From: Candidatus Lindowbacteria bacterium RIFCSPLOWO2_12_FULL_62_27
Lineage (GTDB): Bacteria > Lindowbacteria > 2-12-FULL-62-27
Direction: 5' to 3'
Assembly: GCA_001784175.1 (NCBI GenBank)
Contig: MFPR01000031.1
Location: 1-43,779 of the forward strand
DNA: 43,779 nucleotides
This document shows, piece after piece, positions 1 to 43,779 of the stretch. Within the stretch, counting starts at the first letter, position 1. Every line of letters begins with the position of its first letter. The position numbers and the translations under genes were made by a program. The notes under the pieces are model-generated. The model was given only the letters and a program-made list of their open reading frames with translations, was not told the origin of the DNA and ran no database searches.

Positions 1-224
1 GGCAGCGCGCACGTGTGCTTCATCGCGCTCCCCTGCACCGTGTCCCCGTTCAGCGGACACGGATTCGACGTCGTGTCGAACACGATCGCCTTCGAGAAAT
101 TCGCAAACCCCAGCGCGCCGTTCTGAAACCCGGCCACCGTCATGGCGTCGGCGCTCATCGCCCAAACCCCGACGATCGCCACGGCAAACACCGCCGCCGC
201 CCATATGCAACTTGCTGCTTTCAT
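1..224 (-). CDS. Secreted protein of unknown family, N-terminal part (cut by window edge)
   Basis: The reading frame opens at an ATG at 222-224 and runs off the window at base 1, leaving about 74 residues. An AGAGGTG ribosome-binding site lies about 7 bases upstream, which supports this start. The first ~26 residues form a signal peptide (MKAAS, then a hydrophobic stretch ending near MSADA). The mature part reads TVAGFQNGALGFANFSKAIVF, followed by CPLNGDTVQ and a Cys near the end. It aligns closely with the start of the mature protein encoded next door at 296-1483 (TVAGVGKRGFADFSKAIVF, CPVNAETIQ), so the two are tandem paralogues in the same orientation, 71 bases apart. The paired conserved cysteines may form a disulphide after export (inference). 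I do not recognise the family; the rest lies outside the window. Confidence 0.75.
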   Translation of the reverse strand, partial: MKAASCIWAAAVFAVAIVGVWAMSADAMTVAGFQNGALGFANFSKAIVFDTTSNPCPLNGDTVQGSAMKHTCAL

Positions 225-295
225 CTGCGTTTCACCTCTTCCTTTTTTCGCCGACCGCTTCTCGCCGTCAGCCTTTCGCTTGAATCCATCTATGT

Positions 296-1483
296 TCATC
301 CGCCCCTCGCCGCCAAAAACACCGTCGTCCAGAACGACCGGAACGGCTGCGGCACGCCGTCCACATACGGCGTGACCTTCACCCGCCCGACCGTCTTCCC
401 GTCCGGGAACACGACGGCGGGATCGAATTGCTCGACGAGGAACAGCACGTCGCTGCGACCGCCCCGCACGAACGTGGCGTTGCCGCCGCTGAAGTTCTGA
501 TTGGTGGTGTCGTTCGTGTTGCCATAAGCGTCCTGCCAGAGCACGGCGTAGACGAACGAATCGCCGATGGCCGTGCCGGCCGGCAGGGACGTATCGGTAA
601 ATGAGATGAGTCCGTCGTACCAGCCGAGCGCGATGTCGTTGCGGTTCGGCGACCAGAACGTGTCGCCGGTGACCTGATTGACGATGGTGTCCTCAAACGC
701 CAGATTCGTGATCGGCGACGCGGCGGAACTTGCGGTCAGTCGCGCCCGCAGAATCTTGAACCCGTACGGCGTGGCCGTCGACGTCGTGTCGAACTCGCGG
801 GCACCCTCCAGGCTCGGCGAAAATCCGTCGCCGCCGTGGCCGTGACGCCAGCGGATCGTGACGACCGTGTCCTGGTTCTGGGTGGTCTGTAGATTGAAGT
901 TATTGTTGTTGTCGAAATTGCCGGTGTCGCCGTCGCCGGTGTTGTCGACGTCGGTGACGCCGCGGTACACCGCGACGTCCGGGTTCGAGATCGTCAGCTC
1001 GGTGTCCCAGGAGGCCCCCTGTTTGGCCATGCCCTGCTTGCCGCGAACGTCCCGGTCGCCGAAAATGTGATAGAAGATGTACCCCTCGGTGATGGCGGAG
1101 GGCACCGTGACGTCCCTGACCGGATCCTGGTTCCGCGACCCTCCGGGCGTCGTGCTCTTCCAGCCATTGGTGTCCTCAAAGGCGGGGATGCGGTACTCGA
1201 AGTAGTAGGTGTAATTGGCGCCGGGGAAAACCGTGGCGGTGCAGACCCACGATCCGTCGCCGACGGGTTTGAGGGGAATGGCGCAATTCTTGGCGCCGGC
1301 GCTCGTCTGGATCGTCTCCGCATTGACCGGACACGCGGCGCCGGTAAAAACGATGGCCTTGGAAAAATCCGCAAACCCGCGCTTGCCAACGCCGGCCACC
1401 GTGTAGGCGTGGGCGGAGCCCGCAATCGCACACAGCCACAAAAACGCCGCAATCCCGATCAGAATCCGGCGCTTCGTGGCCAT
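296..1483 (-). CDS. Secreted protein of unknown family, paralogue of the neighbouring truncated gene
   Basis: A 395-residue exported protein. I chose the ATG at 1481-1483 because it gives a compact signal peptide (MATKRRILIG, hydrophobic core, cleavage near GSAHA). The longer frame starts at a TTG at 1597 and adds 38 residues that do not look like a leader. Residues ~27-75 carry the TVAG...FADFSKAIVF...CPVN motif and a second Cys shared with the paralogue at 1-224. Residues ~75-150 (GDGSWVCTATVFPGANYTYYF, then a DVTVPS segment) resemble an E-set or starch-binding-like beta sandwich also seen in the proteins at 3764-5404 and 5401-6483. The C-terminal half is Asp/Asn/Thr-rich and predicted all-beta. 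No catalytic motif is seen and no FlgD-type sorting domain is present. Function unknown; a surface or extracellular binding role is inferred only from context. Confidence 0.72.
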   Translation of the reverse strand: MATKRRILIGIAAFLWLCAIAGSAHAYTVAGVGKRGFADFSKAIVFTGAACPVNAETIQTSAGAKNCAIPLKPVGDGSWVCTATVFPGANYTYYFEYRIPAFEDTNGWKSTTPGGSRNQDPVRDVTVPSAITEGYIFYHIFGDRDVRGKQGMAKQGASWDTELTISNPDVAVYRGVTDVDNTGDGDTGNFDNNNNFNLQTTQNQDTVVTIRWRHGHGGDGFSPSLEGAREFDTTSTATPYGFKILRARLTASSAASPITNLAFEDTIVNQVTGDTFWSPNRNDIALGWYDGLISFTDTSLPAGTAIGDSFVYAVLWQDAYGNTNDTTNQNFSGGNATFVRGGRSDVLFLVEQFDPAVVFPDGKTVGRVKVTPYVDGVPQPFRSFWTTVFLAARGG

Positions 1484-1810
1484 CTTCACGGCGTTGGCCG
1501 TGCTCCTGTCATACACCAAAGGCACGCCACCTGCGTCCAGCGCAGGGACGCAGACGGACGTATTCCTGCCATAGGAAGAAGAACTATAAACCCCCAATAT
1601 ATATCCTTAAGTTCTTTACTGCCCCAATCAATCATGGGCGCAGACCTCTCCCCTGACTTTTCCGCGCAGATGAAACGCACGGAAAAATCTCTTCCGAAGC
1701 AGGACACTCCTGCTCCGCTCAGAACCGAATGGTTCTCAGTTGAATCTCTCTGTTATCCCTCTGTTATCCGAACCTCCGGAATCGAACCGGCATTAATATT
1801 TATTACCAAG
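1484..1810 (-). other. Intergenic leader with several small hairpins
   Basis: This 327-base gap lies between the protease gene and the 395-residue secreted protein, both on the minus strand. It holds a perfect hairpin at 1698-1714 (AGCAGGA-CAC-TCCTGCT), a second at 1721-1736 (AGAACC-GAAT-GGTTCT), a weaker CGGAA/TTCCG pair at 1680-1696, and a perfect tandem 11-base repeat (CTCTGTTATCC twice) at 1748-1769. There is no T-run after the hairpins on the minus strand, so they do not form an obvious intrinsic terminator. They could be a structured 5' leader for the downstream gene, but I match no known riboswitch class. Confidence 0.3.
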
Positions 1811-3313
1811 TTACCAATCGATCACCGTAATCCTGCCCTCATCCCGTAGATTGTTTGCCGACGCCTGAAACAAATAAACGCCGGCGGCCACGGTCTGGCC
1901 CCCGGCGGTTTTTCCGTCCCACTGGACTTCGTTTGTCCCATTGATTGTCCGAAGCAAACGCCCGTCGAGGCTATACAGCCGGACGGTGAACGCGCCCACA
2001 TCCTGCGGCGGCCGGATCGTAACGGACCCGCCCTGGCGTGGGCGGTACGGATTCGGATAGCCGATCACGTCTTTTCCGGCGCTGACTTGAAACGCCGCCA
2101 CGCGCAACGCCGCCGCCGCGTCGACGCACCCTTCGCCGGTCAGTTCATCCTTGCCTGGGGTGTTCAAATCTTTGGCCGTGCTGTACAGCCGGTCCCGGAC
2201 CTCATCCCGCGACAGCCCCGGATTCTCGCTCCACACCAGTCCCGCCACGCCGGCCACGATCGGGGAAGCAAACGACGTACCGCATCCGAAACAGTTGCCG
2301 CCCGCGGGGTCCGGAAAGACAAACGGCTGCACGTTCCCGCCATACGTGTCGCTGTAAATGCCGACGCCCGGCGCTGTGAGGTCCAGGACATCCTTCTCGT
2401 AATTGGAAAAATCGGCTTTTGCGCCGGAGGTCGGATCGATTGCGCCGACGGCGATCACCTGATCGTTGTACCGGGCGGGATACGAAACAGAATTGCGGTA
2501 GTCATTTCCCGAAGCAGCCACGAGGAGAATGCCCTGATCGTAAGCGAATTGGATGGCGTCTTTCACCAGAGAACTGGGTTCGGATGTCCCGAAAAACCCG
2601 ATGCTCATGTTGATGATCCGCACATTGTTCATCGCCGTCCACCGGAGCGCTTCGATCAGATCCCCTGCGACAAAAATACCGTTGTCGTTCAGCACCTTCA
2701 CAGAAACGATCTTGCATGTCCAGCAAACGCCCGCAATCCCGATCCCGTTGTTCGCCTCCGCCGCGATGATCGACGACACGTAGGTCCCGTGCCCATGTTT
2801 GTCTCCGGGATTCGAGTCGCCGGTCACAAACGACACGGCCTCCGCGAGATTTCCGTCCAGATCCTGATGCGTGGTATCGATCCCCGAGTCCAGCACGCCG
2901 ATCCGAACATCGGTCGAGCCGGTGTGATATTCCCACGCATCTGGGAGATTGACATATCTCAAAGGAAGGTCATCTGCGGAAAGCTGGTTCGTAAACTGCG
3001 GGTCGGTCGGCGTCTTGCTGAATGCGCCGCCGATCGTATTGGGCGCGAACCGTGAGTCCGGCGCAATCGCGGTGTCGGTGGCGGGCGCCACCCAGGAAAG
3101 ATTGCTGAGCGGATAATAACGCCGTTCGGTGTAACCGAGTTTTCCCAAGTCCTGCTGCCGGTCCGCCGACGCTTTAACAGACCCCCACACATACAGCCAT
3201 CCATCCTGTGCGGCATGGCAGTCGGGCGTGATACTTGCGCAGACTATAAGGACAAGCACAGACCCGCAGGCACGTATCCTGCTGCGGATCCGGACAGCGG
3301 CTGACAAACCCAT
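1811..3313 (-). CDS. Subtilisin-like serine protease (S8) with C-terminal FlgD-type Ig domain
   Basis: A 500-residue exported endopeptidase. The catalytic triad is visible: Asp142 in IGVLDSGID, His175 in HGHGT and Ser347 in GTSFASP, with the oxyanion Asn270 in AASGND. A leader (MGLSAAVRIRSRIR plus hydrophobic core, ending near PDCHA) precedes a prodomain-like stretch to about residue 120. The last ~85 residues begin YPNPYRP and contain LYSLDGRLL and WDGKTAGGQTVAAGVYLF. This is the FlgD_ig/type IX-sorting-like fold, usually a C-terminal targeting or anchoring domain. The frame can be extended to a TTG at 3334, but a GGAGGG ribosome-binding site lies inside that extension about 11 bases before the ATG at 3311-3313, so I prefer the ATG. 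The gene stands alone behind a 450-base upstream gap. It could mature or release the secreted proteins encoded nearby (inference). Confidence 0.9.
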   Translation of the reverse strand: MGLSAAVRIRSRIRACGSVLVLIVCASITPDCHAAQDGWLYVWGSVKASADRQQDLGKLGYTERRYYPLSNLSWVAPATDTAIAPDSRFAPNTIGGAFSKTPTDPQFTNQLSADDLPLRYVNLPDAWEYHTGSTDVRIGVLDSGIDTTHQDLDGNLAEAVSFVTGDSNPGDKHGHGTYVSSIIAAEANNGIGIAGVCWTCKIVSVKVLNDNGIFVAGDLIEALRWTAMNNVRIINMSIGFFGTSEPSSLVKDAIQFAYDQGILLVAASGNDYRNSVSYPARYNDQVIAVGAIDPTSGAKADFSNYEKDVLDLTAPGVGIYSDTYGGNVQPFVFPDPAGGNCFGCGTSFASPIVAGVAGLVWSENPGLSRDEVRDRLYSTAKDLNTPGKDELTGEGCVDAAAALRVAAFQVSAGKDVIGYPNPYRPRQGGSVTIRPPQDVGAFTVRLYSLDGRLLRTINGTNEVQWDGKTAGGQTVAAGVYLFQASANNLRDEGRITVIDW

Positions 3314-3424
3314 GGATAAATTGTCCCTCCACAATTTACCCTCTATTTTGCCCCTCGCAATCGCTTCTGCGGTTACTCTTTCTAATACTTTTTGTAATTA
3401 GGTCGAAAAGCTATTCAACCAGTA

Positions 3425-3454
3425 TTTATACCACACGACAGGCCCGCGAAGCAA
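3425..3454 (-). promoter_or_regulatory. Candidate promoter of the S8 protease gene
   Basis: Read on the minus strand, a -10-like TATAAA (3425-3430) lies 18 bases from a weak -35-like TTGCTT (3449-3454), with an A/T-rich tract just upstream that could act as an UP element. This would give a leader of roughly 105 bases before the ATG at 3313. The leader holds a GGTTGA/TCGACC hairpin. The rest of 3314-3608 shows no gene. Confidence 0.35.
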
Positions 3455-3608
3455 AAAAAATATGCTTAAACGACCCAAAGCCGTGCAATAAAACATACCC
3501 GTTGATTTCCCGTCCTTTGTGCGTGAGAAACCTCTCCCGTGTATCTGTAACCCTATTGAATGTCAATACGTTTTTTCAAAGCGTTTTCGAAAATGACCCA
3601 ATCACGGA

Positions 3609-3757
3609 GAACGTGTGAAAAAATTGAATAAACCACTTTTTATCCACGAAGGGACACGAAGCTGACACGAAAGCGAATCAAGATATTCAATATGTTATCT
3701 AAATGTTTCTTCGTGCCCCTTCGTGCTCCTTCGTGGATAAGGGATTTATTCACACGT
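3609..3757. repeat. CACGAAG/TTCGTG inverted-repeat element (copy 1)
   Basis: The left arm carries CACGAA at 3645, 3655 and 3666. The right arm carries TTCGTG at 3710, 3720 and 3730, so units recur every 10-11 bases on both arms. The match continues outward: TATCCACGAAGG on the left mirrors CCTTCGTGGATA on the right, and ACGTGTGAA near 3611 mirrors TTCACACGT near 3750. The whole element can fold into one long imperfect stem of about 60 bases per side. A related element lies at 22148-22250. It ends 7 bases before the stop of the gene at 3764-5404, so it could also act as a 3' mRNA structure. Confidence 0.8.
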
Positions 3758-3763
3758 TCGGAC

Positions 3764-5404
3764 CTACGGGCGGGCTTTCTGCTTCCTCTTCTCCCCTTTT
3801 CGCGCCATCTCCGTCTGCCGCTGCCGGCCAGACGGCTCCTGTTCCTGCTTGCGGATCAGAAACATCGCCTCTTTTGCGTTCGTGACTGTCGTCGACGCGA
3901 AATTCTTCCAGTCGCTGGATTTCTGCGACAGGTCGATCGAATAAATCCGGTAATAGTACGTGTCGCCCACGATGATGTTTTGATGGATGTAGGTCGAACT
4001 GTCGGAGTGGACCGTCACCAGCGTGATCCAACTGTTGGTGTCCCCCGGGTTTTCCGAATACTCGATCCGGTACGAATCGATGTCCTCCACCTGCGACACC
4101 TTCGACCACGTGATCAGCACCGTGCTGTTGGTGTTCGGCATCGCCAGAAAATCGGTCGGCGCGTACGGCGTGTCCTCCCAATTGGCCGACACCACCGCCG
4201 TCACCGTCGTCTCCGGCACCACGAGTCGCCGCATCGTGCTGGCGTTTGGCGTCGCGTCGATCCCAATCACCGAATTCGCGCCTTTCATGTAGGGATTGTA
4301 CACGTCCGTTTCCCATGTCCCACCGTTCACTTCGAATCCATACTCATACACCCCCGCGTTCGCTATGTTCACGTCCGCGCGCCAGTAACTGTCCGGATTC
4401 TGTTTCATCGTCGCCGGCGCACCCCAGTCCCAGCTCCCCTTCGCCTTCACCGCCGTCACGCCCGCCCGGGACGGAAAGAGAAACAGGTGCTTGCGCCCGC
4501 CGCTCACTGGAAACTCGAACGTCTTGTTCGCGGCCGTGTCGACCACCACAAACTTGAACGCCAGGTCAAACCCGCGGTTGAGCGCGATCGTGTCGCTCCA
4601 CCAGTGGCTGTCGGCATTCTCCCGGTACAACTGCCGTTCCGACCATCCCCCCCCAGTGTCAAATCCTACATAGACGACGCTGTCGTTCGGCCGGCCCAGG
4701 AAAACCCGGAACTGCACGTTGGTCCGCACACCCGGCCTCACCGTCACCGATTCCCCGGAGGGACCCGGGAGCGGCGAGAGCAGCGGTCCCGTGTCAAAAT
4801 ACGCATCGACTGCGCGGACATGGAAAAAATAGACGGAATCGTTGGTCAGATTCGTGCAGGTGGTGGTCGTGACGGCAATGGTGTCCTTCCGGAACAACAG
4901 CCACGTGTCGAACGCGGGGCCGGTGTCGTAATAGATCCAGTATCCGCCCCCGTACCGCACGTCGTGATTGCGGTCGGACGACCCGGCGGACCACGTCAGC
5001 GTCACCTGCCCGGTGTCCGAATAGGCCGTGAGACCCGTCGGCGCATCCGGCGTGTCGGCCCAGTTCATGTCAACGGTGGTATTGACCGTCGGGATCGTGA
5101 AGGTTCGCCGACCGGTGGCGGTGGCAAAATCGGGCTCGAATTTCGTGTCGCCAAGCTGCAGAAACAGTGCCTTGAAGGTCACCACCGAATTCGGCACCAG
5201 CCACAGGTCAATGTAATTGCGTCCGTTCACGTCCGTGTCCGTCATCGCGTACTCCCGCCAGGCCCCTTGCGTGTCCGTGAAGACCCCGCCCACGCCCCGA
5301 GCGACCGTCCACCACGAGTCGGCCACGTCGGTGTCGCGGGCGTCGGAAGGGCAGGGAAAAGTCAAACCCAGGACGAGGAGCGACAAAACAAGTATTTTAA
5401 TCAC
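3764..5404 (-). CDS. Secreted multi-domain protein with E-set/glycogen-binding-like and FN3 modules
   Basis: A 546-residue protein with no catalytic motif. It begins at a GTG at 5402-5404 with a strong GGAGAG site 7 bases upstream, and its start overlaps the preceding stop codon (GTGA), so translation is probably coupled. Residues 1-22 are a signal peptide (MIKILVLSLLVLGL...). The order is: an E-set-like module (~25-115) ending in a TIPTVN...WADTPDAPTGL linker; a fibronectin type III-like module (~115-215); a beta module at ~225-300 (FKFVVVDTAANKTFEFPVSGG); an AMPK-beta/CBM48-like module (~300-395; KAKGSWDWG, then YEYGFEVNGGTWETD); and a second FN3 (~410-510). The C-terminus is a very basic tail of ~35 residues (MARKGEKRKQKARP) of unknown role. 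Context suggests an extracellular alpha-glucan-binding accessory protein (inference). Confidence 0.8.
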   Translation of the reverse strand: MIKILVLSLLVLGLTFPCPSDARDTDVADSWWTVARGVGGVFTDTQGAWREYAMTDTDVNGRNYIDLWLVPNSVVTFKALFLQLGDTKFEPDFATATGRRTFTIPTVNTTVDMNWADTPDAPTGLTAYSDTGQVTLTWSAGSSDRNHDVRYGGGYWIYYDTGPAFDTWLLFRKDTIAVTTTTCTNLTNDSVYFFHVRAVDAYFDTGPLLSPLPGPSGESVTVRPGVRTNVQFRVFLGRPNDSVVYVGFDTGGGWSERQLYRENADSHWWSDTIALNRGFDLAFKFVVVDTAANKTFEFPVSGGRKHLFLFPSRAGVTAVKAKGSWDWGAPATMKQNPDSYWRADVNIANAGVYEYGFEVNGGTWETDVYNPYMKGANSVIGIDATPNASTMRRLVVPETTVTAVVSANWEDTPYAPTDFLAMPNTNSTVLITWSKVSQVEDIDSYRIEYSENPGDTNSWITLVTVHSDSSTYIHQNIIVGDTYYYRIYSIDLSQKSSDWKNFASTTVTNAKEAMFLIRKQEQEPSGRQRQTEMARKGEKRKQKARP

Positions 5405-6483
5405 AAATCAACTCTCCGGATCACGCCCATCACCCGGCGCGCGAAAATCGGGTCGGGCGCGTCCTCCCGCGTCATGTACACGACCTGTCCGTGAGACTGG
5501 ACGTAGTTCCAATCGAAATGGTGGACCTTGAACCGGACCCGCACCGGCGCGCGGGGCACGGCCGTGTCCTGCGGCGTGGTGTCGGACATCAGGCGCAGGA
5601 AGGGTGAATCGTTGACCGTGCCGGACGTCAGGCCCTTGTAGGCGTCGACCGCGACCAGGACGTAGTAGTACGTCGTATTGGCCGACAATCCCGCGTCCGT
5701 GTAATTGGTCGCGGATCCATCGACCTCCTTGACCAGCGTGTAAGAGGTCGTGCTGCCCGTTGTGTTGCGATAGACGCGGAAGAGTCCCCCCGCGATCACG
5801 TCCGCCGCCTTGAAACTCTCGCCGCCCGTGCCCCAGCTCCCGTACGGCGCGCCCCACGTCAGCCGGACGGTGGTCGTGTCGACCGCCATGGCGTCGAAAT
5901 TGGTGATGGTGATGGGCCGCTCGCCGAAATTGGCGTAGACATAGAACGTATCGCCGGGATCCAAATCCTGCGGCACCGTGATGAGCCGCCGGGCGTCGTT
6001 GCTCGTCCCGACCGTCCCGTATCGAACGGCCGGCGCCGACGTCGAATCGACCTTGAGCGGCTGGGTCCCGCTCTGAATGGCGCCGCCGGTGGGAATCACG
6101 TCATAGTACGTCGTGTTCGGCTGCAATCCCGCCGGCGCGCTGGGACCGGTCTTGGCAAAGAAAAGGAAATTGTAGGTCGCCTTCGGCGTCAGTTGGATGA
6201 TCGCCTGGTACGTGCCGTCGCCGACCGCCGTCATGGTCTGAAGGCCGTTGGTGATGGACGCGCGGCTGACGTCCGACCAGACGGAGGTCTGCGTGCCCGG
6301 GTGGACGGCGATGTACCGCGGGACCTGGGCCCAGGTGTCGGAGGCGTAGGTATCGGCCGCTTGCGCGGGGCTGAGAGAAGACAGGATACAGAATACGGAA
6401 TACAGAAGTGAGAAAAAAAAGCATGGAACCTTCTGTCTTCTGTCTCCTGTCTTCTGTCTTCTCTCAATTCCTGAAATCGACAT
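5401..6483 (-). CDS. Secreted E-set/FN3 protein whose signal peptide is encoded by a hairpin repeat
   Basis: A 360-residue protein starting at an ATG at 6481-6483, which overlaps the end of the giant amylase gene by 20 bases. The predicted leader is MSISGIERRQKTGDRRQK followed by a hydrophobic stretch (FFFSLLYSVFCILSSL) and SPAQA. The basic part and the hydrophobic part are encoded by opposite arms of the inverted repeat at 6373-6465. Mature residues ~43-185 form an E-set-like beta domain (GDGTYQAIIQLTPKATYNF, later RRLITVPQDLDPGDTFYVY), similar to modules in the neighbouring genes. Residues ~190-300 are a fibronectin type III domain (VRLTWGAPYG...TYYYVLVAVDAY). No catalytic residues are seen. 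The stop overlaps the next gene by 4 bases (GTGA). Probably a glucan-binding or structural accessory of the same operon (inference). Confidence 0.8.
   Translation of the reverse strand: MSISGIERRQKTGDRRQKVPCFFFSLLYSVFCILSSLSPAQAADTYASDTWAQVPRYIAVHPGTQTSVWSDVSRASITNGLQTMTAVGDGTYQAIIQLTPKATYNFLFFAKTGPSAPAGLQPNTTYYDVIPTGGAIQSGTQPLKVDSTSAPAVRYGTVGTSNDARRLITVPQDLDPGDTFYVYANFGERPITITNFDAMAVDTTTVRLTWGAPYGSWGTGGESFKAADVIAGGLFRVYRNTTGSTTSYTLVKEVDGSATNYTDAGLSANTTYYYVLVAVDAYKGLTSGTVNDSPFLRLMSDTTPQDTAVPRAPVRVRFKVHHFDWNYVQSHGQVVYMTREDAPDPIFARRVMGVIRRVDL
6373..6465. repeat. AGACAGAAG-type inverted repeat inside a signal-peptide coding region
   Basis: Two 36-base arms, 6373-6408 and 6430-6465, are reverse complements at 30 of 36 positions and are separated by 21 bases. 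Each arm is built of AGACAG/GAAGACAG-like short units. The whole element lies within the first ~40 codons of the gene at 5401-6483, and its outer end reaches the last codons of the giant amylase gene at 6464. Confidence 0.85.
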
Positions 6484-9400
6484 ACACGTATCCTCCCGGG
6501 GTGACGTTGACGACGTTGGAGTTGGGGCTTTCGAGCACCAGGGCGCCGGTATCGACGGAGCGGACGGCGAAGGAATAGCTGGTGCCGTTGGTGAGGCCGG
6601 TCACATGGTAGTTGGTGTTGGCCAGGATCGCCGAATTGACTTTGGTGAACGCGCCGGACGTTTGGAGCTGATAGACGTTGTATCCGATCAGGTCCTGGTC
6701 CTTGGTGTTGGCGTCCCAGAACAGCCACGCGGCGCCCGAGTCAGGCTCGCTCTTCAGGTTCGACACCACGTCCGGGTCTTCCTGCCAGTCGTCGAAAAAT
6801 GTTTTCGAGGCCACGGAGGGCACGGTGACTTCCCGGTTCCGGGACGACGTCGTGAAGTCCTTCTCCTGCGTGTCCGCCGCGAAATAGCGGTACTGCAGGT
6901 TGAATCCGGTCAGCATGTCGGTCGTGTAGGTCCAGGTGTACAGTCCGGAATCAAGCATGGCTTTTCCGCTCCATGTGATATAGGCGTCGTTCGAGAGGAT
7001 CTTCACATTCCCGAACGTAGTGATGGTCCCGACATCCACGGTAAATGTCAACCGGGCGAGCTTGGCCGACAGGACCGTTGAGCTGTCCGACTCGTTCTGG
7101 AAATCGTCCACGGCCGACACGGCGTAATAGTACTGCGTGTTGGTCTGCGCCGTGCTGTCGTTCCAGAAGGGCGAAAAGGACGGGCTGATGAGGGACGCGT
7201 TCAGTTTTTTGTCGGAGGTGAGATTGAAGTTCGGCGTGGCGCTGCGGTAGACGTTATAACCGGCAAGGTCGGCCTCGGTGCTGTAGTCCCATTTGACGAC
7301 GACGCTGTTCAGCCCGCCATTTTCGCCGATGACGCCGGCCGGTTTGGCGGGCGCCGTGTCGTCCGTGTTGGTCGTCGGACGGGCCGATACCGAATCGGTG
7401 GGCAGGGAACTGAAATTCTTGTTGATGTCCACAGCCTTCATCTTGTAATAATACAGCGTTCCGTTGGTCAGGCCGCCGTCGGTGTACGAGATGACGTCCT
7501 TGCCCACGCCGGTCAGTGAGGTGAACGTGACGCCGTCGGTGCTTCGGTGGATTTCATAGTGGCTGATGTCGGCCTCCAAATTGAACGACCATCCCAGCCG
7601 GATGGCGCCGTCGCGGGGGACGGCCGACAGGCCCTGCGGGGCTTGGGGCGCCTGGTCGCCCACGACGTTGAACCGGTTGACCACGGCGAACGTGTGGTCC
7701 GGCGTGTTGGGAACCAGGAATTGCCGGCACGGCTCATAGGTATAGGAATTCCAGTGCGCGCCCGGACCGGCCGCGTTGTAATCGACAAAACAGTCTCCGT
7801 CGTTTTGCGCTCCCGCCAGGGAAGTGGGATTGCATCCGCCCGAGTTGATTTCAGCAATGAAGATGTAATTACAGCTCAACGTCGGATCGAGGTTCACCGC
7901 CGCCTCATAGATGCCGCGGCCTTTCAAGGTCATCTGCACCGGCAAGAAGCCGGCGTCGTAGCGGATGGCCGAATTGTTGTTGAAATCGAATTTGCCCAGG
8001 ACGGCCGGATTTCCCGCCACGTACATTTTGGTGATGCTGCTCGTGTTGATGCCTCCCGGCGCGCTCGTCACATCCGTCTGGAACGTGACCTTGACGGTGC
8101 CCGGCGTCGCCATCGCCTCGTTGGAAAACCCGCTGAGGTTGCCGTTGCGGTCGAGCGCCTTGATTTTGTAATAGTAGGTATCGCCGTTGACGAGCTTGTA
8201 GTCGAAATCGTTGTCGAAAAACGTCGACCGGATGACTTCGATGTAGAGCGGGGGACTTGCGTCGTTCTGGGTTTTGGAACGATAGATGTAATACGATTCG
8301 ACCGTGTCCGAGGATGGATTGTCGGGCCATTCCAGTTCCACCGCGCGGTCGCGCGCGACCGCCATGAGTCCGGACGGCGGCTGGGGCGGCGTGTTGTCGA
8401 CGTAGCCGGCGGGGTCGGTCGCAAGATCGATGGTGGAGACGACGTCGACGCCGTCCGTGAAATTCCAGAGCGCCCGGTACTCGTAGGGCGCTTTCCAGAT
8501 GTTCATCCGGCGCTGGGTGGTGCCGCCGGAAGAGGTCACGATGTCGACGATCCAGTCGGTGGTGCCGGAATTTTTGCTTTCCCGGGTCCAGACGGCCTTG
8601 TCATCGATGGAGACGACCGCGTCGTTCTGGTTCACGCCGTTGATCTGGACCGTGATCTGCGCGCGGGTTTTGCCGAAACTGTTGACCTTGAGATAGGCCG
8701 CCGTGCTGTTTCCGACGCTGAACGCGCTGCTCAGATTTCCGGAACCGTCGGTCGTCGCGGTGCCGCCGGAGAACCAGTCCTTGTAGGTTTTGTTGGCCTG
8801 CAGCGCCCCAATGGCGATCCCACCCGACCCGAAGGTGCGGGCGCCGGACTGACTGGCGTTCATCAGCACCAGAACTTCCTCGGTGGTCGTCCGGCCCCGG
8901 ATGAAGGCCATGGCCTTGCCGTTCTCACTGTACGACCAGTATTGATCCTTCTGATCATATCGGAACGCCGGAAAAATCTGCCGGGCACGCTGGGCCGAGG
9001 CGGCGCTGGCCTGGATGTCGCCCACCGAACCGTCATGAACGATCTGCCCGACCACGCTGCCTTCGTGATTCCAGGGAAACCGGCGGGTCGTGCCGAAAGC
9101 TGATAATTCGCCGGTCGACTGCCAGTCGGGGTAGGTCAGACCTCGTTTGCCCATCATCACCAGTTCGTCGCCGTAGAAAATATAGGGCACACCCGGCATA
9201 CTGCCCTCCCAATACATGATCATCAGCAAGGCGCCGATCGATTTCGACCAGGTGTGCCCTTCGCCCGTGTAATGGTAGGCCCGGTCGTGGTCATGGTTTT
9301 CATAATAGATCGTCATCACCGGCGTGCCGTTCGCGTTCAGCGTGCCGTAATCACTCTCCCATCGGCTCTTGAGGTCGTCACTGGTGTTGCCGCTGCCGGT

Positions 9401-12400
9401 CCATTCAGCCGTCGCCCACCCTTTGAGCCGTTCATCAAACCCGCCCATATGGATCATCCCGATCAGGCGGTTGCCGTCGCCGCAGTAGGCGCTTTGGACA
9501 TCAGCTCCGGACGGAGCCTCGCCGAAACTGTAGAGATCCGGCGCGTAGTCCTTCAATTTGTTGCCCCAGTACGCGTAGAAGGGAAGCCCGCGTTCGGGAG
9601 GAGACGCGTCCGCCGTAAATTTCGCGTTGTCGACCCGGAGGAAATCCATGCCCAACGCGTACAGGAACCGGGCATGATCGGAAAAATACTGGCGGGATTC
9701 CGCGACACCCGGCAGTATGGCGTCGCCGAACATCGGGAAGGTCGTTCCATCGGCCTTGAGGTAATTTCCAGAATTTTGAGTCACGAGAAACGTACTGGAC
9801 CCGCCGGAATGGGGCGTGATCCAGTCCTGGCCGCATCCAAGATTGTGGCGTTTGGCCTCCTTGATCGTGCGCACGTATTCGTCAAAGCCCTTGTAGGTGC
9901 CCCACGTGGTGGGGTTGGCGTAGGACCAGTCGACCGCGTACTGATTTTTCGGGTCGTATCCCCAGCCGGTGTTGCTTCCGAAATCGAGCGCGGGGCTGAA
10001 ATTGATGTGGGTAATGCCGAACCAGTTGAAATAGCCGTCCTTGATGTAGTCGATCAATCCCTGCAGGTCGCCGTTGATGTCGTACTTGCTGGTGCTGGAA
10101 GCGCCGGTTCGCTGGTTGTCCTTCCGGCCGTCCCACCAGCGGCTGATCCAGAGGTTGTAAATCTGGATGTCCCGCATTTTCCCGAAATGGGTGGTGCGGC
10201 TCGGGTTCAAGGGCGCGGCGCCGAACGCCGCGGTGTCGAGTTTAACGCCGGAAAGGCGGGTGGAGGAATCGACGCCGACCGCGAGCCACGCGTCGACCGA
10301 CTGGTCCTGGACGTCATTCCAAGTGGACAGGCGATGGGTGACGACGTCGACGAAGTTGGCGTTGTTGGCGCCGAACTGGCCGATGCCGCCGTTGTCGTTC
10401 CAGAACACGGTCGGCGTGATGCGGACGGTGTCCGACGTGTACTCGGCGGCGCCGCCGATGAGGCTCAGGGGCACGCAGATTTCGACGAAGCTGTCCTGGG
10501 CGTTTTCGGTGTAGCGGCCTTCGCCGACGATGGTGAAGTTCTCGTTGTAGATCGTGACGTCGTCGTTGCCGGTCCGGGCGCTGATCAGATATTCCCAGGG
10601 CACGGACGAATTCACGAACCCGTCCTCGGCGTAGATGTTCCTTCCGAGAAAGGCCCGTTCGCTGGACAGCGACCCGATATCGAGCGCCACCTGAATGTAC
10701 GGCGTGCCGTCTTCCCAGCGGAAAAATTTCATGAAGAGATACAGATTATAGGGATCCATCGCGAACCGGACCTGGTCGAGGTCGAGGTACGGTTCCTTGG
10801 ACGCGTTGTCGTTCCGGTGATCGCTCTGACTGTCGCGCCAGGCGGCTTCGTACTTGGTCAGGATGTACGTCTCGCGGCTGTTGGACAGGCCGAGATTCGG
10901 CGCCCAGTCGCTCGAATCGCCGTTGACGTTTCGCATGCTGTAGTAGATCCCGTCGCTCGGCGGGCTGTTGGGACTCCAGTTCTGTGTCGCTGCGGTGTCG
11001 CCCGCGCGGATGCGGGCGTAGTAGGTCCTCCCGCGAACGAGCACGGCGCCGGAATCCGACCGGATCGTGTAGTTCGTGGTGCACCCGGCGGCCGCAGTGC
11101 CGATGAGGGTATCGACGAGGACGACTTCGACGAAATTCGAATCGTGCGAGATTTCGATCGCGTAATTCTGGATGACCCACGTGTTGGAATGCGTGGCCGG
11201 CGCCCACTGCCAGTAGATGGCCGAATCCGCCGATTCCTTGTCCTGATACCGGTTCATGTTGTTCTTGTTGTTGATGTCCTGCGGACGGTTGACGGTGATG
11301 GTCGGTTTGGTCGTCCGGAAATTCCAGAGCACCGTGTCGGACAGCGTGCCGGTCCGGTCGCGGGCGCGGACGCGCCAGTAATAGATGGTGTTGGTCGGCA
11401 TGTCGGCCGGGATCGTGTAGCTGGTGTCGTTGCCGGAGACGTTCACGCGGTACCGGATGACGCCGTCCAGGTTCGTGTCGGTGCCGAGCTCGACCAGATA
11501 GGAGGTGACGGTGTCGTCCGCATCGGAATCGGTCGTCCGGGTCCAGCGAAGCGTGGGCGCGAGCACGTCCGTGGTGTCACCGCTCCTGGGGAACGGGCCG
11601 GTGCAGGTATTGGGTTTGAGGTTGGCCAGGAGGCCCGCAGAGGTGTAACGAAGCTGAACCCAGAAATCGATGTCGCCGTCCGACAGGTCCTCCTGGTCGG
11701 CCGAGATCGACCGGGCGGCGTCGTTGGTGAACGAGGCGGTCCCGTCGCGGGCGGGAATCGAGACGGCATCGAGCGCGTCGTAGGCGCCGAATTCAACGGT
11801 CGAGTTGATGGCCGACGCCTTTCCGACGCGGTTCTTGAACGACGCGATGGCGATCTGGATCGTATCGGACCCGACAAGCCCAATGGCCGATCGCGAAACT
11901 TTGCCTTCGATCACGTAGGCCGCCGTGTCCATCTCGATGCCGGCGGTCGTGTCCGTCCACCCGGCGGCGGTTTGAATCTCCAGAATCGCGCTGTCCGACA
12001 CGTGGGTATGCACCACAAGCTGGACTTCCGCCGCGAGGGCCGGGGCGACGTAGCTGTCCCCGAAGGAGGTCTGGCTCTCATCCCCGATCGTGGCGTTCCC
12101 GGACCCGGACGCGCCGTCGGTATCGATGGCGATGGCGATGTTCGGATAGTTGGCGACGGTGAGTTTCCGCAGGGACACGCGGAAATAGAGGTTCTCGGTA
12201 TCCATTTTCAGCCGGCACTCCTTGAAGTCGAAATGGTCCGAGTGGGTGACGACCGCGCGCTCCTCGTTCGACTTGTCCAGCCATATCCATTCGCTGTCGG
12301 TCACGCGGGCGGTGTTGATCTCGGCGGGCGCGGTCCCGGTCCAATCCGTGAACGCGCCGAGATTGACCGCGTTGCTCTGCGTCACGGCCGACGTCTCCCG

Positions 12401-15400
12401 CCCGTCCCCCACGCTCACCCGACAGTACCAGACGTCCCCCTGTGCCGTGCTGTCGGCGCTGAGGGTATCGGTATAGGGCGGAACGCTGTCGACGAAAACG
12501 AGCCCGGCGACCGCGCTGTGATTCTGGTACCATTCGAACTGATAGAAAATCGTGTCGCCGTCCGCATCGACGGAACCGGTGCAGGACGCATTGAGGCTCG
12601 AGCTGTTCAGAGGCGTCAGGGGCGTGAGCGTCACCGAATCGAGGGCGGTCGGGACGGCGTTGATCACCGAGAAGACGAAGGCGCTGTCCTGCGCCGCCGT
12701 CTTGGACAGGGTGACGGTGGAACTCGCGTTGTCGCCGTACACGTAATTGTTCTGGGCCTCGCTGATCTGAATGTAATACCGCACGCTGTCCCCCTTGGCG
12801 AACGACGCGGGAATGACGCCTTCGAAAAATTCGTCCGCGCCGTTCGTGTAGGCCGAGGCCATCGCGACGCTGTCCGACGTCGCCCAGGTATCCTTGGAAT
12901 AGACGACAAACAGGTTATTGAAATTCCCTATGGGCGAGGCGCCCGCGGTGATGGTGATGGACTGGGATTTGACGGGCGTCACCGGGCTTCGCATCGTCTC
13001 CTTGCCTGCGACCGGCTGGTCCGCCGGACGGTGGTAGACGTTGGAATTGCTGGTGGACTGGATGACGTACCGTTTGGCGAGCGTGGCGTCGATGCGCGCG
13101 AAGGTGTCGCTCCAGGTGCTGACGGCGTTGCCCTGAAAGGGCGTAATGTCGGAGATGCCCGGTTTGGGGCTGGCGTGCCGGGCGATGTGAACGATCCCGA
13201 CCGTATCGCCGGCTTTGAGGCCGAGGGTGGTCAGGGAAACCTTCAGCTCGCCCCAGCGGTTGGATTCCGAAACCTTGAAATCCGTCCCGCCGGTCATGCC
13301 GGTGGAGGTCCAGTCCGTGTCCCTGCTTTTGTAGAGCGTCATGCCCCCGTAATCCTGGGCCTGGTATCCCATCCATGCGTTGGCCCAGAAATCGGCGCTG
13401 TATTTGTAGACCCGCGTGGCCGGCGAGACCCCCGTTTTCCACGGATCGCCGGATGTGCCCGCCGGGTTGGTGTCGGTGAAGAAAATAAACTCGTAGTGTC
13501 CCGGCTCCGACACGCCGTTTTCCTTGTCGTAGTGCCGGCCCATCGCCTCCCAGCCGAGGTAGAGGTTGCTGATGTCGTTGGTGATGTAGAGTCCGCGGGC
13601 GAGACCGGTGTCGTCAAAGGTGAAGTCGTCCTCGCCGACGTCGGGGACGACGCCGTTGGGCCGCTGGGCGCCGAGGCCGGTCGTATCGGCGGTCGATCCC
13701 CACCCCGGATCCTTGGCGCCGTCGATGAACGGCGTGAAGGCCTTGACCTTCGTTTCGCCGGCGTCCCGGAACGCAGCGGAGCTTCGGAGATAGCCTGCCG
13801 CATTCGGGGTGGTTGGCGCGGGTGTCAGCGAATCGTAATAGATGTAGGACGTGAACGAGACCGGAGCGCTGTCGACGGCGTTGGAATTGGGGGCGGAGGC
13901 TTGGACGTTGCCGTTGTCGCCCTGGTTGGTGTAGAGAAGAAATTTAGCCTGTGTGATCGGCGCTTCCGGCGTGTCGCCGAGGTCTTTCCAGGGGATGCTG
14001 ATTTCGGCGAGTCCGCCGCCGTTGTTTTTGGACACGGCGCCGTTCCAAGTCTGGCCGCCCACCCAGGCCGAATCGGAGGCGCGCCACTTGCGAAGGTCGG
14101 TGTAATCCGCGCCGCCGCCGTTGTTGGGGGCGTAGAGGAACACATAGTCGGGCCGCATGCCCGAGGGAAGATTGTGGACACCGCTCCAGCTTACCGTGGT
14201 TTCAGCGCCGAAATTGGTCACGTGACCGGTGTCGATATAAATCTGGATCACGTCGTTGGCGGCGGTGGTCGGAAAGGCGCTGCCGCGGCTGACGGCCGCA
14301 AAGAGGAACGTCGGGTCCCACCAGAGCCGGTAATCGCGAACGCCGTACGCCGGCAGGATGGTGGTGTCGGGCCAGTCGGCCAGGCCGGCGTCGATGTTGA
14401 CGAGGGTCTTGAAGAGGGAATTGGGAACGAATGTGTCGGAGGCGTCCAGGAACTGGTAGAAATACGTCAGATCGGCCTCCGATCCGCCGCCGGGGTTGGC
14501 GGCCGGATACGACGTCCAGATGTTGGATTCGGATTCATACTGCTGGAACGCGACGATGTTGAACGTGTCCGGGCGTTTTTTGTTGTTGGTGAGATACATC
14601 CAGGGAATCCGGACTTCGGTGTATGGGACGCCGGCCGTACCGATGACACGTCCCCACCCTGCCGATGTATCGATATCGTTTCTGTTGAGCATCAGGCGCC
14701 AGCTTGAGTTGTTCAGCACCTGCTGGAACTCGATGCCCGGTGTGCTGGCGGAATCCTCGATGCAGAACGAGGCATCCCACTTGGCGCCGGTGTCGGTCGG
14801 GAGGTTATGGATGCCGCCGCCACCCCAGTCGATGCTCGTGTTGATGCCGCTTTCGGGCATGATGTCCATGTAGACGAAGAAATCTCCGCTGTTGGAGGTG
14901 TTGATGTCCTTCGGCTGATAGGCAAGGTACAGGCAGGTGTCATCCCAAGCGAGCATGAACCAGATATTCTCGTTCGAGTCCACCTGCATCTTCTCGTCGC
15001 CCTGCCAGTCGGAGACGCTGCCGTTGATGGTGATCGGCTCGTAGTAGATGTGGATATAGCGGGTCACCGACCAGCCGGCCTGGTCGTAGAGCCGGACAGC
15101 GACGGCGTTGACGTTGACGGTGTCGAGCGCGGCAAAGGCCGGGCCGGACAAAAACCAGTCCCCGACGCGGCTGTCGGCGTCGGTGGTGAAAACATCATAC
15201 CATGCGCCGCCGACCTGAACCTGGGCGGTGTCGAGCAGGGACACGGAGTCGCCGTTATAAAAATCGATCTTGATCGCCGGCGCGCGCGTGAAGGTGTCGG
15301 CCTTGAAGACGTAGGTGTCGTCCCGGACGATCATGGTTGGCACGGTGTCGTCGACCCGGAAGGTCTGGGAATACCGGATCGTCGTGGTGTCAAATGTGCC

Positions 15401-18400
15401 GGGCGAGGGAACATTCACGAGCTTGACGACCACCGTTTCGCTGGTGTCGGTCACCGTCGAGACGAATTTGTTCAGGTTGAGCACGAACGAGTCGGTCTGG
15501 GTGTCGGTGGCGTCGCTGTCGTCGGCGACCGTAAAAGTGCAGAAATACGTTTTGGGGCTGACCGTCGTGTTTTTCATGTAGACGGTCAGACCCGCCCACG
15601 TCACCGACTGGCCGGCCTGGAACCATCGGTCGGTGTCGACCGCGCCGTTCGTGACGCCGGCGCCGGTCAGCGTGCCGGAAAGGGTCAGAACGTTGGAATA
15701 AGTCCAGGAAATGGTGGAATCGGTCCATGTGCCCGTGTCGACGTAGGTGTCGGTGGCGCGGGCGCCGATGAGATAATTGGTCGCGTTCGCGAAATTCCAG
15801 CCGAACGCGAGTTTCCAAGTACACGTCACGTCGTTGCCGCTGATGGAGGTGTCGAGGGTGACCGAGTCGCTCAGGTAGGTGTCGCCGGACACTCCGATGG
15901 CGGTGTCACCGCGGACAGAATAAACCCAGATGGTGTCGGCACCGTTGGTGATGCGCAGGTCAAACCGCTGGATGGAGGCGCCGCCGTTGGCGTCCGTGTA
16001 TTTGACGCGGATGCGGTACGTGTCGCCGGGAACGAAGGCCGGGGAGCCGAGAGTCTGGATGATGTCGGTGGCCGCGACGGTCGGCGCGTCGTTGACGCGG
16101 TTGGTGCGGCCGGGCGTGTAGTTGTTCTCGGTCCAGTTGGTCGTGGAGTTGCTGTCGACGCCGTTGTCCGTCAGCATCATGGATTTTTGGCTGCCCGAGA
16201 CGTCGCTGGCGGCGGTGTAGGAGAAGGAATCGTAAGCGGTCCAGATGCCGGTGTCGATGGCGTGGATCATCTCGGGCATGGTTTCGCCGGCGGTGTCGGA
16301 CCGGTGCCACGCGAAATAATCGACGATGGTGCGTGAATCCTGCGTGGTGCGGTTGTTGTAGAGAGCGACCTGATTGAAATTCGTCTGGACGAAAAAGTTG
16401 CTGCCGGAATAATAAATGCCGCTGTCGGCGACGCCGGCTGAGAGGTTGATGTTGTTCGGCGCGGTGTCGCGGTAGATCGTCACGAAGTCGCCCGGACCCA
16501 TGTTGATCGAGGGCGAAATGAAAAAGTCCCGGGTGTCGGCGCGTTCGGCGACGTACCAGTTCCGAAGGTCGATCCAGCCGAACTCGGTGTTGTTGAGAAA
16601 AAAGAGTTCAATGAAGGCGCTGTCGGCGTAGGACCCGGCCTGCGGGTAGACCTCGTTGATCTTGACGGCGGTGTCGTAGCCGGTGACGTACGAATCGAGC
16701 GCGCGGGCGGCCGGGGCGGCTAGAAGACCGGCCGGCAGGGAACTGGTGCCGAAGGCCGCGCCGGAATCAGCGGCGACAAAGAGCGTGCTGTCCTCCCAGA
16801 GGGCGATGGTGTTTCGCTGGGCGGTCGTGAGGACGAGCGTGACGCCGTTGGAGTCGCCGGCGTTTTTGACCGACGCGCCGGAGAGGTTCTGGAGGTTGCC
16901 GCTGCCGTCGGCGTTCGCCTGGACGGTGCAGCGCGAGACGTCGACGGTGCTCGTGTCGATGGGCCGCGAGAAATACAGGAACAGTTCCTTGTTTTTGTGG
17001 CTGTAGGTGGACCGGGTCAGGTAGGGATAGGTGTCGATCATGACCGAATCGGATTTGGTCGTGTCGATTTTCGTCCGCGCGGTGATTCCGCCAACCGACG
17101 GGAGGCGCGCGGAGTCCTCGGCGCTCGCGTACGTCGTCGATGAGCCCAAGAGCGTGCGCAGAATCCCGCGAAACGAACTTGAATTGGTGCCGTTTTCGTA
17201 CGCCACAAGGTCCAGATTGCCCGACCCGTCGATTTCGACGACCACGGCCTCGGTGTTGCTCGTGTTGATGTTCGTCGCCGTGACCAGGACGTAGACCGTG
17301 TCGCCCGCGAGAAAGACGTTGCGGTCCGTCGAGAAATCCGAGTCCTTGAACGCGACCGACGTGATCGACGTCGGCCCGCCGCGGGCGGCGTTGGTGATGC
17401 CAGGCAGAAACGTGAGTTCGATCTGCTGCCATTCGGCGGATGCGGCGCCGTCGGAATCGAGGCCGTCGGTTTTCCGGATGAGGGGGCTGTCGGTGTTGCC
17501 GCTCGTCGTCTGCACGTCGATCGCCACGCCCGCACGCCATATCCCGGCGGTCACGGCGGTGTCGTCCCATAGCGTGCTGCCGATCGAGCCGTTGTTGCTC
17601 CACGTCACGAAATCGATCAGCGTGTCAGATCCGAGCTGGCTTCCCCGGTACAATTCGAGCGCGCCGCTGTCGTCGGACCCGCCGGCGCCGCCGATGTCCC
17701 AGGCCGTGGCCGAATAGAAATGCCGGACACCGAAACTGTCGGTGTAGTTCGTGCCGGTCGCGGGATGAAATACGACAAACTTACCCGGCTGCAAAAGAGT
17801 GTTGGACGGAAAGCTGTACGAGTTGTTGGTGACGGGATCTTTGAGCGTGTAATTGGAGATGTCGAGGACATAGGCGCGGGGATTGTAAAGCTCCACGTAC
17901 TGCTCGGCGGCGACGGCCGAGTTCCAGAGCACCTCGTTGATCTTGACCGTGCCGCGGCGAACCTGGGAATCGTTCCGGGGATTCGTGTCGGGACCGGGAT
18001 TTTCCCAGTAATAGTAATAGGCCAGCGTGTCGCCGACCTCGGTGTAGGTCGCGGGGTTCTGGGTCGGAAAGGAGTGCGAGATGTTCCGCGTCGCGTCCCA
18101 TTTCTGGTAGGCGAGGATGCCGAGCGTCCTCGGAAACCCGCCGAGATTGCTCCAGCGGATGCGGAACTCGCTGAAGGTCGTCCCGGCCGCCGCCCCGATC
18201 GTGCCGCCCTTGATGCTGCTGTCTCCCGGATTGTTCCACTGGGTGTCGACGGCGTTTCGCACCGATTTGTAGTCTCCGCCCTCGACGGTCAGCAGGTAGT
18301 CGGCCTTGAAGGGAAGGAAATGATATCCGCCATCCCAGTCGTCGGAAAACTCCGTTTCCCCCGAAGTCGATCCGACATCGATGGCGACAAACAGGTCCTG

Positions 18401-19027
18401 CGAGCCGGCCGCGAATCCATCGTAACCGATGTACAGAAAGGTCGTGTCCCAGTAGACGTGCAACGTGTCGGCGGCCTCGCCGTTGCGGTCGTCCATGCCG
18501 AGGACGGATTTGGCGGGCCATTCCTTCCACATCTCAACCGATGACGCATTCCATTTGTTCCCATCTGTGCGAACCTGCCCCGCGCCAACGCGAACGACTC
18601 CGTCGGCCCCGTCATCGTCCGAGTACAAGTAATAGTAGCCGCTGTCGGTCAATTGAATCAGGATATTATCATTGGGTGGATTATCGGTAGGCACGTCGAA
18701 ATCCGGATTTCCTTCGGATGAGCTTTGATTCTTATTGATCGAGCCGCCGTTCCCGCGCCATTGCAGACCTGCGCCGAAATTCACACGAAATTTGAAATAC
18801 TCGGTGTCCGGCAGATCCCTTGGCACATGGACAATATTGAAGTAATCGCCGTTGCCCTGGTCAACCCAAAGGGAATCCGTCCCCCAGTTGTCGTACAGGC
18901 CGGTCCATCCGAACTGAGTGATCGCAGCGTGGGCGGCAACCGGACAGAGGACAACCCACACAAGGCCGGCCAGAAGGCTCTGCAGGCAAAGCCTTAAACG
19001 AAATGATAATCGCCACACGTATCCCAT
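6464..19027 (-). CDS. Giant secreted modular alpha-amylase family protein (GH13), 4187 residues
   Basis: Starts at an ATG at 19025-19027 behind GGGGAGGG, with a signal peptide ending near PVAAHA. The order is: a CBM9/DOMON-like module (~150-335); lamin-tail domain 1 (~358-480, VKINEVLWNS); an Ig-like region; lamin-tail domain 2 (~785-920, VKINEVYPQ); further beta modules; CBM9/DOMON-like modules near 1336, 1546, 1769, 2226 and 2703 (INGSVSDW, DAGLADW, DGAKDPGW, FTDWTG, NGDSSDW); and FN3-like spacers. The GH13 barrel starts at ~2951. Its catalytic residues are present: Asp3133 in FLRVDNAKF, Glu3170 in SFGEAPS and Asp3246 in ENHDHDR, with region I reading DWITPH. After ~3546 come FN3 domains alternating with E-set/starch-binding-like modules to the end. 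No FlgD-type sorting domain is seen. An active extracellular alpha-glucan hydrolase or transferase with many binding modules is likely; exact specificity is unknown. Typical amylases are 450-700 residues. Confidence 0.92.
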   Translation of the reverse strand: MGYVWRLSFRLRLCLQSLLAGLVWVVLCPVAAHAAITQFGWTGLYDNWGTDSLWVDQGNGDYFNIVHVPRDLPDTEYFKFRVNFGAGLQWRGNGGSINKNQSSSEGNPDFDVPTDNPPNDNILIQLTDSGYYYLYSDDDGADGVVRVGAGQVRTDGNKWNASSVEMWKEWPAKSVLGMDDRNGEAADTLHVYWDTTFLYIGYDGFAAGSQDLFVAIDVGSTSGETEFSDDWDGGYHFLPFKADYLLTVEGGDYKSVRNAVDTQWNNPGDSSIKGGTIGAAAGTTFSEFRIRWSNLGGFPRTLGILAYQKWDATRNISHSFPTQNPATYTEVGDTLAYYYYWENPGPDTNPRNDSQVRRGTVKINEVLWNSAVAAEQYVELYNPRAYVLDISNYTLKDPVTNNSYSFPSNTLLQPGKFVVFHPATGTNYTDSFGVRHFYSATAWDIGGAGGSDDSGALELYRGSQLGSDTLIDFVTWSNNGSIGSTLWDDTAVTAGIWRAGVAIDVQTTSGNTDSPLIRKTDGLDSDGAASAEWQQIELTFLPGITNAARGGPTSITSVAFKDSDFSTDRNVFLAGDTVYVLVTATNINTSNTEAVVVEIDGSGNLDLVAYENGTNSSSFRGILRTLLGSSTTYASAEDSARLPSVGGITARTKIDTTKSDSVMIDTYPYLTRSTYSHKNKELFLYFSRPIDTSTVDVSRCTVQANADGSGNLQNLSGASVKNAGDSNGVTLVLTTAQRNTIALWEDSTLFVAADSGAAFGTSSLPAGLLAAPAARALDSYVTGYDTAVKINEVYPQAGSYADSAFIELFFLNNTEFGWIDLRNWYVAERADTRDFFISPSINMGPGDFVTIYRDTAPNNINLSAGVADSGIYYSGSNFFVQTNFNQVALYNNRTTQDSRTIVDYFAWHRSDTAGETMPEMIHAIDTGIWTAYDSFSYTAASDVSGSQKSMMLTDNGVDSNSTTNWTENNYTPGRTNRVNDAPTVAATDIIQTLGSPAFVPGDTYRIRVKYTDANGGASIQRFDLRITNGADTIWVYSVRGDTAIGVSGDTYLSDSVTLDTSISGNDVTCTWKLAFGWNFANATNYLIGARATDTYVDTGTWTDSTISWTYSNVLTLSGTLTGAGVTNGAVDTDRWFQAGQSVTWAGLTVYMKNTTVSPKTYFCTFTVADDSDATDTQTDSFVLNLNKFVSTVTDTSETVVVKLVNVPSPGTFDTTTIRYSQTFRVDDTVPTMIVRDDTYVFKADTFTRAPAIKIDFYNGDSVSLLDTAQVQVGGAWYDVFTTDADSRVGDWFLSGPAFAALDTVNVNAVAVRLYDQAGWSVTRYIHIYYEPITINGSVSDWQGDEKMQVDSNENIWFMLAWDDTCLYLAYQPKDINTSNSGDFFVYMDIMPESGINTSIDWGGGGIHNLPTDTGAKWDASFCIEDSASTPGIEFQQVLNNSSWRLMLNRNDIDTSAGWGRVIGTAGVPYTEVRIPWMYLTNNKKRPDTFNIVAFQQYESESNIWTSYPAANPGGGSEADLTYFYQFLDASDTFVPNSLFKTLVNIDAGLADWPDTTILPAYGVRDYRLWWDPTFLFAAVSRGSAFPTTAANDVIQIYIDTGHVTNFGAETTVSWSGVHNLPSGMRPDYVFLYAPNNGGGADYTDLRKWRASDSAWVGGQTWNGAVSKNNGGGLAEISIPWKDLGDTPEAPITQAKFLLYTNQGDNGNVQASAPNSNAVDSAPVSFTSYIYYDSLTPAPTTPNAAGYLRSSAAFRDAGETKVKAFTPFIDGAKDPGWGSTADTTGLGAQRPNGVVPDVGEDDFTFDDTGLARGLYITNDISNLYLGWEAMGRHYDKENGVSEPGHYEFIFFTDTNPAGTSGDPWKTGVSPATRVYKYSADFWANAWMGYQAQDYGGMTLYKSRDTDWTSTGMTGGTDFKVSESNRWGELKVSLTTLGLKAGDTVGIVHIARHASPKPGISDITPFQGNAVSTWSDTFARIDATLAKRYVIQSTSNSNVYHRPADQPVAGKETMRSPVTPVKSQSITITAGASPIGNFNNLFVVYSKDTWATSDSVAMASAYTNGADEFFEGVIPASFAKGDSVRYYIQISEAQNNYVYGDNASSTVTLSKTAAQDSAFVFSVINAVPTALDSVTLTPLTPLNSSSLNASCTGSVDADGDTIFYQFEWYQNHSAVAGLVFVDSVPPYTDTLSADSTAQGDVWYCRVSVGDGRETSAVTQSNAVNLGAFTDWTGTAPAEINTARVTDSEWIWLDKSNEERAVVTHSDHFDFKECRLKMDTENLYFRVSLRKLTVANYPNIAIAIDTDGASGSGNATIGDESQTSFGDSYVAPALAAEVQLVVHTHVSDSAILEIQTAAGWTDTTAGIEMDTAAYVIEGKVSRSAIGLVGSDTIQIAIASFKNRVGKASAINSTVEFGAYDALDAVSIPARDGTASFTNDAARSISADQEDLSDGDIDFWVQLRYTSAGLLANLKPNTCTGPFPRSGDTTDVLAPTLRWTRTTDSDADDTVTSYLVELGTDTNLDGVIRYRVNVSGNDTSYTIPADMPTNTIYYWRVRARDRTGTLSDTVLWNFRTTKPTITVNRPQDINNKNNMNRYQDKESADSAIYWQWAPATHSNTWVIQNYAIEISHDSNFVEVVLVDTLIGTAAAGCTTNYTIRSDSGAVLVRGRTYYARIRAGDTAATQNWSPNSPPSDGIYYSMRNVNGDSSDWAPNLGLSNSRETYILTKYEAAWRDSQSDHRNDNASKEPYLDLDQVRFAMDPYNLYLFMKFFRWEDGTPYIQVALDIGSLSSERAFLGRNIYAEDGFVNSSVPWEYLISARTGNDDVTIYNENFTIVGEGRYTENAQDSFVEICVPLSLIGGAAEYTSDTVRITPTVFWNDNGGIGQFGANNANFVDVVTHRLSTWNDVQDQSVDAWLAVGVDSSTRLSGVKLDTAAFGAAPLNPSRTTHFGKMRDIQIYNLWISRWWDGRKDNQRTGASSTSKYDINGDLQGLIDYIKDGYFNWFGITHINFSPALDFGSNTGWGYDPKNQYAVDWSYANPTTWGTYKGFDEYVRTIKEAKRHNLGCGQDWITPHSGGSSTFLVTQNSGNYLKADGTTFPMFGDAILPGVAESRQYFSDHARFLYALGMDFLRVDNAKFTADASPPERGLPFYAYWGNKLKDYAPDLYSFGEAPSGADVQSAYCGDGNRLIGMIHMGGFDERLKGWATAEWTGSGNTSDDLKSRWESDYGTLNANGTPVMTIYYENHDHDRAYHYTGEGHTWSKSIGALLMIMYWEGSMPGVPYIFYGDELVMMGKRGLTYPDWQSTGELSAFGTTRRFPWNHEGSVVGQIVHDGSVGDIQASAASAQRARQIFPAFRYDQKDQYWSYSENGKAMAFIRGRTTTEEVLVLMNASQSGARTFGSGGIAIGALQANKTYKDWFSGGTATTDGSGNLSSAFSVGNSTAAYLKVNSFGKTRAQITVQINGVNQNDAVVSIDDKAVWTRESKNSGTTDWIVDIVTSSGGTTQRRMNIWKAPYEYRALWNFTDGVDVVSTIDLATDPAGYVDNTPPQPPSGLMAVARDRAVELEWPDNPSSDTVESYYIYRSKTQNDASPPLYIEVIRSTFFDNDFDYKLVNGDTYYYKIKALDRNGNLSGFSNEAMATPGTVKVTFQTDVTSAPGGINTSSITKMYVAGNPAVLGKFDFNNNSAIRYDAGFLPVQMTLKGRGIYEAAVNLDPTLSCNYIFIAEINSGGCNPTSLAGAQNDGDCFVDYNAAGPGAHWNSYTYEPCRQFLVPNTPDHTFAVVNRFNVVGDQAPQAPQGLSAVPRDGAIRLGWSFNLEADISHYEIHRSTDGVTFTSLTGVGKDVISYTDGGLTNGTLYYYKMKAVDINKNFSSLPTDSVSARPTTNTDDTAPAKPAGVIGENGGLNSVVVKWDYSTEADLAGYNVYRSATPNFNLTSDKKLNASLISPSFSPFWNDSTAQTNTQYYYAVSAVDDFQNESDSSTVLSAKLARLTFTVDVGTITTFGNVKILSNDAYITWSGKAMLDSGLYTWTYTTDMLTGFNLQYRYFAADTQEKDFTTSSRNREVTVPSVASKTFFDDWQEDPDVVSNLKSEPDSGAAWLFWDANTKDQDLIGYNVYQLQTSGAFTKVNSAILANTNYHVTGLTNGTSYSFAVRSVDTGALVLESPNSNVVNVTPGGYVYVDFRN

Positions 19028-19148
19028 CGGTAACCCTGCCCTCCCCAGTGATTACCCTCTCCATGCGCCGAGCTGAAACGAAACACTACTGTGGATACAG
19101 GACTACTCTACCAGATGGGTTTATATAAAATCAAATGAGTCACTGCCC

Positions 19149-20249
19149 TCAGAACTCAAAAACCGTATTGTCATCCTTGTCCTTGCTGGAGACTTGAGGG
19201 TCCGGATGCCACGCGTGTTCGCCCTTGTCGTTTTCGACCACGAACTTGTACGCATGCGCGCCGGGCGTCAGCGCGACGATTTTTTTCCAGATTCCGTCTT
19301 CCCCGCGTTCCATTTCGAACGAGGGGTCCGTCACGCGGCCGTTGTCGTTATTGGCGAAGTTGTTGAAATCGCCCGCGAGATACACCTTCTGCGCGTCTTT
19401 CGATTCGAACGTGAACAGGTATCCACCCTCGACCGGTCGCGGTGCGGACGCGGCAACCGCCGGACGACGATCGCGCAACGTCGCCATCGTGTTGTCGTCC
19501 TTGTCCCGGCCGGACACATGCAGATCGGGATGCCACGAACACTCCCCTTCGGCATTCGCCGCCACAAATTTATAATGGACCTCGCCGGGATTCAGCGGCA
19601 ATACCTTCCGCCACACGCCGTCACCGCCGCGCTCCATCTCGCAGGCCGGGTCGCTTACCCGGCCGTTGTCGTTGTTGGCCCAGTTGTTGAAGTCGCCGGC
19701 CAGATACACCTTGTGCGCATCCGCGGACTCGAACGTGAAAAGAAATCCTCCCGCCACGGCCTTCGGCGCGCCCGGCCCGGTGTCGTTGTCCTCGGGAGAG
19801 GGGAGAGGCGCGGCGCCGGCGGCGCGGACCGAAGCCAAATCGAGCACGGTGTTGTCGTCCTTGTCGCGCTCCGTGACGAACGGGTCCGGTTGCCAGGCGC
19901 ACTCCCCTTGGTCGTTCGCCACGACGTATTTGTAACGGACCGCACCGGGCTCGAGGCTCAGGATTTTGGTCCAGACGCCGTTTTCCTGCCGCGTCATTTC
20001 AAAGGCCGGATCATTCACCCGGCCGTTGTCGTTGTCGGCGAAGTTGTTGAAATCGCCCGCGAGATAGACCTTGTGCGCGTCTTTCGATTCGAAGGTAAAG
20101 AGGTATCCCCCCTCGACTGCAACGGGCGCCGCGGCGGTGTAGATGACCGGGGCGGCCGTCTCCTGCGCGGCGGCCGGGTCAGCGCCTCCGGCGCCCCAAG
20201 TGCCGGCGAGCGCCAGGAGGGTGAAGAGCATTAGATGACGAGTTTTCAT
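19149..20249 (-). CDS. Secreted protein of three tandem glycogen-binding (AMPK-beta/CBM48-like) domains
   Basis: A 366-residue protein from an ATG at 20247-20249 with a GAGGTGA site 6 bases upstream. After a signal peptide of ~28 residues it consists almost only of three ~91-residue repeats at ~47-137, 167-257 and 275-366, joined by Ala/Pro linkers. Each repeat reads GGYLFTFES, KVYLAGDFNN, NDNGRV, an acidic or aromatic strand, PG...YK(Y/F)V, C/H-(A/S)W(Q/H)PD and ends KDDNT. These are hallmarks of the AMPK-beta glycogen-binding fold, with Trp, Lys and Asn at sugar-contact-like positions. The same subtype forms the N-terminus of the amylase at 32528-35344. There is no catalytic domain. It probably binds extracellular or periplasmic alpha-glucan and presents it to the enzymes encoded on either side (inference). 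Part of its signal peptide is encoded by one copy of a 36-base inverted repeat. Confidence 0.88.
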   Translation of the reverse strand: MKTRHLMLFTLLALAGTWGAGGADPAAAQETAAPVIYTAAAPVAVEGGYLFTFESKDAHKVYLAGDFNNFADNDNGRVNDPAFEMTRQENGVWTKILSLEPGAVRYKYVVANDQGECAWQPDPFVTERDKDDNTVLDLASVRAAGAAPLPSPEDNDTGPGAPKAVAGGFLFTFESADAHKVYLAGDFNNWANNDNGRVSDPACEMERGGDGVWRKVLPLNPGEVHYKFVAANAEGECSWHPDLHVSGRDKDDNTMATLRDRRPAVAASAPRPVEGGYLFTFESKDAQKVYLAGDFNNFANNDNGRVTDPSFEMERGEDGIWKKIVALTPGAHAYKFVVENDKGEHAWHPDPQVSSKDKDDNTVFEF

Positions 20250-20429
20250 GAAGGATCACCTCGCTTTGTATTTAACTCCGGTCAAACCTTAGTTCGGCAT
20301 CAGGCGTTTGGCAAGGCGTCCAGATTCGTGTTACTCGTACCGGATCAAGACGACTCCGAACACAGTAAGGTTCGGTATCCTCGCGTGAACCTGGCCGGCA
20401 CTTGGGGCGCCGGAGGCGCTGACCCGGCC
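20172..20429. repeat. Perfect 36-base inverted repeat spanning a gene junction
   Basis: Bases 20172-20207 and 20394-20429 are exact reverse complements over 36 positions (GGCCGGGTCAGC... and ...GCTGACCCGGCC) with a 186-base interval. The left copy encodes part of the signal peptide of the triple glycogen-binding protein (LAGTWGAGGADPA). The right copy encodes RVSASGAPSAG near the C-terminus of the GH66 enzyme. The interval holds the GH66 stop codon and the start codon and ribosome-binding site of the next gene. Confidence 0.9.
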
Positions 20430-22103
20430 CGCGCTGAGTGTCCAATCCACCGGGCGGGGAATCAGGAATTCATCCGAGTCCGGGGAGGCATAATATATAT
20501 GGAGAGGCCGCTTGCCGGCGGGCATTGGAACGACGAGTTCCGTGTCGGTCAGCGGGTCGGGCGGCGCAATGGGGCGGCACCAATCGCGGTTGCCGCCGGT
20601 GCGGAGGATCTGGACGGCCATCCAGCCTTCGTCCGAATCGAAGGACCGGACGACACAGCCGGGCAACCGGACATCTGTCTCGAGATTCCGCACGTTGGAC
20701 CCGTGCGTGATCCGGTACAGGAGGGCGTCGAGAAAATTGTAATTCCGCAGGATGTCAAAATTCTCATTCGACATGGCGACGTTGTCCGGATAGTAAAGGC
20801 TGTTCAGCGCGTGCATTTCGCCCCGCCGCTCGGCCGGCTCGCCTGCGACCATCACGGACCCGCCGCCGGTGAGGGCGGCGGCGAGGACATACCGCAGATT
20901 TTCCGCCGGCCAGGATTTTCGCGCCGGTTTCATGTCAGCCGGATAGACTTTGAGGATCACACGCTGGTTGTTTGGCCGCCGGTGCCGGAAGCAGATGTCG
21001 ACCAGATCCTCCAGGCGGCTCTTGTGCGACGCCCAATTTTCGATGAACAGAAAATCGACGGCGCCGTACATCGATTCGATGCCGTATTCGTCCACGCAGT
21101 TGAACGATACCGCCGCCGGGTCCTTCATCCCGTGCGTCATGACCCGGACATCGGTCACGAGTTCCATGATGACGTCGGAAAGCAGCCGGCCGCTATGACG
21201 GCTTCCCCGGCTGTAGTACCGGTCGTTCCGGTCATGTCCGTAGGAGTCGATTTCGAATCCGTCGAAAGAGAATATGTCGGCGGGGCTGTCGTCCAGAGCG
21301 CGGCGGAATTCGTCCATGATGTACGCGCGCCATTTCGAGTCCCGGTCGATGGCCATCAGATGAAACCAGACGGGCTTGCCCCGCCGCTTCGCTTCCGATT
21401 CGGTCATCACCGATCCGTTGAAAATCCTCGGCGTGCCGGCCGCGTCCGTCATCGGATACGGGTATCGCTCATAGACGCTGCGGGACGCCGCGTAGGCCGC
21501 GACGTAGGCGATCGAAAGGATCCCGCGACGCCGGGCCGATTCGATCTTGCGGCGGACATCGTCCCCGAGGATCCGGATGCCGAACGGCTCGTACGTATAG
21601 ACGGCGGCGGTGGGCGCATACCGGCCGTGCGCGGGGAAGTAGTCGTAGTATTCGATCGCGTTGATGTGGAGACGCGCGAAGAGGCCGGCTTTTCGGTCAT
21701 AGTCGGCGCCCGGTTTGTCCCAGTTGGCGTAAAATCCATAACGGAGATCGTCCGAGATGTTGCGCGCGACCGTCAGGACCTCGCGGGCGGCATCGGTCAC
21801 GGCGCCGTTTTCCTCGAGGGTTGCTTCGATCAGGTACCCGCCCTCCCGCAGGTCCGGTGTCGGCACGGGAACGTGGGCCGTCTCGGGCAGGTTCGCCATC
21901 TGCTGCGAAAAAACGATCTCGCCGTCAAAGCGCTTGAGCCGAACACTGAGCGATGGATCCGACGGGGACGAGTCGAAGAATTGAAACGCAACCGCGACGC
22001 TTGCCGTTTCCCCCGGCCGGACCCAGACGCGGTCCGCCGTCAGGCTCTGTATCCGGACGGTCGCGCCCGCATCTCCGCACATGCACACGATCAGGGCGCA
22101 CAT
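20331..22103 (-). CDS. Secreted GH66-family enzyme (dextranase / cycloisomaltooligosaccharide glucanotransferase type)
   Basis: About 590 residues from the ATG at 22101-22103. GH66 enzymes act on alpha-1,6-glucans (dextran), cutting them or cyclising them. Family signatures are clear: YGFYANWDKPGADY, then LHINAIEYYDYFPAHGRY; the nucleophile Asp286 in FDGFEIDSYG; and the acid/base Glu355 in LFIENW. Their 69-residue spacing is as in characterised GH66 enzymes. An N-terminal Ig-like domain (~15-120) precedes the barrel, and a beta domain follows it. The start is uncertain. The hydrophobic export segment (IHFSVLLMCALIVCMCGDAGA) begins before the ATG, so a GTG at 22151 or a TTG near 22109 may be used. 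The frame stays open to 22289 through the CACGAA repeat, where I see no convincing ribosome-binding site. The C-terminus contains the 36-base inverted-repeat sequence. It is the first gene of the minus-strand glucan cluster. Confidence 0.85.
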   Translation of the reverse strand: MCALIVCMCGDAGATVRIQSLTADRVWVRPGETASVAVAFQFFDSSPSDPSLSVRLKRFDGEIVFSQQMANLPETAHVPVPTPDLREGGYLIEATLEENGAVTDAAREVLTVARNISDDLRYGFYANWDKPGADYDRKAGLFARLHINAIEYYDYFPAHGRYAPTAAVYTYEPFGIRILGDDVRRKIESARRRGILSIAYVAAYAASRSVYERYPYPMTDAAGTPRIFNGSVMTESEAKRRGKPVWFHLMAIDRDSKWRAYIMDEFRRALDDSPADIFSFDGFEIDSYGHDRNDRYYSRGSRHSGRLLSDVIMELVTDVRVMTHGMKDPAAVSFNCVDEYGIESMYGAVDFLFIENWASHKSRLEDLVDICFRHRRPNNQRVILKVYPADMKPARKSWPAENLRYVLAAALTGGGSVMVAGEPAERRGEMHALNSLYYPDNVAMSNENFDILRNYNFLDALLYRITHGSNVRNLETDVRLPGCVVRSFDSDEGWMAVQILRTGGNRDWCRPIAPPDPLTDTELVVPMPAGKRPLHIYYASPDSDEFLIPRPVDWTLSAGRVSASGAPSAGQVHARIPNLTVFGVVLIRYE

Positions 22104-22147
22104 GAGCAATACACTGAAATGGATCGATAAACAGGGGAACCCATTGG

Positions 22148-22250
22148 CCACGAACGGCCACGAACGATCACGAACAGACACGAAAAAAATATTCTTCCCA
22201 TATGAAGTTCGTGTTCGTTCGTGTTCCAAGTTCGTGTCCGTTCGTGTCCG
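22148..22250. repeat. CACGAAC/TTCGTG inverted-repeat element (copy 2)
   Basis: Four 10-base units with CACGAA occupy 22148-22187, and four TTCGTG units start at 22208, 22218, 22231 and 22241, so the element can fold into a long hairpin. The unit, period and layout match the element at 3609-3757, with C instead of G after CACGAA. It lies between the divergent GH66 and xylF genes. The element is likely a dispersed REP-like repeat. Confidence 0.8.
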
Positions 22251-22301
22251 ATGTTTATCGCCGCGATTTACCGAGAGCCTACCATACACTTAATTTATCG
22301 T

Positions 22302-22336
22302 TTGACATTTGAGGAATATGGATTAACCTGTATCAT
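22302..22336 (+). promoter_or_regulatory. Candidate promoter region of the xylFGH operon
   Basis: A perfect -35 hexamer TTGACA at 22302-22307 is followed at 16 bases by a weak TAACCT (22324-22329) and at 23 bases by a good TATCAT (22331-22336). The local A/T-richness contrasts with its surroundings. The start codon of xylF is 48 bases beyond. The -10 assignment is unsure. No operator is recognised. Confidence 0.4.
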
Positions 22337-22383
22337 ATTCGTCGACCAATACAACGGCACGCGCAAAGGGGGCGGCATATTTC

Positions 22384-23373
22384 ATGAAACGGATGGCGAT
22401 CTGGCTGTGTTTGATCGGCCTTGCAGTCCAGGGCTGCGGGAAGGCGGCGGAGGTGCACAAGGTCAAAATCGGATTTATTCTGGCGACCGAGCAGGAAGAG
22501 CGGTACCAGAGGGACAAGCACAGTTTCCTGGAGACGGCGGCGAGGATGGGCGCCGAGGTTTTGTTTTTGAGCTGCGACAATGACGAGAACAAGCAGGCGC
22601 TCAATGTCGAGACGCTGATCTCCCGCGGCGTGAAGGTTCTCGTCATCCAGCCGGTCAACAGCGACAACGCGGCGGTGTTTGTCGACAAGGCGCATGAGAA
22701 AGGCATCGTGGTGATCGCCTACGACCGGATGATCAACCACCCGGCCCTGGACTTCTACGCGGGCCAGGACTCGTTCGAGGTCGGCCGCGTGCAGGTCAAG
22801 GCCGCGCTGGAGTGGCTGAAGCAAAAGGGACTGAAGGGCAGGGCCATCCTTTGCAGCGGCCAGCAGGGCCACAGCGTGGCGGAGGCGATCACGAAGGCCA
22901 ACCGGGAGGAACTGCAGAAAGCCGGTGTGGCGGTGGCCGTTCAGCAGTACCACGACGCGTGGGGGACGGAGCAGGCGCTGAGCACGGTCGAAAACGCGCT
23001 GGTGACGTATCCCGACGCGCGCATCGTTCTCTGCAACAACAGCGGCATGGCGCGCGGCGCAGTCCAGGCGGTGGAGAAGGCCGGCAAGTCCGGGCAGATT
23101 TTCATCAGCGGGGCGGACGCGGACAAGGCCAACGTCGAGTACATCCTCGAAGGCAAACAGCAGCAGGACGTGTACAAGGACGAAATCTCTCTCGCGCGCG
23201 GCGCGGCGGACCTCGCGGCGAAAGTCGCGGCAGGGCAGGCGCCGCCGAATCTTGCGGCCACCGACTACAAGGACGCCAAAGGCGTCAAAACCATTCTCAC
23301 GCCGGTGCAGGCGATCGACGCATCGAACTACAAGGCGGTCGTCGTCGACGCAGGGCCGAAATATCAGATGTAA
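22384..23373 (+). CDS. xylF: Sugar ABC transporter substrate-binding protein, XylF-like (CUT2 family)
   Basis: A 329-residue periplasmic-binding-protein type I fold. The N-terminus (MKRMAIWLCLIGLAVQGC) looks like a lipoprotein leader with Cys18 as the acylated residue, although the lipobox (VQGC) is imperfect. XylF-type features follow: VKIGFILATEQEERYQRD, LVIQPVNSD, AYDRMINHPALDFYAGQDSFEVGRVQ, NNSGMARGA and SGADADKANVEYILEGKQQQDVYKD. The closest fit is D-xylose-binding protein, but CUT2 binding proteins also carry glucose, ribose or galactose, and the glucan context makes glucose or another hexose possible (inference). AGGGGG stands 11-12 bases before the ATG. It is the first gene of a three-gene transporter operon, with 20 bases to xylG. 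Confidence 0.88.
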   Translation: MKRMAIWLCLIGLAVQGCGKAAEVHKVKIGFILATEQEERYQRDKHSFLETAARMGAEVLFLSCDNDENKQALNVETLISRGVKVLVIQPVNSDNAAVFVDKAHEKGIVVIAYDRMINHPALDFYAGQDSFEVGRVQVKAALEWLKQKGLKGRAILCSGQQGHSVAEAITKANREELQKAGVAVAVQQYHDAWGTEQALSTVENALVTYPDARIVLCNNSGMARGAVQAVEKAGKSGQIFISGADADKANVEYILEGKQQQDVYKDEISLARGAADLAAKVAAGQAPPNLAATDYKDAKGVKTILTPVQAIDASNYKAVVVDAGPKYQM

Positions 23374-23393
23374 ACGGCCTCTTCCGACACCCC

Positions 23394-24905
23394 ATGCTTG
23401 AGATGCGGAACATCAGCAAGGAGTTTCCGGGCGTCCGGGCGCTGTCCGAGGTCAGCCTGACGATCAGGCCCGGGGAGATTCTGGGGCTGTGCGGAGAAAA
23501 CGGCGCGGGAAAATCCACCCTGATGAAAATTCTGAGCGGCGTCATTCCCTATCCGGAGTATGACGGGCAGATTTTGATGGACGGCCGCGAGACGCGGTTT
23601 CGGGCGCCGGCGGAGGCTGAGGCGCGGGGGGTCGCGATCATTCACCAGGAATTGAATCTGTTTCCGGAGCTGGCCGTTTCCGAGAATCTCTTTCTTGGCG
23701 CCGAACGAACACAGTGGGGCGTGATCGACTGGTACGAGAGCAAGGCGGCGGCCAAGGCGCTCCTGGACCGGTACCGGGTCGCAGTCGATCCGGACGCGAA
23801 AGTCAAGGACCTGAGCATCGGGAAGAACCAGCTTGTCGAGATCGCGCGGGCGCTGTCCAAGAACGCGCGATACCTGATCCTCGACGAGCCGACCTCGGCG
23901 CTGACCGAGGAGGAAGTCGAGAACCTGTTCCGCATCCTGCGCGATCTTCGGGCCGGAGGGATGGCCGGCGTTTACATTTCGCACAAGCTGGATGAAATCA
24001 AAAAAATCTGCGACTCGATCGCGGTCCTCCGGGACGGCCGGCGCATCGGCGAGGTGTCGCCGACGGCCGGGCTGAACCGGAACGACATCGTGAAGGCGAT
24101 GGTGGGGCGGGACATCGAGAATTTGTATCCGCGCGTGGAGTCCAGTCCCGGGGAAGTTCTGCTGGACGTCCGGGATTTTTCCGTGGACCATCCGCTTCTC
24201 CCGGGCGAAAAAATCGTCGAGGATGTTTCCTTCCGCGTGCGCGAGGGCGAGATCCTCGGCGTGTACGGCCTCATGGGCAGCGGCCGGACGGAACTCTTGA
24301 CTGGGATTTTCGGGGGATTCGGTCCGGAGGACTATTCGGGGGAAGTTGTGATCCGCGGTCAAGCAGCGTCGATCCGTTCGCCGCACGACGCGATCACGGG
24401 CGGGCTGGGGCTGTGCACGGAGGACCGCAAGGTTCTCGGCCTGTTTCTCGAAGCCGCCGTGCAATTCAACATGTCCATCGTCGCGCTGGACCGTTTCGTC
24501 GAGGGCGGTGTGGTGGACGGCGTCCGGGAGATCGGTGAGATCCGGACGTTCATCCGGGACCTCGAGATCAAGACGCCGTCGGAGTTTCAAACCGCCAGGG
24601 CGCTGAGCGGCGGCACGCAGCAGAAGGTACTGCTCGCGCGGTGGCTCATGCGCGACCCCGCCGTGCTTTTTCTCGACGAGCCGACCCGCGGCGTGGATGT
24701 GGGCGCCAAGACCGAGATTTACCGGATCATGAACCGGATGAAGGAATCCCGCAAAGGCATCGTGATGGTGACGTCGGATCTGTCGGAACTCCTCGGCATG
24801 AGCGACCGCGTCCTGGTCATGCGGGAAGGCCGGTCGGTCGGGGCGTTTGAGCGGAGCGAGGCGACGGCCGAGAAGATCGGCGCGCTGGCGACAGGGAACG
24901 TCTGA
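23394..24905 (+). CDS. xylG: Sugar ABC transporter ATP-binding protein, XylG-like
   Basis: A 503-residue double-ATPase subunit, the usual length for the CUT2 class. It energises uptake through the membrane subunit encoded next. I chose the ATG at 23394 (MLEMRNISKEFPGVRAL), 20 bases after the xylF stop; the open frame upstream overlaps xylF and is a shadow. The first half has Walker A GENGAGKST, a signature-like LSIGKNQLVEIARAL and Walker B YLILDEPTSAL. The second half has a degenerate Walker A (GLMGSGRTE), the signature ALSGGTQQKVLLARWL and Walker B LFLDEPTRGVD. A degenerate second nucleotide site is typical of the MglA/RbsA/XylG class. xylH begins 4 bases after its stop. Confidence 0.93.
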   Translation: MLEMRNISKEFPGVRALSEVSLTIRPGEILGLCGENGAGKSTLMKILSGVIPYPEYDGQILMDGRETRFRAPAEAEARGVAIIHQELNLFPELAVSENLFLGAERTQWGVIDWYESKAAAKALLDRYRVAVDPDAKVKDLSIGKNQLVEIARALSKNARYLILDEPTSALTEEEVENLFRILRDLRAGGMAGVYISHKLDEIKKICDSIAVLRDGRRIGEVSPTAGLNRNDIVKAMVGRDIENLYPRVESSPGEVLLDVRDFSVDHPLLPGEKIVEDVSFRVREGEILGVYGLMGSGRTELLTGIFGGFGPEDYSGEVVIRGQAASIRSPHDAITGGLGLCTEDRKVLGLFLEAAVQFNMSIVALDRFVEGGVVDGVREIGEIRTFIRDLEIKTPSEFQTARALSGGTQQKVLLARWLMRDPAVLFLDEPTRGVDVGAKTEIYRIMNRMKESRKGIVMVTSDLSELLGMSDRVLVMREGRSVGAFERSEATAEKIGALATGNV

Positions 24906-24909
24906 CGCG

Positions 24910-26106
24910 ATGATCCGGAAATACGGCATCTTTTTTTCCCTGATCCTCGTCTTTGTCGCCATGGCCGGCGTGACGTACCTCAAGAACGGCGACTGGAGCT
25001 TTCTCTCGCCTGAAAATCTGTCCAACCTCTCCCAGCAGATCACACAGACCGGGATCCTTGCGATCGGGATGACACTCGTCATCCTCATCGGCGGAATCGA
25101 TTTGTCAGTCGGCAGCATCGTCGCCGTCGCGGGGATCATGCTGGCGTTTACGGCGGAGCAGTTTGAATCCGCCGGCGCGGCGGCGCCGTATTTCGCGATG
25201 CTTTGCGCGATCCTGGCCGGGATGGCGCTCGGCGCGATCAACGGGGGGCTGATTGCCGGCTTGGGGATGATCCCGTTCGTCGTGACGCTGGGCATGCTCA
25301 CCATCGCGCGCGGCATTGCCTACCTCATTACGGGATCGCAGTCGATCCGAACCAAGGATCCACTCTTCAAAACCATCGGCGTCGATTCGATCGACAAGGT
25401 CCTCTACCGATGGATCGGCGGCGCTCCGGAGGCGGGCGCGGCGCAGTTTCCGTGGTTCACGGTCGCGCTGGCGGTTCTGGCGTTTGGCGCGTGGCTCGCG
25501 TTTCATCTGGCGTCGATCCGCAAGTCCCGGCGGCACGGGTTGCCGGTGGAGGGCGGGCGGGAGACGGCGTTCCTCATCGCCCTGGTGTTCGCCGCCTTCT
25601 TCTTCTGCGGCTGGGTCTTCGCGGCGCATCAGGGCCTGCCGGTCATGGTGCTGATCCTGACGGTCCTTGCGATGGTGGCGTCGTTTGTTCTGAACCGCAC
25701 GCCCTTCGGCCGGCACCTCTATGCGATCGGGGGAAACAGGGAAGCGGCGCGGCTGTCGGGCATCCGCGTTCAGCGATGCACGTTCCTGGTGTTCACGCTG
25801 ATGGGATTCCTCTGCGCGATCTCGGGCATCGTGTCGACCTGCCGGGCGCAGGGCGCGGCGCCGGCGACGCAGGGCGTGCTGGCGGAACTCGAAGCGATCG
25901 CGGCGGCGGTGGTGGGCGGCACGAGCCTGATGGGCGGCGTCGGCACGATCGGCGGCACGCTCATCGGCGCGCTGATCATCGGGGTCGTGGTAAACGGCAT
26001 GAGCATCATGGCCCTGCCGAACCCGGTTCAGTTGGTGTTCAAAGGACTCATCATCGTTGTGGCGGTGTGGATCGACATCAAGACCAAGAACAGGAAATCG
26101 AAGTGA
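24910..26106 (+). CDS. xylH: Sugar ABC transporter permease, XylH-like
   Basis: A 398-residue inner-membrane protein with many hydrophobic segments that forms the channel of the CUT2 transporter. The start is the ATG at 24910 (MIRKYGIFFSLILVF), 4 bases after the xylG stop; an in-frame upstream extension overlaps xylG and is rejected. Family landmarks include GILAIGMTLVILIGGIDLSVGSIVA, NGGLIAGLGMIPFVVTLGMLTIARGIAYL, NRTPFGRHLYAIGGNREAARLSGI and AVVGGTSLMGGVGTIGGTLIGALIIGV. The central loop (KVLYRWIGGAPEAG...) separates the halves, and the 398-residue length fits XylH rather than the shorter RbsC. No intrinsic terminator is seen in the 69 bases before hflK, so read-through is possible. Confidence 0.92.
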   Translation: MIRKYGIFFSLILVFVAMAGVTYLKNGDWSFLSPENLSNLSQQITQTGILAIGMTLVILIGGIDLSVGSIVAVAGIMLAFTAEQFESAGAAAPYFAMLCAILAGMALGAINGGLIAGLGMIPFVVTLGMLTIARGIAYLITGSQSIRTKDPLFKTIGVDSIDKVLYRWIGGAPEAGAAQFPWFTVALAVLAFGAWLAFHLASIRKSRRHGLPVEGGRETAFLIALVFAAFFFCGWVFAAHQGLPVMVLILTVLAMVASFVLNRTPFGRHLYAIGGNREAARLSGIRVQRCTFLVFTLMGFLCAISGIVSTCRAQGAAPATQGVLAELEAIAAAVVGGTSLMGGVGTIGGTLIGALIIGVVVNGMSIMALPNPVQLVFKGLIIVVAVWIDIKTKNRKSK

Positions 26107-26175
26107 CCTCCCTGCGGGAAATCAAAAAAACGGCCTCTTGCGCTTCGCTCGCATTCGTGGTCTGCTTCCTCCATA

Positions 26176-27162
26176 ATGAAAGTCATTGATCTTGATCCGA
26201 GCGGAAGGATGCCTCCCGATTTTATAAACCGCCTGCTGGCCGGAATCGCAGCTCTGATCGTCCTGTTCGGGCTTTCAACCACGGTTTACACCGTTGACAC
26301 GGAAGAAATCGCCGTGGTGACGCGGTTTGGCCGGGTCGTGCGCGAGGAGCCGCCGGGACTCAGGTTCAAAATGCCGGCCGGGATCGAGCGCGTCTACAAG
26401 GTCAAGACCGAACGGGTTCTGAAGGAAGAATTCGGGTTCCGGACGGAGGCGCCCGGCATCCGGACGGTGTACGCCTCGCGCGATCTTTCGGCCGAATCCC
26501 TCATGTTGACCGGCGACCTCAACGTCGCGGTCGTCGAGTGGATCGTCCAGTATCGCGTGATCGACCCCAAAGCCTATATCTTCCGCGTGCGCGATCCGGA
26601 ACGGACGCTTCGGGACGTCTGCGAGGCCATGATGCGGCTGGTCGTCGGAGATCACAGCGTCGACGAGGTGCTGACGGTCGGCCGGGAGGAAATCGAGATG
26701 GACGTCCAAAAACGCCTCGATGAGCGGATGCAGCATTACGGCACCGGCATCCGGATCGTTACCGTGAAACTTCAGAACGTAACGCCGCCTGAGGAAGTTC
26801 GCCCGTCGTTTGATGAGGTGAACAAGGCCAAGCAGGATTCGGAACGCATGGTGAACGAAGCCTGGCAGGTCTACAACGCCAGCGTACCCCAGGCGCAGGG
26901 CGAAAAGGAAAAGGCGGTTTCCGAAGCGCGCGGCTACGAATCTGAGAGGCTCAACATCGCCAAGGGCGACGTGAACCGGTTTGACGCGATTTTGAAGGAA
27001 TACCGCAAGGCGCCGGAAGTCACCCGCAAACGGCTCTACCTCGAAGCGATGGCCGAGATTTACGGGAAGACCAAAGAGAAATATATCCTGGACGAATCCG
27101 CGCGGTCGGTTTTGCCGTTTTTGCAGCTCGGATCCCCCCAGGCCGCGGGAGAGAAAAAATGA
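26176..27162 (+). CDS. hflK: HflK-like SPFH-domain membrane protein
   Basis: A 328-residue protein with one N-terminal membrane helix (~17-40, LLAGIAALIVLFGLSTTVY). An SPFH/band-7 domain follows (VDTEEIAVVTRFGRVVREEPPGLRFKMP, then SLMLTGDLNVAVVEWIVQYRV), then an Ala/Glu/Lys-rich helical region (VYNASVPQAQGEKEKAVSEARGYE). In characterised bacteria HflK and HflC form a large cage that surrounds and modulates the FtsH membrane protease. This copy lacks the long Gly-rich N-terminal extension of enterobacterial HflK. The ribosome-binding site is weak. Its stop overlaps the next start by 4 bases (ATGA), so the pair is co-translated. Placement after xylFGH is not a usual arrangement and may be fortuitous. 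Confidence 0.88.
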   Translation: MKVIDLDPSGRMPPDFINRLLAGIAALIVLFGLSTTVYTVDTEEIAVVTRFGRVVREEPPGLRFKMPAGIERVYKVKTERVLKEEFGFRTEAPGIRTVYASRDLSAESLMLTGDLNVAVVEWIVQYRVIDPKAYIFRVRDPERTLRDVCEAMMRLVVGDHSVDEVLTVGREEIEMDVQKRLDERMQHYGTGIRIVTVKLQNVTPPEEVRPSFDEVNKAKQDSERMVNEAWQVYNASVPQAQGEKEKAVSEARGYESERLNIAKGDVNRFDAILKEYRKAPEVTRKRLYLEAMAEIYGKTKEKYILDESARSVLPFLQLGSPQAAGEKK

Positions 27163-28085
27163 AAATCGCCGGATCGTTCCTCGCCGCGGGCCTCCTCGTC
27201 GTCGCTGTCTTTCTCTTCGCCTCGGCCTTTGTCGTCACCGAAGGCGAGACGGCCATCGTGACGCAGTTCGGCGAATTCGTCCGGACCGTCAACCAGGCCG
27301 GGCTTTACTGGAAAACCCCGTTCGTTCAGACCGTGCGGTATTTCGACCGCAGGATTTTGGAATGGGACGGAGACGCCAACCAGATGCCGACCAAGGACAA
27401 AAAATTCATCTGGGTCGACGTCACCGCGCGCTGGCGGATTACCGACGCCTTGATCTTTTACCAGCGCCTGAAAAATGAGTCTTACGCCCAGTCGCGCATC
27501 GATGACATCCTCGACAACGCCACGCGCGATGTCATCACCAACCTCGACCAGTTCGAAACCATCCGCATGTCCAACCGCCCCATGCGGTTTTTGGACGAGG
27601 CCATTTTGCCCGACGAAGCCAAACAGCCCATCTCGGTCGGCCGGGACCAGGCGACCCGCCACATCCTCGACCGCGCGCGGGAGGGCGTCAAGGATTTCGG
27701 GATCGAGATCATCGACATCCAGATCAAACGCATCAACTACAACCAGGACGTCCAGGCCTCCGTCTACCAGCGCATGATCTCCGAACGCACCCGCATCGCC
27801 AAACGGACAAGGTCGGAAGGCGAAGGCGAGCGGCAGAAGATTCTGGGAAAGATGGAACAGGAACTCCGGCGCATCCGGTCCGAAGGATACCGGGAAGCGA
27901 CCGAAATCAGGGGCCGGGCCGACGCGGGCGCCACGCACATCTACGCCGAAAGCTACAGCCAGGACCCGGCTTTCTACGGATTCCTTCGCACTCTCGAAAC
28001 CTACCGCGCCACCATGGACGCCAACACCACGCTTCTCCTCTCTACCGACAACGAGTACTTGCAGTTTCTTAAAGGCAGAAAATAA
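27159..28085 (+). CDS. hflC: HflC-like SPFH-domain membrane protein
   Basis: A 308-residue partner of HflK that starts within the hflK stop codon (ATGA overlap). It has an N-terminal membrane helix (~5-25, FLAAGLLVVAVFLFASAFVV), an SPFH domain (VTEGETAIVTQFGEFVRTVNQAGLYWKTPFVQTVRYFDRR, here in part) and a charged helical region (RMISERTRIAKRTRSEGEGE). The HflC-typical C-terminal segment YGFLRTLETYRATMDANTTLLLSTDNEYLQFL is recognisable in part. The expected role is regulation of FtsH proteolysis at the inner membrane. It is the last gene of the plus-strand run, and a terminator-like hairpin follows. Confidence 0.9.
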   Translation: MKIAGSFLAAGLLVVAVFLFASAFVVTEGETAIVTQFGEFVRTVNQAGLYWKTPFVQTVRYFDRRILEWDGDANQMPTKDKKFIWVDVTARWRITDALIFYQRLKNESYAQSRIDDILDNATRDVITNLDQFETIRMSNRPMRFLDEAILPDEAKQPISVGRDQATRHILDRAREGVKDFGIEIIDIQIKRINYNQDVQASVYQRMISERTRIAKRTRSEGEGERQKILGKMEQELRRIRSEGYREATEIRGRADAGATHIYAESYSQDPAFYGFLRTLETYRATMDANTTLLLSTDNEYLQFLKGRK

Positions 28086-28106
28086 CCATCTCATCGGCAT
28101 GAGAAG

Positions 28107-28155
28107 ACCCGAGATCCCGGTGGCGATCCGGCGTGCTCCGGGTTTCTTGCTTTTG
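28107..28155 (+). terminator. Possible intrinsic terminator after hflC
   Basis: About 20 bases after the hflC stop, ACCCGAG/CTCCGGGT arms (with an inner CCCGG/CCGGG pairing) enclose a G+C-rich loop and are followed by TTTCTTGCTTTT. The stem has a bulge and the T-tract is interrupted, so strength is doubtful. Confidence 0.35.
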
Positions 28156-28363
28156 ATCATCGGCATCCTCATCCGCCAAGCCATGGCCCAGTACGTCAAA
28201 GCCAACAGCCCTCTTAGCCGTCCCGACCCAAGATGGAGGTGAATAAGCATGGCGTCACACTTGGTTTTGCAGTTTTCGGCGACCCAATTGGTCCGATTAC
28301 TGCAAAAGTGCAAGTGTACCCCGGATTCGCGGATTCGCCACATCCGCGCCGGGTGGACTTGGG
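28156..28363. other. Intergenic stretch between convergent genes with only doubtful small frames
   Basis: Together with the terminator-like hairpin, this fills the gap between hflC and the convergent ATPase gene. Two short plus-strand frames exist. One (28099-28242) would give 47 residues with a hydrophobic core (GFLLLIIGILI). The other (28249-28431) has an excellent GGAGGTGA ribosome-binding site but runs into the opposite-strand ATPase gene. Neither resembles a family I know, and both may be chance or remnants. Confidence 0.3.
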
Positions 28364-29530
28364 CTAGGGCAGAGACGCAAGAAGTCGGGCGGCCGGAATG
28401 GAATCCTTGTAGGCGGTACGGTCGGCCGTGACCAGATACGCATGCGGGACGCGGAGCTTTCGGCGAAAATAATCGAGCCTGCCATCCTTGTGACGTTTGA
28501 GCTTCGATTCAATCAGCACCCACGGTTTTGATTCCTTCAGAATGAGAAAATCAACCTCGCGCTTCTCCCGGTCTCGCACGTAGCGCACCTCCGCGCGGAT
28601 GCCTTCGATATCCTCCAACCAGTGGCAGAATTTGAGAAGATGCGAAGCGACGAAATTTTCGAACCGGGCGCCATCATCTTGTACCTCCGACCAATCCCAG
28701 AAATAAACCTTGCTCTCCTTCCGAAGCGTCCGGGTCAGCGAGCCGGCGAATGGGCGGACGCGGAAGACCATATACAGCCGTTCGAGCGCCTCGATCCAGT
28801 GGGTGACCGTCTTGTGGTCGACCTCAAGATCCTCCCGCAGACTGTTGATGGAGACGGGTGAGCCAACGCGGGCGATGAGCATATCAGAAAGTTGCTCGAG
28901 CAGGGAAAGATCGCGGATGAGCGTCAAGTCCCGCGCATCCTGCCGAAGGACAAGATCGCGCCGGGCCAGCCTCCAGCGGCGGACCGTCCGATCGTTCCCC
29001 TGAAGAAACGGCTCGGGGAATCCTCCCCTGCCAAGGAGGCCCTCCTGAAGGTCCCCCGGGACCTGTGGAGAATCCGACCATCGCGCCGGATTCAGCAGGA
29101 TTCTCGTCGACGGCGGCTTGCCGCCACGATTGGCTTCGCCCAGGCTGAACGGATGGAGACGGTGGCGAAAATACCTTCCAAACAAAGAGTCTCCGCCACG
29201 CCGGTAGACATCGAGCCGCGCACTGCCTGTGATAAGCAGCTTCTGCCGCCCCCCCTCGACATCATGAAATCCCTTCAGAAGAGTTTTCCATCGGCCGTAT
29301 TTGTGCACCTCGTCCAGCACGGCCACGGATGGGGTGCGGTCCCACGCGAGCGTCCGAATGATTTTTCGATGGTCCGGGTTGTCCCAGTTGAGATACACGC
29401 CCCGGAGCGGGTCTGTCCGGTCGAGGATCCGCCGGGCCAGCGTCGTTTTCCCGGCCTGTCTCGGTCCCGTCAGGAAGACCATTTTTCGTTTCAAGTCCCG
29501 CACGACGAATTCCATCCATTCCCGGTCCAT
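28364..29530 (-). CDS. AAA ATPase with C-terminal DUF4143-type nuclease-like domain
   Basis: A 388-residue cytoplasmic protein starting at an ATG at 29528-29530. The N-terminal P-loop domain has Walker A GPRQAGKTT and Walker B VAVLDEVHK, plus a sensor-like LLITGSARLDVYRRGGDS. The C-terminal part holds a winged-helix-like stretch (INSLREDLEVDHKTVTHWIEALERLYMVFRV) and a PD-(D/E)XK-like core (VRDREKREVDFLILKESKPWVLIESKL), as in the DUF4143 family. These ATPases are common, often horizontally moved genes of unclear role, sometimes linked to toxin-antitoxin-like or mobile elements. The codon and base context differs little from its neighbours. Its promoter is unusually clear and seems to give a leaderless message. 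It is flanked by fragments and repeats, which suggests arrival by transfer (inference). Confidence 0.9.
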   Translation of the reverse strand: MDREWMEFVVRDLKRKMVFLTGPRQAGKTTLARRILDRTDPLRGVYLNWDNPDHRKIIRTLAWDRTPSVAVLDEVHKYGRWKTLLKGFHDVEGGRQKLLITGSARLDVYRRGGDSLFGRYFRHRLHPFSLGEANRGGKPPSTRILLNPARWSDSPQVPGDLQEGLLGRGGFPEPFLQGNDRTVRRWRLARRDLVLRQDARDLTLIRDLSLLEQLSDMLIARVGSPVSINSLREDLEVDHKTVTHWIEALERLYMVFRVRPFAGSLTRTLRKESKVYFWDWSEVQDDGARFENFVASHLLKFCHWLEDIEGIRAEVRYVRDREKREVDFLILKESKPWVLIESKLKRHKDGRLDYFRRKLRVPHAYLVTADRTAYKDSIPAARLLASLP

Positions 29531-29536
29531 ACTCCA

Positions 29537-29564
29537 AGTATAGGCATATATCCAAAAATGTCAA
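29537..29564 (-). promoter_or_regulatory. Strong sigma70-type promoter of the DUF4143 ATPase, apparently leaderless
   Basis: Read on the minus strand, a perfect -35 TTGACA (29559-29564) and a -10 TATACT (29537-29542) are separated by 16 bases. Only 6 bases separate the -10 from the ATG at 29528-29530, so transcription should begin at or beside the A of the start codon. Confidence 0.8.
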
Positions 29565-29595
29565 TACAAATTTGGGTATATATCTAAATTTGTCA
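29543..29595 (-). promoter_or_regulatory. Paired 21-base direct repeats, likely operator, overlapping the ATPase promoter
   Basis: Two direct repeats, 29543-29563 and 29575-29595, match at 17 of 21 positions (TGACA...GATATAT.CC on the minus strand) and start 32 bases apart, about three helical turns. The proximal copy fills the -35/-10 spacer. The distal copy is also part of an ACAAATTT/AAATTTGT inverted repeat. This layout fits a repressor binding site, possibly for autoregulation (inference). Confidence 0.6.
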
Positions 29596-29636
29596 TACCT
29601 CGGCTGGCCGCCAAGATAAGGGCCGCGTGATGCATC

Positions 29637-29676
29637 CCCTCTCCCCCGAATGGGGGAGAGGGTCAGGGTGAGGGGG
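29637..29676. repeat. CCCTCTCCC hairpin repeat (copy 1)
   Basis: A perfect 11-base stem (CCCTCTCCCCC, 29637-29647, with GGGGGAGAGGG, 29652-29662) and a 4-base loop are followed by TCAGGGTGAGGGG. Its reverse complement has the same plan as the hairpin at 32454-32492. Such elements are widespread dispersed repeats in environmental bacterial genomes. Confidence 0.8.
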
Positions 29677-29689
29677 TTCTTCCGTTCGA

Positions 29690-30015
29690 CCTCGGCAGCG
29701 CCACGGCCGTTTGAATCCGACGGCTTCCAACAAATCATGAATCAGATGCTTGTTTCTCCGAAATGCGAAACCGAAGCAGACGCTCAACCAAAGAGTGAGT
29801 TTGCGCCGCAACGGTTCCGGGGCACGCCAGACACAGACGAGATATTCGTAAAATAGCCGCCAGTGGGTCAGCCACATATTGAAAACCCCGCCTTTTCGGG
29901 ATTCTGGATAAAACGTCACCTTGTATCGATCGATGTGGTCCCTCAAATGCATCGCGGGGCGCGTGTGTCGGAACAGCATCAGCACTTCGGGCACGCAGGC
30001 AATCGTGCCGATCAT
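29690..30015 (-). pseudogene. Remnant of an unidentified gene, ending in a hairpin repeat
   Basis: An open minus-strand stretch from 30015 encodes ~108 protein-like residues (MLFRHTRPAMHLRDH, YKVTFYPESRKGGVFNMWL, HWRLFYEYLVCVWRAPEPLR, LIHDLLEAVGF). It then runs into the CCCTCTCCC repeat, where the reading becomes repeat-derived (PHPDPLPHSGERG). The aromatic and basic composition looks like the C-terminus of a real protein, but the expected N-terminal domain is absent. I do not recognise the family with confidence. It is most likely a truncated remnant; a short intact gene is less likely. Confidence 0.4.
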
Positions 30016-30016
30016 T

Positions 30017-30202
30017 ATGGCAAAACTCTACGGAATCAAGACCAAGGCCTTGGTTCAGGCGGTCAAACGAAACCCGGGGAAATTTCCGCCGGACTTTGTT
30101 TTCCGATTGACGTGGAAGGAACACCGTTCTTTAAGGTCACAATTTGTGACCTTATTGACCTCAGTGTATTTAAAGTATGTCATCCTCAACCGCTCATGGT
30201 GA
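30017..30202 (+). pseudogene. Truncated ORF6N-domain (phage/antirepressor-type DNA-binding) gene fragment
   Basis: The plus-strand frame reads MAKLYGIKTKALVQAVKRNP, PDFVFRLTWKE and SLRSQFVT, which matches the core of the ORF6N domain (typically LAELYGVETKALNQAVKRN...FPEDFMFQLT...SLRSQFVT). The usual residues before LAELYG are missing, and after SQFVTL the family sequence is lost where the hairpin pair at 30190-30271 approaches. The domain is associated with phage antirepressors and mobile-element regulators. This copy is a fragment and probably non-functional. Confidence 0.6.
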
Positions 30203-30271
30203 GCTTGTCGAACCATGAGCGGCCTGTGTCGAGCGGCCCCGCTCATCCTTCGACAAGCTCAGGATGAGCGG
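30190..30271. repeat. Pair of hairpins with mutually complementary loops (REP-like element)
   Basis: Hairpin A (30190-30222) has a perfect 11-base stem CCGCTCATGGT/ACCATGAGCGG around the loop GAGCTTGTCGA. Hairpin B (30239-30271) has a perfect 11-base stem CCGCTCATCCT/AGGATGAGCGG around the loop TCGACAAGCTC, the exact reverse complement of loop A. The sequence family (CTTCGACAAGCTCAGGATGAGCGG-like) is a familiar dispersed repeat in environmental genomes. About 50 bases without features follow before the amylase stop at 30322. Confidence 0.85.
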
Positions 30272-30321
30272 TATGCGGCGGCAGACTAACATTAGAAACG
30301 CTGGACTCAATAGCGCGACTC

Positions 30322-32508
30322 CTATCGTTTATCCAGAAGTACGGCGGCGCCTTTTGGCGGGAGGGTGACTGTGAGTTTCCCGCGGCGGGGTTTCAGTTTG
30401 GCCGCGCGGGCGTTGACTTCCACGAGGGATCGAACGGAACCGATGCCCTGAACGATCCCTTTTTTCATTTCGACGGCGGCGGTGTCCAGCAGATTGACGA
30501 AACCGGCGGAGGTTCCGCCCTTGACCGGAATCTCGATCGACTGCGGAGCGGCGCTGTTGTTCAGCGCAACAATCAATCGGGCCCGATCGTCCCGGCGCTC
30601 GAAGGCGAGAAGTTCGCGCTCGTCGTCCGACGCCAGCATCCGCGCCGCGCCGGTCCGGAGCGCCGGGAAGGTGTTTCGGATCGCGATGAGGCGCCGGTAA
30701 TGGTCCAGGACGTCCGGGTGGACACGGTACTCCGGATTGTCATACGGCATCCGGTCCGGCCACCACATCGGCATGCGGTTGGTCGGATCGTCGGCGCCGA
30801 ACATGCCGGCCTCGTCACCGTAATAGACCATGGGCGCGCCGGCCCATGTCATCTGAAAGGTGACGATCAGCTTCAAAATGTCGTACGACTCCTGTTTCGG
30901 AACGGAAGCGTCATACGCGGGATTGTCGTCCTGGATGCGACCGCGTTTCCAGCCGGCTCGGTTGTGGATCGCCGACACGATGCGGTCGACGTCGTGGCTG
31001 CCCAGAAGATTCTGCAGCACAAAATTGATATCGGGCGCATACCAGAGCAGCATCGATTCCATCGACCGGCCGAACTTGCCGGCGGACAGCGGTCGCGCAT
31101 TGCCACCCGGAAGGAAAAAGCGGTAGACCTTGCGGGTGAACTCGTAATTCATCACTGCGTCGAAGTGGTCGCCCTGGAGCCAGTCTCCGGCGTAGTCCCA
31201 GATTTCTCCGCTGATGTAGGCGTCCCGGTTCACTCCCTTGACGACCTTTCGCCAGTCGACCCAGAAATCGGGGACGACGTTGCCCGGAACGTCCAGCCGC
31301 CAGCCGTCGATGCCGTCGGCGGGATCTCCGTCGCCGTTCGGGTCCATCCAACGGCGGGTGACGTCGAACACATGCTCGCGGATGCCGGCCGCAAGGCCGC
31401 GGGTGTCCTCGGCGTATTCCGGCAGACCGTCAAAGCCGGCCCATCCATCGTACTCGAAGGCGGGGCCGCCCGGGTATTTCGGGGGCACGCCCCATTTCCG
31501 GATGGAAAACCATTTTCTGTACGGAGATTTCTTCCCGTTTTTAACGATGTCCTGAAACGCCCAGAAGTCCGTGCCGCTGTGGTTGAACACGCCGTCGAGA
31601 ATGATTTTGAATCCCCGCCGGTGCGCTTCTTCGAGAAAGTCCAAAAACAACCGGTCCGTCTTCGTGAACGCCCACGTTGACGGGTCGGCCGTTTCGTCCC
31701 GCTGGCGTTCGGCGATGTCTCCTTTGAAACCGAAATGATCGTCGATGTGCCGGTAATCGGACGTGTTGTACTTGTGATGGCCCGGCGCTTTGAATACCGG
31801 ATTGAAGTAGATGCCCGTCACGCCCAGATCCTCGAGGTAATCGAGCGATTCCATCATCCCCCGGATGTCCCCGCCGTACTGGCGGTCCCAGATCGCGCCG
31901 CCGCCGTAAAATTTCCGGCGCTCGGCGTCGTTGACCGGCTCGAACCAATCCCACGTCCAGGGGACGGCGTGCGCCGGATCGTTTTCGGTGTCGCCATTGC
32001 GCCAGCGCTCCGGCATGATCTGATACCAGACGACATGCTTGGCCCAGTCGGGCGTCACGACGTCGCTCGAACGCGCCGACAGATTCCACGCAGTCGATCC
32101 GGTCACGAACGAGAGATCCCACGTATCGCTTTTCAGGTCCAGCCGGATCCGGTAGAGACCCGGCCGATCGATGGCCAGAATGATGTTGTCGCCCGGTTGC
32201 ACGAGCCGGCCGTCCGGCCCCGATCCGCGATGGACGTCCCAGCCTCCGTCCATCACGAACTTGAACTCGTGTTCGCCGGGCGGAAACTTCTGGGCGAGAA
32301 CCCAGAGGTTCGGCCCGGCCGCATTCATGCGCATGGCCGGGTCCTGCGTGTTCCAGCCGTTGAAGGAGCCGGCCAGGCCGACGGACGAAATACTGAAAGC
32401 CGGGAGCGGAGATAAAAGAGGAGCGACAACGGCAAGGACAAAGAAAAGCGCCACCCTCACCCCAACCCTCTCCCGCCTTTGGCGGGAGAGGGGGAAAGCG
32501 TCAGACAT
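30322..32508 (-). CDS. Exported GH13 alpha-amylase/neopullulanase-like enzyme with N-terminal glycogen-binding domain
   Basis: Up to 728 residues. After an export leader (hydrophobic core ALFFVLAVVAPLLSPLPAFS) comes an AMPK-beta/CBM48-like domain (~42-130: GLAGSFNGW, ANLWVLAQKFPPGEHEFKFVMDG in part). A GH13 barrel from ~150 has region I DGVFNH, region II GWRLDVPGN (nucleophile Asp406), region III ISGEIWD (Glu435) and region IV GSHDVDR (Asp506). A C-terminal beta domain ends near LPPKGAAVLLDKR. The pattern resembles cyclomaltodextrinase/neopullulanase-type enzymes, which cleave maltodextrins, pullulan or cyclodextrins; specificity is not provable here. The start is ambiguous. The ATG at 32508 reads through the hairpin repeat at 32454-32492. 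A GTG at 32458-32460, with GGAGAGGG from the repeat 6 bases upstream, gives a cleaner leader (MRVALFFVL). It lies 19 bases after the amylase at 32528-35344, likely one operon. Confidence 0.9.
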   Translation of the reverse strand: MSDAFPLSRQRRERVGVRVALFFVLAVVAPLLSPLPAFSISSVGLAGSFNGWNTQDPAMRMNAAGPNLWVLAQKFPPGEHEFKFVMDGGWDVHRGSGPDGRLVQPGDNIILAIDRPGLYRIRLDLKSDTWDLSFVTGSTAWNLSARSSDVVTPDWAKHVVWYQIMPERWRNGDTENDPAHAVPWTWDWFEPVNDAERRKFYGGGAIWDRQYGGDIRGMMESLDYLEDLGVTGIYFNPVFKAPGHHKYNTSDYRHIDDHFGFKGDIAERQRDETADPSTWAFTKTDRLFLDFLEEAHRRGFKIILDGVFNHSGTDFWAFQDIVKNGKKSPYRKWFSIRKWGVPPKYPGGPAFEYDGWAGFDGLPEYAEDTRGLAAGIREHVFDVTRRWMDPNGDGDPADGIDGWRLDVPGNVVPDFWVDWRKVVKGVNRDAYISGEIWDYAGDWLQGDHFDAVMNYEFTRKVYRFFLPGGNARPLSAGKFGRSMESMLLWYAPDINFVLQNLLGSHDVDRIVSAIHNRAGWKRGRIQDDNPAYDASVPKQESYDILKLIVTFQMTWAGAPMVYYGDEAGMFGADDPTNRMPMWWPDRMPYDNPEYRVHPDVLDHYRRLIAIRNTFPALRTGAARMLASDDERELLAFERRDDRARLIVALNNSAAPQSIEIPVKGGTSAGFVNLLDTAAVEMKKGIVQGIGSVRSLVEVNARAAKLKPRRGKLTVTLPPKGAAVLLDKR
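32454..32492. repeat. CCCTCTCCC hairpin repeat (copy 2) at the 5' end of an amylase gene
   Basis: A perfect 12-base stem (CCCTCTCCCGCC, 32466-32477, with GGCGGGAGAGGG, 32481-32492) and a 3-base loop are preceded by CCCTCACCCC. It is the same family as 29637-29676, in the opposite orientation. The repeat lies within codons 6-19 of the ATG reading of the amylase gene and contains a plausible ribosome-binding site for the alternative GTG start. Confidence 0.85.
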
Positions 32509-32527
32509 TTTCCCCCGCCGCCCTTGC

Positions 32528-35344
32528 CTATCTGCGCTTCGCGGCGACGATCGCCGCCGAGTGGCCGCCCAAGGGCAGCGTCAAGCTGCCATTCTTGACG
32601 GTGAGTTTCCGGCCGTCCAGCTCATTTGTATACGTTCCGTCCTTGAATTCGGGCGCAACCGCAAGACTCACCGTCGCCGTGTCCGGCGAGCGGTTGAGCG
32701 CCACGAGCACGCGATCTTCGAAGTAGGTTTTCAGGAACACGTATCGGTCCGGTTCCACGAGGAGGGCGCGCCGGCTGCCGTAGCGGAGCGCCGGATGGCG
32801 CCGGCGCAGAGCGGAGACGCCGGAAAAATGCGCGAGGACATCCTTTTCCGCAGCTGTCAGCTGCTCTCCGAACCGCATGTCCCGGCGGTTGTCCGGATCG
32901 CCCGCGCCGGAAATCCCGAACTCGTCTCCATAATAGATCATCGGCACGCCGTCGAGCGCGAGGAGGAACGTCATCGCGAGTTTGATCCGAGCGTAACGTT
33001 CGGGACGGTCCACCGCGGGCGGCCGACGCCAGCCCACTTCCTCCTCGTCCGGTTCCTTTGGGTCCGGCAGATCGCCGTCGGCGTAGGCCATGAAGCGGGA
33101 TTTGTCATGATTGCCGATCAACGTCGACATGATCGTTTCCTTCCCGTAAATCCGTTCGGACGCCGACAGCGACGCTTCGAGATCCTGAAAGCCGGACTGT
33201 TCCAGCGCGAAAACGGATTTGACCGTGTCGTAGAGCGGAAAATCGAACTGGCCGTCCAGCATGTTCGGCCCGACGAAGGACATGATACCGCGGCGGTCCC
33301 GGAAGGTTTCGCCGACCAGATACAGGGGTTCGCTCCGCTCGCGCTCAAGCGTGTCCCGGAACGCCGACCGGAACTTTCTCCAGAAGCTCGGCGGGATGTG
33401 TTTGACCGCATCGAGCCGAAACCCGTCCAGTTGCGCGGTCCTTGCCCACCAGATGGAATTCTCGATGAGCGCGCGTTCGGCTTCGGCGTTCGAAAAATCA
33501 AACGCGGGCAGGAAAGGCTCAAACCATGTCGTGAACGCATATTCGTCCCACAGCCGCAAATTCTTGCGGCCGTCCGGCAGGAGGAGCGAGCCAAACCAGT
33601 CCGGGTGCGCAAGCCGGTACGGATGGGATTCGTGAACATGCTTGAGCACGAGGTCGACGATGATCCGGATGCCCCGGCGGTGCGCGCGGCCGACCAGACC
33701 GGCCAGCCCCCGCATGTCTCCGAAATGCGGATCGACCTCCGTACTCGAGACCGGCCAGTATCCGTGGTATCCGCTGTACCAGCGATAGGGCGGCAGGTAT
33801 TCGAGGAACGCGGTGTCAGGATTGCGGTTGAGCGGCGAAAGCCACAGGACGTTGACGCCGAGCCGGTCGAAATATCCATCGTCGATTTTTTTCGCGAGGC
33901 CCGCAAGGTCCCCGCCGTGATAATTCGCCTGCGGGAGAAGGTCGGCATGGGAAACGGGCCGGTCGTTGGACGGATCGCCGTTGGCAAAGCGATCCAGAAA
34001 AACAAAATAAATGACGCCATCCTGCCAGCGGAATTTTTCGGCCTCGGCCAGAGGACACCGGACCGCCGGGCTGACGCGGCCTTTGCGGTCGGCGGCCACC
34101 ACCCGTACCCAGGAGCCCGCGGGCGCGCCCTTGCGGGAAATCCGGACACGATCGCTCAACCGCTCGAATGCTACGGGGCGGCTCGATCCTTCCCGTGTCT
34201 GAAGGACGACCGAAACGTCCCGGATCGGCTCGTCGCCCGGCACAAGCGCGACTTCGATGTCCGAGCGGGTTTGGCGGTCTGCATAAGCGTGCGGGTTTCG
34301 ACCGGTCCCCGCTCCTTCCAGCGTGATGATCGAATTGAATCCGCCGAACCCGTCCGGCGTCGAGTCGGGATTGGACGGATCGGGAATCCAGTTGCCATCG
34401 ACGACGAATTTGTAGGTGTACGCGCCCGGCTCCAGCCAAGCGCGGGCCTCGTAGGTTCCGTCGCCGTCCGGATCGGTCATGGGCGTTTTGTCCTGGTTCC
34501 AGTCATTGAAGGATCCGGCCACGATGATTTTTTGCGGCTGGGCGGAAGGCTTGTGCGAAAACACCTGAACGCCGCGGCGGGCGACCGCCAGCGTCAGAAC
34601 AGCGCTCAGGCGCGTATCGCCGGATTCGTCCAGCACCCACAGCGGCAGATCGAGGATGCCGGAAAAGTTCGCGTTGGGCCGGACGTGCAGTTCAAACGAC
34701 TCCGGCACGAACGCGGCCCCCACGTTCGGGTGCGGCGCGATCTTCAAACGATTGTTTTTTCCAGGAGAAAAAAATCGGTGCAGGTCGATGATCTCGACCT
34801 CGCCGGCGTTGACCGGCATGACCGGAATCCAGCCCACATACGCGGCGGGCGAATCCGACAGTCCGCCGGCCGGCGGAAGGTCGTACCACTCGCGCGCGGG
34901 CGGCAGCGGCGGCGCCGGCGGGACCTTGCTGACCTGGCGGTCATCGGTCACATAAAAAAGGGCGTTGTCATCCTGGTCCTTCTTGAATCCCGGCGGCGAT
35001 ATCCACTCATGGTCATCGAGGACGAATTTGAACCGGTGCTCGCCGGGCGCGATCGCCAATTTTATTTCGTACAGATGCTCGTCCACCCTGGACATCGCAT
35101 GCCGCTCATCGGTCACTACGCCGCCCTGGTTGTCGCCCCAGTTGTTGAAGGACCCCGCCACATAGACGCTCCGGACGTCGCGAACCTCGATACGGAAGAC
35201 GACGCTTCCATCGGACGACGCCAGATCGTGGATTTTGACGATCTCGAACGCGAACGCGCGATCCAAAGTCCCCGCCCGATCCGACAGAGCCCAGAAGACA
35301 GCCCAGACAAGAGCAAGCCGCACACCCCGCGACTGTAGGATCAT
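32528..35344 (-). CDS. Exported GH13 alpha-amylase with two N-terminal glycogen-binding domains
   Basis: 938 residues from the ATG at 35342-35344 (MILQSRGVRLALVWAVFWAL..., cleavage near RAFA). The frame also opens at a TTG at 35401, but the extra 19 residues lack leader character. Domain order: an AMPK-beta-like glycogen-binding domain (~25-115; VYVAGSFNNWG, GEHRFKFVLDD, KKDQDDNA), which is closest to the repeats of the 19149-20249 protein; a spacer beta domain; a second glycogen-binding domain (~270-350; IIVAGSFNDWNQ, AYTYKFVVDGNW); then a GH13 barrel (~450-850). Catalytic residues are Asp645 in GFRLDAVKH, Glu679 in LVGETF and Asp747 in GNHDKSR. Region I reads IVDLVLKH, with Lys where GH13 enzymes usually have Asn. 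The product probably degrades exported or external alpha-glucan. It is divergent from glgB across an 89-base gap and followed 19 bases later by a second amylase. Confidence 0.9.
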   Translation of the reverse strand: MILQSRGVRLALVWAVFWALSDRAGTLDRAFAFEIVKIHDLASSDGSVVFRIEVRDVRSVYVAGSFNNWGDNQGGVVTDERHAMSRVDEHLYEIKLAIAPGEHRFKFVLDDHEWISPPGFKKDQDDNALFYVTDDRQVSKVPPAPPLPPAREWYDLPPAGGLSDSPAAYVGWIPVMPVNAGEVEIIDLHRFFSPGKNNRLKIAPHPNVGAAFVPESFELHVRPNANFSGILDLPLWVLDESGDTRLSAVLTLAVARRGVQVFSHKPSAQPQKIIVAGSFNDWNQDKTPMTDPDGDGTYEARAWLEPGAYTYKFVVDGNWIPDPSNPDSTPDGFGGFNSIITLEGAGTGRNPHAYADRQTRSDIEVALVPGDEPIRDVSVVLQTREGSSRPVAFERLSDRVRISRKGAPAGSWVRVVAADRKGRVSPAVRCPLAEAEKFRWQDGVIYFVFLDRFANGDPSNDRPVSHADLLPQANYHGGDLAGLAKKIDDGYFDRLGVNVLWLSPLNRNPDTAFLEYLPPYRWYSGYHGYWPVSSTEVDPHFGDMRGLAGLVGRAHRRGIRIIVDLVLKHVHESHPYRLAHPDWFGSLLLPDGRKNLRLWDEYAFTTWFEPFLPAFDFSNAEAERALIENSIWWARTAQLDGFRLDAVKHIPPSFWRKFRSAFRDTLERERSEPLYLVGETFRDRRGIMSFVGPNMLDGQFDFPLYDTVKSVFALEQSGFQDLEASLSASERIYGKETIMSTLIGNHDKSRFMAYADGDLPDPKEPDEEEVGWRRPPAVDRPERYARIKLAMTFLLALDGVPMIYYGDEFGISGAGDPDNRRDMRFGEQLTAAEKDVLAHFSGVSALRRRHPALRYGSRRALLVEPDRYVFLKTYFEDRVLVALNRSPDTATVSLAVAPEFKDGTYTNELDGRKLTVKNGSLTLPLGGHSAAIVAAKRR

Positions 35345-35433
35345 GGTCAGGGACCGTATCACGTTCCGCGAACCTTGTCGAATAGGCGGTCTGATTGTCA
35401 AACCCTTTTCCTTCGTGGTAGCCTCGCAATGAC

Positions 35434-37692
35434 ATGATCACGAGCATTGATCCGGATGACGCTCTACGACTGGTTCGGTCGACCCATCATGATCCTCAGC
35501 GGGTGCTGGGGATGCACATGGTCGAGGCGATGGGCAAGCGGGTGACCGCCGTGCGGGCGTTTTTTCCGGACGCGAAAGAGGTTTTTGTCCAGGACAAGGG
35601 AAACGCGCGGCGGGCCTATCGGATGGACCGGGTGCATCCGGACGGGCTGTTCGAGGCGATTTTGTGGCGGCGGCCGGCGCCGTTCGAGTACGAGTTCCGG
35701 ATCGTCGATTACGCCGACCGCGAGCAGGTGGTGGAGGACGCCTACCATTATCCCGGCGATGAAGTCACGCCCTTTGACCGCTACCTGTTCAACCGGGCCG
35801 TCCACTACCGGATTTACGAAAAAATGGGAGCGAACCTGCGCACGGTGAAAGGTGTCGCCGGCGTGCACTTTTCCGTCTGGGCGCCGAACGCCCAGCGCGT
35901 GAGCGTCATCGGCGATTTCAACCGGTGGGACGGGCGGAAGCACCAGATGAAAGTTCATGAGGACTCCGGCGTGTGGGAGCTGTTCATCCCGAAGCTCAAG
36001 GAGGGGGAGAAATACAAATTCGAGATCAAAACCCGCGGGGGCGATCTGTACGTCAAGACCGACCCGTACGGATTTTATTTCGAGCCGCCGCCCGGCAACG
36101 CCGCCATTGTGCGAGACATCGGAACGTTCACTTGGCGGGACGGCGAATGGATGGAGGCGCGGCGGCAGACCGATCCACTCAAGCGGCCGATGATCATTTA
36201 CGAAGTCCACCTCGGCTCGTGGCGGCGCGTGCCGGAAGACAATTACCGTCCGCTCACGTACCGCGAAGCGGTCGACCAGCTGATTCCCTACGTCAAGGAG
36301 ATGGGATACACCCACATTGAGATGATGCCCGTCATGGAGCATCCCTTCGACGGGTCGTGGGGATATCAGGTCACCGGCTATTACGCGCCGACGTGGCGGT
36401 ACGGCACGCCGCAGGATTTCATGTATTTCGTCGACACGGCGCACCAAAACGGCATCGGAGTGATTCTCGACTGGGTGCCGGCGCATTTTCCCAAGGACGC
36501 GCACGCGCTCGTTTTTTTCGACGGCACCGCGCTTTATGAGCACGCCGATCCGCGCCAGGGTGAGCATCCGGACTGGGGCACGAAGGTGTTCAACTTCGGT
36601 CGAGCCGAGGTCAAGAATTACCTGATTTCGAACGCGCTGTTCTGGCTCGACAAGTTTCACATCGACGGCCTGCGGGTGGACGCCGTCGCATCCCTGCTGT
36701 ATCTGGATTACAGCCGCAAAGAGGGCGAGTGGATTCCGAACTGTTACGGGGGCCGGGAGAACCTGGAGGCGATCGAGTTTGTTAAGCATCTCAACTCGAA
36801 AGTCTACGAATATTTTCCGGGCGTCCTCATGATCGCCGAGGAGTCGACGGCATGGCCGATGGTGTCGCGGCCGGCCTATATGGGCGGGCTGGGATTTGGC
36901 CTCAAGTGGAACATGGGCTGGATGCACGACGTGCTGGACTACATGACGAAGGACACGGTGTACCGGCGGTTCCACCACAACCAGCTCACGTTCGGACTGC
37001 TTTACGCCTACAACGAAAATTTCATCCTCCCCTTTTCGCACGACGAGGTGACGCACGGCAAAGGCAGCCTCATCGGCAAGATGCCGGGCGATCCCTGGCA
37101 GAAATTTGCGAACCTCCGGCTCCTCTTCACCTTCATGGCGGGCCACCCCGGGAAAATCCTGCATTTCATGGGCTCGGAGTTCGGGCAGTTCGACGAGTGG
37201 AATTTCCAGAAGAGCCTCGACTGGCACCTGCTCGCCTACGGACCGCACTGGACGCTGAAGGAGGCGGTCAAGCGCCTGAATTTCCTGGTGCGCCGCGAGC
37301 CCGCGCTGCACGAAATCGACTTTTCCCATGAAGGATTCCAATGGATCAACGCGAACGACTCGGACAACTCGGTGCTGTCGTTCGTGCGCAGGGGCGCGAA
37401 GGCGGACGATCACCTGGTGTTCGTCCTGAATTTCACGCCGGTGCCGCGCTACGACTACACGATCGGCGTGCCGGCGTCCGGATTTTATTTCGAGATTTTC
37501 AACAGCGACGCCAAACGGTTCGGCGGATCCGGCGTCGGCAACGGCCGGGGAGTTGCGGCGTGGAAAGAGGAGGGATTCGGCCAGCCGGCGATGACGCGCG
37601 TTACCGTGCCGCCGCTCGGCGGGATCATTCTCAAGCCCGCGGCCGGCCGGGCGCCTGCGCCCTTTCCCGCGACGGAGGACGAGAAGGCATGA
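35434..37692 (+). CDS. glgB: 1,4-alpha-glucan branching enzyme (GlgB, GH13)
   Basis: A cytoplasmic enzyme of 752 residues that makes alpha-1,6 branches in glycogen. It has the usual two N-terminal beta domains (~10-100, and a CBM48 at ~135-225 with [20 protein letters not shown]), then a GH13 barrel. The start is [11 protein letters not shown]; landmarks are [29 protein letters not shown], nucleophile Asp416 in [17 protein letters not shown], acid/base Glu469 in [10 protein letters not shown] and Asp537 in FSHDEV. A C-terminal all-beta domain follows from ~640. Length and motifs match bacterial GlgB. No leader is present, in contrast to the divergent amylases. The ribosome-binding site before the ATG at 35434 is weak. 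The stop overlaps the malQ start by 4 bases (ATGA), so the pair is translationally coupled. Confidence 0.96.
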
Positions 37693-39536
37693 CCATCGAA
37701 TCCGTTCTCTCGACGGTCAACGGGCCCAAGTGGCAGAGGATTGGCCTCGACCGGAAAGCCGGCGTGATGGTTCCGCTCTGGTCGCTTCGCACGCGGCGGA
37801 ACGCCGGCATCGGGGAGGTTCTCGACTTGGAACTGCTGGTCGACTGGTGCGCCGCCACGGGCCAGAAACTCATCCAGCTTCTGCCGGTGAATGATACCGC
37901 CTACGACGCGCCGCCCTACTGCTCCTGCTCGGCCTTCGCGCTCAACCCCGTGTACCTGTCGCTCCGGGACATTCCGGGCATCGATCCGAGGGAGGTCGAC
38001 CATATCCGGCGGGAATTCGAGCGGCAGGATCGAATCGTCTATTACAAAATCCGCGGCGAAAAAATGCGGCTTCTGTGGGGCGCCTACCAGCGCGCGAAGG
38101 AAAGCCTGGGGCACGATCAGAGTTTTATTCAGTTTTGCAGGGACACGGCATTCTGGCTCGACGTGTACGCCGTGTTCATGGTGATGAAGGACAAGCACGA
38201 GCAGAAAAGCTGGAAGAGCTGGACCGACGCGCCGCGCGGCACGCCGCAGTTCATCGCGGAAACGGCGCAGCGGTACCCGGACGAGGTGGGGTTCTACCGG
38301 TACCTGCAATGGCACTGCGACCGGCAATGGCGGCGGGTACGGAAATACGCGAACGACCGCGGCGTGCTGATCAAGGGCGATATTCCATATTTATTGAACA
38401 ACGACGCGGCCGACGTCTGGGCGTGGCCGGAATATTTCCACCTGGACCTGGCCGCCGGGTGCCCGCCGGATTTTTACAACGCCGAAGGCCAGTACTGGAG
38501 TTTCCCGACCTACCGCTGGGGCGACATGGAAAAGGAGGGAAACCACTGGTGGATCGAGCGGCTCCGGCACGCGGAAAAATATTTCGACATTTTCCGCATC
38601 GACCACGTGCTCGGGTTTTTCCGCATCTGGTCCATTCCCGCCGGCGAGTCGGCGGTGTACGGCCAGTACGTGCCGGCCAGCCGTGTGACGCAGGACATCC
38701 TGCGGCAGCATCACATTTCCGAGGAGGAAGAGCGGGACCTGCGAGACCGCCGGATACTTTTGCCCGCGTATCAGGAAAACGGCGCTTACGCCTTTCGGTG
38801 GGAATTCGTGAAAGACGCGGCCGGCCAGTCGCTGCCCGAGGATTTGAAACAGAGGCTGCAGGGACTCGAACGATATTTTCCCGAAAACGACGAAATCCAA
38901 AACGACCTCTGGAAAGAACACGGCGCGAAACTCCTGTCCCTCCTCAGCCGCAACACCGATATGCTCATCTGCGCGGAGGACCTCGGCACGGTCCCGCCGT
39001 GCGTGCGGCCGGCGCTGGAAGACCTGGGCATCACGAAGCTTCTGGTGGACCGCTGGACGAAGTACGCGCCGACGAAGGCCGAGAAGGAGCGGGGCTTTCA
39101 GGAATACTGGATCGAACCGTGGGAATACGATCCGATTTCCGTTTCCTCGCCGAGCAACCACGACATGCCGACGCTCCGGGGCTGGTGGCTGGAACTGGGC
39201 GCGACGGAGGCCGGCCGGAAGGACCGCTGGGAGCAATTCAACCGGTTCGGCTGGCACGGCGACATGCCGGAGGAGCTGAAAGCGGGAAACGTCCGGTTCC
39301 TGTTGAAACGCAACCTCGACGGCGAATCAATTTTCGTGATTTTTCTCATCCAAGACATCCTCGACACCAATCCCGCATGGCAGAACGATAACCCCAACGA
39401 CGACCGCATCAACCTCCCGGGCACCTACTCCGACACCAACTGGAGCTGGCGGATGCGGGTTCCGCTGGAAGACCTGTGCGGAGACCGGGAGTTCAACCGC
39501 AAGTACAGGGAGATGGTGAAGGACAGCGGGCGGTGA
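37689..39536 (+). CDS. malQ: 4-alpha-glucanotransferase (MalQ/amylomaltase, GH77)
   Basis: A 615-residue cytoplasmic enzyme that transfers alpha-1,4-glucan segments between maltodextrins. Its ATG at 37689 overlaps the glgB stop. GH77 features: [58 protein letters not shown], nucleophile Asp305 in [13 protein letters not shown], acid/base Glu430 in CAEDLGTVP and Asp492 in [12 protein letters not shown]. The sequence resembles the plant DPE2/Bacteroidetes-like branch of GH77 more than the short Thermus type, but without N-terminal starch-binding domains (judged by eye). The open frame extends upstream inside glgB but is a shadow. It ends 13 bases before the convergent PorV-like gene, with no clear terminator between them. 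Confidence 0.94.
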
Positions 39537-39549
39537 GGTTCAGCCCGGA

Positions 39550-40518
39550 CTAGAACTCGTACCCGAAATTGAACCGGTGCGCGTTTTTCAAATCGCCGGC
39601 GGGCGTGAACGTGTAGTTGAATTCCATCGCCTTCATCCGGATTCCGAATCCGCCCGTGAACCACCGGTCCAGATCCCGCCGACGGCGGTCATAGCCGATC
39701 CGAACGGCAAATATTTCCGCCGGCCAAATTTCCAGTCCCGCATTATAGTAGGGACGATGGTCCGACGGCAGATTCATGTCGATCCCGAGGCGCAGGGGCG
39801 TCTGGCTCTTGAACACGAGCGGATGAAAGGCCGCACCGAACTTGTAATTGAGCGGCAGGTCGAATTTTTCGCTCTGGAACTTGATGTCCGTCCCAAAATT
39901 CTGAACCGCGGCCCCCACGTAAAACTGCTCAAACAGCCGCCACCGAAGACCCGCGTCCAGCGCCCAGGCTTCGCCTTTGATCGAATCGATTCTGGACTGA
40001 ATAAATTTTCCCGACACGCCGAACGCGCCATGACTGTTGATCCGGCGGCCATACGAAACGGTCCACGCCAGATCGGCGGCGCTGAAATTGCCGATCCCCG
40101 TGACGGGATCACCGGCGGCGTCGACCTCCGTTCTCGCCATGTTCCCGGCGTCGAGATGAAATAACGCGAATCCCCATACGCCGTTGGTTTGCGTGGGTTG
40201 AACATACGCGAGGTAATTCATGTTGATGTCGGCGATATAATCGTGACGCGTAAACGAAACCCGCCGGCGATCCGTCCCGGCCAACCCGGCCGGGTTCCAG
40301 TAAATCGCGTCCACGCTCGACGCGTCGGCCACCCCCGACCCGCCCTGCGCCTCATATCGCGCGCCCGGATCGATTTTCAGAAATTGCGCGCCCGTGGTCC
40401 CGGCGTTCCGGTGCGGACCTCCGGCCTCGGATAAGGAATCGGTGTTGAACATGACCAGGAGCGACGCCAGACACCATGCAACGATCAGCCGTCCCAGCCG
40501 TCGAATCCCGTCGTTCAT
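39550..40518 (-). CDS. PorV/PorQ-family outer-membrane beta-barrel protein
   Basis: A 322-residue protein from the ATG at 40516-40518, which overlaps the stop of the upstream gene by 4 bases (ATGA). A leader (MNDGIRRLGRLIVAWCLASLLVMF) is followed by the family start TTGAQFLKIDPGARYEAQGG and SSVDAIYWNPAGLAG. Alternating beta strands follow, ending in an aromatic residue (FNFGYEF), as expected for an outer-membrane barrel. PorV and PorQ act in type IX secretion, where they receive proteins with C-terminal sorting domains. The coupled upstream gene encodes exactly such a C-terminal domain. A longer frame from 40626 is a shadow inside that gene. Confidence 0.85.
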   Translation of the reverse strand: MNDGIRRLGRLIVAWCLASLLVMFNTDSLSEAGGPHRNAGTTGAQFLKIDPGARYEAQGGSGVADASSVDAIYWNPAGLAGTDRRRVSFTRHDYIADINMNYLAYVQPTQTNGVWGFALFHLDAGNMARTEVDAAGDPVTGIGNFSAADLAWTVSYGRRINSHGAFGVSGKFIQSRIDSIKGEAWALDAGLRWRLFEQFYVGAAVQNFGTDIKFQSEKFDLPLNYKFGAAFHPLVFKSQTPLRLGIDMNLPSDHRPYYNAGLEIWPAEIFAVRIGYDRRRRDLDRWFTGGFGIRMKAMEFNYTFTPAGDLKNAHRFNFGYEF

Positions 40519-43500
40519 CTCACCACCGCCAGTTTGCCGATTCTCTTTTCGTTTCCGTCGCCGTCGATATGATAGATGTAAATCCCGCTCGACACCTTCT
40601 GCCCGCGCGAGTTTTTGGCGTCCCACTGAACCCTGCCCTGGCCGGTGGCGGACAGCTCGTCCACCAGTTCGCCTGTGAGGGTGTAGATGCGGATTTTGAC
40701 GTTCTGGGTCAGGTTGGCGAACGTGACGCCGGTGCCGGCCGCGCCGGTGAATTCAACGCCCGTCCGGGTATTGCCGTCGTTGGGTTTGAACGGATTCGGA
40801 TACACCACGATCGTGGACAGGTCTGGCGACACCGGCACGTTGACGAGGACTCGGAAGAAGGAAAACCCGCTCGTCATCGCCGTCACCGTGCTGTTCGCCA
40901 GATCCACGACTTGATTTTTCTCGTCGTCCACCAGTTCCCACACATTGGTGGTTTCGTTGAGCTTGAAGGCTCGCAGGTTGCTGCGCTCCAGCGCCGACGA
41001 CACGTCGGTCGCGTCGAATTTCAACTTGACTTCGATGTCCTTCGTCGCGGTCAGCGAACTCTTCGACGCCTTGATTTGGACGATGGACGCCTCCAGGGAC
41101 GTGTAGGACTTCAATTTGAAATCCGAGGTGACGGTGGCGTTCGCCGTGGTGATCGCCGGCGTGGTCGGATTGATGACGACCGAAAATGTCGTGCCTTCGG
41201 GAAATTTCCCGCCCGGAATCGCGGCCGCCACTTTCTGCTCGCCGCCGGAGGTGGAACTCACCGTGAAGTTCTGGCTGACGTTGAAGGCCGCGAACAACTC
41301 GAACGTGTCGGTGATCGACGTCGAATTCGACGCGCTCGCGTCCGCGCCGCTGTTGAGGTCCGCGCCGCGCGGTCGGCCCGATTTCAACGTCGCCGTGATG
41401 ACGCCGACCGCCGTGTCCGCTTTGGTGTCCGGTACCGTCGCTCGAAAGACGGCCGACTTGGTATCCAACCCTGCGATGGTGTCGGGGAAGCTGAGCAGCT
41501 CGACGTAAAACGCCGTGGTGATGTCGGCGCCGGAAGAGCTTTTGAAGACGAGGTCCGACGTGTCCACGGTGGCGTCGACGTTGGCCTGGCCGTTGTTCTG
41601 GATCGTTACGGTGATCAAAAACGTGTCGGTCAACACACCGGTGCCGACGCCGTCTTCCTTCAAAAACGTGTCCGAGGCGATCGTCAGCGACGCGATGGTC
41701 AAGTCCGCCGCGCGCTGGACATTCCACGAATCCGGCGTCGTCGCCGTCGTGTCGGTCGACGTGTTTGCGCCGCCGGAGACGGTTCCGCTGACGGTCGCGT
41801 TGAGGTCGACGTCCCCGGTCGTGGCCGAGGAGGAAATCGTCACGCTGTAGGTGCAATTGACGACCGCACCGATGGGCAGCGTATCGATGGTGAAGGTGGT
41901 GTCGGCGCTCGTCAGTGTTCCTGTAAATTGCGAAGTGAGGTCGGTCGATCCCTGACTGAATCGCAGGGTCGGGGTGGCGATGTTCGTGACGACGCCGTCA
42001 CCGATGTTGCGAAACTGCATCGTCACCACCAGACTCGTCTCGCTCCGGCTCACCACAAACGTCTCCGAACGCACTTGAACGATGTCCAGCACGCCGGCGC
42101 CCTGCAAATCCCACACGGCCGTGTCCGCCCCGGCTGTCGTGTCGGACAGCGTCAGGCTCGGGCGGTTGCCGTCGGCGCCGGTGCAGATCGCGTCAACGTA
42201 CACGGTCCCCGTTTCTACTTTCGCGTTGATGCTGACGGTGAACAGATATGTGTCGGTCCGCCCGCCCCCGACGCCGCTCGGATTCGAGCCGGAGGGGCTG
42301 ATCGTAAAACTGTCCGTGACATACCGGTTGTCCTCCGGCCGGAAAAAGGACAACTGAATGCTGTCGGACGGCAAACTCAGGCGGGCCTCGCCCGCGTTTT
42401 TAACGTACACCACGGCCGTGTAGCCGCTCTGACCCTGAAACACGATGGTGTTCGGCGACGAAACGGTGTCGACCAACAGTTGCGCCGGCGCCTGCACAAT
42501 CCATGTGTCCGGCCTCGTCGCGCGCGTATCCTCCGTGCCGCCCTGACTGTTCGCGTCGGTCCCGCTGCACGTCGCCTCGATCACCACCGGGCCCGTGTTC
42601 GCCGTGTTGCTTACGCTCACCACGTACGTGAACGTGTCCGACGTGTTGCCCGCGATGCTCGTCGGATTCGTTCCCGTTTTCCACAGGGCCGTAAAACTGT
42701 CGCCCGTGGCTGTCCCGTTCCACAAAAACGTCAGCGTGTCCATCGTGAGGTTCGCCGTCGCGTCTCCCGTGTTGCGCACCTCCACCGTCACCGTCACGCT
42801 GTCCGGTCCGTCCTGCGCGCGCGTCACCGAATCCGCAGCCGCCGCGACCTGCACGACCGACAGGGCCGCCCTGTTCTGAACCAGCACGGTGTCATACACC
42901 GTCGTGTCGTCGCCCGACGTTCCCCTGGACAGCCGGAGGTTCAGGTTGAATATGTCAAAGCCCGTCAGCGTCACGTCCACGCGAAGCTCGCCCGCCGAGT
43001 CGCCCGTCTGCGTCACTGTGTAGATGATCGTGTCCTCCGCGCCCGGCGCCAGCGTGGTCGTCCCGCTCATGAAGGTCGCCGTCGCCGTGCCCAGATAATC
43101 CGCCGCCGTGCCCGCCTCGCCGCTCGTCAGCCGGAACGCCAAATCGTCGAACGTAAACGTGTCCATGAGGGCCGTATCCAACGTCATGTTCTTGACAGTG
43201 ACCGTCACCGTCCAGTTCCGGGTCTGGCTGTCGCTCACGGTCTGACGCGACGCCTCCACGCGCGTGAACCGAAACGGCCTTGGAATGTCCACGGTCACGC
43301 TCGCCGTCGTGGCCGCGCCACTGTCCGACACCGTCCGCGAATCGTTCGCGTCCACGCCGTGGACGATCTGATTGACCGTCACAGTACCCGTATCCGACGC
43401 CGTCTTGTAAATCTGATAGAACGTGTCGTACGACCCGCCGGCCAGCGTCGCGCCGCGCGTGCTCGACACTTTCGTCCAAGAATCGGTGACGTTCGAAAAG

Positions 43501-43779
43501 ACGGCGGTGTCGCCGGTGTAGATCAAGGTCGCTTCGCCCGTGTTGCGCGCCACCACCGTGAGCAGGATCGTGTCGTTATTGTTGTTGTCGATGGTCGACG
43601 TGTCTACGGAGACGCTCACGATCTCGACCGCCGCCGGCGTCTGCACGATCCACGTCTCCATCTGCGCCTTCGAGTCGGCCGTGATGGTGTCTGTCGCGCC
43701 CGTGATGGCGCCGCTGCAGAGCGCGAGCGCGTACACGGCGCCGGTTCCGGCGGTGTCCGCCACGCTCACCGAGAACGTG
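40515..43779 (-). CDS. Large cell-surface protein of CARDB/Ig-like repeats with C-terminal FlgD-type domain (cut by window edge)
   Basis: At least 1087 residues are visible. The frame is open through the last base, so the N-terminus lies outside the window, and the GTG near 43769 is only an internal Val. The visible part contains about six repeats of ~145-165 residues, each opening with a motif such as WIVQTPAAVEIVSV, VLVQNRAALSVVQV, WIVQAPAQLLVDTV, WDLQGAGVLDIVQV or WNVQRAADLTIASL and containing RNTGEA/KNAGEA/RNIGDG. These look like CARDB/Ig-type beta sandwiches rich in Thr, Ser and Asp. A different beta region (~800-970) follows, and the last ~95 residues (IVVYPNPFKPNDG, KIRIYTLTGELVDEL, WDAKNSRGQKVSSGIYIYHI) are a FlgD_ig/type IX-sorting-like domain. 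It is probably an exported adhesin or matrix protein whose export may depend on the coupled PorV-like protein (inference). Confidence 0.85.
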   Translation of the reverse strand, partial: TFSVSVADTAGTGAVYALALCSGAITGATDTITADSKAQMETWIVQTPAAVEIVSVSVDTSTIDNNNNDTILLTVVARNTGEATLIYTGDTAVFSNVTDSWTKVSSTRGATLAGGSYDTFYQIYKTASDTGTVTVNQIVHGVDANDSRTVSDSGAATTASVTVDIPRPFRFTRVEASRQTVSDSQTRNWTVTVTVKNMTLDTALMDTFTFDDLAFRLTSGEAGTAADYLGTATATFMSGTTTLAPGAEDTIIYTVTQTGDSAGELRVDVTLTGFDIFNLNLRLSRGTSGDDTTVYDTVLVQNRAALSVVQVAAAADSVTRAQDGPDSVTVTVEVRNTGDATANLTMDTLTFLWNGTATGDSFTALWKTGTNPTSIAGNTSDTFTYVVSVSNTANTGPVVIEATCSGTDANSQGGTEDTRATRPDTWIVQAPAQLLVDTVSSPNTIVFQGQSGYTAVVYVKNAGEARLSLPSDSIQLSFFRPEDNRYVTDSFTISPSGSNPSGVGGGRTDTYLFTVSINAKVETGTVYVDAICTGADGNRPSLTLSDTTAGADTAVWDLQGAGVLDIVQVRSETFVVSRSETSLVVTMQFRNIGDGVVTNIATPTLRFSQGSTDLTSQFTGTLTSADTTFTIDTLPIGAVVNCTYSVTISSSATTGDVDLNATVSGTVSGGANTSTDTTATTPDSWNVQRAADLTIASLTIASDTFLKEDGVGTGVLTDTFLITVTIQNNGQANVDATVDTSDLVFKSSSGADITTAFYVELLSFPDTIAGLDTKSAVFRATVPDTKADTAVGVITATLKSGRPRGADLNSGADASASNSTSITDTFELFAAFNVSQNFTVSSTSGGEQKVAAAIPGGKFPEGTTFSVVINPTTPAITTANATVTSDFKLKSYTSLEASIVQIKASKSSLTATKDIEVKLKFDATDVSSALERSNLRAFKLNETTNVWELVDDEKNQVVDLANSTVTAMTSGFSFFRVLVNVPVSPDLSTIVVYPNPFKPNDGNTRTGVEFTGAAGTGVTFANLTQNVKIRIYTLTGELVDELSATGQGRVQWDAKNSRGQKVSSGIYIYHIDGDGNEKRIGKLAVVR

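Follow-up and report, generated by a model that had tools for sequence, protein, structure and literature searches.

The 43.8-kb window, that is, the whole stretch of DNA analysed here, encodes on its reverse strand a 360-amino-acid protein predicted to be of exported type (5401..6483, -). Its ATG start codon (6481..6483, -) is the sole in-frame ATG, GTG or TTG before residue 84, the next such codon, which lies inside the conserved domain. A Shine-Dalgarno-like GGAGG (6492..6496, -) is located 8 nt before the ATG, within the end of the upstream gene. The latter encodes 4187 amino acids (6464-19027), overlaps gene 5401-6483 by 20 nt, and ends in a TGA (6464..6466, -) that coincides with the outer end of a hairpin: on the coding strand, the first three hairpin bases are this stop codon. 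An earlier, sequence-only reading of this DNA had labelled the product an E-set/FN3 protein; an fn3 match is indeed present at residues 193-281, but it is weak (E=0.005) and falls below the Pfam cut-off. The same reading had named a true start downstream of 6373 as grounds for giving up its proposal, and no usable start is found there before the conserved domain.

A repeat search of the window places the inverted repeat at 6372-6408/6430-6466, with 37-nt arms that are 84% complementary and a loop of 21 nt, 95 bases in all; the repeat previously described at 6373-6408/6430-6465, within the first ~40 codons of the gene, is thus real and extends one base further at each outer end. Only a few inverted repeats in the window are as strong. 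The RNA fold of 6360-6480 (-) reaches -44.0 kcal/mol (z -5.45), compared with -27.05 +/- 3.11 kcal/mol for dinucleotide shuffles of the same segment (n=200), none of which was as stable (0/200). Both arms are tandem heptads of the AGACAGA/TCTGTCT type, AGGAGAC and TCTGTAT units occurring also, and arms and loop together are the codons for residues 7-37. The leader reads MSISGI-ERRQKTGDRRQK-VPCFFFS-LLYSVFCILSSL-SPAQA, followed by ADTY. Its basic n-region, residues 7-18 (ERRQKTGDRRQK), is encoded by the 5' purine-rich arm (6430..6466, -; AGACAGA/AGGAGAC heptads), the beginning of the hydrophobic core, residues 19-25 (VPCFFFS), by the 21-nt loop with its T8 run (6409..6429, -), and the remaining core, residues 26-37 (LLYSVFCILSSL), by the 3' pyrimidine-rich arm (6372..6408, -; TCTGTAT/TCCGTAT/CCTGTCT heptads). 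The c-region SPAQA (6358..6372, -) has, by inspection, an AxA cleavage site before Ala43. Inspection of the leader as a whole finds the anatomy of a Sec signal peptide, namely, an R/K-rich n-region, the core VPCFFFSLLYSVFCILSSL, and AQA before Ala with small residues at -3/-1. Both arm-encoded peptides that had been translated earlier, the basic n-region and the hydrophobic core, are correct. The hairpin at 6372-6466 supplies the whole predicted signal peptide of the product, and this leader is probably functional in Sec export.

Why should such a hairpin read as a leader? Since 7 = 1 mod 3, a perfect heptad array gives one cyclic 7-residue peptide in all three frames. For the purine arm, this cycle is RQKTEDR, which is hydrophilic (mean Kyte-Doolittle -3.4); for the pyrimidine arm, it is SVFCLLS (cyclically FCLLSSV), which is hydrophobic (mean Kyte-Doolittle +2.2). 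Stop-free reading in every frame is a property of 69% of all heptads, and in hydrophobicity TCTGTCT belongs to the highest 3.4% of the stop-free ones. Inversion leaves an inverted repeat unchanged, and together with the frame-independent cycle this means that the hairpin reads as a basic/hydrophilic and then a hydrophobic segment in any frame and orientation, presupposing a start codon and an open loop. The proposal that an AGACAG-type hairpin yields a basic-then-hydrophobic leader thus stands, and its restriction to one frame can be dropped because all frames are equivalent.

Dispersal of the repeat and its likeness to IVS ends

The repeat is dispersed, as had been supposed: a whole-genome pattern search found the AGACAGA-type array family in a cluster, C4, and at seven other sites. 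The C4 cluster holds six arrays or array pairs inside 4.4 kb, including a perfect 36-nt inverted heptad array that surrounds a 23S_rRNA_IVP gene (PF05635, E=1.5e-35) and a perfect 42-nt inverted array that surrounds a second IVP copy with an internal stop. Of the IVP genes, 4/5 in this genome and 14/18 in the other hairpin-bearing genomes have inverted repeats on their flanks, for the most part with a period of 7 or 8. The sequences of the inverted arrays differ among the PF05635 genes (L145, L146, L268-L291), as if there were one repeat type per IVP cassette. In the intervening sequence (IVS) of C. burnetii, GACAGAT/GACAGAA heptads lie beside the S23p open reading frame, and the number of units differs between strains (PMC4990558). 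Like IVS/S23p elements (23S_rRNA_IVP, PF05635), the window family has terminal inverted repeats with GACAGA-type heptads, and the window hairpin itself shows this feature. Unlike them, the window copy is outside 23S rRNA, sitting between two protein genes in a window with no Rfam match; its arms enclose the 21-nt loop alone, with no S23p/IVP gene between them; and it is translated as a predicted signal peptide. Without an S23p gene in its loop, the hairpin is at most a solo or miniature IVS derivative, and the heptads at IVP cassettes and in the C. burnetii IVS lead us to read it as a solo derivative of IVS-type ends.

Four of the seven sites outside C4, the window gene among them, read as signal peptides. 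These leaders include those of a PorV-like protein with a weak DUF5723 match (MNYQRCLFLFCLLYSVFCILPGPAHA, followed by LGGYDEYF), an M23 peptidase on C1 (...LRLRLLGSSVFCLLYSVFCSGVFCSGVRGDYAWPLG), and an Alginate_exp porin on C43 (...ENTGDRRQETGDRILLLLACGFWLLAPSPAYGQ). Two further sites fall in untranslated stretches that precede rho and leuS; at the last site, a short array sits where an epimerase-like gene begins. The M23 and porin leaders, 2/4 of the heptad leaders in this genome, have no ATG, GTG or TTG in frame. The M23 peptidase (L034:8216-8330; G000:C1:230215-230329) has a conserved D-Y-x-W-P-L start and would need a CTG or ATT start codon. In the porin gene (L035:7345-7450; G000:C43:54344-54449), an ATGATG overlaps the upstream stop exactly one heptad out of frame, making this a candidate slippage (ON/OFF) locus or, alternatively, an assembly error.

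Other repeats were seen along the way. Of the other dispersed hairpins in this genome, the majority precede a coding start and do not fall in a leader; many are just past a stop codon. A near-identical palindrome, AAAGTGATATCATGATATCATGATAGCTATCATGATATCATGATATCACTTT, has at least six copies (G000 C28:372852, C1:18818, C1:176280, C1:193429, C1:247383, and C43:28142), mostly at a stop codon or within about 30 nt after it. In the window, further strong inverted repeats comprise hairpins at 30189-30272 (CCGCTCAT..CCTTCGACAAGCTCAGG) and 3640-3740 (ttatccacgaagggacacgaag) and a 44-nt inverted repeat (93%) at 20167-20434 with arms 180 nt apart. Two exported-type genes of the window have leaders that are dispersed-repeat-like, with KNIFFVSVRDRSWPFVA, a period-10 array, at 20331-22109 (-) and the peptide PLSRQRRERVGVRV at 30322-32454 (-).

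Over 1.63 Mb of sequence from the window's genome, which like the others is a metagenome assembly, we counted arrays of period 7, 8, 10, and 11 with a score of >=14, using home-made callers for genes and signal peptides. Such arrays are present in 6/225 putative signal-peptide leaders, a count that includes the window gene itself, versus 1/972 other gene starts (Fisher p=2.5e-4) and 1/1197 mid-gene segments (Fisher p=9e-5), and synonymous shuffles of the 225 leaders give an expectation of 0.12 array leaders. Between genes, arrays are common, being present in 1.7% of the upstream segments of the same genome. In G005, from a second phylum (253 kb), arrays are found in 3/33 leaders, two of them of lipoproteins, versus 1/184 other starts (p=0.012), this lone nonleader array having masked N bases in the scored stretch, with N against N counted as a match. 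Mid-gene arrays number 3/217 in G005, indicating that the tolerance of arrays outside leaders is above zero. Hairpin strength alone shows no clear signal-peptide enrichment (IR score of >=18 in 4/244 versus 7/946). Taken together, the enrichment counts indicate that arrays often occur between genes and that those within coding sequence are concentrated in signal peptides.

Leader replacement between relatives

In a homologue search of the wider phylum, covering three genomes, the sole close homologue of the 360-residue protein (in G002) is 63% identical, and the alignment begins at residue 39, directly behind the hydrophobic core. The leader of the G002 protein is a different purine/pyrimidine array (GGAAGAAGTGCGAAAAAGGC... 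/ CTTCTTCAGTCTTCTTCAGCC) with an unexceptional fold (z -1.3). Homologues carrying the same leader without a repeat in the DNA, which had been named as evidence to the contrary, were not found, and the G002 leader is unrelated. Of the two origins that had been offered for the export signal, replacement of an old signal by a dispersed repeat has the better support, ahead of creation of a new one. Among the M23 orthologues, G002 has a leader of its own (AGACAGAAG.../CTGACTTCTGTCTTC), and that of G001 is ordinary. Of 20 Alginate_exp leaders from three genera, 8 carry arrays (period 7, 8, 10 or 11) that exceed their synonymous shuffles, seven with the lowest attainable value (p=0.005) and one with p=0.025; the arrays belong to several repeat types, and the start of the mature protein (MSAEELRRE) is kept in most.

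A GTDB-wide scan for the hairpin pattern returned 44 stretches from many phyla, and lptE alone (1/44) was a clear leader among these exact-pattern hairpins. Open frames over three of the hairpins (L071, L103, and L100) were dropped as leaders for want of a family match; a DHH/DHHA2 protein (L096) and an AMP-binding protein (L109) were rejected because the enzyme is cytosolic or the likely start lies after the hairpin. In Nitrospinota UBA9963, the hairpin is the entire lipoprotein signal of LptE (PF04390, E=1.5e-11), MTAENRRQKTEDRLLFPIFCLLLSVICLLYLPA, followed by CGYSLVG. Five near relatives have five other lptE arrays, CAGTAGG/GCTTACT, ACAGAAG/TGCCTAT, GATGCAA/TTCTTAC, GCAATGA/TCATTGC, and AGAAGTC/TCTGTCT-like. 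All six heptad leaders from these Nitrospinota genomes, each different, are in frame (6/6) with the lipobox kept, and the array boundaries match closely across relatives, with a start where the upstream gene ends on one side and the lipobox on the other. Between G005 and G010, the closest pair, identity is 96% over 160 nt upstream and 98% over 306 nt downstream, but the leader itself is only 56% identical and its alignment has 46 gapped columns. An array like that of G010 is present elsewhere in G005, the lptE arms of G009 and of G011 are built of different heptads, and the leaders of more distant lptE genes are ordinary. At the level of sequence, these comparisons establish repeated leader replacement between relatives in several exported families, unrelated repeat hairpins taking over while the protein behind them is barely altered.

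Origin of the repeat-encoded leader

We consider it likely that a solo IVS-type inverted-repeat element in the first codons of gene 5401-6483 reads as its signal peptide, having replaced an older leader. Short-period inverted-repeat elements of this kind (IVS/S23, four-helix-bundle type) are dispersed, with arrays that are frequently located at a stop codon or shortly past it; because gene 5401-6483 starts before the upstream stop, the element takes up its first codons. Stop-free purine heptads specify a hydrophilic peptide and their complement a hydrophobic one, the hairpin giving an n-region followed by an h-region. A cytosolic protein would be harmed by such an array, while a signal peptide may require little beyond charge and hydrophobicity, and the former leader would be lost after the array had arrived. 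We infer that the element arrived by insertion, as opposed to recombination between arrays, and that arrays stay in leaders through selection for tolerance. The best reading for the arrays at large is that those of IVS type persist in coding sequence chiefly at places where their codons spell out a signal peptide anew, hence recurrent leader replacement.

Other explanations have to be weighed against this. It is possible, though on balance doubtful, that a repeat hairpin has formed the leader all along, its arrays evolving in concert in place through slippage and arm-to-arm gene conversion. Heptad unit number does change, as in the C. burnetii IVS (PMC4990558), and the lptE arrays of G005 and G010 have a common CAGxAxx register; however, evolution in place is hard to reconcile with 56% identical leaders beside a 98% identical coding flank, with the unlike heptads of the G009 and G011 arms, with the G010-like array elsewhere in G005, and with the ordinary leaders of more distant lptE genes. 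The hairpin could also be a terminator-like or regulatory structure of the upstream gene that merely overlaps the open frame, the leader peptide being incidental. The arm that begins at the upstream TGA, the many dispersed hairpins of this genome just past stops, and the untranslated arrays upstream of rho and leuS point that way, but we regard this as improbable: no other start precedes the conserved domain, so that the protein would be unmakeable without the hairpin, six different lptE arrays all preserve frame and lipobox, and arrays are more frequent in the codons of signal peptides than in other coding sequence. Convergence has scarcely any probability left. Purines dominate the codons for basic residues and pyrimidines those for Leu and Phe, and signal peptides, naturally purine-rich and then T-rich, might form imperfect hairpins by chance; yet amino-acid-preserving synonymous shuffles reach the array score in only 4/9000 cases, and the same DNA repeat also occurs outside coding sequence and at the ends of IVP cassettes. 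Array scores falling outside the synonymous-shuffle distribution refute this explanation.

Beyond replacement of a leader by a solo IVS-type element, a bolder idea, which we hold only tentatively, is that IVS-type heptad hairpins might be portable frame- and orientation-independent signal-peptide modules, swapped between exported genes, with export made phase-variable by heptad slippage. It is prompted by the C43 porin, whose ATGATG is one heptad out of frame with a repeat-encoded leader.

Known repeats and significance

Cyanobacterial STRR are dispersed heptanucleotide arrays. The Rickettsia palindromic elements of Ogata et al. are reportedly palindromic repeats found in frame in protein genes, where they are tolerated; they occupy various protein positions, whereas the arrays described here are of short period, take the place of N-terminal signal peptides, and vary from one relative to the next, and the likeness is conceptual only, by description and not by sequence. 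TAACTGA heptads of Beggiatoaceae are dispersed, often just upstream of starts, with length changes mostly in 7-nt steps, but these arrays are described as direct repeats located mainly between genes and possibly regulatory, and not as signal-peptide code (PMC4679880). PARCEL repeats are dyad-symmetric coding repeats that spread among genomes and were co-opted in membrane-targeted proteins; they comprise 25 residues and form protein domains, whereas the window arrays form leaders instead (PMC2996958). A literature search, mostly outside subscription journals, turned up no account of bacterial signal peptides encoded by repeats.

The arrays offer a concrete and testable path from a noncoding selfish repeat to a functional protein segment, and the lptE set is a natural experiment of one gene in six species with six repeat-built leaders. 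For annotation, they serve as a warning that open frames across such hairpins can be genuine coding sequence. Repeat-built leaders could also help explain why signal peptides are poorly conserved between orthologues.

Follow-up and report, generated by a model that had tools for sequence, protein, structure and literature searches.

Mobile DNA within essential genes has, to our knowledge, been seen mainly in Rickettsia; these bacteria live as small intracellular populations under weak selection, which would naturally explain its presence. Cyanobacterial small dispersed repeats (SDRs) are also mobile, measure 20–30 bp and can insert into other repeats. The Rickettsia palindromic elements (RPEs) and the Wolbachia WPE are selfish palindromes that lie in frame inside conserved protein genes and leave those genes intact; RPEs are 100–150 bp long and known from Rickettsiales, and nearly half of the first-described ones were in ORFs (PMC10969869, PMC2229807). 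GTAG/CGTC REPs are palindromes of 20–40 bp that occur in tens to hundreds of copies, mainly between genes (Di Nocera 2013, PMC3733652). Some REPs are intragenic and encode 20–30 amino acids, a number of them in tRNA synthetase genes, and REP dimers are head-to-head; the GTAG type has an unpaired GTAG at one hairpin end, and the CGTC type has an unpaired terminal CGTC, a loop of 4–5 nt and a CCA tail (PMC3733652). REPINs are non-autonomous units of two hairpins for which mobilization in trans by a Y1 transposase, RAYT, has been proposed (PMC3116915, a source in which SDRs receive a passing mention).

The locus discussed here lies in a window (the whole stretch of DNA analyzed, 43,779 nucleotides) from a MAG of 4,388,164 bases, G000. 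An earlier note on this window had described a perfect 36-base inverted repeat reaching from the signal-peptide codons of a triple glycogen-binding protein into the C-terminal codons of a GH66 enzyme and enclosing the stop of one gene and the start and ribosome-binding site of the next. All of this is borne out (Table 1). The two 36-nt arms are exact reverse complements with 186 nt between them, Pfam supports both protein families, and between the arms lie the GH66 stop codon and the ribosome-binding site GAGGTGA (20256–20262) and ATG (20247–20249) of the CBM48 gene. This pair is the longest inverted repeat in the window; the runner-up is an 18-nt self-palindrome, no other exceeds 18 nt, and 100 shuffles produced no matches (expected 0). 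Copy A falls within the signal-peptide codons of the CBM48 protein, among its first ~25, and encodes GTWGAGGADPA. Copy B occupies residues ~560–573 of the GH66 protein, among its last ~30 codons, and the antisense frame of the copy encodes GRVSASGAPSA. It is C-terminal to the Pfam-matched part, and a PDB alignment of the GH66 protein ends before copy B and yields no empty site.

Table 1. Features of the inverted-repeat locus, in window coordinates.
Feature	Position	Strand	Details
Host gene 1, secreted protein with three glycogen/starch-binding modules (CBM48 / AMPK1_CBM)	19149..20249	-	Pfam PF16561 7e-20, PF02922 9e-20
Copy A, half-element (hairpin 2 + spacer)	20172..20207	-	exact 36-mer; frame 'same 2'; CM 45.9 bits at 20165-20224
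Segment between copies, 186 nt	20208..20393	.	CBM48 gene start, its RBS, 81-nt intergenic gap, GH66 stop
Copy B, half-element, opposite orientation	20394..20429	+	exact 36-mer; frame 'anti 1'; CM 51.3 bits at 20387-20436
Host gene 2, GH66 family glycosidase	20331..22103	-	Pfam PF13199 8.8e-34, residues 24-543; start codon uncertain (upstream GTG at 22289)

The inverted repeat very probably consists of two shortened copies of a mobile element, short, palindromic and non-autonomous, that has spread in the genomes of this family and is tolerated inside genes. A dispersed coding-compatible repeat was among the options of the earlier note, and it is the one upheld by 47–79 copies in G000, 92% intragenic placement and precise empty sites in orthologues. 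The genome search for further copies that the note had proposed returned 47 occurrences of the 36-mer in G000 (three or fewer mismatches) and 64 of a 27-mer core, and reversed-control sequences gave 0 matches there in both searches. A covariance model derived from 52 full-length copies, applied to the best 150 candidates per genome, matched 79 sites in G000, 43 in G002 and 1 in G001, the latter two genomes representing sister genera in the same family; the weakest of these matches (near E = 0.01) are uncertain. The element is present at at least 70 places in G000. Close copies number eight in G002 and one in G001, and the eight near-exact copies of G002 sit in different genes from those of G000. 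No copy was found in 383 other genomes searched, nor the exact core in viral contigs or phages. A plasmid search gave a single marginal match, in Sphingomonas traA (E = 7e-3), which was taken as chance. An assembly artefact is unlikely because many different unique flanks border the copies, which are spread over at least 20 contigs, and members of the family also occur in two other genomes. As for the host, just two genomes from the same family came up in a search for relatives of G000, all further ones belonging to other phyla, and the host lineage appears almost unsampled.

The complete unit measures 48 bp, and the 36-mer corresponds to its right half. Most of the aligned copies reach past the 36-mer and read GGCC GGCGTC-GGA-GACGCC GGC ACTTGGG GCGCC-GGA-GGCGC TGAY CCGG, the full unit being GGCCGGCGTC-GGA-GACGCCGGC-ACTTGGG-GCGCC-GGA-GGCGC-TGAYCC. 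It contains two hairpins in direct order, with stems of 9 bp (hairpin 1) and 5 bp (hairpin 2) and a GGA loop in each; long terminal inverted repeats were not found in the element. The 14 stem pairs are 99% paired among copies, with 15 two-sided changes over five pairs and one G-U cell, and this covariation shows that the stems are kept as palindromes (CCGATGTC/GACATCGG and GCGTC/GACGC are examples of compensatory stems). Since G-U intermediates are nearly lacking, the hairpins probably act as DNA rather than RNA. CCGG lies on both sides of most copies and may represent the insertion target or a 4-bp target duplication.

Evidence for insertion comes from orthologues and from copies nested within copies. 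GltX of G000 and G002 (about 77–79% identical) differ by one 16-aa gap, located exactly at the element (RVIKPAGSAPPAPQVPASPTPAGGITYQDL in G000 vs RVRKPEGGMTYRDL in G002 across the insert site). In TrmD, exactly 16 residues are absent from both G001 and G002 ahead of the conserved CGRYEG-type motif. The occupied and empty states of these two genes provide one of the features by which non-autonomous MITE-like elements are recognized, precise presence and absence at orthologous sites, and PDB homologues of TrmD, GltX and CarA are likewise without the insert. In the nested copies L047 and L078, exact excision of 48 nt restores the outer element at 44/50 and 48/50 positions, and the junction in both is GG^A inside a hairpin loop; the nested set is limited to these two, L015 and L072 being possibly nested or tandem (37-nt period). 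Therefore, the exact 48-nt excisions and the 16-aa gaps in orthologues define a unit of 48 nt, a multiple of three. The PP2C host of one G002 copy was also considered as an empty site and set aside, as its homologues in G000 and G001 are 31–34% identical and too distant.

When gene calls from a simple codon-usage script were applied to 65 copies, 60 were inside genes (~92%) and five were intergenic. Because the DNA is ~94% coding, genes are neither favored nor shunned by the element. Its hosts include gltX, trmD, carA, lepA, purQ and neuB. The reading frames are far from evenly used: codon phase 0 holds 14 same-strand copies and 1 antisense copy, and phase 1 holds 1 and 15, respectively (Fisher 9e-7; against a CCGG phase null, chi2 31, p = 1e-5). 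CCGG is its own reverse complement, so insertion by itself gives no orientation bias for a given codon phase. Two classes are nearly empty: one frame runs into a TGA stop, and the other encodes QRLRRPKC, which is rich in Arg and Cys. The four other frames yield the unrelated peptides GTWGAGGAD, ALGAPEAL, SAPPAPQVP and SASGAPSAG. From these frame statistics, we infer that inserts are translated and that harmful ones have been purged by selection, since the stop and Arg-rich frames are almost empty. An insertion of 48 nt would never shift the frame, which would allow the element to occupy a genome that is almost entirely coding, and the translated inserts would be small stretches rich in Ala, Pro, Gly and Ser, which proteins tolerate.

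Copies A and B are half-units without hairpin 1, a kind that makes up about 7 of the 65 copies. They are best read as in-frame inserts of 33 nt (11 aa), the length that loss of hairpin 1 (15 nt, also a multiple of three) would leave in the window genes. Removing 33 nt in silico turns the start of the CBM48 protein into MKTRHLMLFTLLALAAAQE, with the region of copy A reading MKTRHLMLFTLLALA-AAQE as a normal signal peptide, and it gives the GH66 protein the ending PVDWTLSAGQVHARIPNLTVFGVVLIRYE, a plausible GH66 tail. The earlier note had also proposed a comparison with orthologues of both proteins; this was carried out in G001 and G002, where neither window protein has a close orthologue. Among 79 copies, ~0.3 pairs as close as this one are expected by chance. 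Therefore, the window pair needs no special cause, and its closeness and inverted order are probably coincidence. Two half-units side by side are mildly unexpected nonetheless and hint at a shared local history.

In function, the element is closest to the RPEs. As with RPEs, insertion is in frame and spares the host gene, as the 16-aa gaps in GltX and TrmD and the 60 intragenic copies illustrate. It is set apart from them, by description, in being 48 bp rather than 100–150 bp, GC-rich, built of two direct hairpins instead of one long palindrome, located in ORFs in 92% of cases and carried by another lineage. We would class it as a protein-coding selfish palindrome, in a shorter, differently built variant from another lineage. 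It also resembles the SDRs in being a tiny mobile repeat that inserts in other repeats, and it differs from them, again by description, in size and lineage. As to how it moves, eight Y1_Tnp genes of G000 exceed the curated cut-off, and the element would move as single-stranded hairpin DNA, with one of these eight Y1 (IS200/RAYT-like) transposases probably acting in trans. Single-strand transposition by such an enzyme is the likely route, preferred because the two direct hairpins bounded by a short fixed tetranucleotide, and the insertion in hairpin loops, resemble the ends that IS200/IS605-type single-strand transposases use. No element copy was found within 1.5 kb of the eight genes. The relation of copy orientation to GC skew at fourfold sites, expected if insertion follows single-stranded DNA of the lagging strand, is weak (p = 0.04–0.07).

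A broader reading, which we hold tentatively and consider a little more doubtful than secure, is that an active 48-nt element, transposed as a single strand and adapted to genes, is carried by a lineage outside Rickettsiales, that its length is a multiple of three and four of its six frames are open and innocuous, and that it targets hairpin loops, including its own, and adds 16-residue peptides to the essential enzymes GltX, TrmD, CarA and LepA. If a gene-adapted element of this type does exist outside Rickettsiales, protein-coding selfish palindromes would have had more than one origin. Here, mobile DNA is found in essential genes, glutamyl-tRNA synthetase among them, in a 3–4 Mb genome of an uncultured lineage with a groundwater-derived related MAG. 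It thereby becomes possible to test whether selfish DNA gains access to proteins through a frame-preserving length and bland peptides rather than through host lifestyle, and the dozens of copies serve as natural experiments in which 16 residues are inserted into conserved folds.

Among the other explanations, an ordinary REP/REPIN family moved by a dedicated RAYT and lying in genes by chance survives best, and we still consider it unlikely. The element is a small hairpin repeat with tens of copies, RAYT-like genes are present in G000, and intragenic REPs are known (PMC3733652). The likeness to REPINs extends to a two-hairpin, non-autonomous unit with a Y1 transposase in trans as the candidate mobilizer. 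However, the consensus of 65 copies contains no GTAG, and the CGTC seen here is not an unpaired tag but part of the paired stem of hairpin 1, with a 3-nt GGA loop and a TGAYCC tail in place of CCA. The hairpins are in direct order, whereas those of REP dimers are head-to-head and those of REPINs mutually inverted. REPIN hairpins flank RAYT genes, but no RAYT in G000 is flanked by copies, and the intragenic share reported above contrasts with the mostly intergenic location of REPs (PMC3733652).

An mRNA structure, with the two arms pairing in a shared transcript and thereby adjusting how translation of the CBM48 gene is coupled, is improbable. The strong stem that the earlier note had envisaged is indeed predicted (fold of -160 kcal/mol, z = -7.9, with the arms paired over their full length), but the control of coupling attached to it does not follow, as such a stem is expected wherever a GC-rich repeat occurs in two inverted copies. 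In addition, the ~63 other copies examined are mostly single and within genes, the ribosome-binding site and start codon sit in the loop, and the two-sided changes with almost no G-U favor DNA palindromes over a selected RNA. High copy number and conserved sequence could also mark a selected functional motif that is not mobile, such as an uptake sequence, a chromosome-organizing site or a conserved peptide, yet this is very improbable for a sequence that is read in four frames as four unrelated peptides, differs in position between genera, leaves exact 48-nt gaps in orthologues and nests within its own copies. Least credible is the earlier note's invertible segment, suggested by inverted 36-bp arms of identical sequence that bracket 186 bp with a start codon and ribosome-binding site, with recombination between them flipping the segment and switching the CBM48 gene off, but the arms belong to a genome-wide repeat whose other copies are not so paired, and inversion would harm both genes by swapping the last ~20 GH66 residues and detaching the CBM start codon and ribosome-binding site.

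Individual copies of the mobile element add some detail. In LepA (EF-4), the copy is at the extreme N-terminus, immediately before the conserved FCIIAHVDHGKST motif (L026:1501-1527), and at L065:2573-2599 and L049:2473-2499 the element forms the protein C-terminus through its own TGA or a codon just after. The host gene at L071:2512-2538 starts like a DnaE PHP domain and continues as an unrelated protein, with the copy in the middle of the gene. A diverged full unit in the L163:3595 region has compensating changes in both stems (GCGGGCGTC/GACGCCCGC and GCCGC/GCGGC). A search for hairpin 1 by itself found a few solo hairpins and no pointer to an autonomous parent element; one is a solitary perfect hairpin 1 (CGGCCGGCGTCGGAGACGCCGGCCG) at G000:C37:48073-48091, where the rest of the element is absent, and further hairpin-1-only sites in G000 are C6:31773, C10:17278 and C28:37670. 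Within the window, an Rfam scan of 19900–20700 gave just two sub-threshold snoRNA matches, which were rejected. A 30-bp direct repeat (19353–19382 and 20037–20066) between the carbohydrate-binding modules of the CBM48 protein suggests a recent module duplication, and an open reading frame of 4187 aa on the minus strand (6464–19027) possibly encodes a giant surface protein.
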